A stretch of 64,000 bases of DNA from Crocinitomix sp. (lineage in GTDB: Bacteria; Bacteroidota; Bacteroidia; Flavobacteriales_D; Crocinitomicaceae): the NCBI GenBank assembly GCA_013138735.1, contig WTCE01000080.1:1-64000 (forward strand), given 5' to 3'. The notes beneath the pieces are model-generated. The model was not told the origin of the DNA. It was given only the letters and a program-made list of their open reading frames with translations, and searched no databases. A program made the position numbers and the translations under genes. Below, in pieces: positions 1 through 64,000 of this stretch; position 1 is the stretch's first letter; each line of letters begins with the position of its first letter.

Positions 1-1
1 T

Positions 2-145
2 GATAAAGAAGAACCGAAACATTATGACTTTTATGGATATATTTACTATTCTGTGACATCTAGTCACAAAATAGTAAAATTTGACGAGGCAAGCCTCGAG
101 GTATTAAACCTGAAAGCGAATAAAAAATGGCCTCCACCTGAATGA
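2..145 (+). CDS. C-terminal end of an unidentified protein (partial)
   Basis: An open frame runs in from the left edge and stops with TGA at 143-145, giving the last 47 residues of a protein whose start lies outside the window. The segment is rich in Tyr, Lys and charged residues, ends in WPPPE, and shows no membrane segment or recognisable motif. Its codon use resembles the neighbouring genes. It converges on the minus-strand gene ending at 193, with 47 bases between. I do not recognise the family. The call rests on frame openness to the edge only. Confidence 0.45.
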   Translation, partial: DKEEPKHYDFYGYIYYSVTSSHKIVKFDEASLEVLNLKANKKWPPPE

Positions 146-192
146 AGACCATTTACCCAACCCCACAATCCTACTCTACCCTATGATGCTCT

Positions 193-1359
193 TTAAAAAC
201 GAATGCTAACACCTGCATTTGCGCCCACCCAAATGGATGTACTACCTTCGTTGTTCCACCAGTTTTCTTCGAATAATGTATAAGGCACATTAAGCGCCGT
301 GTTTTCAGAATCTAGATTAAACTCAGACACATAAACATTGAACGAAGGCCCTGCAAAAATTCCGATATGATCGGTTAAATGAAAACGGAAAGCAGCATCT
401 GCACGACTCAAAATATTTAAACGCGGCGAAAAACTTTGTTGCAAAATATGATTGGCAGAAAGGTCTAGTGATAATTTCACTTTTTCTGTAATGCTTAACA
501 TGCTTCCAAAACCAAGCCCATATGTCAAATAGTTTTCTGATCCGTTAGCGGTATAACCTACTTTGTAAATCGTGTACAATTGATCAACCCCCATTTTATA
601 ATTAAGATTGGCATAAATGGCCTCACCACCCGAAATCTCAATAGCGTGATAACCATTTTTTACAAAGCTAATTAAACCAAATGGCACTCCTTTTTCAAAC
701 TCCTCTGCCACATTGATTAGCCCTAATTGAAAGCCTTTTATCTTTTTACCGTGATTGATTAATCCCATTTGGGCGCCAATAACATCTCCCGTAACAACGT
801 TTGAAATACCTGCTGCTTGCATGCCTGTAAAGTTGCCATTTACCGTATTTGAAATTCCAGCAAATTGAGCACCTATTACATTGCCGTTTGTTGTGTTTAC
901 AATACCACCAAATTGGGCACCAATTAAACTGCCGTTAACGGTGTTTGCAATACCTGCAAAATGAAGCCCTACTGCTGATTTACCGTATAAATTGGTAATG
1001 CCAGCAAAACTAACACTATTGCTCGTGTCTTTTACAATATTGGCGATTCCAGCGCAAATAATACCATTGGTTTTTTTAGTGTTTATATTGGCGATTCCGG
1101 CAAATTGAGCACCTGTTACATCTCCTAAATTTGTATTGACTAATCCACCGAATTCAACTCCATGCACGCCGCCGTTTATTCCGTATAGCACATTAAAGGA
1201 AACATTATTGGAATATTTAGGTGAATCAATTCCGTTTGTGCCAAGTGGATAGAAAAAGCTCACTTGACCCGGGCGACTCATTGTTGAATCTGTTTTTTGT
1301 GCTGAAGCCTGCCATGATATTGCAAGCAATAAAGCTATTGATAGTATTGTTTTTTTCAT
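193..1359 (-). CDS. AGI-repeat (LA_2272-like) surface/outer-membrane protein
   Basis: 388 aa with an N-terminal signal peptide (about residues 1-20, ending SWQASAQ). Residues ~55-235 are about ten ~19-20-aa repeats of the form GAQFAGIxNxxxGxxx. This resembles the LA_2272-type surface repeat family. A ~150-aa C-terminal region rich in alternating aromatic/polar strands ends in the aromatic residue typical of an outer-membrane barrel (SIRF). Repeats plus C-terminal domain are clearly homologous to the C-terminal two thirds of the protein at 3961-5913, so the two are paralogues. The ATG is 4 nt downstream of the TonB receptor stop, so the two are almost certainly co-transcribed. Biochemical role unknown. 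Location at the outer membrane is inferred from the signal peptide and strand pattern. Confidence 0.8.
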   Translation of the reverse strand: MKKTILSIALLLAISWQASAQKTDSTMSRPGQVSFFYPLGTNGIDSPKYSNNVSFNVLYGINGGVHGVEFGGLVNTNLGDVTGAQFAGIANINTKKTNGIICAGIANIVKDTSNSVSFAGITNLYGKSAVGLHFAGIANTVNGSLIGAQFGGIVNTTNGNVIGAQFAGISNTVNGNFTGMQAAGISNVVTGDVIGAQMGLINHGKKIKGFQLGLINVAEEFEKGVPFGLISFVKNGYHAIEISGGEAIYANLNYKMGVDQLYTIYKVGYTANGSENYLTYGLGFGSMLSITEKVKLSLDLSANHILQQSFSPRLNILSRADAAFRFHLTDHIGIFAGPSFNVYVSEFNLDSENTALNVPYTLFEENWWNNEGSTSIWVGANAGVSIRF

Positions 1360-1363
1360 TGTT

Positions 1364-3721
1364 TTAAAATTTAATTGTGTAAATCACATTTGGAATAATT
1401 GATAGTTGAACGTCCGTATCGATTTTATTTGTTCGACCATTATAAAATTCAGAAACGACTGCTTTATTATTGGTTAAGTTTTGAACGTCTATTTTGAAAG
1501 AATGACTGGCCCGTTTCATATCACAGCGATAAGTTAAACCAAGGTTTATAAAGAAAATATCATCTCCCTTTGCACCCCAAGGATTGCTCCAATCAGGGAT
1601 TGAATAGCCTGCGTCTTGCGAAGCGGGCAAATCAATTGGTGTAAATCGGTTTCCACCAATTAACGAGACTTTTGTGTTGATACCGAATGTTTTATTATTT
1701 CCTTTCTTTTTGCCAAACTTAAATTCTTTACCAGCCAATAAGTTGGCCGCATAATTGGCATCATAACGGGTGCTGCGCTCTACGCCATCTTTCAATGTAT
1801 ATTTAGATTGATAAACAGAACCTGTTACCAAGAAATAATAGTTGTTTTGAAAGAAACGTTCAAGGGTAAACTCAGCGCCATAATTACGTCCCTTTCCTTC
1901 GTTGATTAACTCAAAATCCGGCACGCCCGCTGACCAATTTAGGAAACTAAAATCGCTTGTTGGATCTTTGGCAATTGGTACATTATAAAGCTGCTGGTAA
2001 TACACTTCTGTTTTAAAGTGCATGTTTTCAGACAGACGATAGCCATAGCCCAATACATAATGCCTGCTTTTGGTTAAATCCAACTCCTTATTGGGGAAAG
2101 AATAAGTACCATCTTCTTGCAGTTCATTATACAAATAAACAGAAGGTGATTCTAAACGACTATGCATTCCAAATCCTGCTGAAACACTATGTCTTGGAGT
2201 CACTTGCCATTTCATACCTGCACGTGGTTCAACTGCTGTATTATTATTGAGAAGATAAGTTGTATGATGCACACCTGACACAATTGTGAGGTTATTGGTA
2301 ATACGGTGTCTCCAACTTAAAAAAGATTGCATCATCTCCGTATTTCCTTTTGAATCTTGAAAACGGGTTAGCACTCCATCCTGATCGTCATAATCATCCT
2401 CTTCAAAAAAATGATAATTAAAATGGGTATAAGTTGCGCCTATTTGAAAGATGTTTTTTTGGTTGGCTTTAAAGTTGGCAATCGATTGTACTTTGATATT
2501 ATTATCTGTAAAACTCTCTCTTTCTGATGTGTAAAACACACTATCTTTCTTCAAGAATTGTCCTTCACCACCATTGTATTGTGTAGACGCTGAAACGTAA
2601 CTTTTTAGATAAACTTTAGGATTAACAATGAAGGTATGCTTTAATGCCGCCATTCCAAGGTTGGCTTTAAAGTCATAAACACCATAAATTTCTCCAGTCG
2701 AATCGTTTTGACTGGTTTGAATAATTTTACTGATTCCACCCAATCCAACTATAGTAAATGTACCCGCCTTTTTAGTAGGGAAATTGAATTTAAATGCAGC
2801 ATCTTGATAAATAGGAACACCCCCAAAATCTAGAATCCCCGCTTTGTCCATTAAACTGAGTGTTGAATACCTATAATTAACCATATATGAACCACGGTAA
2901 CCCTTTTTAAACGGCCCTTCAAGTGTGGCTTCCAATCCTAAAGCACCTGCTTGAAAGGTATATTCTCTTTTTTGGTTATTTCCTTGGCGCATTTTTACAT
3001 CAAACACACCAGAAAGCGCATTGCCATATTCAGGTGCAAAAGCACCAGAAAAGAAATCGGAATTTGAGAGCACAGCACCGTTTAAAGCATTAATTGGTCC
3101 GCCTGTTGCACCATTATCTGAAAAGTGATTCGGATTTGGAATGTCTATCCCATCCAAGCGCCATAAAATACCACGGGGTGAATTTCCTCTAACTACAATA
3201 TCATTATCTCCTTCGGCATCACCAGTAACTCCTGCAAAACCAGAGGCCATTCTTGCCGGATCATTAAATGAACCTGCATAACGATTGGTCTCCTCAACAC
3301 TAAATGATTTAGCACTTACTGTTGCCATTTTATTTATAGCCTCGCTTTTATCTTTTTGGCTGGTGACCTCAACTTTTGTGAGGATCGTGATATCAGGTGT
3401 TAAATCAAAATTTAAGATTTTTTCTTTCCCTGACTCTATTAATACACTTGGCATTGAAATAGGCTGATATCCTATCGCCGTTATTTTTAATGATATGCGC
3501 CCTACAGGCACATTTGTTATTTTAAAATCACCGTTTTCATCTGTAATTCCGCCTAAAAGAGGATCCGTACCTGGTAAAATTAATCTGGCTCCTATAATTG
3601 GCACTTTCGTATCAAAATCAATTAAGGTTCCGCGTAAAGTTTGGGTTAATTCAACCTGACTCATTGCGCTTGTCCCTATGAAAAGCATTAAAATCGTTAG
3701 TATAAATTGTGTCTTTTTCAT
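1364..3721 (-). CDS. TonB-dependent receptor without STN domain
   Basis: 785 aa. A signal peptide (1-21) is followed directly by a carboxypeptidase-regulatory-like beta-sandwich (~residues 28-110, LRGTLIDFDTKVPIIGARLIL...GDFKITNVPVG). A plug domain follows (~130-245, with DIVVRGNSPRGILWRLDGIDIPN and a Gly-rich stretch). The rest is a 22-strand-type barrel ending in Phe (YTIKF). Such receptors import substrates across the outer membrane using TonB/ExbBD energy; the substrate is not evident and no SusD partner is nearby. There is no STN module before the carboxypeptidase-like domain, although the neighbouring ECF sigma/FecR genes normally pair with an STN receptor. The next gene (193-1359) follows by 4 nt. 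A candidate ECF promoter lies at 3749-3776. Confidence 0.92.
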   Translation of the reverse strand: MKKTQFILTILMLFIGTSAMSQVELTQTLRGTLIDFDTKVPIIGARLILPGTDPLLGGITDENGDFKITNVPVGRISLKITAIGYQPISMPSVLIESGKEKILNFDLTPDITILTKVEVTSQKDKSEAINKMATVSAKSFSVEETNRYAGSFNDPARMASGFAGVTGDAEGDNDIVVRGNSPRGILWRLDGIDIPNPNHFSDNGATGGPINALNGAVLSNSDFFSGAFAPEYGNALSGVFDVKMRQGNNQKREYTFQAGALGLEATLEGPFKKGYRGSYMVNYRYSTLSLMDKAGILDFGGVPIYQDAAFKFNFPTKKAGTFTIVGLGGISKIIQTSQNDSTGEIYGVYDFKANLGMAALKHTFIVNPKVYLKSYVSASTQYNGGEGQFLKKDSVFYTSERESFTDNNIKVQSIANFKANQKNIFQIGATYTHFNYHFFEEDDYDDQDGVLTRFQDSKGNTEMMQSFLSWRHRITNNLTIVSGVHHTTYLLNNNTAVEPRAGMKWQVTPRHSVSAGFGMHSRLESPSVYLYNELQEDGTYSFPNKELDLTKSRHYVLGYGYRLSENMHFKTEVYYQQLYNVPIAKDPTSDFSFLNWSAGVPDFELINEGKGRNYGAEFTLERFFQNNYYFLVTGSVYQSKYTLKDGVERSTRYDANYAANLLAGKEFKFGKKKGNNKTFGINTKVSLIGGNRFTPIDLPASQDAGYSIPDWSNPWGAKGDDIFFINLGLTYRCDMKRASHSFKIDVQNLTNNKAVVSEFYNGRTNKIDTDVQLSIIPNVIYTIKF

Positions 3722-3748
3722 TTTTTAATAGTTTACGTCTACTTAAGT

Positions 3749-3776
3749 GACGCCTATAATTGAAAAGACCCCTATT
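3749..3776 (-). promoter_or_regulatory. candidate ECF-sigma promoter of the TonB receptor
   Basis: Read on the minus strand: AATAGGGGTC, then 14 nt after GGGGTC, then CGTC, about 28 nt before the receptor ATG. The same layout (GGGGTC-N14-YGTC plus matching bases TTCA and TT between) occurs at 8326-8353, upstream of the GIN-domain lipoprotein. GGGG-type -35 and CGTC-type -10 elements with this spacing are in keeping with ECF promoters such as GGAACTT-N16-GTC. Assignment to the sigma factor at 6950-7489 is inference from position and duplication. Confidence 0.55.
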
Positions 3777-3960
3777 GGGATTTAAAAAAAGATTTTTTGA
3801 ATGGTGAAAAGGATGGGCTCAACAGCTAGTTGAATTGATTATTAGCGTGATACGTAAAATATGAATTTGTTCAAAATGTTTTGGATCGACAAACTTTAAA
3901 CCATTAAATAACGGTCTACTTAAAGGAGAAGTAGGTTATTTTTATCGCGTACAAAAGCGG

Positions 3961-5913
3961 TTAAAAGCGCAAACCTATTTGCCCACCAATCCACATTTGC
4001 ACTCTTCCATTGGTCGATACTTCGTCATAAAACGGATTAAAGGCCACATTTGAAATATAAAGCCCTTCATCATTTGCATTCCCTTGATAATTGACATTAT
4101 ATGTTGGCCCCGCAAAAACGGTTACCCAGTCTTTCAAAGCGTACTCAATAGTTGGCGCAAATTTATAAAGCTGTGCAAACTTGAACGTCTGAAAATAATC
4201 CTCTGACAAAATTTGTGCGCTTAAATCAATGCTCATTTGCAATTTATTTTTGAGCGTAAAATTAGTACCTAATCCCAGACCTGCGGCAATAGTTTGGTCT
4301 GTTCCAAATTTGATTCCGAAGTTGTACGTATTATAAAAATAACGTGTTCCACTTTTTAAGGTGAGGTTAATAGGAAAAATTTCGTTGGCACTTATCTCTG
4401 TTTTATGATAGCCTGTTTTCACGAAATTAACGAGCCCCAATGAAACCCCTTTATTTTCATTACTGATATTTATTAAACCAAGCTGCAGCCCTTTATTGGA
4501 CTTTGCAAAATTAAAGATTCCAGCTATTTGAACCCCACTATTTACATCCGAAACATTGAAGATTCCTGCACCTTGCAAGAAATTAGTTCCTCCACCCGCG
4601 ATATTCGCAATTCCTGCCATTTGGCCCCCAACTAAACTGCCACTAACAGAATTATAAATCCCACTCATTTGTAAACCATAGGAATCCCCCAAGGCCATGG
4701 TTGAAATCCCTGCCGCCTGCGCACCTCTAAAACCACCACGAACTCCTGAATATATTCCACTTACCTGCACACCTCTAAAATCGCCATTTGTCAAATTAGA
4801 AATGCCCGCTAACTGCAACCCTTCAAAGTCTTGTCCTACCAAATTAGCAACTCCAGCAGTTTGAACACCTCTAAATTTATGGCTATTCAAATTGGCTATA
4901 CCGCCCAATTGTAATCCTGAAAATTCTCCCCGAACGATATTCGATATGCCAGCAATCTGCATTCCTAAAACATCTCCACCAACTAAATTGCTTATCCCGG
5001 CGGCTTGAAACCATTGCACGTCTTCTTTATTAATATTAAACAATCCACCAATTTCTGCACCTCTCACTCCCTTTGAATAACCACCCAAAACATTTAACGA
5101 AAAATTATTATAAATTAATCCATTTGTAGAAAGGTTTGAACCAATACTTAATGACGGAACGAACGAAATTTGTGCGATTCTAGTTTCTCTAATATCTTCT
5201 AAATTTTCTGCATGAATGGCAGTTTCATTTGAAATCATTGAACCTGAAATGGCCTTATCCTCAATGGGTAAATAAATGCGCTCAGGTGTTTTGGTTGCCA
5301 TTTTTTCTACAATTTCAACTTTGGGTTCAAGCTTTGCATTTCTAATAATTACAGAATCTGTTGCCGCATCCAAAACAAAAACCATTTCATGAAACCCTTT
5401 TTTGCGAATGTATAAACTACGAATAGTTTCCGCCTTTGGAATTTGTAATTCATAGGTTCCATCTGACTTAGAAACAGCCGCATACCTTGCATCAATATCA
5501 TAAATACTGGCACCAGCTATTGGCTTTCCAGTTCTTTTATCGGAGATTCTGCCTCTAAACACAGTAAAAAGGTTAGATTTTTTACGGCGTCGCATTTCAT
5601 CCACATCCTCATTCTTCAATAAAACGATATAATTACCCACCTCTTTAAAGCGAATATTTTTATTGAAGATTAGTGTCAAACCAAATTCAATCGTTTTCCG
5701 TTCAATACTCAAACTTACAACCTTATCATCTTCAATAACTGTAGGATTATAAGAGAATTGCACTCCTGTTCGCTCTTCAATTACAAACAGAATAGTTTTA
5801 ACAGGCGTTGCTTTGATATCTATACTAATGATACGATCCAAAACACCCGTTTTGGACCAAGACAATGTTGTCAACAGCAATAAGATAATTGAAAAGAGGT
5901 GTTTAATCTGCAT
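3961..5913 (-). CDS. STN-domain + carboxypeptidase-like + AGI-repeat transducer-like protein
   Basis: 650 aa from the ATG at 5913. The longer form would begin with TTG at 5922, but the ATG gives a normal signal peptide MQIKHLFSIILLLLTTLSWS. Domains in order: STN (secretin/TonB short N-terminal domain, ~25-100, IDIKATPVKTILFVIEERTG...), a carboxypeptidase-regulatory-like sandwich (~115-180), a linker, ~12 AGI repeats (~265-495), and a C-terminal strand-rich domain ending GGQIGLRF. STN domains normally sit on FecA-type TonB receptors or on secretins and contact the periplasmic end of FecR. Here no plug or TonB barrel follows. The gene overlaps the fecR stop by 11 nt, implying coupled translation. 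I infer an outer-membrane sensor that signals to the adjacent FecR. Its repeats and C-terminus match the protein at 193-1359. A 238-nt gap separates it from the receptor gene. Confidence 0.82.
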   Translation of the reverse strand: MQIKHLFSIILLLLTTLSWSKTGVLDRIISIDIKATPVKTILFVIEERTGVQFSYNPTVIEDDKVVSLSIERKTIEFGLTLIFNKNIRFKEVGNYIVLLKNEDVDEMRRRKKSNLFTVFRGRISDKRTGKPIAGASIYDIDARYAAVSKSDGTYELQIPKAETIRSLYIRKKGFHEMVFVLDAATDSVIIRNAKLEPKVEIVEKMATKTPERIYLPIEDKAISGSMISNETAIHAENLEDIRETRIAQISFVPSLSIGSNLSTNGLIYNNFSLNVLGGYSKGVRGAEIGGLFNINKEDVQWFQAAGISNLVGGDVLGMQIAGISNIVRGEFSGLQLGGIANLNSHKFRGVQTAGVANLVGQDFEGLQLAGISNLTNGDFRGVQVSGIYSGVRGGFRGAQAAGISTMALGDSYGLQMSGIYNSVSGSLVGGQMAGIANIAGGGTNFLQGAGIFNVSDVNSGVQIAGIFNFAKSNKGLQLGLINISNENKGVSLGLVNFVKTGYHKTEISANEIFPINLTLKSGTRYFYNTYNFGIKFGTDQTIAAGLGLGTNFTLKNKLQMSIDLSAQILSEDYFQTFKFAQLYKFAPTIEYALKDWVTVFAGPTYNVNYQGNANDEGLYISNVAFNPFYDEVSTNGRVQMWIGGQIGLRF

Positions 5914-6922
5914 TACATTCAATCCTGTATTTTCCGTTTGGTGATTTGATATAAATAAGTGGATAACTTTCGGTTAAAGCGTCCAGAAAAATTTCCAATG
6001 ATTGATTTTTATTAAAACTGCTATGAATCTCTTGATTTTCGATTGACGGGCAATCGAGAACCAAACTATCACCTGCGATTGAATTCATAATTTCGATTGC
6101 CTCGTTGAGTGCCACATCATCAAAGCTTAATTTCTCTTCTTTCCAAAACATATCTTCAATCCCCGCAGTTGGTGAATCGTCTCTTATTAATTCACCAGAG
6201 TTACGATTATAGATTCCTTTTTGTCCAGCAACTAAGATGATTGTGGATTCTCCACTTCCAAACTCAACCTTACCCGAACTTACATAAACTTCTGTTAAAG
6301 AGTCTCCTTCTGCTGCTTTAATGTTAAACGAAGTTCCTAAAACCTTCACATAATTATCTTGCGGCAAGTCAATGATAAAAGGTTTCTCTTCATTTCTTTC
6401 AATATCGAAGAATGCTTCGCCATTTAGTGTTACGCGGCGCTCATCATCAGCAAAATCCACCGGATAAACTAAGCTCGTGTTCGCATTAAAAGTAACGACT
6501 GATCCATCAGGTAACTCATCTACAAGTCCAGACTCAACAGCAACAAAAGTTGTATATTCCAACTCGCCAGCCCCACTGAATTTCATCCATGTTAACACAC
6601 CAAATAGCACCACAACAGATGCCGCAATTGACAGGTACATTCTTCGATTGAAGACGCGGTTAATCGGAATCACCTTTTCTTCATTTTGACCAATTTGCCC
6701 CATTACATTTTTCCAAGCCAAATCAGTATCCACAACAACAGGTTTGGGTTCAACTTTACCCGCCGCCTTCCACGCTTTTAACAACAAATTATAGCGTGCC
6801 TCATTTGCCTGACTTTCATCAATCCAATTGGAAACAACCTTGTTTTCCTTTGCATTTAATTCGCCATTGATATGCCCCATTAAAAGGGCATCCGATATTT
6901 CTATTTTTTCATTTTCGTCCAT
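5903..6922 (-). CDS. FecR-family anti-sigma factor
   Basis: 339 aa. The cytoplasmic N-terminal ~90 residues (ISDALLMGHINGELNAKE..., with the W and R positions typical of FecR anti-sigma heads) are followed by one membrane segment (~96-115, MYLSIAASVVVLFGVLTWM). The periplasmic FecR beta-domain spans ~125-235 (LPDGSVVTFNANTSLVYP, LNGEAFFDI, VKVLGTSFNIKA). A C-terminal DUF4974/STN-like module (~260-335, FDDVALNEAIEIMNSIAG) follows. Proteins of this family hold or activate the ECF sigma factor and receive the signal from an STN domain at the outer membrane. It lies 27 nt downstream of the sigma gene and overlaps the STN-protein gene by 11 nt, so the three form one unit. Confidence 0.92.
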   Translation of the reverse strand: MDENEKIEISDALLMGHINGELNAKENKVVSNWIDESQANEARYNLLLKAWKAAGKVEPKPVVVDTDLAWKNVMGQIGQNEEKVIPINRVFNRRMYLSIAASVVVLFGVLTWMKFSGAGELEYTTFVAVESGLVDELPDGSVVTFNANTSLVYPVDFADDERRVTLNGEAFFDIERNEEKPFIIDLPQDNYVKVLGTSFNIKAAEGDSLTEVYVSSGKVEFGSGESTIILVAGQKGIYNRNSGELIRDDSPTAGIEDMFWKEEKLSFDDVALNEAIEIMNSIAGDSLVLDCPSIENQEIHSSFNKNQSLEIFLDALTESYPLIYIKSPNGKYRIECNAD

Positions 6923-6949
6923 TTCCTAATTGTTCCATCTGCTACATCT

Positions 6950-7489
6950 TTAACTAAACATTATTAATACAAGGATCGTGAGGTATTCTGACAAATCATT
7001 TTTGAGGTGTTTAATAGCACTCCCCATTTGATTTTCTACCGTCTTAATGCTGATTTTTAATTTCTCAGCTATTTCCTTATATTTCAATCCTTCAAAGCGA
7101 CTTAGGATAAAAATCCTTCTCCGCCCTTCTGGCAAATTATCTATTGACTTTCGTATTTTCTCGTCCAACTCAACCCCCTGGTATTCATCATCAACCGTGT
7201 ATCTCCCCTGTTCCATCTCTAATTGATTGTGTTTTTTATATTCTTCTCTTACCTTGATATGTCTTAATTGATTAAAACAAGAATTTCGCGTGGCAGTGTG
7301 GAGGTAGGCTCTTGCTGATTTTTCAAATTGGACTTCTGCTCTATTTTCCCAGAGTTTTACAAAAAGTGACTGTACCGTTTCTTCCGCAGCTGCCAAATCA
7401 TCCAAATATTTATTGGCATATGCGCAGAGTTCACTATAATGCTTTTTGAAAAGCATTTCAAACTCCGATAAATCAACTGTAAATTCCAT
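6950..7489 (-). CDS. ECF-type RNA polymerase sigma-70 factor
   Basis: 179 aa. Region 2 occupies ~9-85 (FEMLFKKHYSELCAYANKYL, ATRNSCFNQLRHIK). Region 4 occupies ~112-170, with the helix-turn-helix FEGLKYKEIAEKLKISIKTVENQM. This is the Bacteroidota RpoE-like/FecI-like class (RNA polymerase sigma-70 factor, Bacteroidetes family) paired with FecR. The gene is first in a unit with fecR and the STN-repeat protein. Likely targets are the two promoter-like copies at 3749-3776 and 8326-8353. A housekeeping-type TAnnTTTG box sits 14 nt upstream of its ATG. No region 3, as expected for ECF factors. Confidence 0.93.
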   Translation of the reverse strand: MEFTVDLSEFEMLFKKHYSELCAYANKYLDDLAAAEETVQSLFVKLWENRAEVQFEKSARAYLHTATRNSCFNQLRHIKVREEYKKHNQLEMEQGRYTVDDEYQGVELDEKIRKSIDNLPEGRRRIFILSRFEGLKYKEIAEKLKISIKTVENQMGSAIKHLKNDLSEYLTILVLIMFS

Positions 7490-7502
7490 ATTTAACCTTA
7501 AA

Positions 7503-7510
7503 CAAAAATA
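7503..7510 (-). promoter_or_regulatory. TAnnTTTG -7 box upstream of the ECF sigma gene
   Basis: TATTTTTG on the minus strand matches the Bacteroidota housekeeping -7 consensus TAnnTTTG and lies 14 nt before the ATG at 7489. No good -33 TTG is present at the usual spacing, so support is moderate. It suggests that the sigma gene is read by the primary sigma factor rather than by itself. Confidence 0.4.
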
Positions 7511-7563
7511 GTTAATGAAAAGGACTTTTAATTCCTATGTTCATTTCATTTACAATTTTGAAC

Positions 7564-8295
7564 TTAATATGGTTTTATTGAACCAGAACCAGAGATTCGT
7601 TGATCAATAATTGGATTTCCTTTGTAGGTCACATCACCACTTCCAGAAATATTCACATCCAACCTATCAATCGCATAAACTTCACATTCACCAGACCCTG
7701 ATACTCGAATTTCTACCGTTTTTGATGGCACATTGAAGGCACGCACTTCACCTGACCCACTAATATCAATTGTTTCCGTTTCAATTGTATCCATAGCTGT
7801 TAACATGACATCTCCACTTCCAGAAATCACCATTTCCACATGATTTACAAATAAGCTATCAATTTCTAAACTGCCGCTTCCACTTATATCAAGTTCAAGA
7901 TCGTCTGAGGTCATTTTATTGGGTATAAAAACATCTCCACTTCCAGAAATTGATAAGTCTTTTAATTCAGGGAGTGTTATGTAGACTTTTACGTCATAGT
8001 TGTTTTTAATACATTTCCCTTTTTTTAAATCAATTTCCAATGTCGTTCCTGATACTTTCGTCTCAATTATTTCCATCAAATTATTACTTGCTTCAATACT
8101 CACCGAGTATTCATCACCTTGCGTCACATATAAATCGGCTGCCATTTCTAACGAAATTTTAGAAAAATCAGTATGTTCTCTTTCTTGTGTCACTACATTA
8201 CCGTCTGGTTGATAACAAAATACCCCACCTTTTTTACACCCTGTTGCAAAAAGTAAGAGCGAGCAAAAGATGAATGTTATTTTTATTCTTTTCAT
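7564..8295 (-). CDS. GIN-domain (DUF2807) lipoprotein
   Basis: 243 aa. The signal peptide ends in a lipobox at FATGC (Cys20), so it is probably a lipoprotein. From ~45 to the end it carries the DUF2807/GIN beta-helical domain, with repeated G-S-G-S/D-V turns (ISGSGDVFI, ISGSGSLEID, ISGSGDVMLT, VSGSGECEVY, ISGSGDVTYKG). This is the putative head domain often found with adhesin-like or cell-surface proteins; its molecular role is not established. It precedes the sigma gene by 74 nt on the same strand. It has its own upstream motif at 8326-8353, shared with the TonB receptor promoter, which suggests common control. Confidence 0.88.
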   Translation of the reverse strand: MKRIKITFIFCSLLLFATGCKKGGVFCYQPDGNVVTQEREHTDFSKISLEMAADLYVTQGDEYSVSIEASNNLMEIIETKVSGTTLEIDLKKGKCIKNNYDVKVYITLPELKDLSISGSGDVFIPNKMTSDDLELDISGSGSLEIDSLFVNHVEMVISGSGDVMLTAMDTIETETIDISGSGEVRAFNVPSKTVEIRVSGSGECEVYAIDRLDVNISGSGDVTYKGNPIIDQRISGSGSIKPY

Positions 8296-8325
8296 AATCT
8301 AATTTTTTAGTTCCTTTTTTGGTGG

Positions 8326-8353
8326 GACACGTCAAAATGAATTGACCCCTATT
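8326..8353 (-). promoter_or_regulatory. candidate ECF-sigma promoter of the GIN-domain lipoprotein
   Basis: Second copy of the motif seen at 3749-3776. On the minus strand it reads AATAGGGGTC, 14 nt, TGTC, ending about 30 nt before the ATG at 8295. A run of seven T lies just upstream in both copies. Spacing between the GGGGTC and YGTC parts is identical (14 nt). The link to the adjacent ECF sigma factor is inferred. Confidence 0.55.
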
Positions 8354-8526
8354 CCATCCTCAAAAAAATATTTTTTTATAAAAAATACCTCGTACAAATA
8401 CCTACCTAAACCCTTTTAGATTAAGTATTAACACTTATAAAACGTCTAATTCCTACGTTCATCTGATAAATCAGGAACTTCATCTAAAATCGCCTATATT
8501 AGTGGTATAAATATGTTTAGGATAGC

Positions 8527-8534
8527 TACTTTTG
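8527..8534 (+). promoter_or_regulatory. TAnnTTTG -7 box upstream of the giant adhesin operon
   Basis: TACTTTTG fits the Bacteroidota -7 consensus and lies 68 nt before the chosen ATG at 8603. That would give a leader of about 60 nt. No clear TTG at -33. The 307-nt gap 8296-8602 otherwise holds only the divergent motif at 8326-8353 and AT-rich sequence. Confidence 0.35.
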
Positions 8535-8602
8535 TCTTGAATGAATAAGTTGCCGTAATCAGCTGTTAACTCAGACAATAGAAATGGCTTACTAACTTGG
8601 CT

Positions 8603-11600
8603 ATGAATTTTTTAAAGACATTTTGCATATTGGCCTCTTTTTGCTTTGTGATAAATTCACAAGCAACAATTATATTGGTTGAAAATGTGAATGATGCGGG
8701 AATAGGTTCTTTGCGCCAAGCCGTTGCGGATGCATCCCCTTCTGCTGGCGATACAATTTTAATAAATGTAAAGGGAACCTTTGTTTTAGACAGCCCCATT
8801 GAATTTGATTCATTTACTGCCTTAACCGTTATTGGTCCATACTCCAAACATAATACAATAACTGCTGGCGCCGGTTGGACTGGTAGCTTGTTTCATATTA
8901 GCAATTCAGAAGGAATCACTTTCCAGAGCCTTGGATTTGAGAGTGGCAATGGAAATACACGGCATATAACAATTGAAGATTCCCCAAACGATATAATTTT
9001 TGAACGCTGCATGTTTCAAGACAATGACTATACCCTTCTTTTAGGTCAAGGTGGTTCCGTTAGAGTTATAAATTCTACTGCGTCATTCAGTCAATGTTCA
9101 TTTATCGAAAATCAAGCTACAGACGCTGGAGCAATGGTAGCTGAAGCGGGTGCAGAAATAACCCTAACGAATTGCACTTTTTCTGGCAATACGGCAAGTG
9201 GCCATACTGGAGCATTATTAATAAAAGGTACCTCAACTGCAATTCTATTATTTAATACTTTCGTCAATAATGATGCGGCATCTGTTGCAGAAGCGGTACG
9301 TGCCAATGGAACTACAAATATTACTTTGGGGAATAATGCTGTTGGAAATAATGGAACAGGTCGGCAAATGCGTTTGAATGGCGGGGTTGTTTCTCTCGGA
9401 AGAAATATTATCAAACAGAACTACCCAACTGAACCTATAAACCTTACACCAATGACTGGTGACATTGAATCAGATGCGCTTGATTTAGGTATAAGAACGA
9501 CTATCTTGGAAGATGGTTATGGTTTAAAATATTGGCCAATCACGGATGCTACAAGTGACTTGATTAACCCGGCCTCGCCTGGTGGAACTGTTCCTGATTT
9601 TGATTGCAGAAATGCGCCTAGAAATTTAAAAGGACCAAGTGCAACCAACGCCTATCCTGATGCAGGCGCATGCGAGTACACACATTTACGCGTAACGAAT
9701 GATGTTGGAACAGCCATAGCTAATTCATTTTTAGGTGTCCTTGCGGTTACCCCAAAGGATGCTATGCACTATATTGAATTTGATATCTCAAGCCCAACTG
9801 ACATTTCTCTTGGAGCTGAAGGTGTTATAGATGGCGGTGCTTATATCATTGACGGTTTTTCTCAAGCTGGCAGTTCTATCCCTGGCCCTCATCAAATAGG
9901 CACTGCAGGTGTAACTCCACCACTATTGCTCATTGATTTAGTAAACGGCGGATCGCATAACCACGGAATTAAATTTGAATTTAGCGCAGAAGGTTCAATT
10001 GTTCAAGGTTTAAGTGTACAAGGTTTCGATCGGCATGGACTAGAAGCAAATCAATCAGACGACATCTCTTTTTTTGGTTGCGAAGTGGGGATAGATGATG
10101 CAGGTGCCGAAAATGGAAATGCGCGTGCTGGTATTCGACTTAATAGTAATAACAATACTATAGGCGGCTGGGAACATTGGATGCGAAACACTGTTTCTGG
10201 AAACGGATTGTCTGGATCCGAAAAAGCTAATATTTACATTTCATTTGGTAATAATTCTAACACTATAAAGGGTAATATTATTGGTGGATCACCAGACGGC
10301 ATGAGTGGAATAGCTGGGCCACCTACAACCAATGGTATTTATGTTGCTTCATGGTACAATAAAATAGGAGGAACGCTTCCCAACGAGGGTAACATAATGA
10401 TAGACAACGAATACGGTTCATATCATCCTAGAACAGGAGATTTTACAACATATTGTGGGAATTTAATTGGTTTGGCTTATGATGAAAGCACTGCTGTGGG
10501 GAATTCTATTGCAGGAATTTCATTTAACGGCTGTGATGACAACCAAGTTGGAGGATATACTGATGCTGCTGCAAACAAAATTGCCCATAACGGCAGTGGT
10601 ATTCAAATAACTTTCGCAACCACAATTGCTGAACGTAATACGGTAGTAGGAAATTCTATTTATGCCAATGATTTTCAAGGTATTGATATTTCCGCAAATG
10701 GAACTGTACTAACGAATGATGGTGTTTTTGACGGATTTTATTCGAATCAGGGAATAGATTTTCCAGAATTAACTGAATCAACGGCTTGTGATGGTAGTTC
10801 TACAATCACAACATTTATTTTACGGGTGCCACCAACTGAAGATTATCGGGTAGAGTTTTTCACGAATACAAGTCCTGACGCCACAAATGGTGAGGGAGAA
10901 ACCCTAATTGATGTTACAACCATATCGGTTGTATCCAACCCGCAAACCATTGTATATGATCATGGGTTTGACATTGGGACAAGCGTATGGCTTACGGCTA
11001 CTGTCACACAAATTTCATCAGGAAACACCTCTGAATTTGGAACGAACGTTTTAACCACAACCGCGTCGAGTGATCCGAGTATAAGCTATAACGATATTTG
11101 TCCATGGGAGACGGCAAGTCCAAACTTTGATGGAGATATGGGAGGCGTTTTTAAGTTTTCAGATCCTGTACCAGTTGATGGAGCAACTATAGATGCAGCA
11201 ACAGGTGATATTATTGGAGCATTAGAAGGAATAACCTACGAAGTGATTTATGGGTTCTCAGGTGCTTGCGCAGACGAAGACACAACCGAATTTACTGTAA
11301 CAATAATTGATGAAACTTTTACAATGTCAGATTTCTGTCCTGGGGCAAATGGAACGGCAACTGGTATTGTTACACCGGGTGGTACCTTTTCATTGAATCC
11401 TGATTTTGGTGATGGCGCTTCGATAACGGCTGATAGTGGGATTTTAAGTGGCGGTGTTGAAGGAACAACTTATACAGTGCAATATATAGCAGATGACGGT
11501 ACTTGCAAAGACACTGGATATGTGGATGTATTTGTTACAATCACAGATGAAACATTCACAATGGCTGACTTTTGTGCAGAAGTTGAGAGTGCACCAGCCG

Positions 11601-14600
11601 TTCCGGTTACAGGTGGAGGTGTGTTTTCTTTTTCGCCTGACCCTGGAGATGGAGCAACCATAAATCCTTCGACTGGTGCTGTAACTGGCGGTGTAGAAGG
11701 TGCAACTTATATGATTAGTTATGTGGTTGGAAGCTGCAGCGAAGAGCATATCATTTCTGTTAATGTTATTGCAATAGATGAAAGTTTCACCTTTGCTAAT
11801 TTTTGCCCTGGTACTGTTGGAATGCCAGCTGACGTAGTTGTGGCTGGTGGATTTTCATTTTTGACACCTCCTGGAGATGGCGCAATTATCAATACAGGAA
11901 CTGGTTTCATAACAGGAGGTACTGAAGGCACAACTTATGAGGTACTGCATACTGTAGGCACTTGTGATGACAAAGACACGCTCTATCCAATGATGATTGA
12001 AGTATTGGAAGAATTTACGTATGCTGATTTTTGTATTGACGGAGATTCTTCAACTACATTTCCAGTAGCAGATGATCCTGCAAATTCTTATTATATTTTG
12101 GTTGGGGCATCATTTGGTGAAACTATTAATTCATCCACAGGAACCATTTACGGTGTAGTAGAAGGAGAAATATATACGGTTGTAGACAGTGTTCATTCGT
12201 CTGGTTGTTCTCAAACAGACACAGTGACGGTGACTTCTTTGAACATTGACGAATCATTCACAATGGCGGATTTTTGTCCAGAAGTTGTGAGTGCAGATGC
12301 TATTCCCGTTGTTCCTGGAGGTGCATTTTCTTTTGCTCCTGATCCTGCAGATGGAGCAACAATTAATCCAGCAACTGGTGCAATAACTGGCGGCGTAGAA
12401 GGCGCAACTTATGAAGTACGTTATGTCGTAGGTTCTTGTGATGAAGAGGATACCATTTCTGTTAATGTCATTGCAATAGATGAAAGTTTCACCTTTCCCA
12501 ATTTTTGTCCTGGCACCGTTGGAATGCCAACTGACGTTGTTGTGGCTGGCGGGTTTTCATTTTTGACACCTCCTGGAGATGGTTCAGTTATCAATCCTGG
12601 AACTGGTTTCATAACAGGAGGAACAGAGGGTACAACTTATGATGTTGTACATACCGTTGGGACTTGCGACGATAAAGACACGCTTTACCCTATGATGATT
12701 GTAGTATTAGAAGAATTTACGTATGCTGATTTTTGTATTGATGGAGATTCATCAACTACATTTCCAGTAGCAGATGATCCTGCAAATTCTTATTATATTT
12801 TGGTTGGTGCATCATTTGGTGAAACTATTAATTCATCCACAGGAACCATTTACGGCGTGGTAGAAGGAGAGATATATACCGTTGTGGACAGTGTTAATTC
12901 GTCTGGTTGCTGGCAGGCAGACACAGTGACCGTTACATCTTTAAACATTGACGAATCATTCACAATGGAAGACTTTTGTCCAATTATTGAGAGTGCCCCT
13001 GCTGTAACGATTACAGGTGGAGGTGTCTTTTCTTTTTCGCCTGACCCAGGAGATGGAGCAACAATTAACCCAGCAACTGGCGCCGTAACTGGCGGCGTTG
13101 AAGGCGCAACTTATGTGATTAGTTATATAGTTGGAACTTGTGATGAAGAACATATCGATTCAGCCTCTGTTATTGCCATAGATGAAAGCTTTACATTTCC
13201 TAATTTCTGCCCTGGTACTGTTGGAATGCCTGATGAAGTTGTTGTGGACGGCGGATTTTCATTTTTAACTCCTCCTGGAGACGCTGCAGTTATTGATCCG
13301 GGAACTGGTTTCATAACGGGAGGCACAGAAGATACAACTTATGCCGTATTACATACAGTTGGCTTTTGCAACGATAGTGATACACTTTTTCCAAAGATGT
13401 ATAAAGTATTAGAAGAATTTACTTATGATGATTTTTGTATTATTGGAGATTCTTCGAGCACACTTCCAATGGCAGAGGATTCTGAAAACGCTTCTTATTC
13501 TTTAGTTGGTCCATTGTTGTTTGGTGAAACTATTGATCCCGTTACTGGCACCATTCACAGTCCAGAAGAAGGAGTAACTTATACGGTAGTCAATACAAAC
13601 ACCACAACATTTGGTGTGATAGAGTGCACACAAACAGACACATTTTATGTGACAGCCATATTAATTCCCGAAGCTTTTTCATACGACAATTACTGTTTTG
13701 AAGGAACTGGATCGCCATATGATTATGTAGCAGGTGGAACCTTTTCATTAGTTGGCGGACCTTATGTTGGTGTTACGATCGATCCTCTTACTGGAGATAT
13801 GACTGGTGGATTGGATGGTGATTCATACACCATTCGGTATGTATACGAAATTGGGGATTGTGCTGACAGCAGTGAAGTAACAATTTCTATCGTACTACCT
13901 GACGCTTCATTCACATTCCCGGATTTTTGTCCAGGATTATTAATCAGTCCAGAACCTACTGCTTTGTTTGGTTCTGGAACGTGGGATTTCGAATTTGACC
14001 CTTTAGACGGCGCTTCTATTAATTTTTTAACTGGAGCCATTTCTGACCCTATTGAGTCTAATTTATATAGTGTTGTTTATACACTAGAAGATACTGTAAT
14101 TATTGGCTGTTTTAATTCTGATACCATGGAAGTAATGGTGAAAATTGTGAATGAAGGTTTTAGCTATGAAAACTTTTGTTGGGAATCTTCTTCAGAACCT
14201 GCCGAGGTACTAGAGGGAGGTGGTATTCTTGCTTTTGGCACACCTGGCCCTATTGATGGCGCAACATTAGACGACGAAGGAATTATTGAAAATGCCACAG
14301 AAGGAACCGTTTATGAAATTGTTCATACCCTTACAACAGATGGATGTACACAATCTGATTCGGTGCTAGTGACTGCACTCGGTGTTGATGAATCATTCAT
14401 TTTTGATGATTATTGTGCGGCCACATATAGCCCTGCTCCAATTGCCACAACTGATGGTGGAACCTATATTTTTGCTCCTGACCCTGCGGATGGCGCCACC
14501 ATTAATGTTTTAACCGGTGTAATCACAAATGGAATTGAAGGTTCATCTTATGAAGTAATGTATAGTGTAAATGACACCAGTGGCGCTTGTAATGAATCGG

Positions 14601-15892
14601 ATACAGTCACGGTATATGTAAAGGGTAGTGATGAAAGCTTTTCTATTGATAATTTTTGTGCGGAATTTCCAAGTGACTCTCCAATTCCAGCAGTTGGGAG
14701 TGGAACGTATACTTTCGAACCTGATCCAGCAGATGGAGCTGTGATTGATCCAATTACGGGTATTATTACTTCAGCTGATCCTGGTGCCACTTATGGCGTA
14801 ATGTATACACTAATGCTAGATGGGTGTACGGAAAGTGACACCAATGAGGTTATTGCTTATGCATCCGAAGTTGCTGAATTTACAACTGACAGCTATTGTG
14901 CAAATATTCCAACAGCAATCGAGATTACTGGAACTCCTGGCGGTACTTTTGAATTTGATCCTTCTCCTGCAGAAGACGGTGCAACAATTGATCCAAGTAC
15001 TGGGGTAATCAATGGCTCTGTTGGTGGCACATATGATGTTACTTATTTCACACCTGGTTCTGCTACAACTTGTGCAGATACGATAACCAAAACAATAACG
15101 CTATATGATATCCCTTCAATTATCGAGATATCATCTGACGTAGATTTATACTGTCCAGATGAAACACTAGGTGCAATCACAGTTACCGAGAATTTTGCGG
15201 CATCTCAAATTTATTGGTATATAGGGGACTCTGGCGGTGACATTAGCGACTCATCATTTACCTATACACCAGAAAATTTAACGGTTGGTGAGAATACCTT
15301 TTATGCCAAACCAAAAAGCAGTGAAGGTTGCTACGGCGAATACGCATCCTATATTATTTATCTTTCAGACACTTCAGGAATGGGAGCAATCTCAGATTTT
15401 GATATTTGTAGAGGGTCAGCTGCTCAACTTTGGGCATACGGAGGAGCATCCTATATCTGGCATACGGACGTTCCATTGGAAGACTATACGAACCCAGAAC
15501 CAATTGCAATTAGCTTGAATGAAGAAGCTTATGTCGTTTCCATATACAATGATGACGGCTGCCAGGTAATGGACACTATTCGCGTTAGATTTAAACCCCA
15601 AAACGAATGTCTTATTGATATCAACAATGCATTTTCACCCAACGGTGATGGAAAAAACGATTTTTGGTATATCGACAATTTAATCAACTATCTGCCAAAT
15701 ACTGTCTATATCTATAGCAGATGGGGTGATGAGGTGCAAAAAATAACCAATTACGACAATGTCACTATCACCAAATATTGGGACGGAAAAGATAAACACG
15801 GAAACGAACTACCACCTAATACCTACTTCTACGTTGTTATAACAGAAGGGTCCGACCAAAGTCAGGCAGGTTGGGTACAATTAGTACGCTAA
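8603..15892 (+). CDS. giant T9SS type B surface protein with ~17 tandem repeats
   Basis: 2429 aa from the ATG at 8603; an in-frame TTG at 8597 only adds two residues. Signal peptide ~1-22. Residues ~25-365 and ~365-735 look like two right-handed parallel beta-helix regions (FNGNT/CxFxxN-type coils, choice-of-anchor-Q-like). About 17 repeats of 77-85 aa follow (~830-2200). Each opens with ESFTxxxFC and contains DPxDGATINPxTGxITGGxEGxTYxV and a second Cys. The C-terminal ~95 residues are the gliding-motility-associated CHU_C module (FSPNGDGKNDFWYIDN, YSRWGDEV, WDGKDKHGNELPPNTYFY), the T9SS type B sorting signal. It is likely exported by T9SS and held at the surface by the PorP/SprF protein encoded 4 nt downstream, as in SprB/SprF pairs. 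An adhesive role is inferred. Confidence 0.9.
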   Translation: MNFLKTFCILASFCFVINSQATIILVENVNDAGIGSLRQAVADASPSAGDTILINVKGTFVLDSPIEFDSFTALTVIGPYSKHNTITAGAGWTGSLFHISNSEGITFQSLGFESGNGNTRHITIEDSPNDIIFERCMFQDNDYTLLLGQGGSVRVINSTASFSQCSFIENQATDAGAMVAEAGAEITLTNCTFSGNTASGHTGALLIKGTSTAILLFNTFVNNDAASVAEAVRANGTTNITLGNNAVGNNGTGRQMRLNGGVVSLGRNIIKQNYPTEPINLTPMTGDIESDALDLGIRTTILEDGYGLKYWPITDATSDLINPASPGGTVPDFDCRNAPRNLKGPSATNAYPDAGACEYTHLRVTNDVGTAIANSFLGVLAVTPKDAMHYIEFDISSPTDISLGAEGVIDGGAYIIDGFSQAGSSIPGPHQIGTAGVTPPLLLIDLVNGGSHNHGIKFEFSAEGSIVQGLSVQGFDRHGLEANQSDDISFFGCEVGIDDAGAENGNARAGIRLNSNNNTIGGWEHWMRNTVSGNGLSGSEKANIYISFGNNSNTIKGNIIGGSPDGMSGIAGPPTTNGIYVASWYNKIGGTLPNEGNIMIDNEYGSYHPRTGDFTTYCGNLIGLAYDESTAVGNSIAGISFNGCDDNQVGGYTDAAANKIAHNGSGIQITFATTIAERNTVVGNSIYANDFQGIDISANGTVLTNDGVFDGFYSNQGIDFPELTESTACDGSSTITTFILRVPPTEDYRVEFFTNTSPDATNGEGETLIDVTTISVVSNPQTIVYDHGFDIGTSVWLTATVTQISSGNTSEFGTNVLTTTASSDPSISYNDICPWETASPNFDGDMGGVFKFSDPVPVDGATIDAATGDIIGALEGITYEVIYGFSGACADEDTTEFTVTIIDETFTMSDFCPGANGTATGIVTPGGTFSLNPDFGDGASITADSGILSGGVEGTTYTVQYIADDGTCKDTGYVDVFVTITDETFTMADFCAEVESAPAVPVTGGGVFSFSPDPGDGATINPSTGAVTGGVEGATYMISYVVGSCSEEHIISVNVIAIDESFTFANFCPGTVGMPADVVVAGGFSFLTPPGDGAIINTGTGFITGGTEGTTYEVLHTVGTCDDKDTLYPMMIEVLEEFTYADFCIDGDSSTTFPVADDPANSYYILVGASFGETINSSTGTIYGVVEGEIYTVVDSVHSSGCSQTDTVTVTSLNIDESFTMADFCPEVVSADAIPVVPGGAFSFAPDPADGATINPATGAITGGVEGATYEVRYVVGSCDEEDTISVNVIAIDESFTFPNFCPGTVGMPTDVVVAGGFSFLTPPGDGSVINPGTGFITGGTEGTTYDVVHTVGTCDDKDTLYPMMIVVLEEFTYADFCIDGDSSTTFPVADDPANSYYILVGASFGETINSSTGTIYGVVEGEIYTVVDSVNSSGCWQADTVTVTSLNIDESFTMEDFCPIIESAPAVTITGGGVFSFSPDPGDGATINPATGAVTGGVEGATYVISYIVGTCDEEHIDSASVIAIDESFTFPNFCPGTVGMPDEVVVDGGFSFLTPPGDAAVIDPGTGFITGGTEDTTYAVLHTVGFCNDSDTLFPKMYKVLEEFTYDDFCIIGDSSSTLPMAEDSENASYSLVGPLLFGETIDPVTGTIHSPEEGVTYTVVNTNTTTFGVIECTQTDTFYVTAILIPEAFSYDNYCFEGTGSPYDYVAGGTFSLVGGPYVGVTIDPLTGDMTGGLDGDSYTIRYVYEIGDCADSSEVTISIVLPDASFTFPDFCPGLLISPEPTALFGSGTWDFEFDPLDGASINFLTGAISDPIESNLYSVVYTLEDTVIIGCFNSDTMEVMVKIVNEGFSYENFCWESSSEPAEVLEGGGILAFGTPGPIDGATLDDEGIIENATEGTVYEIVHTLTTDGCTQSDSVLVTALGVDESFIFDDYCAATYSPAPIATTDGGTYIFAPDPADGATINVLTGVITNGIEGSSYEVMYSVNDTSGACNESDTVTVYVKGSDESFSIDNFCAEFPSDSPIPAVGSGTYTFEPDPADGAVIDPITGIITSADPGATYGVMYTLMLDGCTESDTNEVIAYASEVAEFTTDSYCANIPTAIEITGTPGGTFEFDPSPAEDGATIDPSTGVINGSVGGTYDVTYFTPGSATTCADTITKTITLYDIPSIIEISSDVDLYCPDETLGAITVTENFAASQIYWYIGDSGGDISDSSFTYTPENLTVGENTFYAKPKSSEGCYGEYASYIIYLSDTSGMGAISDFDICRGSAAQLWAYGGASYIWHTDVPLEDYTNPEPIAISLNEEAYVVSIYNDDGCQVMDTIRVRFKPQNECLIDINNAFSPNGDGKNDFWYIDNLINYLPNTVYIYSRWGDEVQKITNYDNVTITKYWDGKDKHGNELPPNTYFYVVITEGSDQSQAGWVQLVR
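11549..13654 (+). repeat. 702-bp higher-order tandem repeat inside the giant adhesin
   Basis: Three successive ~78-aa repeats form a 234-aa unit that is itself present three times. Equivalent codons recur at 11546, 12248 and 12950 (start of the first subrepeat) and at 11777, 12479 and 13181 (second subrepeat), an exact 702-bp period. The third subrepeat of units 1 and 2 (about 12010-12240 and 12712-12942) is nearly identical at DNA level. Unit 3 diverges and is slightly longer. This indicates recent segmental duplication or gene conversion. Confidence 0.9.
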
Positions 15893-15896
15893 AAAA

Positions 15897-16811
15897 ATGA
15901 GAATAATATTCATCATATGGTTTATGACTAGTTTTGCTGGAATCGCTCAGCAAGACGCTATTTATAGTCAATACATGTTTAATCCATTTGCAATAAACCC
16001 TGCTTATGCTGGTTCGCGAGATGCGGTTAACGTTGTTGTGATAAACAGAAGTCAATGGGTCGGTTTGAAAGGTGCACCAAGTACCCAAACCATTTCTGGA
16101 CATGTGCCAATGAACAGGAATAATTTGGCGTGGGGATTAAACATTTCAAGAGATAAAATAGGGCCTTCAAGTAATTTATTAGCTGCTGTAACTGGGGCTT
16201 ATCAATTGAAACTATATAAAGGCACCCTCACTTTTGGTTTAAGAGGAGGAATCTATAATTCAGTGATTGATCATGGTCAACTTAATTTTAGAGAGGATGA
16301 TGACGTGCTTGACCACAATGAACGTATGAGTTCAATGGTACCAACCTTTGATTTTGGTTTGTACTATTACACCGAACGCTTTTATGCTGGGCTGTCTTCA
16401 AACCATATTACTAAACACCGCTTTAATTATTCGAACTTAGCCAACAATCAGGCATACTATTTGCGTAGACATACATTTTTAGCTGCTGGTTATGTCTTTG
16501 AAATAAACCGCGATTTACAACTTAAGCCATCCGTTTTATTGAAGCATGGTGGCGGCATGGTTTTTAACGCAGATGTGAATGTAAACGCACTTTTTAAAGA
16601 ACTTTTTTGGCTTGGAATTGGCCTTAGAAATTTATCTAGTTTAAATTTCTTGGTAGACTTTAATGTAACTGATTATCTTAGGGTCGGATATTCGTATGAT
16701 ATGACACTAAATAAACTGCAAAATTATTCGCATGGTTCACATGAAATTATTATCGGCTTTGATTTTAATTTAAGAAGGTCATCCAATATGTTATCCCCTC
16801 GTTATTTATAA
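15897..16811 (+). CDS. PorP/SprF family type IX secretion outer-membrane protein
   Basis: 304 aa. Signal peptide ~1-18, then the family hallmark QDAIYSQYMFNPFAINPAYAGSRD and strands of a ~14-strand outer-membrane barrel. In Flavobacterium johnsoniae, SprF is needed for secretion and attachment of the type B cargo SprB. Genes of this family usually sit directly downstream of a CHU_C-tailed adhesin, as here: 4 nt after the 2429-aa protein stop and 1 nt before the next gene. I therefore infer that it is the dedicated surface anchor or translocon partner of that adhesin. Confidence 0.93.
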   Translation: MRIIFIIWFMTSFAGIAQQDAIYSQYMFNPFAINPAYAGSRDAVNVVVINRSQWVGLKGAPSTQTISGHVPMNRNNLAWGLNISRDKIGPSSNLLAAVTGAYQLKLYKGTLTFGLRGGIYNSVIDHGQLNFREDDDVLDHNERMSSMVPTFDFGLYYYTERFYAGLSSNHITKHRFNYSNLANNQAYYLRRHTFLAAGYVFEINRDLQLKPSVLLKHGGGMVFNADVNVNALFKELFWLGIGLRNLSSLNFLVDFNVTDYLRVGYSYDMTLNKLQNYSHGSHEIIIGFDFNLRRSSNMLSPRYL

Positions 16812-16812
16812 A

Positions 16813-19083
16813 ATGAAGCACTTATTATTGCTAACATATCTTATCATTACCTCAGCGTCATTTACGCAGACTTATGAGGTTGAACAAGTTGAACTCGTGG
16901 CTACTGTTCAAACGATTAATGGAATCAATCAAAAAACCGAAGAATTTTCACCAATTGCGGTTGGTAACATACTCTACTTTACATCATCACGCCAGTATAA
17001 CAAACACAATACCGGTGAAAAAATGGATAAAAATAGCTACTTCAACATTTTTTATGGTAAAATTCGTAATGATGAAGAAGGCGTTATTGATATTAAAGAC
17101 ATCAAATTGCTTTCTAACAAATTGAATACAGGCAGTCACACGGGTCCAGTATCTTTTTCATCAACAGGTGATACATTATTTTTTACACGGATAGTAGAAA
17201 TTGCTAATGGTGGCGAACGCTTATACCGCGCACAACTCTATTCCGCTATTAAAAAAAATAACAAATGGGTGAAAGTGCGCAAATTACCTTTTTCAACTAC
17301 CGAAAGTTCTTATGCACATCCTGCTTACGACATTATAAAAAACCGTCTTTACTTTACCTCTGACCGCGCAGGTGGAAAAGGCGATAATGATATTTATTAT
17401 AGTGCATTTGTGAACGGCGAATGGGGTGCTCCAGTGAACGTTGAAACGGTGAATACAGAAAATAGTGAAAAGTTTCCATTTGTAATTGGAGGAAACATCT
17501 TCTACTCTAGTGATCGTGAAGGCGGAGAAGGGCAAATGGATATTTATTATAGCTCTCCTGAAATAACTGATTACCCGATTAAATTAGACGGCTTAAATTC
17601 TGCTTATGATGATTTTGGAATTTCCATTTTGCCCGATTTATCGGCTGGTTATTACACTTCAAACAGAAATGGCAATGATGACATCTTCTATTTTACTTTA
17701 GAAAGAAAGATAACCGTAACAAATCAACTTGCTGGGTCATTCACGTTCCGATCACTTGCAGGCAGTGCCAGTAATTTAACTGTAATGCTTTATGATGAAG
17801 ACGGTAAGTTTATGTTGGAAGAAAAAACAGACGATAATGGCTATTTCATTTTTGACAATATTCAACTGGATAGTAATTTCACCGTAAAACTTGGTAACCT
17901 GCCAGGGGAAGAATTAACCCTAGACTTTTACAATGCTGACGGTGGACAAAACTCGAGTTTCATTTTGAGTGAAGAGGGCGCCTTGAAATATAAAAAACTC
18001 TTTTATGAAAGCGGCGGAATAATCAACTTTATTCCAGATGACATGAAAGACTTTGATAAAAACACAGCAACATTATCTGGTAAATTAGTTTTAGATGATG
18101 ACCCTCCAAACGTAGCACTCGACAATAGAACTATATTGTTATTGGACGAAAATGAAGAAGTTGTTTCCACTGGCTCTACGGATGATTTAGGAAATTTTGA
18201 ATTCACAGACTTAGACTTAGATAAAGAGTACTATGTGCAAATTCCTGAATGCTCTAGTGACCTAGTTCTATACATTTATGGCAGTGACAATAGCATTTAC
18301 ACACAACTGAAATGCAATGCTCAGGATTATTTTATGTATCAACGTTTGAAACCAGATTTGTCGAATAATTTGATTATAATTGAACAAACAGCAGAGGATG
18401 AATTTATGCTAAATAGTTCTGAAATTGTAGGTCGTTTTGCACCAGTTGATGAAGATAAACCAGCTATTAAATGTATGGTTCGCGTTTATAATGAAGATGG
18501 CATCCTTTTATCTTCCATTCAGTCTGATTCATTAGGAAATTTCAGATTTAACAACTTATCTAGCGAAAACACGTATAAGTTTACTGCCGACAGTAACGAG
18601 CCGCTACAACTTACGCTGTTCAACAGATACGGCAAAGAAATTGCAAAAATTCAAGAGGAAGAAAATAGCTATTTTATTTTCCGTCCACTTGGCTTTCAAA
18701 CTGAATACGATTTATCCTTAATGGATGATAAAGTGAAGTTTGACTTGAATTTAAGTGAGCAATATGATGCAGTAATTGTGTACTTTAATACCAACGAGTC
18801 GCAAGTATTGAATAAGGATATGGAAAAATTGAATACGCTATATAAACTAATGAAACGTTATCCGCAACTGAAGCTATCAATTAGCGCTTATGCGGATGCA
18901 ACGGCATCTGATGAATATAACTTTCAACTCTCACAAAAAAGAGGAGATTGGGTAGCTACTCATTTGGAAGCAAAGGGAATTGAAAAAAATAGATTTACAA
19001 TAAATGCTTATGGAGAGACCAAATTGATTGATCCAGAGAATGACGCCATTAATAGAAGGGCTGAATTACGCATATACCAATAA
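16813..19083 (+). CDS. OmpA-family protein with PD40 propeller and carboxypeptidase-like repeats
   Basis: 756 aa with a signal peptide (~1-18). WD40/PD40-type propeller blades cover ~50-300 (YFTSDRAGGKGDNDIYYS, FYSSDREGGEGQMDIYYS). Three SdrD-like/carboxypeptidase-type sandwiches cover ~305-600 (each with DDNGYFIFDN or DDLGNFEFTDL). A C-terminal OmpA peptidoglycan-binding domain spans ~640-756 (VYFNTNESQVLNKDMEKLNTL, NRRAELRI). The domain order matches the third gene commonly found with PorP/SprF adhesin pairs. It may tether the surface complex to peptidoglycan. The 1-nt spacing to the porP/sprF gene supports one operon. Confidence 0.9.
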   Translation: MKHLLLLTYLIITSASFTQTYEVEQVELVATVQTINGINQKTEEFSPIAVGNILYFTSSRQYNKHNTGEKMDKNSYFNIFYGKIRNDEEGVIDIKDIKLLSNKLNTGSHTGPVSFSSTGDTLFFTRIVEIANGGERLYRAQLYSAIKKNNKWVKVRKLPFSTTESSYAHPAYDIIKNRLYFTSDRAGGKGDNDIYYSAFVNGEWGAPVNVETVNTENSEKFPFVIGGNIFYSSDREGGEGQMDIYYSSPEITDYPIKLDGLNSAYDDFGISILPDLSAGYYTSNRNGNDDIFYFTLERKITVTNQLAGSFTFRSLAGSASNLTVMLYDEDGKFMLEEKTDDNGYFIFDNIQLDSNFTVKLGNLPGEELTLDFYNADGGQNSSFILSEEGALKYKKLFYESGGIINFIPDDMKDFDKNTATLSGKLVLDDDPPNVALDNRTILLLDENEEVVSTGSTDDLGNFEFTDLDLDKEYYVQIPECSSDLVLYIYGSDNSIYTQLKCNAQDYFMYQRLKPDLSNNLIIIEQTAEDEFMLNSSEIVGRFAPVDEDKPAIKCMVRVYNEDGILLSSIQSDSLGNFRFNNLSSENTYKFTADSNEPLQLTLFNRYGKEIAKIQEEENSYFIFRPLGFQTEYDLSLMDDKVKFDLNLSEQYDAVIVYFNTNESQVLNKDMEKLNTLYKLMKRYPQLKLSISAYADATASDEYNFQLSQKRGDWVATHLEAKGIEKNRFTINAYGETKLIDPENDAINRRAELRIYQ

Positions 19084-19111
19084 AAGAACTTACGCTTAAA
19101 GATAATTTATA

Positions 19112-19657
19112 ATGGAAGAATTAAACTATGTGGCAGAGTTTCATGACAACTTCAATAGAGCTAAAATAATGTTAGCCTATGACGGTGTATTGTCAAAAGA
19201 GATTGTGGCTGCTTTTTTAAGTCGGCTTAAAGTAGACATTGAAAAAACAACTGTTGCAAAAAAAGAAAAAAAGCGCTTTTTCTCGATTGTAGTGGAATGC
19301 ATTCAAAATTTGTCTAAACATGGCAATGTAACAGAATTATCAGATGCTCATTTTTTGGTATTGGTTGAAAAAGAAAATAGTACATTAAAAATATCTACTG
19401 GAAATGTTGTAAAAAATGAAACGCAAGAAACCATTCAGGCGCTCATTAATAATGTCAACAATAAAAACCAAACAGAGCTACAAGAAATGTATAAAAAAGG
19501 CATTACCAATAATGTCTTATCGAAAAATGGAGAGGCAAGTTTGGGATTAATAGATATTGCACGAAAGTCAAGTCAAAAATTAAAATATCAATTCAAGAAA
19601 ATTGATAATAATACCTCATTCTTTTTATTTCAAACACAAGTACACATTTTAAGCTAA
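19112..19657 (+). CDS. SiaB-like (DUF6272) histidine-kinase-fold protein
   Basis: 181 aa, no signal peptide, cytoplasmic. The N-box of a GHKL ATPase is visible at ~58-72 (FSIVVECIQNLSKHGN, Asn66), and a degenerate G-box lies at ~142-155 (NGEASLGLIDIARKS). SiaB-type proteins are anti-sigma-factor-antagonist kinases that act in partner-switching modules. In Bacteroidota this short family often follows PorP/SprF and OmpA genes. It lies 28 nt after the OmpA gene stop, so it is probably the last gene of the surface operon. No SiaC/STAS partner gene is visible in the window. Confidence 0.78.
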   Translation: MEELNYVAEFHDNFNRAKIMLAYDGVLSKEIVAAFLSRLKVDIEKTTVAKKEKKRFFSIVVECIQNLSKHGNVTELSDAHFLVLVEKENSTLKISTGNVVKNETQETIQALINNVNNKNQTELQEMYKKGITNNVLSKNGEASLGLIDIARKSSQKLKYQFKKIDNNTSFFLFQTQVHILS

Positions 19658-19685
19658 GGTTAATAACGTTTTAACAATCTTTTCG

Positions 19686-20345
19686 TTAAATCAATAACTC
19701 TTCAAGCTCAGCAACTTCTTCTTTAATACCTGTATAATACGCTCTCCGTTTACATTTTGCAAGTAATTTTGGCACCTTTGATTTGTCTCCAAAATGAAAT
19801 TCCCAAAGCGCCCAATTTTTATAAGTCATTGCATTATTATCAAAGCCTTTCAATGATTTTCGAATGTCATTAATTGCACTTTCATCATTCAACTTTATTT
19901 TTGCAAATCCGCGATTATTATAGGCGAAATATAATTTAGGATTCATTTCAATCGCCTTATCAAGGTCCTGCAAAGCCTTTTCAAAATCACCGAGAAAAAG
20001 ACTATAATAGCCTCTGTTATTATAAGCATCCGCAGAGCCCTTAGTCAATTCAATACCCTGAGTAAGTATGCTAACTGCTTTTTCGTAGTCATTCTTTCGT
20101 TCATACTCAACACCTTTTAAAAGGTAATAACTGATATCATTTTCATAAATTTTCTTGACAGTTGGGAGCAGTTTTTCATAGATATCAAACATATCTAGCC
20201 TTAGATATATGAATACACTCAGCAAAACTATGGTTGAATCACCACGAAACAACTTGATATAGATTCTCAGCACTCTTAAAGCACGCTCTGGCTCATCATT
20301 CATCATGCGCCCATATACTAACCTTAGAAGTATCCGCTTCAGCAT
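19686..20345 (-). CDS. tetratricopeptide-repeat protein
   Basis: 219 aa. TPR motifs fill ~70-180 (YLLKGVEYERKNDYEKAVSIL, AYNNRGYYSLFLGDFEKALQDLDKAIEMNPKLYFAYNNRGFAKIKL). The N-terminal part is helical with basic residues and no signal peptide. TPRs mediate protein-protein contacts; the partner is unknown. It is the last gene of a three-gene minus-strand group with the DDKYN-repeat protein (24 nt upstream) and PPK2. It converges with the SiaB-like gene (28-nt gap). Confidence 0.85.
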   Translation of the reverse strand: MLKRILLRLVYGRMMNDEPERALRVLRIYIKLFRGDSTIVLLSVFIYLRLDMFDIYEKLLPTVKKIYENDISYYLLKGVEYERKNDYEKAVSILTQGIELTKGSADAYNNRGYYSLFLGDFEKALQDLDKAIEMNPKLYFAYNNRGFAKIKLNDESAINDIRKSLKGFDNNAMTYKNWALWEFHFGDKSKVPKLLAKCKRRAYYTGIKEEVAELEELLI

Positions 20346-20369
20346 TTTGAGTAATTCGAATTAGCTTTA

Positions 20370-20708
20370 CTAATAAAGGAGGTGTTTTTTTGCAGCCTGC
20401 TTCCATCCCGTATTGTATTTATCATCTGTAAAATAAATGATTAAATCACAATTGTATTTGTCGTCTGTAAAGTAGATTTTTTTATCGCAATTGTATTTAT
20501 CGTCCGTAAAAAACCAATGCCCTTTATTACTTCCTAAATTGTATTTGTCGTCACTTTTATAAACGATTAAATCGCAATTGTACTTATCATCTGTCACATG
20601 AACTTTAAAATCTACATTATACTTATCGTCCGACGAATAAATAATTTGAGCTTGCGCCGTTGCAGCTAAATAAAGGGTGATGAATGTAAGGGATAAAAAT
20701 TTTTTCAT
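20370..20708 (-). CDS. DDKYN-repeat secreted protein, 7(1) septoil-knot (DUF6150) type
   Basis: 112 aa. Signal peptide ~1-20 (ends ATAQAQ), then seven short repeats, each with DDKYN at 10-14-residue spacing (YSSDDKYNVD, VTDDKYNCD, KSDDKYNLG, FTDDKYNCD and so on). The G-x-W-FF in the middle, followed by KKIYF...LIIYF...GW, matches my memory of the DUF6150 family, predicted and then shown to fold as a 7(1) torus knot. Family members usually carry YKSQAD-like repeats; here the turn is DDKYN throughout. The protein is probably periplasmic or secreted; function unknown. It ends 24 nt before the TPR gene and begins 4 nt after the PPK2 stop. Confidence 0.75.
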   Translation of the reverse strand: MKKFLSLTFITLYLAATAQAQIIYSSDDKYNVDFKVHVTDDKYNCDLIVYKSDDKYNLGSNKGHWFFTDDKYNCDKKIYFTDDKYNCDLIIYFTDDKYNTGWKQAAKKHLLY

Positions 20709-20712
20709 AAAC

Positions 20713-21459
20713 TTATTTTTTAAATTTTTCAGTTTCCAATTCGGGCCATTCTAATTTAAGCTCCTTCAATGTTTTTAATAAAACTTTAGCAACATGGTTT
20801 ACTTTTAACCAATTTCTATCTGCTGGAACAATATGCCACGGCACTTCATTACATTTTTCAAAAATCGTTTCATATACTTTCATATAATCATCCCATTTTT
20901 TACGTGAATCCCAATCGCCATCATTATGCTTCCAATGCTTCTCCGGATTATCTATGCGTTCAGTGAGTCGCTCTAATTGCTCTTCTTTTGTAATGTGAAG
21001 GTAAAATTTCAAAATTTTGACGCCACCATCTGTCAATAAACGCTCAAAATTATTAATGTGATCATAGCGCCGATCAATTTTATCTTTGGTATAATATCCT
21101 TTTACTGTTGGCACTAAAATATCTTCATAATGCGACCGATTGAAAATATGAATCATTCCATTTTTCGGTACTATTTTATGAACCCGCCATAAAAAATCAT
21201 GCGCAAACTCTTCATCCGTAGGCTTTTTAAAGGAATGTACTTGACAACCAAGTGGATTAATACCACTGAAGATTGTGCGAACTGTTCCGTCTTTACCAGA
21301 AGCATCTACCCCCTGCAATATGATAAGTATACTGTGCTTTTCTTCTGCGAATAACACTTTTTGGAGTGCAGCAATTTCTTCAATTAGTAATTCGTTTTCT
21401 TCCTTAATTGCTTTTTTATTCAGGTCCTTACTCCCCCTTGGATCTATACTGTTTAACAT
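20713..21459 (-). CDS. ppk2: polyphosphate kinase 2 family (class III-like) nucleotide phosphotransferase
   Basis: 248 aa from the ATG at 21459; an upstream TTG at 21465 is less likely. Walker A GVDASGKDG (50-58), Walker B-like FNRSHYEDILV (~107-117) and the lid region with E-x-L-x-x-R-x-x-x-P-x-KxWK (ERLTERIDNPEKHWKHN) are present. These enzymes move phosphate between polyphosphate and AMP/ADP/GDP. The FNRSHYED form resembles class III members, such as those of Cytophaga, that can act on both AMP and ADP. At 248 aa it is slightly short for that class. Cytoplasmic. Heads a minus-strand group with the DDKYN and TPR genes. Confidence 0.9.
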   Translation of the reverse strand: MLNSIDPRGSKDLNKKAIKEENELLIEEIAALQKVLFAEEKHSILIILQGVDASGKDGTVRTIFSGINPLGCQVHSFKKPTDEEFAHDFLWRVHKIVPKNGMIHIFNRSHYEDILVPTVKGYYTKDKIDRRYDHINNFERLLTDGGVKILKFYLHITKEEQLERLTERIDNPEKHWKHNDGDWDSRKKWDDYMKVYETIFEKCNEVPWHIVPADRNWLKVNHVAKVLLKTLKELKLEWPELETEKFKK

Positions 21460-21537
21460 TGTCAAAATTTAGTACTGACAAGATAATGAAGTTTTTGATC
21501 TCTTGGTGTTTTCATTCTTTCCATTATTTTTGATGCA

Positions 21538-22404
21538 ATGGCAACAAAACCAAAATTTAATCAACCTAAACTACGTCCGCTTGAATGGATTCCAATGGTG
21601 ATTTTTGGTAGCCTTTTCTTGTTGATTTTAGGAGCAATAGTTGCATTCATTATACCTTGGATGCTATTTGTGATAGCGGCAATAGTACTATTCTACGGCA
21701 TTAACCGTATGCGTATTCTTAAATCCACTAATCGTGATTATGGTTTTTTAGGAAATGAAGAGGATTTAATAAAATTTATATTGGCCTTAACAGCCTACAT
21801 TGCTAAATCTGACAATAGAATACGCCCTATTGAGCAAAAATATGTTGAAGACTTAATTCGCCACGACTTTAAGGAAGCATATAGCGAACACTATATTGAA
21901 ATGTATAATAACTATTTAAAAATTGATATTAATCTAAACAAAGTATGTTTCGCCCTTCGCACACGATATAATTTAACCTCAAAAATTCATTTATTACATT
22001 TTTTAGTGGGGCTTGTGGCGGCAGATGGCGTGCTTTCCAGGGACGAAGAACATAAACTCTTTGCAATTGCCCGATACTTACGCATCCCCTATTCTAGTTT
22101 GAGATCGATTATTGCCTTGTTTAATTTAAAGCGCGAAGAGGAACAAGCAAAGAAGCAATCAAATAATAGCTATAAAAGAAGCAACAGTTCTTCGCGTACA
22201 ATTGCGAACGCATACGCCATTTTAGACATTTCTGTAGCGGTTTCTAACGAAAAATTAAAAAAAGCTTATCGTAAATTAGCGAAACGCCATCATCCAGATA
22301 AAGTGGCACATTTAGGCAAAATACATCAAGAAAAAGCCAAAATAAAGTTCCAAAAAATTTTAACGGCCTATGAACTAATTAAAAAAAGCCGAAATTTAGC
22401 CTAA
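21538..22404 (+). CDS. membrane TerB-DnaJ co-chaperone, copy 1
   Basis: 288 aa. An N-terminal hydrophobic stretch (~18-55) forms one or two membrane helices. A TerB-like helical domain follows (~75-190, ILALTAYIAKSDNRIRPIEQKYVEDLI, VGLVAADGVLSRDEEHKLFAIARYL). A Ser/Lys/Arg-rich linker leads to a J-domain (~222-288) with the HPD motif at 252-254 (RHHPDKVAHLG). The order membrane-TerB-J is that of DjlA. J-domains stimulate Hsp70 ATPase. It is first of four tandem paralogues; its stop overlaps the next start (TAATG). Confidence 0.9.
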   Translation: MATKPKFNQPKLRPLEWIPMVIFGSLFLLILGAIVAFIIPWMLFVIAAIVLFYGINRMRILKSTNRDYGFLGNEEDLIKFILALTAYIAKSDNRIRPIEQKYVEDLIRHDFKEAYSEHYIEMYNNYLKIDINLNKVCFALRTRYNLTSKIHLLHFLVGLVAADGVLSRDEEHKLFAIARYLRIPYSSLRSIIALFNLKREEEQAKKQSNNSYKRSNSSSRTIANAYAILDISVAVSNEKLKKAYRKLAKRHHPDKVAHLGKIHQEKAKIKFQKILTAYELIKKSRNLA

Positions 22405-23279
22405 TGTTAGACAATCTAGACATTCATATAGAAGAGAAGTATCTGAAATTTATATTAGCAATTGGTGTTTTTATTTTTGCAGGATTATTTACAGGAAGTG
22501 TTATTGCTGGTATTTTTTTGGCGATTACTTTCATGTGGATTCGATACATGGCTTTGTCTAAATCAAGCCCAGGCGGCCTATTTAAAAAGAAAGACTTAAA
22601 CAATGAAGCTGATTTTGTTCAGATTATTTTATTACTCTCCGCGGCTGTTATAAAAGCGGATAAACGCATCTACCAAAAAGAGCGTGACTTGGTAAAGCGG
22701 CGACTCGAATATGACTTTAGTCCACGCGAAGTTGTAAAGTATATGCGCGATTTAGAAATTTGTCTTGATAAACGAATTTTAGTGAACCAAATATGTGATA
22801 ATATAAAGTACAAATTAGACACACCCACTAAGCTTCAACTTTTAAATTTTCTAACCGGTATTACTGTTTCTAACGGCCTAATGATCGACGCCGAATATAG
22901 ATTGCTTGCCAAAATTGCAAGGCTGCTTAAAATCCCTGAACGCAGCTTTCGTTCTATACTCGCTTTATTTAAATACAAACGCATTGCCAGTTACGACAAT
23001 CCAAAATCGAAAGCGAAATCCAATTCCAAATCAAGAAAAAAAACGTATTCAAAGTCAAGAACTTTAACATCAAAATTGGCCTTGGCTTATATAGTTCTTG
23101 AAATAGATGAAACGGCTATGGATGATGCTGTAAAAAAGGCCTATCGTAAATTAGCGAAAATTCATCACCCAGACAGGGTAGTGCATTTAGGACCGCAATT
23201 TCAAAAAAGTGCTAAGGTTAAGTTTCAAAAAATAGCAGAAGCTTATGAAACGGTAAAACAAAAACGAGGATTTAAATAG
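22404..23279 (+). CDS. membrane TerB-DnaJ co-chaperone, copy 2
   Basis: 291 aa, same layout as the preceding gene. Hydrophobic residues 16-50, TerB-like region ~68-190 (IILLLSAAVIKADKRIYQKERDLVKRRL), basic Ser/Lys linker (~196-218), and J-domain with intact HPD (IHHPDRVVHLG). The ATG shares one base with the previous TAA, implying translational coupling. Copies 1 and 2 are more divergent from copies 3 and 4 than those two are from each other. A DjlA-like co-chaperone role is inferred. Confidence 0.9.
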   Translation: MLDNLDIHIEEKYLKFILAIGVFIFAGLFTGSVIAGIFLAITFMWIRYMALSKSSPGGLFKKKDLNNEADFVQIILLLSAAVIKADKRIYQKERDLVKRRLEYDFSPREVVKYMRDLEICLDKRILVNQICDNIKYKLDTPTKLQLLNFLTGITVSNGLMIDAEYRLLAKIARLLKIPERSFRSILALFKYKRIASYDNPKSKAKSNSKSRKKTYSKSRTLTSKLALAYIVLEIDETAMDDAVKKAYRKLAKIHHPDRVVHLGPQFQKSAKVKFQKIAEAYETVKQKRGFK

Positions 23280-23281
23280 TT

Positions 23282-24133
23282 ATGGTTAGATTAAGAAAAC
23301 CTTGGATAGGACTCGTGTTAGGTTTCGTTATTGGCGTTATAATTATGCAAAACACTGATGTATCTGGAGATGTAGATATGTATATCGGTGCGTTAGTATT
23401 TTCACTTTTTGGGCTACTTTTTTACTCCATGATCCAAATGACAATCTCTTCCGTTATCAACAAAAAGCTTGGTTTTTTAAAAGGAGAACAGAAGTTTTTA
23501 CCAATGATATTAATGCTGGCCGCAGAAGTAGTTAAAGCTGACGGAAAGATAGATGCCGTTGAACTTGAAATAGTAAAGAAAAGACTTGATGCTGAATTTG
23601 ACCCGGAGCAGGCAGAGATTCATTTCAAATCTTTTAAAGGTTATCTAAATACCACCGCATCATTTTCTAAATTGGGCAAAATTATCGACTATGAATTTAA
23701 TGCTGAAACGAAAGCGCACTTACTCTACCTATTAATTAGTATTGCTGTGTCAGATGGTTTAATGTCTGATGCTGAATTAAAGGTGATTCAAAAAATAGCA
23801 AGAGTTGGTAATATTAGGCCGCTCATACTTATTCAAACTTTAAAATTATTCGAATTTAAACGCGAACAAACTTACCGTCAAAAATCACAACAAGCTGGCC
23901 AAAGCAAATCTAGAACAAGCATAACAGCCTTACGCAAAGCCTACGAATTACTAGGGATATCAGCAGACGCAACAATGGATGAAATCAAAAAGGCCTATCG
24001 GAGTTTGGCAAAAATTCATCATCCAGACAAAGTCTCACATTTGGAGGAAATACATCAATCCAAAGCCAAAGAAAAATTTCAGATTATTGTAGATGCTTAT
24101 GATATGATTAAAGAAAAACGGGGAGTTAAATAA
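23282..24133 (+). CDS. membrane TerB-DnaJ co-chaperone, copy 3
   Basis: 283 aa. Two N-terminal hydrophobic segments (~8-24 and ~33-55), TerB domain ~70-185 (MILMLAAEVVKADGKIDAVELEIVKKRL, ISIAVSDGLMSDAELKVIQKIARVG), linker with RQKSQQAGQSKS, and J-domain with HPD (IHHPDKVSHLEEIH). Starts 2 nt after copy 2. Closely related to copy 4 over the TerB and J regions, including shared DNA tracts around the HPD codons (about 23990-24050 and 24859-24910). Confidence 0.9.
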   Translation: MVRLRKPWIGLVLGFVIGVIIMQNTDVSGDVDMYIGALVFSLFGLLFYSMIQMTISSVINKKLGFLKGEQKFLPMILMLAAEVVKADGKIDAVELEIVKKRLDAEFDPEQAEIHFKSFKGYLNTTASFSKLGKIIDYEFNAETKAHLLYLLISIAVSDGLMSDAELKVIQKIARVGNIRPLILIQTLKLFEFKREQTYRQKSQQAGQSKSRTSITALRKAYELLGISADATMDEIKKAYRSLAKIHHPDKVSHLEEIHQSKAKEKFQIIVDAYDMIKEKRGVK

Positions 24134-24135
24134 TT

Positions 24136-25002
24136 ATGCCTAAATATTTAAGAGAGTGGATTTTTCCAGCGATTTTATTCTTTGTTGGCTTCTTCATTCC
24201 AATGGTTGATGACACTCGTTTAAGTGGTCCGACAATTTATATTCTTAAGTTTTTCATTGGAATCGGGCTTGCAATTTCTGGTCTTTTTTTTCAGACCTTA
24301 TTCGGTTATATGGTTGTATCAACAATCAAAAGTAGATTAGGGTTTTTGAAAGGAGAAAAAAAACATTTAAGTATTATACTAATGCTGGCAGCCGAAATGG
24401 TTAAGGCAGATGGGAAAATTGACCCAAACGAACTAATATTAATTGCAAAAAGATTATCGAAAGAATTTAAAGGAGATCAGGTAGCAGGTTATTTACGCGA
24501 ATTTGATTCCTATCTAGAAATTGACATCTCAATTAAAGAATTAGGTAAAATTATTGCTGCTGATTTTGATGAAGCTGCTAAAGCGCATTTAATGTATCTA
24601 CTCTTTAGTTTAGCCACAGTTGATGGTTTATTGAGTCATTCAGAATTAAAAATCGTCGAACAAGTCGCAAAATATGGTCAAATTAAGTCGTCCACTTATT
24701 TACACATATTTAGAACATTCAAATATAAACGTGAACAGAGTTACCGCCAAAAATCGGAACAAAAAACAGGTCGAAGCAAATCTAGCAAAAACACAACAGC
24801 CTTGCGGAGTGCTTACGATTTACTAGGAGTTACAGCTGACGCAACCATGGAAAAAATCAAAAAGGCCTATCGGAAGTTGGCAAAAATTCATCATCCAGAC
24901 AAAGTCTCACATTTGGGAGACATCCACCGATTAAAAGCCAAGGAGAAATTTCAGATTATTTTAGATGCTTATGATATGATTAAGGAAAAACGTGGCGCTT
25001 AG
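24136..25002 (+). CDS. membrane TerB-DnaJ co-chaperone, copy 4
   Basis: 288 aa. N-terminal hydrophobic segments (~10-28, ~36-60), TerB domain ~70-190 (IILMLAAEMVKADGKIDPNELILIAKRL), linker RQKSEQKTGRSKSSK, and J-domain with HPD (IHHPDKVSHLGDIH). Starts 2 nt after copy 3 and ends the array, 9 nt before the convergent minus-strand stop at 25012. Most similar to copy 3, so the 3-4 pair is the youngest duplication. Confidence 0.9.
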   Translation: MPKYLREWIFPAILFFVGFFIPMVDDTRLSGPTIYILKFFIGIGLAISGLFFQTLFGYMVVSTIKSRLGFLKGEKKHLSIILMLAAEMVKADGKIDPNELILIAKRLSKEFKGDQVAGYLREFDSYLEIDISIKELGKIIAADFDEAAKAHLMYLLFSLATVDGLLSHSELKIVEQVAKYGQIKSSTYLHIFRTFKYKREQSYRQKSEQKTGRSKSSKNTTALRSAYDLLGVTADATMEKIKKAYRKLAKIHHPDKVSHLGDIHRLKAKEKFQIILDAYDMIKEKRGA

Positions 25003-25011
25003 TCCTGGTTC

Positions 25012-26040
25012 TCACCACTCACTCAGCAGCATTTCAGTTTGAATTTCACGAAATAATTCTTCTCCTCCATTCACGTTCATTTGCAAAATAAATGCATGAA
25101 TGGTAGATAAGATACTATTACCTTCTTGCGGCACAAAAGCCCAACCTTTAATTGTTTTATCAGTCACTAATAAATTGCCTGAAATAAGAATCGCATGCGA
25201 AAAAATTCGGCCGTTAAAGCCATATCTTCGACCCAACTCGAATAAGACATTCGAATCAAATTTTGTTGTTGTTGCGATAAATGGATTTGAGGCTATGTGT
25301 TCTTCCACCGAATTTTCCAACGATTGTTTTAGCGTAATATTAAAACGAACGGCGTGCATCAATTGACTTGGTGTTGTAATGTCGGAGGAGGTTAAATTAC
25401 ACACAACATTTTTAGTTTTAAACATATCTACTACATCAATCGCGTGGTGCGTGCCGATTAACGGATCTAAATGCCGCGCAACCACATTCGCTGAAACTAG
25501 GCGCTCATGGTTTCCTAAATCTTCAGATCGCCGCACCACAACAAAATCCGCAGTTTCTAAATTTTCTAAATTATTGCCGCAAAAAGCAGTTAACAAGGCC
25601 GCCGAACCGTGCGTATTGCAAGAAACTACGTTCACGAATTTTGCATCCTTTATTTGCGCATTATTGACGCCAGACATAAACGGAACACCATAACCTTTTT
25701 CGCTTCCTTGCGCCGAACTTCCCTTTAAATTAGGAAGGTTTTTATATTGTGGCAAGTTTTGCAGACCAACCCCGTTGGCTGTTGTTTCAAAAATATAATC
25801 AACTGTATTAATAATTGAAGCCACCGAAGTTAAGCCATCACCTTCATTTGTCGTGCAAATAATAACTCCTTGCTTTTCCAGAAAATCGCGCTCAATTTGA
25901 TTCCAAGGGTGAATAGAACGTTTGGACACATAAATTTTATCTAAACGCAATTCGGTTTGATAGTGCACGAGCATATTTACCAATGTAGTACCAATGTTCC
26001 CCATTCCATTGACAATAACATTGCACTTATTTCTTTCCAT
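25012..26040 (-). CDS. type II (archaeal-class) glyceraldehyde-3-phosphate dehydrogenase-like protein
   Basis: 342 aa. A Rossmann start with GMGNIG (12-17) and a catalytic-type Cys141 in VVSCNTHGSAALL fit the archaeal GAPDH family, where SCNT-x-G holds the nucleophile. VVVRRSED (R170, R171) and THHAIDVV (H198, H199) match the archaeal RRGADP and SHHGPDV motifs. It differs from ordinary bacterial GAPDH (type I). The reaction is presumably NAD(P)-dependent oxidation of an aldehyde phosphate, or reduction of an acyl phosphate. Its gene overlaps the sugar-phosphate transferase stop by 14 nt, so a role in making or modifying a surface sugar is possible. The substrate is not shown by the sequence. 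Confidence 0.65.
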   Translation of the reverse strand: MERNKCNVIVNGMGNIGTTLVNMLVHYQTELRLDKIYVSKRSIHPWNQIERDFLEKQGVIICTTNEGDGLTSVASIINTVDYIFETTANGVGLQNLPQYKNLPNLKGSSAQGSEKGYGVPFMSGVNNAQIKDAKFVNVVSCNTHGSAALLTAFCGNNLENLETADFVVVRRSEDLGNHERLVSANVVARHLDPLIGTHHAIDVVDMFKTKNVVCNLTSSDITTPSQLMHAVRFNITLKQSLENSVEEHIASNPFIATTTKFDSNVLFELGRRYGFNGRIFSHAILISGNLLVTDKTIKGWAFVPQEGNSILSTIHAFILQMNVNGGEELFREIQTEMLLSEW

Positions 26041-26569
26041 GAATCCAGTTTTTTACGGTTTGTTTTCCTACCAAAGGAATTAATGCTGCGGCAGTGAGTA
26101 TTTTAAAATCTAACCAAATTGAGCGGCTTTTAAGATACAGTTGATCGTAAAACCAGCTCATTTTTTTATGACATACTGGTGTTAACTGCGCCAAACCTAC
26201 AATTCCTGGCCGAACGGACCAACGGTGGTTATAATAACAATCATCCCATCCTAAACGCTGGATATCACTTTGAGTTAAGGGCCGTGGACCAACAAAACTC
26301 ATTTGTCCCTTTATAATATTTACCAATTGTGGCAATTCATCAATTCCTGTTTTTCTTAAAATTTTACCCAAAGGTGTAATTTCATTATTCAACATAGTCC
26401 TGAACTTATAAATTTTAAATTCAATCTTTTTTAGCCCAATTCTATTTTGAAAAAAGAACGGTGCTTTGCGCTCCACAATAAGAATTAACAGAATTACGAT
26501 TAATAAAACTGGGGTCAGGGCGATTAACACGCACAAAGCAAGGCATATGTCCAATACTACTTTTAACAT
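26027..26569 (-). CDS. undecaprenyl-phosphate sugar-phosphate transferase (short PglC-like)
   Basis: 180 aa. One N-terminal hydrophobic re-entrant segment (~5-32) is followed by the monotopic phosphoglycosyl transferase core: KFRTM (~55), KTGIDELPQLVNIIKGQMSFVGPRP (~87-112) with the catalytic D-E pair, and PGIVGLAQ. It transfers a sugar-1-phosphate from a UDP sugar to a polyprenyl phosphate at the inner membrane, starting a glycan. Length is that of the minimal PglC class. It starts 1 nt after the ATPase stop and overlaps the GAPDH-like gene by 14 nt. No other glycan-polymer genes are adjacent; galE is 2.8 kb away. Confidence 0.9.
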   Translation of the reverse strand: MLKVVLDICLALCVLIALTPVLLIVILLILIVERKAPFFFQNRIGLKKIEFKIYKFRTMLNNEITPLGKILRKTGIDELPQLVNIIKGQMSFVGPRPLTQSDIQRLGWDDCYYNHRWSVRPGIVGLAQLTPVCHKKMSWFYDQLYLKSRSIWLDFKILTAAALIPLVGKQTVKNWIHGKK

Positions 26570-26570
26570 C

Positions 26571-28001
26571 TTAATCCAACATTTCTTTTAGAGTTACGCA
26601 AGAATCAACTACCTGTTCTGCATGTTCATTAGCCATTAAATCATTGTTTACAATTAGTGTAGTAAATAGCGCCGCATTTGTTCCAGTTGATTCTCTAAAA
26701 AGTTTTTTTCTTTCATTTAACCGCGCGGCGTAAGGGCCATCCATTTTAAAATTCCCGTCGTAATACTTTACTTCGCATAAATGAATGGCATTGTCACTTC
26801 TTTTAATTACTAAATCGATTTGGAAGCCCTTTCTTTTTTTATTTCCTGACAATTGATAACTTGATACTTGGGTATATACTGCGGCAATACCAAGTGCTTC
26901 TTTGATATTATCAATATGTTTAAAACAAAGCGATTCAAAAGCGTAGCCGGTCCAACTTTTATAGGCTTGACCATTCGAAAGCTGCAACCACATACCTTTT
27001 GCATATTTCATGTTTGGTTGAATAAAGCGGTGATAAAAAATGGAGTATTCATCCTCTAAGCGATAAAGCGAGCCCCGTTTTATTTTGTTAAACGGGTTAT
27101 ATTCTGCAATGAAATTAGATAAAATTAGATCTTCCATTGTGCGGTTAAACGTGCCTCCATCTACAACCTTACTTTTCTTTAAAAGATCTTCGCGGGTTAA
27201 TCCTTTTTTACTTTTCGCTAGGACTTTGATTATTTTTTGATGGTCACGGTAATTATAAAACAGTGCGCGGTATAAATTATTATACTCTTTTTTTAAAATA
27301 CCTTCTGGATGAAAACACATGCGCTCAATTGTTGTTGCTGCGGTTTCTCCTTTGCGGATGTTTTCAAGATAATAAGGAATTCCACCCATGGCCATGTACA
27401 ACTTCGTTATTTCTTGGTCAGGCAAGGCAATTTTTTTACTTTCTAAAAAAGCCTTTGTTTCAGCCAAATCAAAAGGTCTTAAATGTATGGTGTGTGAAAT
27501 ACGATTATGCAAACCACCTTTATCATTAATAACATTGTTTGTTATCCAAGCCGTTGCTGATCCACAAACTACGAGAACAAAATGTTTTTCTTTAGACAAA
27601 TAATCGTTCCAGAAATGAGCAAGCATTTTTAAAAAGCCAGAACGTGGCGTGGCTATCCATGGTAATTCATCAATAAATATTACACGTTTCCTTTTTTTAT
27701 CTAAACTTTTGAGATATGCTTTTAATTGGTAAAATGATTGTTGCCAGTTTTCTGGCGGTGTAGGCACAAATGGATTCCCCATGTGTTCGGCCATTTTAAT
27801 TGCAAAGCTGGTTAATTGTTCAGCCAATGTTCCATCTTGGATCCCTGTAAGTCGAAAGCAGATGTTCTTTTGAAACGCGGCTTCAATAAAATACGTTTTA
27901 CCCACCCTTCTTCTACCAACCACAGCTACAAACTCTGATTTTTTTGACTTCAAAATTAAGTCAACGGATTTTAGTTGATTTTTACGCCCTACTAATAACA
28001 T
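26571..28001 (-). CDS. AAA+ ATPase fused to a DUF234 nuclease-like domain
   Basis: 476 aa. Walker A VGRRRVGKTYF (~27-37), Walker B RVIFIDELPW (~105-114), sensor-type VVCGSATAW, a winged-helix region (~265-330, KSKKGLTREDLLKKSKV), and a C-terminal PD-(D/E)xK-like DUF234 part (~370-470, FESLCFKHI, QIDLVIKRSDNAIHLCEVKYY). This is the archaeal-ATPase/DUF234 family, widespread in Bacteroidota with scattered distribution and no settled function; defence or toxin roles have been suggested. Upstream are a TAnnTTTG box and three copies of a palindrome. Followed after 1 nt by the sugar transferase, an unusual pairing. Confidence 0.88.
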   Translation of the reverse strand: MLLVGRKNQLKSVDLILKSKKSEFVAVVGRRRVGKTYFIEAAFQKNICFRLTGIQDGTLAEQLTSFAIKMAEHMGNPFVPTPPENWQQSFYQLKAYLKSLDKKRKRVIFIDELPWIATPRSGFLKMLAHFWNDYLSKEKHFVLVVCGSATAWITNNVINDKGGLHNRISHTIHLRPFDLAETKAFLESKKIALPDQEITKLYMAMGGIPYYLENIRKGETAATTIERMCFHPEGILKKEYNNLYRALFYNYRDHQKIIKVLAKSKKGLTREDLLKKSKVVDGGTFNRTMEDLILSNFIAEYNPFNKIKRGSLYRLEDEYSIFYHRFIQPNMKYAKGMWLQLSNGQAYKSWTGYAFESLCFKHIDNIKEALGIAAVYTQVSSYQLSGNKKRKGFQIDLVIKRSDNAIHLCEVKYYDGNFKMDGPYAARLNERKKLFRESTGTNAALFTTLIVNNDLMANEHAEQVVDSCVTLKEMLD

Positions 28002-28020
28002 TTACGTACTCGATTACACT

Positions 28021-28028
28021 CAAATATA
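28021..28028 (-). promoter_or_regulatory. TATATTTG -7 box of the DUF234 ATPase gene
   Basis: CAAATATA on the plus strand reads TATATTTG (TAnnTTTG) on the minus strand, 19 nt before the ATG at 28001. The first palindrome copy (28034-28066) covers the region where a -33 element would lie, so a protein bound there would block or assist the promoter. Confidence 0.5.
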
Positions 28029-28033
28029 AGAGA

Positions 28034-28173
28034 TATTTCCAGATTAAAAATCTATATCTGGAAATAAGTGTTATTATTTTTGACTTATTTCCAAGTTAAA
28101 TTATTTATATCTGGAAATAACTACTAATACTTTATACTTATTTCCAAGTTAAATAATCTATATCTGGAAATAA
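28034..28173. repeat. three copies of a TTATTTCCA...TGGAAATAA palindrome (operator candidate)
   Basis: Copy 1: TATTTCCAGAT at 28034-28044 with its perfect complement ATCTGGAAATA at 28056-28066. Copy 2: TTATTTCCA 28085-28093 and TGGAAATAA 28112-28120. Copy 3: TTATTTCCA 28138-28146 and TGGAAATAA 28165-28173. The TGGAAATA arms recur at a spacing of 53 bp. Inner sequence is also conserved (AGTTAAAT, TATATC). The array starts 33 bp upstream of the ATPase ATG and overlaps its presumed -33 region. Confidence 0.85.
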
Positions 28174-28283
28174 CTACGTATTGCTATTTGCGAAAAATGC
28201 AAAACCCATTTTCCCTATTGCGAAATTCAATTATAAGAAGGCATATAAACCCAGTAAATTTACAGTAAATAAAAATTAAGGTT

Positions 28284-28394
28284 ATGAATAATTCAGAAAC
28301 AGTAAACCAAATTAAAAAAGCAGAAAAAATTGCGTGGATCGTATTTATTGGGATAGGAATAAACTATTTACTATTAACCCTAATTTTAGCTTAA
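28284..28394 (+). CDS. 36-aa single-span membrane peptide
   Basis: ATG at 28284 to TAA at 28392-28394. The peptide has a polar, Lys/Glu/Gln-rich N-terminus (MNNSETVNQIKKAEK) followed by one strongly hydrophobic segment (~17-36, WIVFIGIGINYLLLTLILA) reaching the end. The composition is that of a genuine small membrane protein, with a charged head and a clean transmembrane helix. It sits alone on the plus strand between the palindrome array and a minus-strand gene. No homologue is known to me. Confidence 0.5.
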   Translation: MNNSETVNQIKKAEKIAWIVFIGIGINYLLLTLILA

Positions 28395-28560
28395 TTAAGG
28401 GCTTTCCAAGATTTTGATACCCATAGGCTCTGTGTTCATGTAATTGCAAGGCATTGAGCTAAGGTGAGTGACCTGAGCTGTGTTGCGTTTATCGAACTAT
28501 CGAAAGGAATAAATCTGGGGCAAGCGTCAAGCAGAACCCTGCTGTATAGACAAACAATAA
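28395..28560. other. intergenic, nothing recognised
   Basis: The stretch 28002-28560 lacks any large gene. It holds the promoter, the palindromes and the 36-aa reading frame listed separately. The remaining 166 nt are less AT-rich than the surroundings, but I see no clear hairpin terminator, tRNA or repeat there. Confidence 0.5.
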
Positions 28561-29301
28561 TTAGAACCAACCAATACTTATGCCCACGGCAATTAATTGT
28601 AATTTGTTACTATTGGTATTGGTAAAAAGTGTTGTCATATCATAATAACCAAATAGCATTAGGTTATCTCGTCCAATACGCACAGTTGGTCCATAATGAA
28701 TTCGATTCAAATCAGGAAAATTAAATTCTTTGTACTCATAGTGTTCAACTCTCCATTTGGAATAGTTTTCAACCATAAACCCAGCTTTAAAACCAGGGTA
28801 AAACTTCCACTTACCACGTTCTTTTTGAGACCTGAATCGAATTTCAAAAGGCACTTCTATAAAATTAAACACGGTACGATTAATCCATCTTTTTGGACCG
28901 GTATATGGAGCAAGGCTTGTAAATACAGAATTGCCTGTAGGTTCGTCTATAAAGCTAAAACCGCCTTCATGTCTCACATTAAAATGACTATATCCAAAAC
29001 CAATCCCTATGCCCATGCGTGACGTTTTCGAAAACGGAATATCAAACATTAAATTAATATTGTGTCCCAAGGCGTAAAACTTAGTGCTCACATCATTCAC
29101 GTCTCCCAACCAAGTGTTGTAAAAAAAATCTGAATTTAACCGATCATACTTTTCGGCTGTATTCTCACCCGGAGCAGATAAGCCGGTATAATATCGCATG
29201 ATTCCAGCCTTCCGTTTCAATGGTCGATCTGGATCTGAAACGGATTGACCGTAACTTGAAACTGTCATCAATAAGATGAATATATAGCTTATTCTTTTCA
29301 T
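28561..29301 (-). CDS. outer-membrane beta-barrel protein (PorT-like fold)
   Basis: 246 aa with a signal peptide (1-18, ends SSYGQ). Alternating strands run to a C-terminal Phe (GISIGWF). Motifs such as GIGIGFGYSHFNVR, FIEVPFEIRFRSQ and GFKAGFMVE are typical of the eight-strand outer-membrane-beta-barrel family that includes PorT. I cannot say that it is PorT itself. It lies 32 nt downstream of galE on the same strand. Role unknown. Confidence 0.75.
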   Translation of the reverse strand: MKRISYIFILLMTVSSYGQSVSDPDRPLKRKAGIMRYYTGLSAPGENTAEKYDRLNSDFFYNTWLGDVNDVSTKFYALGHNINLMFDIPFSKTSRMGIGIGFGYSHFNVRHEGGFSFIDEPTGNSVFTSLAPYTGPKRWINRTVFNFIEVPFEIRFRSQKERGKWKFYPGFKAGFMVENYSKWRVEHYEYKEFNFPDLNRIHYGPTVRIGRDNLMLFGYYDMTTLFTNTNSNKLQLIAVGISIGWF

Positions 29302-29333
29302 TCTATTTCAATCGAAATTCAACATTATGCACA

Positions 29334-30356
29334 TCACTCACCAATTCCTTTCTCCCATTCCCACGAATGCTTAAGCGCATCATTTAACGTATACTCGCAT
29401 GTCCAATCCAAAACCTCTTTTGCTTTTTCGGCGTTCGCATAAATTTGGGCAACATCTCCCTCTCTTCTGGGGCCAATTTCGTAATTCAATTTCAATTGAT
29501 TCACGTTTTCAAATGCCTTAATTATTTCTAAAACGGAAGTACCTTTACCTGTACCCAAATTAAACGTTACACATGATTTACATTCCGTATTAGTTAAATA
29601 TTGTAATGCTTTAACATGCGCCTTTGCCAAATCCATTACATGAATATAATCGCGAATATTTGTTCCGTCAGGCGTATCATAATCACTCCCAAAAACAGTT
29701 AATTTTTCACGGATTCCCTTTGCCGTTTGTGTTATATATGGCATCAAATTATTTGGCACACCTTGGGGCAATTCACCTATTAAACTAGATGGATGTGCAC
29801 CAATTGGATTGAAGTAACGCAATAACGTTGACCCAAAATCTTCAACAGCATCTGAGTTGTATTTGATAATCTTTTCACTGGTGATTTTTGTATCACCGTA
29901 AGGAGATGTAGCTTCTTTAACTGGACTTTCTTCCGTAACTATTGCTGTATCCGCGTCTCCATAAACTGTACACGAGGATGAAAAAACTAGGTGCTTTATT
30001 CCGAAAGATTTCATTGCACTTAAAACCGTGCACAATGTTCCAATATTGTTTTGATAATACTGAATTGGCTTTTCTACCGATTCTCCAACCGCTTTATCAG
30101 CAGCAAAATGAATTAAACCAATAGCATTTGGATAATTTTTGACAACCTCTTTAACCGCAATTTCATCTTGGCAATCGACTTTATGAAATGTAGGGGTAAT
30201 TTTAGTAATCTCCCCTATTCGATCAATAATCCAAGGTTGAGAATTTCTAAAATCGTCTAGTATAATTGGATCATACCCAGCATTGATTAACTCAACAACT
30301 GTATGCGACCCTATATAGCCAGCACCACCAGTAACAAGAACAGTTTTACCGTGCAT
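29334..30356 (-). CDS. galE: UDP-glucose 4-epimerase
   Basis: 340 aa, normal length for GalE. NAD-binding GGAGYIGSH (10-18), SSSCTVYG (126-133), and the catalytic SDR pair Y153-x3-K157 in SPYGDTK. RYFNPIGAHPSSLIGE and the RRxGD motif (GPRREGDVAQIYAN) complete the signature. Interconverts UDP-glucose and UDP-galactose in the cytoplasm, feeding surface glycans and galactose use. It begins 6 nt after the YceI gene stop, so the two are probably one unit. Confidence 0.96.
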   Translation of the reverse strand: MHGKTVLVTGGAGYIGSHTVVELINAGYDPIILDDFRNSQPWIIDRIGEITKITPTFHKVDCQDEIAVKEVVKNYPNAIGLIHFAADKAVGESVEKPIQYYQNNIGTLCTVLSAMKSFGIKHLVFSSSCTVYGDADTAIVTEESPVKEATSPYGDTKITSEKIIKYNSDAVEDFGSTLLRYFNPIGAHPSSLIGELPQGVPNNLMPYITQTAKGIREKLTVFGSDYDTPDGTNIRDYIHVMDLAKAHVKALQYLTNTECKSCVTFNLGTGKGTSVLEIIKAFENVNQLKLNYEIGPRREGDVAQIYANAEKAKEVLDWTCEYTLNDALKHSWEWEKGIGE

Positions 30357-30362
30357 TATATA

Positions 30363-31001
30363 TTATTTGCACTCCTTAACTAAGGTTGTTTTTACAGCAA
30401 TATCAACTTCTGTCCAAAGTTTATTTACACCATCTTCTCCAGTATGTTTGGCTTCACAAACAACTCCTAATGAATCCACCGCTTCCTGTCCGTCAAAATC
30501 AACTAAATCGATTTGAGTTAAAAAAGTAACTTGTTCCCCATCCATTTTCACCTCACCATCATAGGTTTTTGAGATACCGTTCATTGTGATTTCAACCGAA
30601 CCACCATTTTCACTTAAAGTAGATACAACACCTGTTATGTTTGCTGTTTCATTCATAATCCCAAAAAAGCTATTTTTAATTTTTGGATCTCTAACTTCAT
30701 CTTGTGAATTCAAACTACTTACTGGAATATCAAATGTGGCACCAGTTAGCACCTCAAACAGAGTTGAAGCCCCATCATTTGCCGTTACATTAATTTCGTC
30801 AAATGTGCCATCCACACCAACACGCTCAGTTAATTTAAAAGCCGTCCAAGTTAATACCGTCTCTGCTGGATCATACGCATAAGTACATACTTCAACTACT
30901 TCATCAGCCGTATCATCTGTTGCGTCACCTGTTGCTACTTCTCCACCGCATGCTGCCAAAAACAGACCGCTTAAGGCAATCATAAAAAATTTCTTATTCA
31001 T
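30363..31001 (-). CDS. YceI-family lipoprotein
   Basis: 212 aa. Lipoprotein signal peptide with lipobox LAAC (Cys18), a short acidic Thr/Asp linker (~22-36), then the YceI lipocalin-like domain (~38-210: TVLTWTAFKLTERVGVDGTFDEI, FDIPVSSLNSQDEVRDPKIKNSFF). YceI proteins bind polyisoprenoids or amphiphiles in a hydrophobic pocket. The N-terminal Cys suggests anchoring at the inner or outer membrane. The gap upstream (31002-31139) presumably holds its promoter. Confidence 0.9.
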   Translation of the reverse strand: MNKKFFMIALSGLFLAACGGEVATGDATDDTADEVVEVCTYAYDPAETVLTWTAFKLTERVGVDGTFDEINVTANDGASTLFEVLTGATFDIPVSSLNSQDEVRDPKIKNSFFGIMNETANITGVVSTLSENGGSVEITMNGISKTYDGEVKMDGEQVTFLTQIDLVDFDGQEAVDSLGVVCEAKHTGEDGVNKLWTEVDIAVKTTLVKECK

Positions 31002-31139
31002 ATTTATAGTTTTTTGATTATTAATTCTAAAAAAACAGTCTTGTACTTGTATACGCCTGCTTAATAATGATAAAATTAACGAAAAGCCGTGATAGAAAAA
31101 AACTTAATTGAAAGTATGTGAACGAATCATTTAAAATCC

Positions 31140-32117
31140 TCATTCATAGCGACCTTTAATTCGCTCTAAATTGTCCAACTGTTTCTTTTTAACGGCACCA
31201 TGAATACTAGCATTTAATTCAAACCCCAACAATAAGACAAATGAGATAATGTAAATCCACAACAGCAACATCATAATCGTACCTAGTGAACCATATAACT
31301 CATCATAATTGGCAAATTTTTGTATGTAAAATGAATACAACTCGGTTACAATAATAATTAAAACAGTTGCTAAAGTTCCGCCTGCCGAAAAGAATTTAAA
31401 CTCTTTGCGGTTTGAAGGCCCAAAGTAGTAAATAGTTGCAATCGCGAAATACAACATGACAGTTACGAATAGCGCCGTTGCGATTGAAAAAATGAAGTCT
31501 GCATTATTGCTTATAAATACGCTATGCTCTGACCAATAATTCAATAATTTACGTTCAAACAAAGCAACAATCACTAGGAAAAACATGCCAATTATAATCA
31601 CAAAAACGAAGGCAATAGAAGTCACTTTTGTCGACCACCAATTGCGTTTTTCAAATGAAATTTTTGAACTATTAAACGATTGAATAAGTACCGAGAAACC
31701 ATTAGAACTAAAGTAAAGTGCCAAAATAAAACCGTAAGAAATCAGCGAGCTGACAGTGGAATTTTCAAAAACATCCAGGTTTGTAATGAATTGATTAAAA
31801 ATAGATTCGGGTATAAAACTGCTGAATACGGGCAGAATATCATCTTGCAAATCAAAATACGGAATATAGGCTGTAATTATAAACATGACTAATCCGAATG
31901 GAATCATTGCCAAGAAAAAATGGAATGCCAAAGAGGATGCACGGGTTGTAATTAATCCGCGGCGAATTGACCAAACAAAAAAGAATAAAATTTCCCAAAG
32001 TGAAACGCCCTCGAAACCAGGCAAAATAATTTTACGTGACACATGAATTACCTTACGAACTAAAGTAACTCTAATGATTCTTAACAATCTTGTGATTTTC
32101 TCTATCAAGTTCTTCAC
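31140..32117 (-). CDS. YihY/virulence factor BrkB family membrane protein
   Basis: 325 aa if the GTG at 32117 starts it (MKNLIEKITRLLR...). A longer reading from a GTG at 32150 would run through the divergent promoter region. Six membrane helices are visible. Family motifs are SLAFHFFLAMIPFGLVMF (~60-80) and YGSLGTIMMLLLWIYIISFVLLLGFELNA near the end. YihY members are inner-membrane proteins, once misnamed RNase BN, of uncertain transport function. A TATATTTG box (32122-32129) sits directly before the GTG, which would make the mRNA nearly leaderless; alternatively the true start is internal. Confidence 0.85.
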   Translation of the reverse strand: MKNLIEKITRLLRIIRVTLVRKVIHVSRKIILPGFEGVSLWEILFFFVWSIRRGLITTRASSLAFHFFLAMIPFGLVMFIITAYIPYFDLQDDILPVFSSFIPESIFNQFITNLDVFENSTVSSLISYGFILALYFSSNGFSVLIQSFNSSKISFEKRNWWSTKVTSIAFVFVIIIGMFFLVIVALFERKLLNYWSEHSVFISNNADFIFSIATALFVTVMLYFAIATIYYFGPSNRKEFKFFSAGGTLATVLIIIVTELYSFYIQKFANYDELYGSLGTIMMLLLWIYIISFVLLLGFELNASIHGAVKKKQLDNLERIKGRYE

Positions 32118-32218
32118 CGAACAAATATAAGAGCAATTTACAATTGACACACTTGATTGTGAATTACACTAACTTGGGAATTTTCAGATTATTAGTATTT
32201 TTAGCAAAATTCATTCTC

Positions 32219-33085
32219 ATGATTAAATATAATCCGAAAACCTGGTTCAGACATATTTTTGCAATTCGCAGAAGCGATACCGTATTCATGATATGGAAGG
32301 AATTGGTCTATATTGTAGTGTTTACATTGGGCCTAGCTTATGTGGAATTAAACTACATGGGAGACATTAGTTTTTATAGTCAGCTGTTGGCGGTTTATTC
32401 ATTGATTGGTTTTGTATTGTCCCTCTTATTGGTTTTTAGGACCAACACTGCTTATGACCGTTGGTGGGAAGGAAGAAAAAAATGGGGCGAATTAGTCAAC
32501 AACTCCAGAAATTTGGCTGTTAAAGTTTCAGTAATTTGTCCAGACGAGACATCAAAAGCATTTTTTAAACGGATGATTCCAAATTACGCTTTTGCAATGA
32601 AAGAACATTTGCGTAAAGGAGTTAAATTGGATGAACTTAACCTAACGGATGAAGAGAGAAGAGACTTACAGCATGCCGATCATGTTCCGAATATCATTGT
32701 AAAATGGATTTACAAACACCTCCACGAATTGAAGCGTGATCAACATTTAACGGAACAAGAACTGATTGTAATTGATGTGAATCTCAAAAGTTTTTCTGAT
32801 ATTATTGGGGCCTGTGAAAGAATTAGAAACACGCCAATCCCCTATTCATATAGCATCTTCTTAAAGAAGTTTATCTTTATTTTCGTTACAACTATTCCAT
32901 TAGCCTTAGTCGTAGATTTTGGCTATTGGTCTGCACTAATCGTTGCCTTCATATTTTATGTTCTCGTAAGTATGGAGATTTTGGCTGAGGAAATTGAAGA
33001 CCCCTTTGGATTTGATGACAATGACTTACCAACGGATGATCTATGTGCCAAGATTCGCACAAATGTAGAAGAGATATTTGCTTAA
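32219..33085 (+). CDS. bestrophin-like (UPF0187) ion channel
   Basis: 288 aa from the ATG at 32219; an upstream TTG at 32144 is rejected because the ATG gives the usual family start MIKYNPKTWFRHIFAIRRSDTVF. Four membrane segments are visible (~26-44, ~50-70, ~214-232, ~238-256). Bestrophin motifs include FRTNTAYDRWWEGRKKWGELVNNSRNLA and IGACERIRNTPIPYSYS. Bacterial homologues such as KpBest form pentameric channels in the inner membrane. Divergent from yihY with ~100 nt between. Its stop overlaps the convergent MORN gene stop at 33082-33085 (TTAA). Confidence 0.93.
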   Translation: MIKYNPKTWFRHIFAIRRSDTVFMIWKELVYIVVFTLGLAYVELNYMGDISFYSQLLAVYSLIGFVLSLLLVFRTNTAYDRWWEGRKKWGELVNNSRNLAVKVSVICPDETSKAFFKRMIPNYAFAMKEHLRKGVKLDELNLTDEERRDLQHADHVPNIIVKWIYKHLHELKRDQHLTEQELIVIDVNLKSFSDIIGACERIRNTPIPYSYSIFLKKFIFIFVTTIPLALVVDFGYWSALIVAFIFYVLVSMEILAEEIEDPFGFDDNDLPTDDLCAKIRTNVEEIFA

Positions 33086-34782
33086 GGATTAAACGTTTTT
33101 GGCTTTCCATTAGGACTTAACTCCATTCCGTCTTCGAACGTTTTTTCAACAACAGGTTTTCCGCGTTTGTCAAAAACGTACATTTTACCATGTTTAACAC
33201 CGTTTTTATAATTAATTTCTTGTGTTACACGGTGTGGTCGCCATTCAAAAATCAACATCTTACCTTCCAATCTCCCATCTTTGTAATTAATGATCCGACT
33301 TTCTTTAGCACCGCCTCTGAAATAATAAACCCACTCACCTTCTTCTTTCCCGTTCTTATAGTCACCTTCATGCGTCATTCCGCCATCTTTTTGACTGAAC
33401 CAAATCCAATGTCCATGCTTAACGCTTTCTCTTAATACACGTTTAGAAAAAGGTCCGTACTTCACCCCTTTTTTATGGTTCACAAGCTTATATGAGCCTA
33501 TTTCTAATAATTTCCCTTTATCATTAAAACGTTTCCATTCATCAATTTTTAAATCATGGTCATAAGATCCTTCCAGGTGTAATTTTCCTTTTTTATAGAA
33601 TGAACGCCATTGTCCATGCAAACTCCCCATGTCAAATGAAGCCTCGTTTTTTAAATCGCCATTTTGAAAGTATTGTTTCCAATCACCATGTTCTTCACCT
33701 GTAACAAAGGTTCCTTCTTTCAATAAGTTCCCATTCTCATACCAGGTTTTCCATGCTCCATCTTCAAGGTCATTCTTATATTCACCTATCTTCCACTTAC
33801 TTCCGTCTTTATAAAAGAAATCCCATTTCCCATTTCTTAATCCTTCAGAAAAATAGCCTTTGCTTTCAATTTGTGTCGAATCGCTTGCAAACCAATAAGT
33901 CCAAAGTCCTTCTTGTTTGCTGTTGACAAAATCACCCTCCATATCTTTGGTACCGATATTTGTATACCATGTCCAATGCCCTTCCTTTTGGCCAGCCTTA
34001 AAGGCTCCTTTTATATTCACTTGGCCATTGTCATAGTTTTTCGCGTAATCACCATCTAAGGCGCCTTGCTTATATGTCAATTTCCGATCTATTTGACCCG
34101 TATAGTACCAATAGGTCCAGTTACCATCCTTTTTATTATCGGCGTATTGACCTTGGGCATAGATATTTCCGGCGGCAGTATACTCTTCAAAATCACCGTT
34201 TTTCAAGCCATCTTTGTAGGTGTAAAATTCTTGTAAATGCCCTGTACTTGAATAGTAAACGAAGGTTCTTCCGTCTCCGTCTTTAAGTGAATGTGTGCTA
34301 TCTGTTTTCCAAAAATTTTGAACGTATGAAAGTGAATCGACCAATTCTTCTTCCATCATATGATATCCGTTGGTATAATTATAATTCCATTTACCAATTG
34401 CTCTATCAGATTTATAGTTTCCTTCTTCTTTAATATTTCCATTTTCATGCCAGCTCACGTAAATACTGTCTTGCTTGCCCTCCTTAAAAAAGCCTTGATC
34501 CATTTTTTTACCATTCGAATAGTAACGTATTACTCTACCATTTAATACCCCTCTTATATAAGTTCGTTCTTCCTCTAATCTGCCTTGGCGGTCCCAGTAT
34601 TTCCAGGTGCCATGCTCTAAAGTAGTTTCGCCATTAAAATCATCTGCAAATTGATAGCCTTGACTTCTTAAAACGGAGTTGTTAAAGTCCCAAAAGTTTT
34701 TGACCATACGCGGTTTAAGCTTTTGACCATAGCCAACGCTTACAAATAATAGGGCCGAAATTAATAATGTGAGGTTTTTCAT
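33082..34782 (-). CDS. MORN-variant (YwqK-like) repeat protein
   Basis: 566 aa, signal peptide 1-19. The whole mature protein consists of about 20 MORN-like repeats of ~23 aa, each of the form GxWxxYYxNGxLxxEGxYxxGxxxG (GNYKSDRAIGKWNYNYTNGYHM, GTFVTGEEHGDWKQYFQNGDL). These make an elongated beta-hairpin rod. Homology to YwqK often triggers the label antitoxin, but no toxin gene is present and the length and signal peptide argue for a surface or periplasmic scaffold. A CAAATTTA/TAAATTTG promoter-like box lies at 34819-34826. Confidence 0.88.
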   Translation of the reverse strand: MKNLTLLISALLFVSVGYGQKLKPRMVKNFWDFNNSVLRSQGYQFADDFNGETTLEHGTWKYWDRQGRLEEERTYIRGVLNGRVIRYYSNGKKMDQGFFKEGKQDSIYVSWHENGNIKEEGNYKSDRAIGKWNYNYTNGYHMMEEELVDSLSYVQNFWKTDSTHSLKDGDGRTFVYYSSTGHLQEFYTYKDGLKNGDFEEYTAAGNIYAQGQYADNKKDGNWTYWYYTGQIDRKLTYKQGALDGDYAKNYDNGQVNIKGAFKAGQKEGHWTWYTNIGTKDMEGDFVNSKQEGLWTYWFASDSTQIESKGYFSEGLRNGKWDFFYKDGSKWKIGEYKNDLEDGAWKTWYENGNLLKEGTFVTGEEHGDWKQYFQNGDLKNEASFDMGSLHGQWRSFYKKGKLHLEGSYDHDLKIDEWKRFNDKGKLLEIGSYKLVNHKKGVKYGPFSKRVLRESVKHGHWIWFSQKDGGMTHEGDYKNGKEEGEWVYYFRGGAKESRIINYKDGRLEGKMLIFEWRPHRVTQEINYKNGVKHGKMYVFDKRGKPVVEKTFEDGMELSPNGKPKTFNP

Positions 34783-34852
34783 TTAGCTCAAGCTTGTTTT
34801 ACAATATAAGTGAAGTACCAAATTTAGTTACCTTTTTTGAGTTTAAATCAGT

Positions 34853-35521
34853 TTATGAAATAACTAATCCACGAATTCCTTGAACTAAGAATAGCAGACC
34901 GAATAACATTAGGATAGAACCTAAGACAATATTCACTACTCTAATCCACGCAGGCGTTAAAAATTCTTTCAATTTTTTCGCTCCGATTATCTTTAAGATA
35001 TCAACACTAAAAAAGGTGATTAAAATCAAAGAAATATAAATACCTTGAACATAAACATAACTCAGATTAAGCTCAGGTGCTGCCTGCGGAAGAAGCGACA
35101 TCATGGTAAGCCAATAAAACAATACACCTGGATTTAAAGCATTAATCATGAAACCCTTTAACACCATCATTAAATGATTACTGGCTTTAAGATCTTTCGC
35201 ATTTCCCAGCTTAGTTTTTGGCAAAAGTTTGGGCTTTTTTGCTTTCATCAAATTGGTGATTCCAAATATAACAAATGCTGCTCCTCCAATTATTTTTAAA
35301 AAGTAACGATTCTCACTTTCCATGAGCTCCTCTACTTCTTGAAAAAATAAAAATGCAATAGTTACATAAACCAAATCACTGATCAGCACACCTAAATCAA
35401 GGTATAATGCCTCTTTAACCCCTTTTGTAATACTAGTTTCTATCAAAATAAAAAAGGCAGGCCCAACCATTATGCTTAATAGCAATCCATAACCAATTCC
35501 ACCTATAACAATTTCAATCAA
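34853..35521 (-). CDS. LysE-family amino-acid exporter
   Basis: 222 aa with six membrane helices. Family features are GYGLLLSIMVGPAFFILIETSITKGVKEALYLDLGVLISDL and the second-half GFMINALNPGVLFYWLTM. Exports amino acids or similar solutes across the inner membrane; the substrate is unknown. The start is TTG. An in-frame TAG lies two codons upstream, and the first ATG falls inside the first helix, so TTG at 35521 is the only sensible canonical choice. Confidence 0.9.
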   Translation of the reverse strand: MIEIVIGGIGYGLLLSIMVGPAFFILIETSITKGVKEALYLDLGVLISDLVYVTIAFLFFQEVEELMESENRYFLKIIGGAAFVIFGITNLMKAKKPKLLPKTKLGNAKDLKASNHLMMVLKGFMINALNPGVLFYWLTMMSLLPQAAPELNLSYVYVQGIYISLILITFFSVDILKIIGAKKLKEFLTPAWIRVVNIVLGSILMLFGLLFLVQGIRGLVIS

Positions 35522-35668
35522 AAACTATATTTTTATCAGGTTCATACTTGTTTCAACAATAACTCAAATTTACTTTATTGATTACGCAAATCAGCAAAAA
35601 AGGTTCTGATTTTCATCAGTTTTGATGATAAATAGCTATTCTTTAAATAAACCAACTATAAATAGAGG

Positions 35669-36442
35669 TTATAGGTCTACCGCTAATTCCACCACAATTG
35701 GACAATGGTCTGAATGAACCGCCTCAGAAAGAATGCTTGCTCCAGTTAATTTATCTGCTAAAGTATCTGTGATAAAATGGTAATCAATACGCCAACCTAA
35801 ATTTTTCCCTCTAGCACCAGATCTATATGTCCACCAACTATAATTGTGAGGTTCTTTATTTAATGTTCTAAACGTATCTACAAAACCTAATGCTAAAAAA
35901 TCTGTGATCCATTGGCGCTCCTCTGGCTTAAATCCTGATGAGTTTTTGTTTGAAACTGGGTTGTGGATATCTATTGGTTCATGGCAAATATTTATATCAC
36001 CCGAAATCAACAAGTTTGGCCGTGTTTTACGTAATTCAATGATATATTCATTAAAATCCGCTAAAAACTCCATTTTAAAGTCTTGTCGCAAATCTCCACT
36101 ACTCCCACTTGGAAAATAACAACTCAGCACTGAAAAGTCTCCAAAATCTGCTCTTAAAATTCTTCCCTCATTGTCATATTTTTCAATTCCACATCCATAC
36201 TCAATATGATCGGGTGTGGTTTTAGAAAAAATCGCGACACTGCTATATCCTTTCTTTTGAGCCGAATACCAATATGTTTGATAGCCAGCATCCTCAAAAA
36301 TCGATAAATCTAATTGATCTTTGTGCGCTTTAGTTTCTTGAATGCAAACAATATCCGGATCTTCTGCTTTTAACCATTCAATCCAATCTTTTTTGAGTGC
36401 CGCACGAATTCCATTAACGTTGTATGAGATAATCTTAGCCAT
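35669..36442 (-). CDS. xth: exodeoxyribonuclease III (AP endonuclease)
   Basis: 257 aa from the ATG at 36442 (MAKIISYNVNGIRAALKKDWIEWL). A 21-residue longer reading overlaps the neighbouring gene's terminator and is rejected. Catalytic motifs: N8 and E37 (IVCIQETKA), the metal/active Y...SGDINICHEPIDIHNP, and the final SDHCPIVVEL. Removes abasic sites and 3' blocks in base-excision repair. A CAAAAATA (minus-strand TATTTTTG) box at 36460-36467 is a plausible -7 element 18 nt before the start. Confidence 0.96.
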   Translation of the reverse strand: MAKIISYNVNGIRAALKKDWIEWLKAEDPDIVCIQETKAHKDQLDLSIFEDAGYQTYWYSAQKKGYSSVAIFSKTTPDHIEYGCGIEKYDNEGRILRADFGDFSVLSCYFPSGSSGDLRQDFKMEFLADFNEYIIELRKTRPNLLISGDINICHEPIDIHNPVSNKNSSGFKPEERQWITDFLALGFVDTFRTLNKEPHNYSWWTYRSGARGKNLGWRIDYHFITDTLADKLTGASILSEAVHSDHCPIVVELAVDL

Positions 36443-36486
36443 AAACTTGATGTTTGTCGCAAAAATACTATTATTCCCCATCAAAA

Positions 36487-36523
36487 AAAAGGTGGTACTC
36501 CACAATTACGGAGACCACCTTTT
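36487..36523 (-). terminator. Rho-independent terminator of the glycine-rich T9SS protein gene
   Basis: AAAAGGTGGT...ACCACCTTTT with an inner CTCC/GGAG pair and an 8-nt loop (36487-36501 with 36510-36523). On the minus strand the stem is followed by a run of T (36490 down to 36483). It lies 22 nt past the stop of the gene at 36546-37928. Confidence 0.85.
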
Positions 36524-36545
36524 AGTTCAACTAAATTTTTAAAAA

Positions 36546-37928
36546 TTACTTCTTGATCAATCGAACAGTTCTATTTTGTTGCGCCGTTGTTACGGTTACA
36601 AGATAAATTCCATTTTCATAATCGTTTAAATCAATTTCAGTCACATTTATTCCCTTCCCAGCAGTGATAATTTGACCACTTGCTGTATGAATTGAATATT
36701 CAAATGCTCCCGTAACATTTAATGTTACAAAATCCTGTGTTGGATTTGGGAAAACAGTCATTTCTAATTCAGCGTTAACCGACTCTTCAATACCAACTTG
36801 GCTATTAACAACAATTGTTTCTGTAAGCGTATCGCAAGCAGGACCTGAAGTAACAGAGACTATATAAGTACCCGCTGTTAAACCAGTCAAATCTTCATCA
36901 TCATCAAAATCACCCAGTTCATCAGTGTCCCAATCAAATGAATATGCACCATCTCCACCAGACACGTCAAGATCAATTGCTCCATCCGATCCTAATGTCT
37001 CATCTGTTATTGTTGCAGAAACTACAAGTGGGTTTTCGCAAACAAAAGTGATTACTACCATTCCATTACCTTCCCTTACTCCTGCCGTTGTTAAACCGTC
37101 TAGAACACCGTCAAAATAAGATGAGCCTCCAGCTCCACCACCACCAGCTGCGCCTGTTCCGTCGCCTGGTGCTGCACCTGATCCGCCACCGTAGTAACCG
37201 CCACCGCCACCACCGCCAGCAGTGCCATAATTACCGTTTATTCCAACAGCTCCTTCTCCTAGGATTCCGGATAAACCAGCTACACCTTCTGTACCAGTCC
37301 CCCCTGCACCTCCTGCAAGATCTGTTCCGCCACTTGCTCCAGCACCTACATTATAATATATATCATAAATCGCATCAGCTGGATCATCACCATCTAAACC
37401 AATAGTAGCTCCGCCATCACCACCGTTTCCGCCAGTTCCGCAAGGCAAACATGTTCCATTTACATAGTCACGTCCACCGCCACCACCGCCAGCGCCAACA
37501 ATTATACGGTCAGCTAAATCAGTACCATCAACCCGAACGTCAGACGCTCCGCCTCCACTTCCACCAAAACCTGAAGTTCCGTCAACACCTGCTGTTGCAA
37601 CACCGCCAGTGCCTCCGCCGTTCCATCCTCCTGCACCAGTCTCTCCTTCACCGCCAACATAAACGTTTAATACGTCTCCTGAAGAAACAACCAACTCACC
37701 TATTGAGTAGCCACCTAAACCTCCAATAGATCCTTCAAAATCATCTACTGTAACAGCTTCAGCTTGGCCGCCCCAAACTTCTATTTGAACTTTTGTTACG
37801 CCATCAGGAATGGTATATATTTCCATTGCTCCTGTATAGGTTAAGGTATCTTGCCCAAAAAGTGAAGATGCACCAAACATCCCTGTTATTGCAGTAAGTG
37901 CCAACCAATTAATCTTTCTAAATTTCAT
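36546..37928 (-). CDS. glycine-rich secreted protein with T9SS type A sorting domain
   Basis: 460 aa. Signal peptide ~1-25, then a domain starting YTGAMEIYTIPDGVTKVQIEVWGGQ and continuing as a Gly-rich region (~65-305, many GGxGG runs). That is the layout of the bacterial glycine-rich/ALK-like fold. A SprB-like repeat (~310-375, DGAIDLDVSGGDGAYSFDW...TAGTYIVSV) follows. The C-terminal ~75 residues (VFPNPTQDFVTLNV...GIYLVTVTTAQQNRTVRLIKK) are a T9SS type A signal. It should be secreted and attached to the cell surface. Codon bias towards GGT/GGA makes a GC-richer patch. Confidence 0.88.
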   Translation of the reverse strand: MKFRKINWLALTAITGMFGASSLFGQDTLTYTGAMEIYTIPDGVTKVQIEVWGGQAEAVTVDDFEGSIGGLGGYSIGELVVSSGDVLNVYVGGEGETGAGGWNGGGTGGVATAGVDGTSGFGGSGGGASDVRVDGTDLADRIIVGAGGGGGGRDYVNGTCLPCGTGGNGGDGGATIGLDGDDPADAIYDIYYNVGAGASGGTDLAGGAGGTGTEGVAGLSGILGEGAVGINGNYGTAGGGGGGGYYGGGSGAAPGDGTGAAGGGGAGGSSYFDGVLDGLTTAGVREGNGMVVITFVCENPLVVSATITDETLGSDGAIDLDVSGGDGAYSFDWDTDELGDFDDDEDLTGLTAGTYIVSVTSGPACDTLTETIVVNSQVGIEESVNAELEMTVFPNPTQDFVTLNVTGAFEYSIHTASGQIITAGKGINVTEIDLNDYENGIYLVTVTTAQQNRTVRLIKK

Positions 37929-38239
37929 ATTTCTATATTTTCATCAAAAATGAAAAAAAATAATTTATCCTGCATCATTATATTCATGAACGACACGATT
38001 AAGTTTAGGAACGGCCACTCTCACTTTTTTCATGCCTCATTCTTACACTAAATTATAATTTATCAGTGCGTTAGCGAACATATTAATCCTCTTTTAAAAA
38101 AAAATCAACCTTCAATTCCAGTTTTTTTCAATTCGACACTTTTAATTAAATATCTTTATCAAAATTGAATTCAATTTTTTTTCCAAAACGTAAATAGATT
38201 ACGGTCTGAGAATTCATTTTTGCATTATAAAAGAAATAA
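37929..38239. other. divergent intergenic region, no gene seen
   Basis: 311 nt of very AT-rich sequence between the glycine-rich protein (minus) and radA (plus). It must hold both promoters. No TAnnTTTG box with good spacing stands out, and I see no repeat or stable hairpin. Confidence 0.5.
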
Positions 38240-39607
38240 ATGGCAAAGACAAAAACATCCTTTTTCTGTCAAAATTGCGGCGCAGAATCCCCCAAATGGG
38301 TTGGGAAATGTGGCTCGTGTAATGAATGGAATACTTATGTTGAAGAAGTAATACAAAAGGCGGTTAAAAGCGCCACTCCATTCTCTTCATCCAACTCACA
38401 ACGCGCAGCGAAACCGCACCGTTTAAATGAAATTGAAAAATTTGAAGAACGCCGAATCATGCTTTCTGATATGGAATTGAATCGGGTATTGGGCGGCGGT
38501 GTTGTGCCAGGTTCAATCGTATTATTTGGTGGTGAACCAGGAATTGGAAAATCAACTTTACTCTTGCAAATAGCGGTTCGTGAAAAAGGGAAAAAAATTC
38601 TTTACATTTCTGGTGAAGAGAGCGAACAGCAAATTAGTATGCGTGCCGACCGTATTGGAAAGTCAAACGAAGATTGTTTTGTGTTGACAGAAACTTCAAT
38701 GCAAAATATTTTTATACAAATAGAAGCTGTGCAACCTGACATACTGATTATAGATTCAATTCAAACGTTGCATTCAGATAATATTGAATCTTCGCCTGGT
38801 AGTGTTTCTCAAGTTAAAGAATGTACTGCCGAATTTTTGCGTTATGCGAAAGAATCTGGTACACCCGTTTTTTTAATTGGACACATCACCAAAGAAGGAT
38901 CATTGGCGGGCCCTAAGGTTTTGGAACATATGGTAGATGCAGTATTGGTATTTGAGGGAGACCGAAATCATGTTTACCGCCTCATTCGTTCAATCAAAAA
39001 CAGGTTTGGTTCAACTAATGAATTAGGCATTTATGAAATGAACAGCACTGGATTACGTCAAGTTGAAAATCCATCAGAAATATTAATTACAAGTACAGGA
39101 GAACGCCTGAGTGGTATTTCGATCGCTTCAACAATTGAGGGCGTACGCCCCATGTTAATTGAAATCCAGGCCTTAGTTAGCACTGCCGCATACGGAACTC
39201 CTCAACGTTCGTCTACAGGTTTTGACCTGCGCAGATTGAACATGCTACTAGCTGTTTTAGAAAAAAGATGTGGTTTTAAATTGGGTGCAAAAGATGTGTT
39301 TTTAAATATTGCAGGAGGAATCAAAGTAAGTGATCCTGCAATTGACCTTGCTGTTGTTTGCGCCATCATGTCTTCCAATGCCAATATTCCTATTCATCCG
39401 GGTTTTTGTGTTTCTGCGGAATTAAGTTTATCGGGCGAAATTAGAGCAGTTAATCGCACTGACCAGCGTATTATGGAGGCTGAGAAAATGGGTTTTGAGC
39501 AGATTATCATTTCTAAATATAATAAAGGAATTAAGCAATCTGACTATCAAATAAAAATTCATCAAGTGGGTAAAATTGAAGATGCCATTCGTTTAATTTT
39601 TGGCTAA
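38240..39607 (+). CDS. radA: DNA repair protein RadA (Sms)
   Basis: 455 aa. N-terminal C4 zinc finger (C10, C13, C24, C27), RecA-like ATPase with Walker A GGEPGIGKST (97-106) and Walker B ILIIDSIQTL (~168-177), the RadA signature KNRFG (253-257), and a Lon-like C-terminal domain (~280-455). Acts in recombinational repair by driving branch migration. Full length and intact. It stands 84 nt before porZ on the same strand, and recO follows porZ, so two recombination genes flank porZ. Confidence 0.96.
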   Translation: MAKTKTSFFCQNCGAESPKWVGKCGSCNEWNTYVEEVIQKAVKSATPFSSSNSQRAAKPHRLNEIEKFEERRIMLSDMELNRVLGGGVVPGSIVLFGGEPGIGKSTLLLQIAVREKGKKILYISGEESEQQISMRADRIGKSNEDCFVLTETSMQNIFIQIEAVQPDILIIDSIQTLHSDNIESSPGSVSQVKECTAEFLRYAKESGTPVFLIGHITKEGSLAGPKVLEHMVDAVLVFEGDRNHVYRLIRSIKNRFGSTNELGIYEMNSTGLRQVENPSEILITSTGERLSGISIASTIEGVRPMLIEIQALVSTAAYGTPQRSSTGFDLRRLNMLLAVLEKRCGFKLGAKDVFLNIAGGIKVSDPAIDLAVVCAIMSSNANIPIHPGFCVSAELSLSGEIRAVNRTDQRIMEAEKMGFEQIIISKYNKGIKQSDYQIKIHQVGKIEDAIRLIFG

Positions 39608-39691
39608 TCTCAAGCGTTTATCGCAAATGATCATTTATTGCACACAATATTTTATTCAATTTGCTGTTATTTCTATGTAAATTTGAAAAAC

Positions 39692-41998
39692 ATGATCTTA
39701 CGCTTGCTTATTACTGTTATTGGATTGGGAATCCTCATTCCATCACAAGGATTATCACAAATTGGTATGAATCAATGGCGGATTCATTTCTCGGCTTTTA
39801 AACCGCAGGGGATTACCAAAACGGATGATAATATATACATGGCCTGTTCTAACGGAATTGTGCGATACGACTTGGAAGACAATTCTGTTAATCAATTAAC
39901 GGTGACCAATAGTATCTCAGACTTAGGTATTACGTCCATTTCAAGTAATGAAAGTGTTGTGGCGGTAGGATATTTCAACGGAAATTTGGATATTATAGAA
40001 GGGAATGAAGTGACCAACGTGCCTTGGATTCAAACCGCAGAAATTTCGGGTGATAAAACAATTCACAATTTTTACTTTGATGGCCAAAACATTTATGTTG
40101 CCACGGGTATAGGGTTAATCCTTTTCGATAATGAAAAGAAAGAAATTAAAGACACTTATTATCCTTATGAGGATCCTGTAATTTTAGATGTGACAATTTT
40201 TAATGATACATTGTATGTCGCTACGAAACAAGGCATTTATTTTGCTCCTAAAGATCGTCCGTTTTTAAATGATAAAAGTCAATGGGAGAAAAGAGAAGAC
40301 TTACCATTTACCGTGGTCAATAAAGAGTTTTCAGATATTGAAGTATTTGCCAATCGTTTATTTTTCGCCTATGATGATGAGGCATTTAATGCCGATACCC
40401 TTTATTATATTCAAGACGACGTTGTTCATAAATATGACTCGCAATTAACAGTTACAGCTTTACATGCAGATGAAGACAGACTGATTTTAACGCTTTTCTC
40501 TTCGATTCGTGCATTCGATTCTAACTTCGAAATCATTGAAACTATTTTTGACTATCCAGATATAACACCATCACCTGTAGGTGCAATATTTTATGAGAAT
40601 GATTATTGGATTGCAGACCAAAATGGTGGAATGGTACAAGCACGAAATTCATGGCAAGCTTCTTCCATTTTTTCAAACACACCTGCTGCAGATGGATCTT
40701 ATCGTATGGACATTCAATACGGAAAAGTACTAATTGCTGGTGGTGGACTGACTCAAAACGTACAAAATGTTTATTCCAGAAATGGCGTTTATTTATTTGA
40801 GGATGAGGAATGGACTAACTTTAACTATAAAACGGACGAAAACATTGATTTTGATCCGGCATTTGACTTTGTAAGTGTAGCGGTTAATCAAAGCAATACA
40901 GAAGAATATGCCTATGGCAGTTTTTCTAAAGACGGTTTGAAAGTTGTTAAGGAAAACGGGGCAGTGGTAGAAATCTATAACTCCTCCAATTCATTGATTG
41001 AAGATTTTGGCTTAAATATGGCGATTACCGATATGAAATATGATGATGACGGTAATTTATGGTTCATTAACCAAGGTGTTTTTCCTTTAAAAGTAATTAC
41101 ACCTGACGGACAAATGAAAGAATACTCATTAGGCGCGGCATCTAATAACAAATTCCCTTACCGACTATTAATAGATGACGAGGGCAATAAATGGGTTGCA
41201 GTAACCAATGTTGGTCTAGTTGCATTTAACGAAAATGGAACATTAGATGATCCATCAGATGATCAATGGCGAACACTTTCAGCTGCTGAAGGATTCGGAA
41301 ACCTTCCATCTGTTTTTGTAAAAGGATTGGCGCAAGATGCTGACGGTGAAATTTGGATTGGTACAGAAGAGGGATTAGTTATTCTTTATTCGAGAAACAA
41401 TTTATATGATGGTGGATTCGGCGAATATGATGCGAGTCCAATTTTATTAGAAGTAGACAGTGAAGTTGAACGTTTATTGGGAGAGACTTATGTTACTGCA
41501 ATTGCAATTGATGGCGGTAACCGTAAATGGGTAGGCACCAATTCATCTGGCGTATTTTGTTTTTCTGAAGATGGAACAGAAGAAATTTATCGCTTTACAA
41601 CTGAAAATAGTCCCTTGGTTTCTAATAATGTTTATGACATTAAGGTTGATCAACTTTCGGGAGAGGTTTATTTTGCAACGCAGGATGGATTAGTTTCTTT
41701 CAGATCAGATGCCACATTAGCTGACAATGATTTTACTACTGTTTCGGTATTCCCAAATCCAGTTCGTCCCGATTTTTCGGGTCCAATTACTATAAACGGC
41801 TTAGGGTATGAATCTGATGTTAAAGTGACGGATATTTCAGGAAACTTAATTTTCGAAACCGTGTCAAATGGGGGTACTGTAATTTGGGATGGTAAAACGT
41901 TGCAAGGCGACCGTGTACAATCAGGCGTATATTTAGTTTGGTCTGGAATTACATCTGGCAAAGGAAAGAACGTGGCTAAAATTCTCTTTATCAATTAA
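39692..41998 (+). CDS. porZ: PorZ-like T9SS component (two-propeller protein with CTD)
   Basis: 768 aa from the ATG at 39692 (MILRLLITVIGLGILIPSQGLSQ signal peptide); the TTG-started extension is ignored. Propeller blades fill ~30-660 (GITKTDDNIYMACSNGIVRYDLEDN, YFDGQNIYVATGIGLILFDNE, EIWIGTEEGLVI, RKWVGTNSSGVFCF). A C-terminal CTD-like domain ends it (FPNPVRPDFSGPITINGLGYESDVKVTDISGNLIFE...GVYLVWSGITSGKGKNVAKILFIN). PorZ in Porphyromonas gingivalis brings anionic LPS to the attachment complex that processes T9SS cargo. The gene ends TAATG, coupled to recO. Confidence 0.85.
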   Translation: MILRLLITVIGLGILIPSQGLSQIGMNQWRIHFSAFKPQGITKTDDNIYMACSNGIVRYDLEDNSVNQLTVTNSISDLGITSISSNESVVAVGYFNGNLDIIEGNEVTNVPWIQTAEISGDKTIHNFYFDGQNIYVATGIGLILFDNEKKEIKDTYYPYEDPVILDVTIFNDTLYVATKQGIYFAPKDRPFLNDKSQWEKREDLPFTVVNKEFSDIEVFANRLFFAYDDEAFNADTLYYIQDDVVHKYDSQLTVTALHADEDRLILTLFSSIRAFDSNFEIIETIFDYPDITPSPVGAIFYENDYWIADQNGGMVQARNSWQASSIFSNTPAADGSYRMDIQYGKVLIAGGGLTQNVQNVYSRNGVYLFEDEEWTNFNYKTDENIDFDPAFDFVSVAVNQSNTEEYAYGSFSKDGLKVVKENGAVVEIYNSSNSLIEDFGLNMAITDMKYDDDGNLWFINQGVFPLKVITPDGQMKEYSLGAASNNKFPYRLLIDDEGNKWVAVTNVGLVAFNENGTLDDPSDDQWRTLSAAEGFGNLPSVFVKGLAQDADGEIWIGTEEGLVILYSRNNLYDGGFGEYDASPILLEVDSEVERLLGETYVTAIAIDGGNRKWVGTNSSGVFCFSEDGTEEIYRFTTENSPLVSNNVYDIKVDQLSGEVYFATQDGLVSFRSDATLADNDFTTVSVFPNPVRPDFSGPITINGLGYESDVKVTDISGNLIFETVSNGGTVIWDGKTLQGDRVQSGVYLVWSGITSGKGKNVAKILFIN

Positions 41999-42714
41999 TG
42001 GCAACGGGCAAAACCACAGGAATTGTCCTACGTAAAGTCGATTATTCGGAAACAAGTATCATTATACAAGTTTTAACGCCAAATGACGGGGTAAAAAGTT
42101 TCATTTTTCAAGGTGCCAAACGTAAAAAAAAGAAAGGTAATCTTGTTAGTTCATTGGCACAAATCTCCATAGAATACTATCAACGAAACGACAGTGATTT
42201 AGCAAAAATTTCGAACATTGAGCCCGAAATCATTTACAAAACCATTCCTTTTGATCCCTACAAGTCAAGTATTGTATTTTTTATGAATGAGGTGCTCAAT
42301 AACACCTTGAGGGATAACGAAAAAAACAACGAGCTCTATCATTTTTTAGAAAACATCTTACAAGTGTTAGATTTAAGTGATGAAATCGCCAATTTTCCCA
42401 TTAAATTTTTATACCGTTTAACGCAATATTTAGGTTTCTTTCCGAATGAAGTGAAAGATGCAGTATACCTAGATTTAAGAGAATGTAGTTATACAAAATA
42501 TGAACCAAATCACGGAGCATACCTATCTAAAAGAAATTCATTGTTACTTTTACAGTTTTCGGGCATGAAATTTGATGGTAAAGATGACCCGGAGATAGAC
42601 CTTAAAACACGCAGAGATTTAGTTTATGACCTACTTAAATACTATCATGTTATTTTTGAAAACTTCAAGCCAATCCAAAGCCTTGCTGTCTTGGAAGCTA
42701 CTTTTCACGATTAG
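41998..42714 (+). CDS. recO: DNA repair protein RecO
   Basis: 238 aa. N-terminal OB fold (TTGIVLRKVDYSETSIIIQVLTPNDGVKSFIFQGAKRKKKKGNL) and the helical RecO core (VFFMNEVLNNTLRDNEKNNELYHFLENIL, FLYRLTQYLGFFPN). The zinc-binding Cys set is mostly lost (one Cys, at RECSY), as in many Bacteroidota RecO proteins. Works with RecF/RecR to load RecA on gaps. The ATG overlaps the porZ TAA by one base. The 3' end overlaps the start of the TonB receptor gene. Confidence 0.93.
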   Translation: MATGKTTGIVLRKVDYSETSIIIQVLTPNDGVKSFIFQGAKRKKKKGNLVSSLAQISIEYYQRNDSDLAKISNIEPEIIYKTIPFDPYKSSIVFFMNEVLNNTLRDNEKNNELYHFLENILQVLDLSDEIANFPIKFLYRLTQYLGFFPNEVKDAVYLDLRECSYTKYEPNHGAYLSKRNSLLLLQFSGMKFDGKDDPEIDLKTRRDLVYDLLKYYHVIFENFKPIQSLAVLEATFHD

Positions 42715-45082
42715 CCTATTTTTTAGTGTAACAGGATTTTCTCAAAGTATTACCATTGTTGACTCAACCTCTGGCGATCCCATTGAGGATGTATTGGTTT
42801 ATTCAAAATCAAACGAAAAAGGCGAAGTTTCAGATAAAAAAGGAAAATTAAATTTAAATAGTTTTAAAGCAGATGAATATCTTATTTTCAATCATACTGC
42901 TTACACAACTCTTTATTTAAAAAAATCAAGCATAGATACTGACCAGCCCTTTTTAATGCAAAAAATTGACAATTTGCTGCCGCAAACTATTGTTGAACAT
43001 ACCTTACGTTATTTTTTGATAGAAGATGATGAAGCAGCACAAATTGAAACCATTCCTTTAGAAATTATTCGTTTAGAAAACCCGTCAAATAGTGCGGATA
43101 TGTTGCAAAACACAGGTAACGTATTGGTTCAAAAATCGCAAGGCGGTGGTGGTAGCCCAATGATTAGAGGATTTGAAGCCAATAAATTGCTATTGGTAAT
43201 TGATGGCGTTCGAATGAATAATGCCATTTACCGTAGTGGACATTTGCAAAACGCTATAACTGTTGATGCCGCAGTACTTGACCATACTGAGATTATTTTT
43301 GGCCCCAGTTCATCTTTATATGGTAGTGACGCCTTGGGCGGTGTCATACATTTTCATACGGCTGACCCAGAAATAACAAATTCTGACACGTCATACTTCC
43401 ACGGCAGTAGTTATGTGCGTTATAATAACAACAATAGTTTAAGTGGTAATTTTAATTTTTCGATTGGTAAAAATAATTGGGGATTGTTAAGTTCATTTTC
43501 TGCATCAAAATTTGGTGATTCACAAATGGGCCAAAACCGAATGCATGGATATGAAGATTGGGGCCTACACTCGAACTATGTTGACCGTATAAATGGTGTT
43601 GACACTGTAATAGCCAACGCAGATCCAAATCAGCAAATTGGAATGGGATATAGGCAATTTGACTTTATGGAAAAATTCGTTTATGCCCCATCAGATAAAC
43701 TAAAATTGACGCTTAATTTCCAATATTCAACTTCATCTGAGGTTAACCGTTACGATAAATTAACTGAATATAGAAATGGGGATTTGCGTTACGCAGAATG
43801 GTATTACGGCCCTCAAAACAGATTGTTTGGCGCATTAAAATTGGACTTTAATTCAACATCTAAGTGGTTTAAGAATGGTGTAATGACACTTTCTTACCAA
43901 AAGATTGACGAGGATCGCATCAGTCGTAATTTTGGGTCAGATTGGAAAGAATATCAGGAAGAGGATGTTTCTGTCATTGGTTTAAATCTTGACTTTAACA
44001 AAATATTCACGAAATCGCGGATCATATATTATGGACTTGAAGTGCAAGATAATTTGGTTACCTCAACTGCCTTTGATCAAAACATTTTATCATCCGAAAG
44101 GTCAGGAGCGCAAACGCGCTATCCATTTTCAAGTAATTATTTAAATGCTGGGGCTTATTTGGAATACAAACAAAAATTCTTGAATAAAAATGTGTTAACT
44201 GCAGGGATTCGTTATTCATTCATCTATGCCAATTCACAATTTGACGACACTTCTTTTGTAACCTTGCCTTTCAACGAGGTTAACATTGCCACAGGAGCGC
44301 CTTCTGGTCATTTGGGTATGGTTTTCAAGCCAAAGAAAAATACACGTGTTAAAACGCTCCTTTCAACTGGGTTTAGAGCGCCGAATATTGATGACTACGG
44401 CAAAGTTTTTGAAAAGAGTGGCAATACCGTTGTGCCCAATGATCAAATTGAACCGGAATATGCTTTAGGCGGTGAAGTTTCATTTGAACAAACATTAGGT
44501 AAAGAACTCGTAACGTTTGGAGGAGCAATTTATGGAACTTATCTTTTTAACGCCTTGGTTCAACAAGATTTTACGTTAAATGGAGCTGATTCAATTGAGT
44601 ATAATGGAGAGGTTACAAAGATCCAAGCCATCCAAAATACCGATAACGCTGTGGTTTATGGAATTAACGCCTATACTAAGGTGAATTTTACGGAACATTT
44701 ATCATTTAACGTGGCCTACAATTTCACTAAAGGAATTGACTTGGCTAAGGACATTCCACTAGAGCATATTGCACCACAGTTTGGAAAAATCGCCTTAACG
44801 TACAAAAAGGACAATTGGAATACAGCTATTTCAAGTTTTTATAATTTCCGTAAGAACTTGGCTGACTATCAATCAGGCGGAGATAATATTGACTTAACAC
44901 CGAATGAAGGCGGAACACCACCATGGTGGACTTTAAATTATCGTTTAAGTTATACGTTTGCAGAAACCATTACTGCTCAGTTTGCAGTACGCAATATTTT
45001 AGATGCACATTATATGCAATTTGCTTCAGGAATCAGCGCACCAGGTCGTAATTTTATGGTGGGTTTAAGGGCTACTTTTTAG
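42647..45082 (+). CDS. TonB-dependent receptor of the heme/siderophore class
   Basis: About 811 aa. Possible starts are ATG 42626, ATG 42647 or TTG 42683; all lie inside recO, and the signal peptide WKLLFTISLFFSVTGFSQ is common to them. A carboxypeptidase-like sandwich (~45-110 of the longest form) is followed by a plug (IRGFEANKLLLVIDGVRMNNAIYRSGHLQNAI, GPSSSLYGSDALGGVIHFHT). The barrel ends with Phe (VGLRATF). The plug sequence is that of the hemoglobin/transferrin/lactoferrin-type receptors, so heme or siderophore iron uptake is likely but not proven. Overlap with recO is 32-89 nt, unusually long. Confidence 0.9.
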   Translation: MLFLKTSSQSKALLSWKLLFTISLFFSVTGFSQSITIVDSTSGDPIEDVLVYSKSNEKGEVSDKKGKLNLNSFKADEYLIFNHTAYTTLYLKKSSIDTDQPFLMQKIDNLLPQTIVEHTLRYFLIEDDEAAQIETIPLEIIRLENPSNSADMLQNTGNVLVQKSQGGGGSPMIRGFEANKLLLVIDGVRMNNAIYRSGHLQNAITVDAAVLDHTEIIFGPSSSLYGSDALGGVIHFHTADPEITNSDTSYFHGSSYVRYNNNNSLSGNFNFSIGKNNWGLLSSFSASKFGDSQMGQNRMHGYEDWGLHSNYVDRINGVDTVIANADPNQQIGMGYRQFDFMEKFVYAPSDKLKLTLNFQYSTSSEVNRYDKLTEYRNGDLRYAEWYYGPQNRLFGALKLDFNSTSKWFKNGVMTLSYQKIDEDRISRNFGSDWKEYQEEDVSVIGLNLDFNKIFTKSRIIYYGLEVQDNLVTSTAFDQNILSSERSGAQTRYPFSSNYLNAGAYLEYKQKFLNKNVLTAGIRYSFIYANSQFDDTSFVTLPFNEVNIATGAPSGHLGMVFKPKKNTRVKTLLSTGFRAPNIDDYGKVFEKSGNTVVPNDQIEPEYALGGEVSFEQTLGKELVTFGGAIYGTYLFNALVQQDFTLNGADSIEYNGEVTKIQAIQNTDNAVVYGINAYTKVNFTEHLSFNVAYNFTKGIDLAKDIPLEHIAPQFGKIALTYKKDNWNTAISSFYNFRKNLADYQSGGDNIDLTPNEGGTPPWWTLNYRLSYTFAETITAQFAVRNILDAHYMQFASGISAPGRNFMVGLRATF

Positions 45083-45093
45083 TATTCAATATT

Positions 45094-45267
45094 GAATAGT
45101 ATCGCAGGATTACAAACCCAGCGAAGCGCATTATGAGCGTTGTTCCGTGCCCTATGCAGTGTTTTCTCCCTTCACTAGTCAACTGTTATTAATGAAAAAA
45201 TCTTGCAAGGAATAGTATCGCAGGGTTACAAACCCAGCGAAGCACATTGTTACAAACTCAGCGAAGC
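45094..45267. repeat. direct repeats of a 39-bp unit downstream of the TonB receptor
   Basis: GAATAGTATCGCAGG and the following TTACAAACCCAGCGAAGC appear at 45094-45132 and 45210-45248. A third partial copy (TTACAAACTCAGCGAAGC) lies at 45250-45267. Copies differ at only two positions over 39 bp. No reading frame is involved. The function is unknown; an intergenic repeat family member is likely. Confidence 0.8.
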
Positions 45268-45296
45268 ATACTCAGGATAAAAGTTCAAGCATAAAA

Positions 45297-45337
45297 AAAG
45301 TCCCGCCTCTCCGCCTAAGGCGGACAAACGGGACTTT
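45297..45337 (-). terminator. terminator hairpin with CCGCCTAAGGCGG core
   Basis: AAAGTCCCG (45297-45305) pairs with CGGGACTTT (45329-45337). Inside, CCGCC-TAA-GGCGG (45311-45323) forms a second stem. On the minus strand it is followed by a T run and ends the M43 protease gene (stop at 45368). It may also work weakly for the plus-strand receptor. The same core recurs at 51644-51678 and 51980-52014. Confidence 0.85.
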
Positions 45338-45367
45338 CTTTGATTGGTTAGGGTATGTAAACTTTTA

Positions 45368-48307
45368 TTATTTTCTAATCACCATTTTCTTGCTTACTGT
45401 TTCATCCTCTGACTGAAGAATGATAAAATAAACACCTGGTGCTACATCACTCAAATCAAATTGAATGGTATTGTCTTTTACAGCTTGATGCGATTGTGAC
45501 ATTACACGATCTCCCAAAATATTTATGACATCAATTGAAAGATCTTTTGATTCAATTAGGCTAAACTGTACATTAAAGTTCCCGTTTGATGGATTTGGGA
45601 ATACGGTTAAGCTTTTTCCTAAACTTATGCCCGGTATTCCTGAACCATCATCAATAAACACGGTTACTTCTAACACAGCTTCGCATCCTTCAGCGTCCGT
45701 CACGTTACAAACATAAGTTGTTGTTACATCAGGTGTCACAGTGATCATTGCATCTGAACTAATAAAAATAGCTCCTGCATACCACGACCAAGTTATTCCG
45801 CCAGTTACTTCTAAGTCGGTAGATTCACCTGGTCCAATAATAATGTCTGGAGAAATTGTTGGTGAAAAGTCGTTATCATTTCCAACAACGGCAGTTCCTG
45901 TTTCTTCACAGTTATTTTCATCCATAATTACGTATCCGTAAGTACCTGCTGTTAAACCTGTAAATGTGGCCGACCCAAAGAAAGTAGCTCCGTCATTTAT
46001 CGAATATTGATAAGGGCCACCGTCGCCGCCACTAACGCTAAAATCAATTTCACCATCTGCTGCTGTACAGTTTTCATTGTTAATACTTACGTCAACATCC
46101 ATTGGTGGATTAATGACTAAAGTAAAGTCTGCAGAAACATCACTTTCACAAGAACCGTCTGCAATTAGACTAATAACCCATGTACCTTCATCAAAGGTTG
46201 CGGTTAAATTTGGTTCATCATAAAAATAATCATCTGTTCCGTCTGTAATATCCCAATAATAAGAAGTTGTATTTAATGATCCGAATCCATTCATGGTAAC
46301 TTCCATTCCTTCACAACTTTCGGTTGTAGGGAAAGAAACAACTGAAACCGGAGATGGACCATTTGATGTCAACACATCCCAAATTAATGAGGCGTTTGGT
46401 TCTGACACGAATAAATCTGAAGTCAGTGTCCAGCCAATGCCATCTGAAATAAAGGTACTTGTTGTTGATGGTCCAGATGGACGATCTCCAAAGTTTGTTG
46501 TGGCAAAAAGTACGGTATCAAATCCTGCCGAATAATCATATACTGCTCCGACCCAATAATCGCCAGATACTGCAACGCCGCCTGGGAAATCAATAATATT
46601 CCAAAAGCCAGCATCTAAATCGTCAATTGCGACACTTTGAGTACCTAATGTTGCGCCTGGTTCTCCACCAGCGTCATCCCATACTACAAAAACAACATCA
46701 CTTGAACCGCCGATATCATCCGCTTGGAAAATTGGAACTCGGAAACGTTTAACAAAAGTAGGTAAAGGTGCGTTAAATGCTTCAGCATATGCTTCTACTA
46801 GTAAAGCTCCACCATCTAAAGTTAATTGTGATGGATAATAACCCGCCTCAGAACCTACAGTATAAAAGGCCAAATTATCAAACTCATCTGAGGTATAATT
46901 TCGCGAAGTATCACAATCTGTGGTTCCATCACCTCCAACAATTACTTCAATATAATCTGTTTTCACTTCAGCATCACTTCCTTCTCCGTTTGAAGCTGTT
47001 AAGGTTATTGTATAAAATCCAGCATTATCGAATTGAATAACGGGGTCTGCACTTGCAGCTGAAGTACCACCAATGAAAGAAACGCCAAGTGTTGGTGAAA
47101 CTACCCAGTTCCAAGTTGTTGGTGAATTTGAACTTAAATCTGTAAAGTTGACAGATCCTCCTTCAATTACAGTTTCAATATCTGCTTCAAATTGTGCAAC
47201 TGGTGGCAAAGGCACACCAGCGTCACAAACATCTGATGTTGTTAGGTCACTTCTTGATCCTTCTAATACCAAGTACATTAAATCTACCTGATCGACAGTA
47301 TACATGCAGGTACAATTTGAATAATCCATGAAGTTTTCATATTGCGTTTGTGTACCTCCACAAGTTTCTTGGTCACCTGAGCACGAACCGCCATAATCAA
47401 AAGATGGTCCTGCATTATTTGGTGTATCATCTAAACCATCATCTGTAACACAGCTTCCTCCGCCGCCACCCCAAGTGTGATCTAAACCTAAAAAATGTCC
47501 AATTTCATGTGTTAAAATATGCGCTCCTGGCGTTGTACCAAGGTTATAATCCAATACAATCCCATCAATATCTGATGGTGGCAAAGCAACAATAGTTGGT
47601 TTATATGCATATCCAGCAACTCCTGAGCCTGCACCATTTGTAATGTCACAAATCCAAATGTTTAAATATCGATCTCTATCCCAACCTTCGGTTCCTGTTC
47701 CACCGCCAGTTGAGCTTTTCATTTTATTTGTTTCTGTGTCTGGATTAAACCATGTTTCAACAGTTGAAACTCTATGAATACCATATTCTACTAGCGGTAC
47801 TCCAACTTCGTTTTCTTTTGCCATGCAAAATTCAATATCTGCATCTGCACCAACAAAGCCATAGGCGCCACGCGCATCATCAACATCCGGATTAGAAGCT
47901 GTAAAGTCTTCATTAATTTCATCCAAAAGGCCTAGAATATCAGCCTCAGAAAGGTTTTCTGTTGGTGTATTATAAATGACGTGGAAAATTACTGGAATGG
48001 TGTATAATTCACGCTCAGTAACATCAGTTCTTCTAACCAATTCATTTTGATATGCCTCTTGCGCACGATATTCTTCCGTAATCCCCGCTTTTTCGATCCA
48101 ATCTTCTGTCAAGGCACTTGCCAAACATTGGTCTCCGTCATGTGCATGATGAAAGTCTGGTGAATAGTTCAAAAAGCTGAAAACCGTTCCGCCATGTGCG
48201 GCCGTTGCCTTTTCTAAATAATCTCCTTTTTTTATTTGACCGAAGGCCGAATTACCTGCAAAAAAAATAAAAAGCATGGTAAGTGCATATAAGTTGAATT
48301 TTTTCAT
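45368..48307 (-). CDS. M43-family zinc metalloprotease with PKD-like domains and T9SS type A signal
   Basis: 979 aa. Signal peptide ~1-23, propeptide to ~100, catalytic domain ~100-350 with HEIGHFLGLDH (zinc ligands H267, H271, H277; catalytic E268) and the Met-turn NFMDYSNCTCMYT. These define the pappalysin-type M43 family. A PKD domain follows (~372-460, FTDLSSNSPTTWNWVV), then a beta-sandwich region, a PKD-like segment, a SprB-like repeat (~745-805), and a C-terminal CTD (VFPNPSNGNFNVQF...VSKKMVIRK). Predicted to be secreted by T9SS and to degrade proteins outside the cell. It sits next to the C1 peptidase gene on the same strand. Confidence 0.94.
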   Translation of the reverse strand: MKKFNLYALTMLFIFFAGNSAFGQIKKGDYLEKATAAHGGTVFSFLNYSPDFHHAHDGDQCLASALTEDWIEKAGITEEYRAQEAYQNELVRRTDVTERELYTIPVIFHVIYNTPTENLSEADILGLLDEINEDFTASNPDVDDARGAYGFVGADADIEFCMAKENEVGVPLVEYGIHRVSTVETWFNPDTETNKMKSSTGGGTGTEGWDRDRYLNIWICDITNGAGSGVAGYAYKPTIVALPPSDIDGIVLDYNLGTTPGAHILTHEIGHFLGLDHTWGGGGGSCVTDDGLDDTPNNAGPSFDYGGSCSGDQETCGGTQTQYENFMDYSNCTCMYTVDQVDLMYLVLEGSRSDLTTSDVCDAGVPLPPVAQFEADIETVIEGGSVNFTDLSSNSPTTWNWVVSPTLGVSFIGGTSAASADPVIQFDNAGFYTITLTASNGEGSDAEVKTDYIEVIVGGDGTTDCDTSRNYTSDEFDNLAFYTVGSEAGYYPSQLTLDGGALLVEAYAEAFNAPLPTFVKRFRVPIFQADDIGGSSDVVFVVWDDAGGEPGATLGTQSVAIDDLDAGFWNIIDFPGGVAVSGDYWVGAVYDYSAGFDTVLFATTNFGDRPSGPSTTSTFISDGIGWTLTSDLFVSEPNASLIWDVLTSNGPSPVSVVSFPTTESCEGMEVTMNGFGSLNTTSYYWDITDGTDDYFYDEPNLTATFDEGTWVISLIADGSCESDVSADFTLVINPPMDVDVSINNENCTAADGEIDFSVSGGDGGPYQYSINDGATFFGSATFTGLTAGTYGYVIMDENNCEETGTAVVGNDNDFSPTISPDIIIGPGESTDLEVTGGITWSWYAGAIFISSDAMITVTPDVTTTYVCNVTDAEGCEAVLEVTVFIDDGSGIPGISLGKSLTVFPNPSNGNFNVQFSLIESKDLSIDVINILGDRVMSQSHQAVKDNTIQFDLSDVAPGVYFIILQSEDETVSKKMVIRK

Positions 48308-48364
48308 GTAGTTGTCTTTTGAAGTTTGAATTTAGTCAATAATCGCGACACCGCAAAAAAGAAA

Positions 48365-48390
48365 AGCCATTCTGAATGAACAGAATGGCT
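48365..48390 (-). terminator. terminator of the C1 peptidase gene
   Basis: AGCCATTCTG (48365-48374) and CAGAATGGCT (48381-48390) form a perfect 10-bp stem with a 6-nt loop. On the minus strand the stem is followed by TTTTCTTTTTT, 22 nt beyond the stop at 48412. Confidence 0.88.
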
Positions 48391-48411
48391 CCTAAATCGA
48401 TTATATAAACC

Positions 48412-49635
48412 TTATTTTAAATTCAATTTCTTTTTTAAACTTTTTGAAAGTCCATCTTTGTGAAGATAGATATTGATTGTTTTACTTTTGAAATATGCTT
48501 CTGACGCATAAAAATATCCGTCGCAATCATTTGTTGTACCCCAAGAGTTTTTAATCAATAGGTATTTTGTTCCTTTTTGGTCTTTATACAAACCTACTGC
48601 ATGCATTCCATGGTCATCAGTTGTTTGTTTATTATCATACCCTACTTGACGCGACTCTTGCGTGATTACCTCTTCTTCAACTGGCTGCATAAAACAATTC
48701 GCTTTTTTTTCTGCTCCAGCATCTGAGAAGTTTTTATTGTCTTTCCCTTTGACTATAATTGTAGATTTGTCTTTTGGCACAACAGCTAATCCTGATCTAA
48801 AATCGAAGTATTTTTCAGAAACATCTGCTCCCCAAGCGAAAGTATAACCTTCTTCAAGTGCATATACTGCAGCACTCCACATATCATCTAAAGGTACATT
48901 ATATGACTCATCCCAAACCCAGTTGTCTGCAATTGCTAACTGACATTCTGAATAGAATGGATGGTTGGAAAATGATGTCAATGAAACATAATCGTCCATA
49001 TCTAATCCCAATTCATCTCTATACGAAATTGGGTTGTACTCTTTTCCGTCAACTGTGAATTTAAAATCTTCAACCTTTTCAGGAACTTCACCTAAGTAAG
49101 CGTTTAGTACTCCTCTTAATGCTGTCTTCCAAGTGCTTGAAAGTGTTCTCCCACGTGAAAGTCCTTTTCTTGCAGCTAACACACCATTCATAGTTCCTTT
49201 TAAAACTTCAGACAATTCAGCATGTGAATGTTTTTCAGTTCCATAATTTAATCCGCTAAAAACATTTGCTGGAACAATTCCGTAGCGCTTAATTACCCAA
49301 GGGATGTCATGAAATGCACCACCCTCGTCAAAGTTTGTGTTCCCGTCCGTACGGATATATTTATCTGCCTTACCCAAATATGCGTGATAAACAATATACA
49401 TCTCGGCTAAATCAACTCCATCTTTACCTAATCGGTCTAATTCAGACTCGAAAAATGACATTGCTGAAAAACTCCAGCAAGTTCCTGTATAACCTTGTGA
49501 CAAGACAGGTGTAGCATCTAAATGCACTATTTTTTCAAATTTGTATTCACTTCCTTCCTTATTGGTTGAATATTCTTGTGCTACTAAGGATAATGATCCT
49601 AGTAAAAATGCACCAACTGCAATATATTTTTTCAT
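48412..49635 (-). CDS. secreted C1-family cysteine peptidase (bleomycin hydrolase-like)
   Basis: 407 aa with a signal peptide (1-19). Papain-type active site: Q47 and C53 in SQGYTGTCWSFSAMSFFESE, H345 in DDHGMHAVGLY, and N363 in LIKNSWGT. Overall it resembles the aminopeptidase C/bleomycin hydrolase group, but the signal peptide places it in the periplasm or outside. No T9SS tail is present. Likely an aminopeptidase or endopeptidase on peptides released by other proteases. Ends in a strong hairpin terminator. Confidence 0.93.
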   Translation of the reverse strand: MKKYIAVGAFLLGSLSLVAQEYSTNKEGSEYKFEKIVHLDATPVLSQGYTGTCWSFSAMSFFESELDRLGKDGVDLAEMYIVYHAYLGKADKYIRTDGNTNFDEGGAFHDIPWVIKRYGIVPANVFSGLNYGTEKHSHAELSEVLKGTMNGVLAARKGLSRGRTLSSTWKTALRGVLNAYLGEVPEKVEDFKFTVDGKEYNPISYRDELGLDMDDYVSLTSFSNHPFYSECQLAIADNWVWDESYNVPLDDMWSAAVYALEEGYTFAWGADVSEKYFDFRSGLAVVPKDKSTIIVKGKDNKNFSDAGAEKKANCFMQPVEEEVITQESRQVGYDNKQTTDDHGMHAVGLYKDQKGTKYLLIKNSWGTTNDCDGYFYASEAYFKSKTINIYLHKDGLSKSLKKKLNLK

Positions 49636-49826
49636 GTTCGCGTTTTTCGTATTTGTTAGCTAGAGGTATTGGTCGACCCAGCTTTTCTATCAATAATTAT
49701 GCTAAAGATAAAAAAAATGATGTTGATAATTGTCGAAATTGGGCTAAGACGATATAAAATGGGATAAAAGTTTGCTTAAATAGGATGAATGGAAAAGACA
49801 GGTCTTGCTACAAAGTTAACTTTTCA

Positions 49827-50210
49827 TTATAAAAGTTGGACTTCAATTATTTGCTCTTCAATGTCAATTTCAATCCAGTTGGACGCCTTAGAAGGGATAC
49901 TAGTGTTAAGCTCTTCCTTTTTTCTATAAAGATCTAATGCCAACTTTCCCAAATGAATTTTTAATGCATAGCGATCTTGTCCGCTTATGCCCAATTGCGC
50001 CGTTGTCTCAATCATACCTCTTTCTTTTACTTTTTCAAAGGACAAATAATCACTATTGACTTTTGCATTGTAATAAGGTGCCCATGAAACTCCGTCGCAC
50101 CAGAATCTCTTCAATTCTGGGTCTTTGCTATTTTCAAATACATAACAAAATGTATACTCCAATTCTTCACAAAAATCTTGGTTAAATGATGGGCTAAAGC
50201 TTGGCGTCAT
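49827..50210 (-). CDS. conserved-looking cytoplasmic hypothetical protein
   Basis: 127 aa, no signal peptide or membrane segment. The sequence is rich in aromatics (FCEELEYTFCYVFENSKDPELKRFWCDGVSWAPYY) with an amphipathic C-terminal half (RYALKIHLGKLALDLYRKKEEL) and an acidic end. Codon use and the ATG start look genuine. It lies 43 nt downstream of the SPOR protein gene on the same strand, so the two may be co-transcribed. I do not recognise the family. Confidence 0.7.
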   Translation of the reverse strand: MTPSFSPSFNQDFCEELEYTFCYVFENSKDPELKRFWCDGVSWAPYYNAKVNSDYLSFEKVKERGMIETTAQLGISGQDRYALKIHLGKLALDLYRKKEELNTSIPSKASNWIEIDIEEQIIEVQLL

Positions 50211-50253
50211 GAATAGAATGATCCTTTCTTGAGTCGTATAATAAAATGGAAAC

Positions 50254-51438
50254 TTATTTTTTCAAAATCCAACCAGAAAACCCGTTGTTTTTGAATGTAT
50301 TCAAGTTTTCCTTCGCATCAGAACGGTTGGCATAATCTCCAGCCGTAACGCGATATAAACCTCCTTTTAAATCTAATACTTTTGCAACGTAGCCGTCTTC
50401 TATTAAATCAGCAACAAAGTTTTCTGCGTTTGATTTCACAGAAAAACAACCGCCAATGACATGATAAGGCAATGCCGTAGTTTCATTTGTTACTGGTATG
50501 CTTAAGATCGCTTCTTCAACTGGTGTTTCCGTAGCTGTTTTATCTAATTGAATGGGAATGTACAATTCGTCATCAAATTTATAATTATACACATTTACAT
50601 TATCACTCAAATTATTGGTCAAATCTTCCCAACTGGTTGTTTCTTGAAATTCAACCGCTTCAAAATCTGCTGTGCGAGCTTCATAAGTGCGCTGTGGTGA
50701 TTGTTTGATTGGATTAAAATCAGCCATTTGAATTTTGCCTGTATCAATAAAGTCTGTTTCCATTGGAATCCAATAGGCATAAAACAAGATTGGCAAAGCA
50801 GCAGCTATGGCTAAATATCTAAATGTTTTTCTTTTTCTAGGTGCTAAAGGAATTATTTTTTCATCCGATTCTTCGGCGATCTCAACTTCAATCGATTTTT
50901 CTACTTCAAGTGCAATGATTGGCGTTTCTTTTTCCTGCGCAACAAGCGGTATGGCAATAATTGGTTTTTCAACCTCTAATGCTATAACTGGCACTTTTTC
51001 GCTGATCTTTTCAACTGGTTGAGCAGCAAAGTTTACAAAGCTAATTCCACTTAGTCCATATGCATTGAGTAGCAGATTAACCTCACGGCTTTGCTCAAAG
51101 ATGACTTGACCGTCTTGTTGGAACAAAAAGCCAATTTCACCAATTTCAACTCTTCCACCAGCGGCTAAATCACGATTCCATTCAACAACATTGTTTGAAA
51201 TATAATTGAGTGCTTCGGGGTATGTTATGGCATGAATTTGTGCCACGTAATTCCCTAACAATCCATCATTACTGATTAGATTGGGATTAAACAACACACT
51301 TTTAGATGGTGGAGATAATCGGTTATTTACCGCATCAACAACTGCCGATTTATAGTTGGCGATAAAGCCACCAAATTCGGGTACAATAACACAGTTGTGT
51401 TTTTGCAGTAATTGTCCTATGTATGCTGATAATTCCAT
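50254..51438 (-). CDS. HU-CCDC81 and SPOR domain membrane protein
   Basis: 394 aa. Two N-terminal HU-CCDC81-type domains (~1-60 and ~60-135: LSAYIGQLLQKHNCVIVPEFGGFIANYKSA, AAGGRVEIGEIGFLFQQDGQVIFE), a Glu/Ile/Pro repetitive linker (~140-195), one membrane helix (~204-222, RYLAIAAALPILFYAYW), and a C-terminal SPOR domain (~315-394, YHVIGGCFSVKSNAENFVADLIEDGY). SPOR binds denuded peptidoglycan at division sites, while HU-type heads bind DNA or self-associate. This suggests a link between the cytoplasm and septal wall. A TAAATTTG box lies at 51449-51456. Confidence 0.9.
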   Translation of the reverse strand: MELSAYIGQLLQKHNCVIVPEFGGFIANYKSAVVDAVNNRLSPPSKSVLFNPNLISNDGLLGNYVAQIHAITYPEALNYISNNVVEWNRDLAAGGRVEIGEIGFLFQQDGQVIFEQSREVNLLLNAYGLSGISFVNFAAQPVEKISEKVPVIALEVEKPIIAIPLVAQEKETPIIALEVEKSIEVEIAEESDEKIIPLAPRKRKTFRYLAIAAALPILFYAYWIPMETDFIDTGKIQMADFNPIKQSPQRTYEARTADFEAVEFQETTSWEDLTNNLSDNVNVYNYKFDDELYIPIQLDKTATETPVEEAILSIPVTNETTALPYHVIGGCFSVKSNAENFVADLIEDGYVAKVLDLKGGLYRVTAGDYANRSDAKENLNTFKNNGFSGWILKK

Positions 51439-51716
51439 TCTTCCTAATCAAATTTAAGAATTGTATTTGAGCTTTACGAATAAATAGTACAAATGTTTCG
51501 GTAAACTGGCACTTTAGCTCACTAAAGTGAAGAAATTTAGTCAATGGAACGCAGACAGCGCAGATTTAGCTGATTTTTTTGACTGTGGATGATTTAAAAT
51601 CCTGCTAAGCCATAAAAGAAGCACACCTATTTTAACAAAAAAATCCCGCTTTACCTGCCTAAGGCGGACAAAACGGGACAGCTATTGTATTTTAGAAAAC
51701 TTATCTAGCCGAACTA

Positions 51717-51882
51717 TTAGTGTCTGATCGGAAATACAACAAAGTTAAAATCAATTCTTTTGAGTCTATTTTCCATTTTCTCTTGTCGTCTGATGCTGAA
51801 GCATCTCCTAAAGAAAAAACGAAAACTATTTCTCAAAATTTATTTGATTTGTAAAAATTCGTCTATTTCCGATCAGACACTA
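51717..51882. mobile_element. ~166-bp MITE-like element with 19-bp perfect inverted repeats
   Basis: TAGTGTCTGATCGGAAATA at 51718-51736 is the exact reverse complement of 51864-51882. Comparison with the uninterrupted second copy of the duplication shows that the element sits between CTA and GTT, with a possible CTA (or TA) target duplication. The interior is too short for a transposase. An open minus-strand frame running to a TAA at about 51704 might be the tail of a transposase, so an internally deleted IS is the likely origin. Confidence 0.8.
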
Positions 51883-51979
51883 GTTATGCGCTTTCCAAGC
51901 GTAGTACAAATCAAAATAGCCCTTTGTTTCAAGCTTATGCAAAACTATAAAAGAAGCACACCTAATTTTAACAAAAAAA

Positions 51980-52014
51980 TCCCGCTTTACCCGCCTAAGG
52001 CGGACAAAACGGGA
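51980..52014 (-). terminator. terminator of the second plug-domain gene
   Basis: TCCCG (51980-51984) pairs with CGGGA (52010-52014) around an inner CCGCC-TAA-GGCGG stem (51991-52003). On the minus strand a run of seven T follows. A duplicated copy with one mismatch in the inner stem lies at 51644-51678. The core is the same as in the hairpin at 45297-45337. Confidence 0.85.
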
Positions 52015-52049
52015 CAGCTATTGTATTTTAGAAAACTTATCTAGCCGAA

Positions 52050-52763
52050 CTAGTTACGCGCTTTCCAAGCGTAGTACAAATCAAAATAGCCCTTTGTTTC
52101 AAGCACTACTACACCACCGGTTGTGTCACCGTATTTTGCAGGAATCCCACCTGTATAAGCTTCTAATCCTTGAACCGCCGAACCTGGAATACTGCTCATA
52201 TCATTGGCTTTAACTCCGTCTATATAATAAATCACATCTCCTGGTCGCGATCCTCGAATAATGACTTCACTCGATCCTTCTTGTTGTTGAATATCTGAAC
52301 TCATCCCTGCCAATAAAGCTTTCGGATCTCGAATATTCAATGAATGATCAAGATCTTCTTTCAATACTTTAATTCTGTTAATATCCTTTTCAATTTTTAT
52401 CGCATTAAAGTCAACATATACAACTGTCATCATATTGTCGTCTGTGCAATAAACATCAACCGTTGTAATTCCGTCTGATGTAACTTGAACACCCGCAACT
52501 ACTGTTGAATCGAATCCAGATGCAACAGCATATAAATTGTAGGTACCTGGCTTTAGTGCATCAATTTTATATCTCCCGTCTAAATCCGCTTTTGTGAATC
52601 GCTTTCCTGATTCTGTTTCTATCCACATTTTTGTAAGCGCAATTGCTTTTGTACTATCGGAAGATTGATATACATATCCGCTTACTGTTCCTAAATTAAC
52701 TTGTGCGCTTAAGAGGTTTACAAACCCTAAAACTGCTATTAATAATGTGATTTTAATTTTCAT
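52050..52763 (-). CDS. stand-alone TonB plug protein with carboxypeptidase-like domain, copy B
   Basis: 237 aa. Signal peptide 1-20 (ends LLSAQ), a carboxypeptidase-regulatory sandwich (~26-110, VSGYVYQSSDSTKAIALTKMWIETESGKRFTKADLDGRYKIDALKPGTYNLYAV), a short spacer with a conserved DLDHSLNIRDP, and a TonB plug domain (~150-230, EVIIRGSRPGDVIYYIDGVKANDMSSIPGSAVQGLEAYTGGIPAKYGDTTGGVVVLETK). It stops shortly after the plug, with no barrel strands and no barrel gene downstream. Paralogous to the protein at 53008-53733. The stop and final sequence are intact and followed by a terminator, so it is not simply truncated. Role unknown; a soluble or receptor-associated plug is inferred. Confidence 0.85.
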   Translation of the reverse strand: MKIKITLLIAVLGFVNLLSAQVNLGTVSGYVYQSSDSTKAIALTKMWIETESGKRFTKADLDGRYKIDALKPGTYNLYAVASGFDSTVVAGVQVTSDGITTVDVYCTDDNMMTVVYVDFNAIKIEKDINRIKVLKEDLDHSLNIRDPKALLAGMSSDIQQQEGSSEVIIRGSRPGDVIYYIDGVKANDMSSIPGSAVQGLEAYTGGIPAKYGDTTGGVVVLETKGYFDLYYAWKARN

Positions 52764-52774
52764 TGTTTTTGAAT

Positions 52775-52819
52775 TAGTATTTAGTCGTTAGTATCTAGTC
52801 GTTAGTATCTAGTCGTTAG
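52775..52819. repeat. 14-bp tandem repeat upstream of plug gene B
   Basis: TAGTATCTAGTCGT is repeated three times (first copy TAGTATTTAGTCGT) plus three extra bases, in the leader 12 nt upstream of the ATG at 52763. Such short arrays may change length by slippage and could alter promoter spacing; that effect is speculative. Confidence 0.85.
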
Positions 52820-52850
52820 ATTCCGATTTGACTTGTTTTTGTTTGTTGTG

Positions 52851-53011
52851 TTGTGTAAAATTTCAAAACACTTAAAGCTTCACTTTTAACACTGTTCTTA
52901 TATTAGATGCACATGGAACATAAATTCCATAAAATAATTTCATTTCTTTTTACCTGCCTCTTGTGTAAAAATCCAAAACACTTAAAAATTTACACTTAAC
53001 ACTGCATTTAT
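52851..53011. repeat. 51-bp imperfect direct repeat around the plug genes
   Basis: Segments 52851-52901 and 52961-53011 both begin TTGTGTAAAA and share CAAAACACTTAAA and TTAACACTG, about 80% identical without gaps. The second overlaps the stop of plug gene A. The first lies in the leader of plug gene B and may be what is left of another gene copy's 3' end. Confidence 0.65.
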
Positions 53012-53733
53012 TGGCTGTATTTCCAAGCGGCATAAAGGTCGAAATAGCTCTTTGTTTCCAATACAATTACACCACCCGTAGTGTCTCCGTATTTAGCAGG
53101 AATTCCTCCTGTGTAGGCTTCTAATCCTCCAATAGCCGCGCCCGGCACACTGCTCATGCTGTTCATTTTAATTCCATCTATATAATAAATGGCATCACCC
53201 GGTCGTGATCCTCTTATAATAAGGTCTGAAGTTCCTTCAATCATCTGCACATCAGAATTTATCTTGGTTATTAGTGTCGCGGGATCTCGCATGTATGGAG
53301 AATGTTCAATGTCCTCTAATCTAATTTCGATTTTTGGAATATCCCCAGGAATTAATAGTGGTACATAAATCTCAACTGGAGGCAATACTCCGTTCATTCC
53401 GCAATAGGCATTTACTTTTACAATGCCACTAGGATTTAAAGCAATTGCAGTAATGGTTAGGTTATCAAAACCTAATGAGCGAACATTTAAATTATAAGTA
53501 CCTGGTTTAAGTGCATCAATTGAATAACGCCCGGCTTCGTCAGCAATTGAATATCTATCGCCTGATTCTGTTTCAACCCATACTTTTGCAAAGGGAACAA
53601 CTTCTGTTGAATCTTCCGCATTGTAAACTACTCCCTTTATTGTTGCCAAGTTGACTTGGGCGTTTAGCAAGTTTGCAAATAAAAGAATTGCTGTTGTGAT
53701 TATAATATTGATTTTGATTTTCATAACTGACAT
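53008..53733 (-). CDS. stand-alone TonB plug protein with carboxypeptidase-like domain, copy A
   Basis: 241 aa from the ATG at 53733. The ATG at 53724 (MKIKINIIITTAILLFANLLNAQ) aligns better with the paralogue start and may be the true one. Signal peptide, carboxypeptidase-like sandwich (~30-110), spacer with DIEHSPYMRDP, plug (~150-235, DLIIRGSRPGDAIYYIDGIKMNSMSSVPGAAIGGLEAYTGGIPAKYGDTTGGVIVLETK). No barrel follows. About 60% identical by eye to copy B in the plug, which marks a tandem gene duplication. TonB box not recognised. The neighbouring genes give no clue to a partner barrel. Confidence 0.85.
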   Translation of the reverse strand: MSVMKIKINIIITTAILLFANLLNAQVNLATIKGVVYNAEDSTEVVPFAKVWVETESGDRYSIADEAGRYSIDALKPGTYNLNVRSLGFDNLTITAIALNPSGIVKVNAYCGMNGVLPPVEIYVPLLIPGDIPKIEIRLEDIEHSPYMRDPATLITKINSDVQMIEGTSDLIIRGSRPGDAIYYIDGIKMNSMSSVPGAAIGGLEAYTGGIPAKYGDTTGGVIVLETKSYFDLYAAWKYSQ

Positions 53734-53793
53734 ATTTACTGTTCAGTTATTAGATGCGTTACATCTCAGTATTCCATAAAAAGAATTGAAATT

Positions 53794-54471
53794 TTATTTG
53801 AGATGGCTCATAATTCCATCCGCAGAAAGGGCGTACCAACCTGTTTTAACCCCAATAACTTTTAGGGCTTCATTGGTCCAAGCATTGCAGGTATTAAACA
53901 AGTGATAATTACCATACGCCTCATAAAAATTATCGTTATTCCAATACCCACTATTTGGTATTAGTTCAACTTTATCATTTGTTCCTTTAAACGATTTTTG
54001 GATGAATTCAATCAATGTTTCATGGGCTGCTGCATCAATAAAGACCTTGGCTACGGAATCCGAAATACGCGGAGTTCCATTCATATAGGCCACGTGCATT
54101 GCTGTGCCAGATGGCAGAAAAGCAGCATTCATTGCCGTGCTAAATGTTAAATCGCTCCATTCTGGTGTATCTAAAAAGAAACCTTTATCTCCCCAACCTA
54201 TTGAAACATATTCAAATCCATTAGCATTTGGATAATCGGAAATCGGCAGCACAGCCTTCCAATCAAAAAACTCAGATTCAACTGGTAAACAAATGTCGGT
54301 GTGAACACCATTAGTCCTCACATAAATTGTAACATCTCCTTCAGCCTTCAATTCGCCTACACTAAATAAAATCCCACTAAAAAACAGCCAGACATAACAA
54401 ATAATAAAGCCCAGAAAGAATTCGAAAAAGTAAAAAACTCCGCGCCGTGTATACTTTAGTGCTTTTTTCAT
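53794..54471 (-). CDS. TIGR02117/DUF2459 family protein
   Basis: 225 aa. One N-terminal membrane helix (~14-36, FYFFEFFLGFIICYVWLFFSGILF) precedes a domain with the family motifs VRTNGVHTDICLP, SIGWGDKGFFLDTPEW, and YHLFNTCNAWTNEALKVIGVKTGWYAL. The conserved His, Cys (in NTCN) and Trp suggest an NlpC/P60-like or papain-like fold facing the periplasm, but catalysis has not been shown for this family. Divergent from rlmN. Downstream lies plug gene A, 60 nt away. Confidence 0.88.
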   Translation of the reverse strand: MKKALKYTRRGVFYFFEFFLGFIICYVWLFFSGILFSVGELKAEGDVTIYVRTNGVHTDICLPVESEFFDWKAVLPISDYPNANGFEYVSIGWGDKGFFLDTPEWSDLTFSTAMNAAFLPSGTAMHVAYMNGTPRISDSVAKVFIDAAAHETLIEFIQKSFKGTNDKVELIPNSGYWNNDNFYEAYGNYHLFNTCNAWTNEALKVIGVKTGWYALSADGIMSHLK

Positions 54472-54594
54472 GTTTTTATTAATTCAAAGCGCAGAAAGCA
54501 GTTTGATTCACCCTAAATGTAAAGATTATATGGAAAAGTACGTTTATCCGCACGTCATTTTAACGAACATGCGCAGAATTGGCCATAGATTCAC

Positions 54595-54602
54595 TAACTT
54601 TG
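54595..54602 (+). promoter_or_regulatory. TAACTTTG -7 box upstream of rlmN
   Basis: TAACTTTG matches TAnnTTTG exactly and lies 16 nt before the rlmN ATG, with no obvious -33 TTG at ideal spacing. The divergent gene starts at 54471, so this ~150-nt region must serve both genes. Confidence 0.5.
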
Positions 54603-54618
54603 CAAGGGTAAACGTGTT

Positions 54619-55692
54619 ATGGAATTACAGAAAAAAAATATTCGGAACATAAACTTAGACGAGCTAATTGAAGCCCTTGCTACGCAGGGCGAGAAGAAAT
54701 TTAGAGCGAAACAAGTTTATGAATGGATTTGGAAAAAAGGAGCACACTCCTTTGCAGAAATGCGCAATGTTTCTAAAAAGGTAATTGATTTTTTAGACGC
54801 TCATTACTTTATTGATGCTATTCGAATTTCTGATGAGCAGCACAGTAATGATTTGACTGTAAAATGTGCCTTTAAAAGCCATGACAATCACATTACGGAA
54901 GGGGTTTTAATTCCGACAACTTCTAGAATTACCGCCTGTATTTCTTCACAAGTGGGCTGCAGCTTGGCCTGCAAGTTTTGCGCTACTGGAAGACTAAAAT
55001 TAATGAGGAATTTGAGTGGTGGTGAAATTTATGATCAAGTATTATTACTGACCCGTTTGTCGCAAGAAAACTTTAATAAACCCTTGAGTAATATTGTTTT
55101 TATGGGCATGGGTGAACCCTTGCTTAATTATAAAAACATGATGGAGGGCATTGAGAAAATCACCTCTGAAGAAGGGCTTGGCATTTCAGCGAAGCGCATT
55201 ACTGTTTCCACAGCAGGTATAGGTAAAATGATTAAAAAATTGGGGGATGATAATGTTAAATTTAATTTAGCACTTTCGCTTCACGCTGCAAATGATGTTA
55301 AGCGCAGTCAGATTATGGAAATTAATGATTCCAATAATATTGAGGTCTTAGCGGAAGCATTGCGTTATTTTCATGATAAAACGGGTTCGCGCGTTACTTT
55401 TGAATATATTATATTTAAAGACTTTAATGATTCTTTGGCGGATGCTAGAGAATTGGCTGAGTTTTGTAAAAACGTCCCGGTAAAAATTAACATTATTGAA
55501 TATAACCCAATCGACGACGGTGAATTTCAGCAAGCTGACCAGCACAAAGTTGATGCATTTGCTGCATTTTTAGAATCATTAAACTTGGTGGTAAATGTAC
55601 GCCGCAGTAGAGGAAAGGATATTGATGCAGCTTGTGGACAATTGGCCAATAAAAATGGTGCAATTGCGTTAAAAGAAAGAAGTTTAAAATGA
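54619..55692 (+). CDS. rlmN: 23S rRNA (adenine-2503-C2)-methyltransferase / tRNA A37 methyltransferase
   Basis: 357 aa. Radical-SAM motif C114-x3-C118-x2-C121 (CSLACKFCATG), GGEIYDQV, FMGMGEPLLNYKN, and the methyl-carrying Cys339 in DIDAACGQL. The N-terminal helical domain (~1-80) with FRAKQVYEWIWKKGAHSFAEM is standard. Methylates A2503 of 23S rRNA and A37 of some tRNAs. Ends in an ATGA overlap with the following gene. Confidence 0.96.
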   Translation: MELQKKNIRNINLDELIEALATQGEKKFRAKQVYEWIWKKGAHSFAEMRNVSKKVIDFLDAHYFIDAIRISDEQHSNDLTVKCAFKSHDNHITEGVLIPTTSRITACISSQVGCSLACKFCATGRLKLMRNLSGGEIYDQVLLLTRLSQENFNKPLSNIVFMGMGEPLLNYKNMMEGIEKITSEEGLGISAKRITVSTAGIGKMIKKLGDDNVKFNLALSLHAANDVKRSQIMEINDSNNIEVLAEALRYFHDKTGSRVTFEYIIFKDFNDSLADARELAEFCKNVPVKINIIEYNPIDDGEFQQADQHKVDAFAAFLESLNLVVNVRRSRGKDIDAACGQLANKNGAIALKERSLK

Positions 55693-57239
55693 AATTAATT
55701 ACTTATCTTATCTTATGTTGGTTTTCGCTGCACAGTTTTGCGCAGGAAGATGGACCGAGATTGGATAAAGCTAAGGCTGGACCTTCATTTACAACACAGC
55801 GCAAGAGTAATTTCTCTGGGTTTATTGGTCGCAGCGAAAGCACCGTTTTTTTAGTGGACTATTTAGCCATTAATCGTAAAAAGCAAGAATTAACACTCCG
55901 TAGATTGGATGCCAATTCATTGGAATTAATTGATTCTAAAGATTTATTCAGTGTCATTAATGAAGAATTTTACAATGAACCGAATGAAATTTTTTACCAG
56001 AACAACAACTTTTTCCTGTTTTCAACGGTTAGCGGATTGAAGGATAAATTCAATATGGTTCATCTCGAAATTTTTAATGAGTATGGCGAACGCATTGATC
56101 AACGTGTGATTGATACGCTTGAACTGGATGAGGAATACTATATAAGTGAATCAATTGAAAAAGAGGGCTTTTTATTGGTAACACACAATAAATTTCTCAA
56201 TAATTTTGAGCAAACACTTGGTTTGCAAACGATAGAAAATTCAGGAAAAACAGGATGGCGTACTTCCATTAAATCTCCCAATTTATTACAAAGTCTAACT
56301 ATTGAAAATATTGTCTACTCTAAATATGCACCCCTATATATTTTGTGTGATTATGGCTATGAGGCTGGAACAGGCAGTGTCCGCGAAAACAGTACGGACT
56401 TAATTAATAGCAAGTTCTCTTTATGGGCTTATGATCACGAAAAGGAATTTTTAAAGGAATTTGATTTGCGCTTAAAAAATCGCTGGATAAATGGCATTTC
56501 CATGGAATATAATTCAAGCCATGAATTAGTAATTAGTGGTTTTATAAACGAAACACGCAACCAAACAATTAACGGCGTTTTTTCTTTAAAAATTGGTGCC
56601 GATTTAAAATTGAATGGATCAAACTATTATAAATATAAACGTTCATTTTTCGAAAAATTCGTTGATGCCAAGCGCCTAGAAAAAACGAAAGAGTTAGAGA
56701 ATATTCAACTCCGCCATTTGATAATACTGGAAGATGATTCGTATTTTGTTTTAGGAGAACATTTTTATCAATATACCGAGCGAAATTATGACCCACGAAC
56801 GAATATTACAACTACGTCTGAAAACTATAATTACAACTCAATTATAGCCGCTTATTTTGATGAAAATGGGAACCATATGTGGAGTGATCGCATTCCTAAA
56901 TTTCAGCACACGGTAAATGATTATGGTTATTTCTCATCATTCTCAGTGATGCATGCCAATAACGAAGTGTATCTTTTCTTTAACGATACAGAACGTAATA
57001 ATGACTTGGCAATAAACGACTATTTTAATTATACGACAATGTCTAATAATAGACGTTTTCAAATTACATGTGTGCAGATTGGTCAAGACGGAGTAAAATC
57101 ACGTGGCCCAATCATTAGTTCTGACAACAACTTTATGTTGCGGGCAAGGCTCAACTATCAAATTGATCCAACTACCTTTTATTTATACGGAGAGATAGGG
57201 AAATCACGTAAGGTGTTTTCTGTCGAAGCTTTGAAATAG
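55689..57239 (+). CDS. secreted or periplasmic hypothetical protein
   Basis: 516 aa. Signal peptide 1-18 (ends HSFAQ). The mature part is strand-rich with aromatic residues and repeats of the kind seen in propeller proteins (FFLFSTVSGLKDKFNMVHLEIFNEYGERI, YFVLGEHFYQYTERNYD, IIAAYFDENGNHMWSDRIPKFQ). No T9SS tail, membrane span or catalytic motif is visible. The ATG overlaps the rlmN stop by 4 nt, so it is co-translated with rlmN. Family not recognised; a propeller-like fold is only a guess. Confidence 0.8.
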   Translation: MKLITYLILCWFSLHSFAQEDGPRLDKAKAGPSFTTQRKSNFSGFIGRSESTVFLVDYLAINRKKQELTLRRLDANSLELIDSKDLFSVINEEFYNEPNEIFYQNNNFFLFSTVSGLKDKFNMVHLEIFNEYGERIDQRVIDTLELDEEYYISESIEKEGFLLVTHNKFLNNFEQTLGLQTIENSGKTGWRTSIKSPNLLQSLTIENIVYSKYAPLYILCDYGYEAGTGSVRENSTDLINSKFSLWAYDHEKEFLKEFDLRLKNRWINGISMEYNSSHELVISGFINETRNQTINGVFSLKIGADLKLNGSNYYKYKRSFFEKFVDAKRLEKTKELENIQLRHLIILEDDSYFVLGEHFYQYTERNYDPRTNITTTSENYNYNSIIAAYFDENGNHMWSDRIPKFQHTVNDYGYFSSFSVMHANNEVYLFFNDTERNNDLAINDYFNYTTMSNNRRFQITCVQIGQDGVKSRGPIISSDNNFMLRARLNYQIDPTTFYLYGEIGKSRKVFSVEALK

Positions 57240-57246
57240 TTTAATT

Positions 57247-57687
57247 TTACTCGCGTTTTACTAAGCGTAAACGAATCTGTTTATCAGTTAAGACGAAGTC
57301 ATCCATACCTACCCATTCATTATTATAAAACATAGTATCTCGCACAAACTCTGTGAGTATTAGCTGTTCTTTTTTAAATTCCCAATGATAAAAATCTAAA
57401 ACGTGTTTATCATGATTCCTTAACCTTAGCATATCCAAATTTTGAAATGGATGTGATGTGCCGAAATAACTGTCTATGATGAATTCGTTATAAATACTCA
57501 ACCCAATCAATTCACCAGTTGGTTTAAAGTAAACCGTGTCTTGTCCCAGATTGGTGTAAGTTCCAGCGATCAATTTTTCATGAAAGTATTCGGTTATTTT
57601 TGATTTAAGCTTGTAATATTCTTCTGTTCCAGTTAGTAACTCACTTAATTCAGGCCGTTTTTCGTAGCTATAAATAGTTTGGATCAA
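57247..57687 (-). CDS. hypothetical protein, possibly the downstream half of a frameshifted gene
   Basis: 146 aa opening with TTG (57687) and no signal peptide. It overlaps the preceding lipoprotein frame by 20 nt in the +1 frame. The sequence is strand-rich (AGTYTNLGQDTVYFKPTGELIGLSIYNEFIIDSYFG, WVGMDDFVLTDKQIRLRLVKRE), like the lipocalin-like preceding protein. Lack of any ATG before residue ~85, and a start buried in the neighbour's end, suggest that the two frames were once one lipoprotein of about 320 aa. It is 7 nt from the convergent gene at 57239. Confidence 0.6.
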   Translation of the reverse strand: MIQTIYSYEKRPELSELLTGTEEYYKLKSKITEYFHEKLIAGTYTNLGQDTVYFKPTGELIGLSIYNEFIIDSYFGTSHPFQNLDMLRLRNHDKHVLDFYHWEFKKEQLILTEFVRDTMFYNNEWVGMDDFVLTDKQIRLRLVKRE

Positions 57688-58192
57688 CCATGTTGTCCTT
57701 TACTACTTCTTTAAGTTGTAGCTCTTGCCCGCGATTAAGCAGCATCCAGTCGCCCCAATTCGTTTCAAAAACAGTGAGTGTATCCGACAAACAATCAATT
57801 TCCACCTCTTCTAAATCATTGATTGATCCGTAAGCAAAAACAGCATCTTTTTTGATCTCCAACAAAATTGCAAACCACGCAGGTATTTGACCGCGATATT
57901 TGGCAATCGTTTTTTCTTTGAGGATAGGGTCAAAATAATTCGTTAAAGCCCAAGTACCATCTATACTCATTTCTGTAGAACAATAAATGACGGTATCCTC
58001 TTCTGGAAGTAATTCGGCGATTGAATCAATGATAGGATTACTAGATTCAGTAGAAACTGTTTCTATCACATATTTATTTGCATCAGGCGAATCAAAATTA
58101 CAAGCCGTAACACAACAAAAGAGTAAGATGAGTAATCCTCCTTTTACAAAAAATGGAATGAATGTGCGTGAATTATTTCGCGGCGTTTGCAT
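57668..58192 (-). CDS. lipoprotein of unknown function
   Basis: 174 aa from the ATG at 58192; a TTG at 58216 would add 8 residues. Lipobox VTAC follows a hydrophobic stretch (FFVKGGLLILLFCCVTAC). The mature part has a lipocalin-like look (SIDGTWALTNYFDPILKEKTIAKYRGQIPAWFAILLEIKKDAVFAYGSI, WGDWMLLNRGQEL). The start overlaps the small membrane protein gene upstream by 20 nt. See the next frame (57247-57687) for a possible frameshifted continuation. Confidence 0.72.
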   Translation of the reverse strand: MQTPRNNSRTFIPFFVKGGLLILLFCCVTACNFDSPDANKYVIETVSTESSNPIIDSIAELLPEEDTVIYCSTEMSIDGTWALTNYFDPILKEKTIAKYRGQIPAWFAILLEIKKDAVFAYGSINDLEEVEIDCLSDTLTVFETNWGDWMLLNRGQELQLKEVVKDNMVDPNYL

Positions 58193-58400
58193 CTCGCTCT
58201 GCTTCGCTTTTTTCAAGGCGTTTTCTTAAGAAACGGCGCATTAAAGCCATTACTGCAGTTACAACTGGCACAATAAAATAAAAGGCCCATTTATTCCATC
58301 CTTGCATGAAGCAAAACACAATAACCATGATTAAACTCACGGCTGTCATTGCCCACCAAAATTTTTCTAAAACTGAATTTACTTTTGCTAAACTGCTCAT
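58173..58400 (-). CDS. small two-helix membrane protein
   Basis: 75 aa with two hydrophobic helices (~14-32 WWAMTAVSLIMVIVFCFMQ, ~36-56 KWAFYFIVPVVTAVMALMRRF) and a charged C-terminal tail rich in Lys, Glu and Ala. It starts in an ATGA overlap with the lptC stop and ends within the next lipoprotein gene, so it is translated as part of the lptC group. Short proteins of this type are found beside lptC in related bacteria, as far as I recall; function unknown. Confidence 0.8.
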   Translation of the reverse strand: MSSLAKVNSVLEKFWWAMTAVSLIMVIVFCFMQGWNKWAFYFIVPVVTAVMALMRRFLRKRLEKSEAERDANAAK

Positions 58401-58927
58401 TGTATTGAATCGTTATTGTTGTTGCTATTTTGGCTTTCGACACTTACTTTATGCATATTGTAATCAGTAAATGTCTCATCCGTATCTAATCCGTATCCAC
58501 TTACGGTAGTTTTCTCTCCTATCACCTCAAAATGTTTCTCCGTCATAACCCGCTTTTTAGTTTGATCCCAAAAGAGTTCTTCCGTTTTTAGCGTTTGGTT
58601 TTTCTCGAAGTTTGTAAAGATAACATTATTACGAGCGATAATGACATTATCCCTCTCTCGTATTTCAGCGTACTCTGCTGTTAATGTTGATACAATTGAA
58701 TCTTTTTCTTTGAAAAAATTGACTTGGAAACCATCTTTAAACAAACGAATATTCTTTGGTTCCCCAAACTTTTCCATTCGTGTTGCAATCATTTCATAAA
58801 CCACCACACCCGAATCAGAATAAAGCGTGTGCATGTCATTCACAATTTCATCCGGCATATCAGCTGTTGCTGTTACTTCCTGAATCGTTCCTAAATCATT
58901 TTCACAAGAAAAAAGCATTCCCATCAT
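58397..58927 (-). CDS. lptC: LPS export protein LptC (lipoprotein-like form)
   Basis: 176 aa from the first ATG. The beta-jellyroll of LptC is clear (DSGVVVYEMIATRMEKFGEPKNIRLFKDGFQVNFFKEKDSIVSTLTAEYAEIRERDNVIIARNNVIFTNFEKNQTLKTEELFWDQTKKRVMTE). LptC passes LPS from the inner-membrane LptBFG complex to LptA. A lipobox LFSC stands at residue 8. The signal peptide is too short from this ATG. The open frame continues upstream through RLINIKYLSIPVIFMMGML in the same frame as the previous gene's TAA, with no ATG, GTG or TTG. The start is therefore unresolved and perhaps non-canonical (ATT at 58961-58963 or CTG at 58976-58978). Followed by an ATGA overlap. Confidence 0.88.
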   Translation of the reverse strand: MMGMLFSCENDLGTIQEVTATADMPDEIVNDMHTLYSDSGVVVYEMIATRMEKFGEPKNIRLFKDGFQVNFFKEKDSIVSTLTAEYAEIRERDNVIIARNNVIFTNFEKNQTLKTEELFWDQTKKRVMTEKHFEVIGEKTTVSGYGLDTDETFTDYNMHKVSVESQNSNNNNDSIQ

Positions 58928-58990
58928 AAAAATGACAGGAATGCTTAAATACTTTATATTAATTAATCTGTAATTCAGATCACGTATTTT

Positions 58991-60319
58991 TTAGAATCTT
59001 GCTGTAGTGGATTCTCCCCAACAACTTAAGCTAACAGATGATCCTGCACTTACACCTTCATTAAAGGCCTCGTTAGAATCAGGAGCATTCTTTAAAAATT
59101 GACTACTACTAACGCCAGTTTTTCCAGCTGCAATTGCTTTCTTTATATAATCATTCGCTAACCAGTAGTTCGCTTTTCTTGCAAAAGTAGATTCTCCACA
59201 GTCATTTGCAGTCGCTGCAATTGAGTTAGCACAAATCACTAAGCCATTCGCTCTATATTCTCCACCAATTCCTTTAGCCGTATTAAATGCTGATCTGTAT
59301 GATCCTTGTTTGTATTTAATGTTTGCCAAGTTTAACAAATACTTGTCTTTATTTTCTCCATCTCCTTCAATTTCTACAGCTTTTTGAAAATAATCAGCAG
59401 CTTTAGATTTATCACCATTGCTTAAGGCATAATTACCTCCGAAAAAGTGTGCCTCCGCTGTTGGCTCAAGTCTAATTAACTCGTCAACAAATTTACCATA
59501 CACTGCGCTTGATTGACATTTCTTTTGATCCATCAACGCCAAATAAGCGTTCACCTTTTCTTTTCTTTTAGTTGTATCTGTAGGTAACGTGTCAAATTTC
59601 TTATCAAACACACCTACTAATACATCACAATCTTTTGCAATTTGCAAGAAATATTTATCTAAAAAGCTTTGCGCACTTGTTTGTCTTTTAATTTCATTTT
59701 CGTTTTCAGCTGCTTCAGCATTTTTTATAGCTGACCCAATATATTCAGATAAAACAATGTATTCTTCAATAATTGTTGTTCTTGCCGCTTCTTTTTCTTC
59801 ACCTTCAGCAGAATTGAACTTATTGATAATTAAATGCTTAAAGTATTGTTTATAATGCTTTGATTTCGCCTTATCTTTCAATCCTGGAATTGATTGTGCA
59901 AAAAGCGTATCTATTTTAGCATGATCTTTAGATTTGTTCGTCACCAATTGTGAAGCGTAATCAGCTGCCCATGCTAAATCCTGATCGATTTTCATTCTAC
60001 CTTCGTAAACCCAAAGAATAGTATCTTGTATAGCTGCTTTGCGCTCAGGAGTTATTCCTTCTTCTCTAAGCATCATACTATAAATATATCTACCATTCGC
60101 ATAAAAGTCACCATCTAATCCAGCTGGACCACAAGCCACAACTGCATCATTCCAAAAATTTGCAGCATCTTGATATGCTTTAGAAGTCAAATATTGGTAG
60201 TATAAGCTTCTAAATTTTTGGCAATCATCAGTCGCTACGTTTGTAGAATCTTGTGCCATTGCACTTGATCCAATAAAGAGGGTTAACATTAATGTTCCTA
60301 AAATTCCCTTGAGTTTCAT
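58991..60319 (-). CDS. periplasmic TPR-type protein
   Basis: 442 aa with a signal peptide (1-22, ends SAMAQ). Mostly helical, with TPR units best seen at ~285-350 (AEAHFFGGNYALSNGDKSKAADYFQKAVEI, KDKYLLNLANIKYKQGSYRSAFNTA). The Cys-containing C-terminal segment ends SLSCWGESTTARF. Gene order coaX, outer-membrane protein, TPR, lptC is common in Flavobacteriales. An envelope-assembly role is a reasonable guess. Lies 27 nt after the outer-membrane protein gene. Confidence 0.85.
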   Translation of the reverse strand: MKLKGILGTLMLTLFIGSSAMAQDSTNVATDDCQKFRSLYYQYLTSKAYQDAANFWNDAVVACGPAGLDGDFYANGRYIYSMMLREEGITPERKAAIQDTILWVYEGRMKIDQDLAWAADYASQLVTNKSKDHAKIDTLFAQSIPGLKDKAKSKHYKQYFKHLIINKFNSAEGEEKEAARTTIIEEYIVLSEYIGSAIKNAEAAENENEIKRQTSAQSFLDKYFLQIAKDCDVLVGVFDKKFDTLPTDTTKRKEKVNAYLALMDQKKCQSSAVYGKFVDELIRLEPTAEAHFFGGNYALSNGDKSKAADYFQKAVEIEGDGENKDKYLLNLANIKYKQGSYRSAFNTAKGIGGEYRANGLVICANSIAATANDCGESTFARKANYWLANDYIKKAIAAGKTGVSSSQFLKNAPDSNEAFNEGVSAGSSVSLSCWGESTTARF

Positions 60320-60346
60320 TTTGTTCGTGTTTATTCTTTGTTATTG

Positions 60347-61816
60347 TTAATTGTATTTCCGTTTTAAAAACCAGCGGTTGCTTCTTTCCGGTGTAATCGA
60401 AAGGCCGACATAAAGTCCCATATACCTTTCTTGGATTATTCCGTTTGCTGCTGTTCCAAGGTTTCCTAAACTGCCCCCCAAATTAATATTTGTGTTTGAC
60501 ACTCCAGGACGAATCGGTATGCTTAATCCAAAACTCATGCCATAATTGTCTAAAGCGATCTCTTCGCCGAGATTATTTTTTACTAATAATTCGGTTTGCG
60601 CATAATTAACCCCTAAACGATAGGTCAATCCACTCAAGAAATTGTCTGGATCGATCAAAGCACTTAAGGTTGGCGCTCTCTCGAACCCAATTCCAATCGA
60701 CATTCGGTCTTTCAATTCGCCAGAATTCTGTACATCAGAGAATTGCGTATAAAAAGTTGACCATTTTTCCATTTTAAAATCAAACCCTAAGCGTAAACTT
60801 GAGCTTGAATTATAAGGTGAAAATTGATATTGTAAACCTATTCCAAAAGCCTCTGGTTTTAAAATTAAACCTTCATCATCTTGGATCAACTGAATAGTAT
60901 CTCTCACTTGCACAGTTTGTCCTCGATAAAAACTTCCAATGTATGAAAACGCATATAAGTCTTGGTAAGCTCTAACTTCAGACGCAGGAGAAAATGTTGC
61001 GGCTACTGAAAGAACACGACTTAAATTATTTGCTTTAAATCCGTAATTATAATTAATACCGAATTCAGTTGAAAGTCCAGAAACTCTCAATCCATCTGTT
61101 ACTCTTGAGTTAAATACTGTCGTTGATGATGGAATAAATTCAGTAGATCGAATTTGTTTGGATGTTCCAAATAAGTAATTCGCATTAACACCGATTGATA
61201 AATTGTGTGTTCTGAATCCTTTAATTGGTCTAAGTGTATCATACTTCTCATTGGTAGCAGTATCTCTCAACACCATTTTCTTCATGATTTGTGCTGTAGT
61301 TCTATAATTTAGCGGCCGATAAGAAAGTCCAAAATTCGCGATTCTAATTCCACCAGAACCCTCATTTACAGCTTGCATAATGGTGTCATTATCTGAGTCA
61401 ACCGAGTAATTTGTAACAGTATATCCTGTAAATGAATACGGTTTTATGCCTATTCCAGCGCCCCAATTTTTCTTAATTGGCAAACCAAGTTGAAATTGAT
61501 TTAATCCAAAATGACGTTGATTGGTACTTTCAGTTTCTGTGCTAAAGGTTGATAATTTCCCATTCAGTCCAATTTGCAAGACAGGTAAGTTTCTAGCTAT
61601 ATACGCATAGGATGCCGGATTGGATGTGTTGACTATTGTTGAATCAGTATTGGCTAACGAAACGCCTCCCATTGAGGAAAACACGGCATAACCTTCGTAG
61701 TTACGTTCTCCTAAGCCGAAAGAGCTATAGGGTGATTGCGTTCCTTTTTGCGCAAACGAGACGTTTACTAAAAGCAGGGCGGCTATCGCAAAAATTATAT
61801 TTTTAATATTCAACAT
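60347..61816 (-). CDS. outer-membrane beta-barrel protein (FadL-like appearance)
   Basis: 489 aa. Signal peptide 1-22 (ends VSFAQ), then TQSPYSSFGLGERNYEGYAVFSSMGGVSLANTDSTIVNTSNPASYAYI, reminiscent of the N-terminal hatch of FadL-type proteins (NPAS motif). A long strand-rich barrel follows. Ends KRKYN rather than a terminal Phe. Substrate unknown. The ATG overlaps coaX by 14 nt, and the TPR gene follows after 27 nt, so one operon is likely. Confidence 0.83.
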   Translation of the reverse strand: MLNIKNIIFAIAALLLVNVSFAQKGTQSPYSSFGLGERNYEGYAVFSSMGGVSLANTDSTIVNTSNPASYAYIARNLPVLQIGLNGKLSTFSTETESTNQRHFGLNQFQLGLPIKKNWGAGIGIKPYSFTGYTVTNYSVDSDNDTIMQAVNEGSGGIRIANFGLSYRPLNYRTTAQIMKKMVLRDTATNEKYDTLRPIKGFRTHNLSIGVNANYLFGTSKQIRSTEFIPSSTTVFNSRVTDGLRVSGLSTEFGINYNYGFKANNLSRVLSVAATFSPASEVRAYQDLYAFSYIGSFYRGQTVQVRDTIQLIQDDEGLILKPEAFGIGLQYQFSPYNSSSSLRLGFDFKMEKWSTFYTQFSDVQNSGELKDRMSIGIGFERAPTLSALIDPDNFLSGLTYRLGVNYAQTELLVKNNLGEEIALDNYGMSFGLSIPIRPGVSNTNINLGGSLGNLGTAANGIIQERYMGLYVGLSITPERSNRWFLKRKYN

Positions 61817-62522
61817 TGTACCTCAATATTTCGTTTAAACCAAAAATGGTTAAATCGGAATCTGCAAAGATGGGGTTTTTATATCCTTTATCAAAGTATT
61901 TTAAATCCCCACCGGTCATAAAAATTGTTAATTCACCAAATTGTTCTTGATAACGGTTAATAAACCCATTTATTTCGTGAAACATTGCGTGTTGCACACC
62001 ATTTAAGATACTGGTTTTGGTTGTTATTCCAAATCCCAATTCAAAATCCTCTGGTTCAATTAAGGGTAATTGATCGGTAAAGGTTTGCAGGGCGGCGTAA
62101 CGCATTTTTAAACCTGGGCTAATATTTCCACCCAAATAAACGCCTTTGTCATTGACTAAATCATACTTAATACAAGTACCCAAATCAATGCAAAGCGAAT
62201 GTTTACCCGGATTCTTCTTCCAAATGGCTACGGCATTGGCCAGGCGATCTTTCCCCAATGTTTCAGGTGTTTGATAACTATTCTGAATTGGAATTGGTGT
62301 TGCAGTGTCCAAATCAATCCGCCGTGCAATTGGGATGTCAATTTGATCGTTTGTTACGGAGCTTACAAGAACCGATTTTGCATCCTTGGCGTGCTCAACA
62401 AGCCAATGTGCCACTAATTCAGTGTCGCTTTTTGCAAAAATCTTTTTTAATTGCAAGTTTCCGCCTTCATCAAAAAGCGCCAATTTAGTAGCCGTATTAC
62501 CCTGATCAACAATCAGATTCAT
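61803..62522 (-). CDS. coaX: type III pantothenate kinase
   Basis: 239 aa. ASKHA-fold motifs: phosphate loop DQGNTATKLALFDEG (6-20), PETLGKDRLANAVA (~86-99), DLGTCIKYDLV (~114-124), GGNISPGLKMRYAAL, and FMTGGDLKYF. Catalyses the first step of coenzyme A synthesis from pantothenate and is not inhibited by CoA in this class. First gene of the minus-strand group with the outer-membrane, TPR and lptC genes. Its promoter must lie in 62523-62588, next to the divergent tRNA promoter. Confidence 0.95.
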   Translation of the reverse strand: MNLIVDQGNTATKLALFDEGGNLQLKKIFAKSDTELVAHWLVEHAKDAKSVLVSSVTNDQIDIPIARRIDLDTATPIPIQNSYQTPETLGKDRLANAVAIWKKNPGKHSLCIDLGTCIKYDLVNDKGVYLGGNISPGLKMRYAALQTFTDQLPLIEPEDFELGFGITTKTSILNGVQHAMFHEINGFINRYQEQFGELTIFMTGGDLKYFDKGYKNPIFADSDLTIFGLNEILRYNVEY

Positions 62523-62588
62523 GCCGCAAAATTGGGGACAATTTCTCTATTCTCATCAAAAAAGTAAAAAAATAATTGTGAATTCTTT

Positions 62589-62617
62589 TGCGCTTTAAAA
62601 TAACGTAGTATCTTTGC
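62589..62617 (+). promoter_or_regulatory. housekeeping promoter of tRNA-Phe
   Basis: -33 TTG at 62589-62591 (within TTTTG), 18-nt spacer, then TATCTTTG at 62610-62617. This is a full match to the Bacteroidota TTG-N17-20-TAnnTTTG consensus, 17 nt before the tRNA 5' end. Confidence 0.8.
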
Positions 62618-62634
62618 CCCCACATTATTGGATG

Positions 62635-62707
62635 GTGATATAGCTCAGTTGGTAGAGCAATGGACTGAAAATCCATGTGTCGGGGGTTCAAATCCCTCTA
62701 TCACCAC
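62635..62707 (+). tRNA. tRNA-Phe (GAA)
   Basis: 73 nt. Acceptor GGTGATA pairs with TATCACC. The D arm is CTCAGTTGGTAGAG, the anticodon stem ATGGA/TCCAT encloses loop CTGAAAA with anticodon GAA, and the T arm is GGGGGTTCAAATCCCTC. Discriminator base A at 62707. The CCA tail is not encoded (CAA follows). Confidence 0.97.
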
Positions 62708-62719
62708 AAAACAAATTAA

Positions 62720-62745
62720 GCTCGATCTTTGATCGGGCTTTTTTG
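62720..62745 (+). terminator. Rho-independent terminator after tRNA-Phe
   Basis: AGCTCGATC (62720-62728) and GATCGGGCT (62732-62740) form a 9-bp stem with one G-T pair and a 3-nt loop, followed by six T. It lies 13 nt beyond the tRNA. Confidence 0.9.
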
Positions 62746-62842
62746 TTGGAAAAAATTTGAGAAACTTCCTTCATCAAATTGTTGAAAATAAAAAAGGTGA
62801 GTGAAACGAACTTAATTTGGTTTGTGTCATTTTACCCCAAAA

Positions 62843-62863
62843 GGGATCACCGAAGGTAATCCC
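62843..62863 (+). other. hairpin in the leader of the rof-like gene
   Basis: GGGATCACC-GAA-GGTAATCCC forms an 8-of-9-bp stem (one C-A mismatch) 57 nt upstream of the ATG at 62920. No T run follows, so it is not a normal terminator. It could be a leader structure or a small palindromic repeat. Nothing else is recognised in 62746-62919. Confidence 0.45.
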
Positions 62864-62919
62864 ACTACCCAAAAACTGAAAGGTTAGTCCTCTCAAACCG
62901 TCTATCCAAAGAAAAAGCA

Positions 62920-63192
62920 ATGGCCTCAACTGATCCATACGTCCCCATCAATTGTGAATTCCACGATTACTTTGAGCATTTCGCGACACTTCGCCTTCCC
63001 GTTACTCTATGTTATCAATTAAATGGGTTAGATACAACAATTGCCAATGTTATTATTTATGATTTAACTGGGGGGAGAAATGGCGAATATGCTCATGTAA
63101 GAAATGATGAATTGGATTTGCAACTTAGAATGGATCATATTGTCTCGATTAACGAGATTACATCCAAATCTTTTAATTCAGGCTTCTGCTAA
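62920..63192 (+). CDS. rof: Rof-like Rho-binding antiterminator
   Basis: 90 aa, no signal peptide. The start YVPINCEFHDYFEHFATLRLPVTLCYQ and the later IIYDLTGGRNGEYAHVRNDELDLQLRMDHIVSIN follow the pattern of E. coli Rof/YaeO (YQPINCDDYDNLELACQHHLMLTLEL..., RKNVEYLVV, LRLDKITSF), a small Sm-like fold that binds Rho and inhibits termination. Length is right (E. coli protein about 85 aa). Single gene between the tRNA terminator and an STM3941-family gene. Identification is from pattern memory, so moderately sure. Confidence 0.7.
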   Translation: MASTDPYVPINCEFHDYFEHFATLRLPVTLCYQLNGLDTTIANVIIYDLTGGRNGEYAHVRNDELDLQLRMDHIVSINEITSKSFNSGFC

Positions 63193-63252
63193 TTCTTTCC
63201 TTGATAAGAAAATCTTATTTTTGGTGCGTTACCTATCCTTAAACAATTTAAA

Positions 63253-63786
63253 ATGACGCATGAAATCAAAATAGATACCCGGAAACAGATTTTCGGAATC
63301 ATATTATCCATTCTCTTTATTATTGGAGGAACAACCTTATTAATTAACCCCCTGATATTTGGGCAACACCCTTTTAAGGATGAATTCATGTTCGCTATAA
63401 GCTTGACGATTGTAGGTCTATTTGTAGCATTATTAATTTTCTTGGTTTACAAAATCGTAAAGAAGACAATAGGCCTAATCATTAATGAGGAAGGAATTAA
63501 AGAGCAAATTTCGGCATTTGGTGTTGGAATGGTGCGTTGGGAGGAAATGACTGGTTTTGGGATTAAAAAACAAATTGGAATTCCATTTATTGTCATTTAT
63601 CTAAAGGATCAATACGAATTTATTGAACGTTTTAGTGGACTTAAAAAGGCAACAATTAAAAAAAATTCAGAATCTTTTGGAACTCCGGTTGCAATTAGCA
63701 TGGTAATGCTAAAAATGAAAAAGGACGATTTAAAGCAATTACTTACTGAGGCTGGAGCAAAACACGATCTCCAATTTGAGGATTAA
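63253..63786 (+). CDS. STM3941-family membrane protein
   Basis: 177 aa with two N-terminal helices (~13-32 FGIILSILFIIGGTTLLINP, ~45-68 FMFAISLTIVGLFVALLIFLVYKI) and a cytoplasmic PH-like beta-domain (~75-170: GLIINEEGIKEQISAFGVGMVRWEEMTGFGIKKQ, FIVIYLKDQYEFIERF, VAISMVMLKMKKDDLKQLL). The two-helix plus PH-like layout, with the WEEM/W-x-D-I position, fits the STM3941 family; its role is unknown. It stands 60 nt after the rof-like gene and may be co-transcribed. Confidence 0.8.
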   Translation: MTHEIKIDTRKQIFGIILSILFIIGGTTLLINPLIFGQHPFKDEFMFAISLTIVGLFVALLIFLVYKIVKKTIGLIINEEGIKEQISAFGVGMVRWEEMTGFGIKKQIGIPFIVIYLKDQYEFIERFSGLKKATIKKNSESFGTPVAISMVMLKMKKDDLKQLLTEAGAKHDLQFED

Positions 63787-63831
63787 ACGACTTTGCTATT
63801 GCCAAACAACGTAATGCTACGTTAATTTTTA

Positions 63832-64000
63832 TCAAAACGGTTTTTCCTCTCCGTCGTTTGGACTGATGATCTTATTTATTTCTTCTTCCGTACTGTCCAA
63901 CTTTTCGCGACAAAAGTCCACCAATAATTTGGCTTGTTTTACTTTTCCAGCCAAGTCGTCAATATTAATTTCTTTTCGTTCTAGCAGGTGTACAATTTCT
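63832..64000 (-). CDS. xseB: exodeoxyribonuclease VII small subunit (partial, C-terminal part)
   Basis: The minus-strand frame enters from the right edge and stops with TGA at 63832-63834. The visible 55 residues (EIVHLLERKEINIDDLAGKVKQAKLLVDFCREKLDSTEEEINKII...) show the XseB helical pattern: I-V-x-x-L-E-x-x, then D-x-L-x-x-x-V-x-x-A-x-x-L-x-x-x-C-x-x-x-L. XseB joins XseA in the nuclease that degrades single-stranded DNA. The start lies outside the window; xseA may lie further right. Confidence 0.85.
   Translation of the reverse strand, partial: EIVHLLERKEINIDDLAGKVKQAKLLVDFCREKLDSTEEEINKIISPNDGEEKPF

Follow-up and report, generated by a model that had tools for sequence, protein, structure and literature searches.

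An STN-bearing AGI-repeat protein adjoins an ECF sigma factor and a FecR-type anti-sigma factor in Bacteroidia

In systems of the FecA/FecR/FecI type the STN domain forms the N-terminus of the TonB receptor and, to our knowledge, cell-surface signalling has been attributed to TonB receptors. The FecI/FecR/FecA, PupI/R/B and FoxI/R/A sets each consist of an ECF sigma factor, a FecR-type anti-sigma factor and a partner with an N-terminal STN domain, encoded by adjacent genes. According to PMC7782687, the STN-bearing SusC receptors of Bacteroidota that are associated with ECF sigma and anti-sigma factors are complete TonB transporters, plug and barrel included. An STN domain on a protein other than a TonB receptor is found in the VreA/VreI/VreR (PUMA3) system of Pseudomonas aeruginosa, beside an ECF sigma factor and a regulator; VreA is small and mostly soluble, with STN and a TolA/TonB-like domain and no barrel (excerpt of PMC2729926). 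VreA is thus a known non-barrel precedent, and the principle of a non-receptor STN is not new.

We analysed a stretch of 64,000 nucleotides from Crocinitomix sp. (contig WTCE01000080.1 of assembly GCA_013138735.1; hereafter the window), in which the same kind of gene set is completed by a protein with AGI repeats. It shares STN, the PF13715 domain and a sigma/anti-sigma partner with the SusC receptors, and differs from them, as from FecA, in having AGI repeats and another C-terminus in place of plug and TonB-receptor barrel. Repeats and a carboxypeptidase-like domain, both present here, go unmentioned for VreA in the excerpt of PMC2729926. The AGI-type repeat is shared with the LA_2272/VC2662 proteins (NF047436, NF047437), whose family names, unlike the present protein, carry no link to STN or sigma factors; VC2662 is given as an uncharacterized hypothetical protein in the excerpt of PMC10865864.

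Gene order and protein architecture in the window

The features of the locus are as follows.

125..154 (-), terminator-like hairpin downstream of the AGI-only gene (weak: 6 such sites against 6.0 expected)
193..1359 (-), AGI-only paralogue of the repeat and barrel part of the STN-AGI protein, 388 aa (NF047436, 1.7e-6)
1364..3721 (-), TonB-dependent receptor without STN (PF13620, PF00593, weak Plug)
3749..3774 (-), second motif, TAGGGGTC-N14-CGTC, heading the receptor-AGI operon, 27 nt upstream of the receptor start
3961..5913 (-), STN-AGI protein, proposed transducer, 650 aa
3964..4491 (-), its C-terminal barrel-like region with Phe at the end (conserved across 49 aligned members; strands in poor models)
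4498..5067 (-), its AGI repeats (16-aa period, 11 cores, LA_2272 type)
5320..5556 (-), its carboxypeptidase-regulatory-like domain (PF13715, a Pfam family common to the SusC N-terminal extension)
5605..5850 (-), its STN domain
5903..6922 (-), FecR-type anti-sigma factor (PF04773, 8e-13; one hydrophobic segment, about residues 95-113)
6950..7489 (-), ECF sigma factor (TIGR02985, 1.1e-49; 168.7 bits against a cut-off of 126.4)
7564..8295 (-), DUF2807 (head GIN/Toastrack-type) protein, putative lipoprotein (PF10988, 1.1e-48; lipobox by eye)
8326..8351 (-), motif TAGGGGTC-N14-TGTC heading the DUF2807-sigma-fecR-STN-AGI operon, 30 nt upstream of the DUF2807 start

Positions agree with the original prediction, as do the length of the STN-AGI protein and the 11-nt overlap of its gene with fecR (which ends at 5903); all these genes lie on the minus strand. 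The open reading frame opens with TTG at 5922, and ATG at 5913 is the likely start. The protein comprises a signal peptide, STN, the carboxypeptidase-like domain, the repeat cores and a barrel-like C-terminus. Several Pfam matches of the window proteins fall below curated cut-offs: STN (6.7e-4, 19.9 bits against 28.4) and CarbopepD_reg_2 (PF13715; 9.6e-7, 29.2 bits against 32.2) in the STN-AGI protein, and FecR_C (1.2e-3, 19.2 bits against 24.4) in FecR, which passes that of PF04773 (49.1 bits against 24). The neighbouring receptor begins with a carboxypeptidase-like domain and contains no Pfam match to STN, as predicted; its barrel is matched and its Plug scores 22.3 bits, under the cut-off of 23.9.

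A plug hidden in the STN-AGI protein was also looked for. Pfam detected none in the window protein, and none of 19 members had a Plug or TonB-barrel match at 0.01; all 19 carry PF13715. Three of the 19 matched the SusC model TIGR04056, which we take to reflect the carboxypeptidase-like part of that model. Pfam scans found no TolA/TonB domain in these proteins, the C-terminus consisting of AGI repeats and the barrel-like region.

The repeats are real: residues 286-500 contain 65 identities at a lag of 16, against a maximum of 37 in 1000 shuffles. We count 11 cores rather than the predicted 12 or so, from residue 305 to 464 (TTG numbering), spaced by 16 residues and, at the last step, by 15. NF047436 matches the window protein below its cut-off (E 0.004; 16.9 bits against 25), reaches E<=0.01 in 14 of 19 members and passes the cut-off in the AGI-only paralogue (27.7 bits). 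In the two AlphaFold models, which are poor (mean pLDDT 38.5 and 43.7), the repeat block is the only part to reach pLDDT of about 55-79. It is modelled partly as strands of 9 and 3 residues alternating within each 16-residue period, which suggests, and proves nothing beyond suggesting, a beta-solenoid. The barrel-like C-terminus is plausible only: a terminal Phe is present in 47 of 60 open reading frames and strands are predicted, while the models are poor; one of 19 members matched OMP_b-brl_2 (0.0024). Foldseek searches with the models gave no match below E 0.001, the top match of the first model being the SusC N-terminal extension 9hfj (E 0.06), and profile searches of the PDB with the STN, barrel and AGI-only alignments yielded nothing significant (top STN match a PilQ, E 0.16). 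The protein presumably resides in the outer membrane and may be exposed at the cell surface.

Distribution of the cassette and of its STN domain

Sixty STN-AGI loci in 28 families were compared. The STN-AGI gene follows fecR in all 60, and an ECF sigma gene precedes fecR in 58; the prediction of an STN domain on a non-TonB protein adjoining sigma and FecR is borne out, and the pairing is conserved. The exceptions are L013, which is cut by its contig, and L170, in which FecR and STN-AGI are present and no sigma gene occurs in 8.6 kb upstream, the locus not being at a contig end. The sole separation seen is L242, an STN-AGI gene with neither sigma nor FecR nearby. By hand count among the matches listed, at least about 70 of 395 class genomes contain frames of STN-AGI size. 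A single-protein search of genome contigs returned one relative, from an uncultured Crocinitomix (L040), and scans of viral contigs returned none. We found no description of the sigma/FecR/STN-AGI system in the literature, the published ECF sigma classification standing outside this comparison.

Phylogenetic trees were built from 86 sigma factors and 88 FecR proteins after exclusion of duplicates and fragments. The best sigma split found by search unites 58 of 59 sigmas from STN-AGI loci with 3 of 27 others (support 0.951); FecR proteins from these loci are not grouped (support 0.237).

Taken by itself, the window protein stays under the STN cut-off; the domain was followed across its relatives. 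PF07660 was matched at E<=0.01 by 46 of the 49 STN segments in alignment A6, which omits 11 of 60 segments including most of the weakest, and by 6 of 10 omitted segments scanned later. This amounts to 52 of 59, with seven unmatched (3 of 49 and 4 of 10); the interrupted gene L047 was left out of the scan and of alignment A1. Profile-profile comparison (hhalign) with the STN of ordinary receptors gave a probability of 99.2 and E 7.5e-20. Judged by these comparisons, the assignment of STN is clear among the relatives.

The suggestion that STN had moved here from the neighbouring receptor is unsupported. Of the 60 loci, 38 have that receptor; the stretch read shows none in the other 22, four of these stretches being short on one side (L013, L047, L166, L178). 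STN matches are absent from all 37 full-length open reading frames that fit the receptor profile in these loci. The family is common without the cassette: a search at E<=1e-60 detects it in 84 of 119 class genomes, including some that have no STN-AGI match (e.g. G121, G123). The window's genome retains two ordinary sigma-FecR-STN-receptor systems (L072, L073). Outside the class, AGI proteins had no STN, sigma, FecR or motif nearby in any of the 10 loci examined, so that a simpler history would be acquisition of an STN head by an AGI protein already in place.

A promoter-like motif

The 60 loci (979,442 bases) contain 88 matches to a promoter-like motif, TAGGGGTA-N14-TGTC, in the sense orientation and none in antisense or reversed form; ten Markov-random replicates gave 0-2. 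The 88 sites share one spacing, against at most three at any other spacer of 8-26. Invariance of TAGGGG and GTC in the consensus is fixed by the search pattern. The motif is present in 45 loci and 20 of 28 families, the strict form being absent from 15 loci; among class loci excluding the window it occurs in 28 of 40, twice or more in 20. The nearest gene start is that of a receptor at 23 sites, sigma at 22, DUF2807 at 20, AGI-only at 10, FecR at 8, STN-AGI at 1 and another gene at 4.

Genome-wide, 33 genomes with the cassette contain 52 matches (12 reversed) versus 2 (10 reversed) in 34 without, 'without' meaning no A1 match at 1e-12; at the family level the numbers are 29 (6 reversed) in 15 versus 1 (5 reversed) in 13. 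Eight control sigma-FecR loci, in seven of which the partner has a Pfam Plug (the truncated L068 was excluded from that scan), gave no motif match. The pattern first used for the window derives from its own two sites. In the window's own genome the loose motif is no commoner than the reversed control (5 vs 4); a third site in that genome precedes a second DUF2807 gene by 30 nt.

By its position and distribution the motif is a candidate promoter that the cassette sigma may read. As in FecI/FecR/FecA it precedes the cassette's own operon, which autoregulation would give; unlike there, the motif-bearing neighbour genes vary. Being near-invariant, it makes the regulon readable from sequence, and together with its sigma it may offer an orthogonal pair for Bacteroidota. 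The recurrence of the three-gene set with its own motif makes the cassette look like a widespread regulatory system across many Bacteroidia rather than a local oddity.

Proposed signalling route and other readings

Sigma, FecR and the STN-AGI protein probably constitute a trans-envelope signalling cassette with a non-TonB outer-membrane transducer and its own promoter and regulon. The C-terminal barrel and 16-residue repeats would place the transducer in the outer membrane, and its N-terminal STN in the periplasm would pair with the STN-like C-terminal domain of FecR, by analogy with PupB/PupR and FoxA/FoxR. We infer that sensing occurs through the AGI repeats: a change in that part would alter the STN-FecR contact, FecR would be degraded and the sigma freed to act at TAGGGGTA-N14-TGTC sites before its own operon and neighbouring receptor, AGI-only and DUF2807 genes. 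Another outer-membrane protein would thus take the place of the TonB receptor, widening the idea of two-membrane signalling and suggesting what the AGI-repeat and DUF2807 families might do. More tentatively, a class-wide family may exist in Bacteroidia in which an AGI-repeat barrel protein with an STN head, one ECF sigma lineage and their own promoter form a self-contained loop watching an outer-membrane system of AGI-only, DUF2807 and receptor proteins.

What the loop watches is a matter of speculation. Its sensor has the repeat and barrel region in common with the AGI-only protein, one of its targets, and for this reason the AGI/outer-membrane system may itself be what is monitored. Possible though somewhat unlikely is a narrower version of the cassette reading, in which the STN-AGI protein reports on how AGI barrels fold, or how crowded they are, in the outer membrane and not on an outside ligand. 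AGI-only paralogues in 26 of 60 loci, the motif sites before AGI-only genes and an unlinked AGI-only gene (G194 C11) with a site about 95 nt ahead of its matched stretch are consistent with this, as is the grouping of DUF2807 with Toastrack stress domains (excerpt of PMC11237479); the 34 loci with no AGI-only gene nearby speak against it.

It is rather improbable that the cassette is a split FecA, with ligand sensing proper left to the adjacent TonB receptor and the STN-AGI protein acting only as the signalling half attached to that receptor in the outer membrane. One STN-less receptor family does accompany most loci, receptors are the nearest genes to 23 motif sites, and the window's receptor operon bears the motif; however, the receptor was not seen in 22 loci within the stretch read and is common without the cassette, and the targets may be AGI-only or DUF2807 genes instead. 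Still less probable is that sigma and FecR function independently of the STN-AGI protein, which would then be a surface protein sharing their transcript, its STN having decayed. The sub-threshold score in the window and the seven unmatched segments would fit such decay, but STN is recognisable in most relatives and the gene follows fecR in all 60 loci, L242 being the one separation. Chance or an annotation artefact, to which the weak Pfam scores of the single window protein might have pointed, is practically negligible given the repeat shuffles, the motif controls and the comparative STN and gene-order counts.

The cassette is joined by other FecR loci in which STN is carried by an ankyrin-repeat protein (L217) or a small barrel-like protein (L214, L215), with separate sigma and FecR genes adjacent in each case, so that non-receptor STN partners are of several kinds. 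If the class-wide reading is true, unrelated proteins of several sorts would bear STN heads, and the TonB receptor would be just one among many possible sources of input. Further STN proteins in the relatives, from 14 loci, belong either to sigma-FecR-STN-receptor loci or to a group of 633-683 aa beside a gene for 460-530 aa, which we take, by size, context and PF07660 only, to be secretin systems.

Domains of the STN-AGI protein and their probable origin

Genes of the window and their domain matches
8295-7564, minus strand: DUF2807 gene (DUF2807 match, 1.1e-48)
7489-6950, minus strand: ECF sigma gene (TIGR02985, 1.1e-49)
6922-5903, minus strand: fecR (FecR 8e-13, FecR_C 1.2e-3)
5913-3961, minus strand: STN-AGI gene, 650 aa (STN 6.7e-4, CarbopepD_reg_2 9.6e-7)
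3721-1364, minus strand: TonB receptor gene (carboxypeptidase-like, weak Plug, receptor barrel; no STN)
1359-193, minus strand: AGI-only gene (above the cut-off of the NCBIfam LA_2272 repeat model)

The 650-aa STN-AGI protein carries an STN domain, as the original prediction held; judged from profile matches, the assignment is weak for the window protein alone but firm across the family. PF07660 matched 46 of 49 STN segments of the family at 0.01 (best 3e-14) and 6 of 10 segments initially omitted from that set, and profile-profile comparison with the STN of seven ordinary receptor-type proteins gave a probability of 99.2 (E 7.5e-20). FecR_C was also matched by 10 of the 49 segments, which is consistent with the STN subdomain that ends PupR (PMC7186176, partial text). 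The STN-AGI repeats have a period of 16 aa and 11 cores, with 65 lag-16 identities versus at most 37 across 1000 shuffles. The window repeats resemble those of NCBIfam LA_2272, the model cut-off being reached by the paralogous AGI-only protein and not by STN-AGI. The closest named relative is an STN-AGI protein of an uncultured Crocinitomix (83% identical).

The receptor gene lies ~240 nt from STN-AGI on the same strand, and the domain scan confirmed that its product lacks STN. The accompanying proposal, that STN had moved from this receptor to the AGI-repeat protein, is unsupported. Across 395 genomes drawn from the whole phylum, the matches listed outside the class covered the repeats and barrel-like region, except for one receptor-sized frame. 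The window's receptor family turns up often where the cassette (sigma, fecR and STN-AGI) is missing, being present in 84 of the 119 class genomes. Therefore, acquisition of an STN-carboxypeptidase head by an AGI protein is the simpler history, the direction of which we infer. Ten of ten fetched loci with AGI matches outside the class contained no sigma, FecR or promoter-like motif. As for domain order, the carboxypeptidase-like domain is stated to precede STN in SusC proteins (PMC7782687, partial text), opposite to the ordinary STN receptors observed here (L072, L073, L221, L222, L224 and others), where STN comes first.

Conservation of the cassette and partners of FecR

Among 119 genomes of relatives, 26 matched the STN-AGI protein, and 20 of these, the window's own genome included, possessed an STN-AGI gene. 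A profile was matched at 1e-12 by 161 of 395 class genomes, a figure that includes ordinary STN receptors; STN-AGI-sized frames were present in at least ~70 of the 395, counted by hand among the matches listed. Sixty loci were fetched: the order contributed 20, the window among them, and 40 were picked to spread over the class families. The FecR/STN-AGI pair was found throughout, FecR lying immediately upstream of STN-AGI in 60/60 loci and sigma upstream of FecR in 58/60. One of the two loci without sigma, L013, is cut by its contig; the pair in L170 (4375-7351, minus strand) has no sigma gene in 8.6 kb upstream. Neighbours were a receptor (38 loci; four of the 22 stretches without one are short on a side), DUF2807 (27) and AGI-only (26), with none of the three in six, and no receptor bearing STN was found near the cassette in the 60 loci. 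The STN-AGI gene of L242 (6112-7875, plus strand) is an orphan transducer gene, the fetched stretch of 14 kb containing neither sigma nor FecR nor the motif. In L047 of genome G060 (3131-4970, minus strand) the STN-AGI gene is broken into two overlapping frames. Divergent neighbours in the window (8597-19083, plus strand) encode a 2431-aa protein with a CHU_C type IX secretion signal, a PorP/SprF protein and an OmpA-family protein.

FecR partners were surveyed in 60 class genomes drawn separately, of which the best 30 FecR-matching loci were read. The partner was STN-AGI in 7/30 and a receptor in 17/30, sixteen via Pfam Plug and that of L204 via a receptor profile on a cut frame. Another non-receptor STN partner is the 801-aa STN, carboxypeptidase-like and ankyrin protein of L217 (4001-6406, minus strand; 1/30), which lacks Plug and lies beside sigma/FecR. 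Two loci (L214:4281-5657, minus; L215:3510-4961, plus) have STN directly on proteins of 458 and 483 aa beside sigma/FecR; a search of both for a carboxypeptidase-like domain and repeats found none, and one gave a weak outer-membrane barrel match. No partner was seen in 3/30 loci, one of them at a contig end. Of the 27 partners identified, ten are thus something other than a TonB receptor.

VreA already provides a known case of STN outside a receptor, and STN-AGI resembles it in this respect (PMC2729926, partial text). Open PMC papers, the scope of our search, yielded no description of the STN-AGI transducer, the cassette or the motif, either in search listings or in the papers cited here and PMC9249621, PMC10434189, PMC9723704 and PMC10865864; the ECF sigma classification may list the sigma group and even a predicted promoter for it. 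We conclude that the sigma/FecR/STN-AGI cassette is probably a widespread form of cell-surface signalling that is new.

The promoter-like motif and the sigma lineage

Comparison of two intergenic stretches of the window first revealed a common block in both, which recurs in relatives. Its consensus is TAGGGGTAA-N8-T-N-AGTTGTC(T/A)TA, where TAGGGG and GTC are set by the search pattern. TAGGGG-N16-YGTC had 88 sense, 0 antisense and 0 reversed matches across the 60 loci, at most 3 at other spacers (8 to 26) and 0-2 in ten first-order Markov replicates. It occurs in 45/60 loci (two or more copies in 35) and 20/28 families; 15/60 loci have no strict match. The closest gene start was that of a receptor (23 sites), sigma (22), DUF2807 (20), AGI-only (10), FecR (8), STN-AGI (1) or another gene (4), the median distance, measured to the longest called ORF, being 22 nt. 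The motif was absent from eight control sigma-FecR loci, from the 23 non-AGI census loci and from longer stretches of 20 of those, and present in 4/7 AGI census loci even in short stretches.

Genome-wide, the strict pattern matched 29 times (reversed, 6) in 15 cassette genomes, 21 of the 29 at the cassette, and once (reversed, 5) in 13 genomes without it; 33 class genomes with the cassette had 52 matches (reversed, 12) and 34 without had 2 (reversed, 10). In the window's own genome a looser pattern gave 5 matches versus 4 reversed, so only three sites are convincing, two local and one on contig C37, where a second DUF2807 gene (L109:667-1470, minus strand; 4.1e-37), separate from the cassette, starts 30 nt downstream of the site. 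A DUF2807-type gene with a similar site occurs in G005 (L116). As this genome shows no enrichment of the loose pattern, chance may explain a motif-like site on contig C90 that is followed after 21 nt by a gene for an alpha/beta hydrolase (L110:1548-2597, plus strand). An unlinked AGI-only match in G194 (contig C11, 110781-112028) starts ~95 nt after a motif copy. Away from the cassette, G054 (L122:557-1489, minus) and G040 (L134:562-1473, minus) each have a motif copy upstream of another FecR-like gene, at distances of 11 and 27 nt, respectively, where cross-talk to a second anti-sigma is possible.

The best split of an 86-sigma tree grouped 58/59 AGI-locus sigmas with 3/27 others (support 0.951), two from the small STN-protein loci (L202/L214, L213/L215) and one from a receptor locus (L209/L216). 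A common sigma lineage of AGI loci fits their common motif. The FecR tree gave no resolved grouping (support 0.237).

A model of signalling

Gene order, domains and motif are the observed part of the model. In PupB/PupR the periplasmic domain of the anti-sigma is the partner of the STN carried by the outer-membrane protein (PMC7186176, partial text); by analogy, the STN of STN-AGI would pair with the periplasmic domain of FecR. This pairing might shield FecR from proteolysis until a signal arrives, as FoxA/FoxR suggests (protection until signal; PMC11637429, partial text). A surveillance loop involving AGI-only is attractive, because this protein, encoded behind the motif, has the repeat and barrel-like part of the proposed sensor. 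DUF2807 is grouped with Toastrack domains, linked to envelope stress and located inside the cell (PMC11237479, partial text); in contrast, 17/28 DUF2807 ORFs here have a lipobox.
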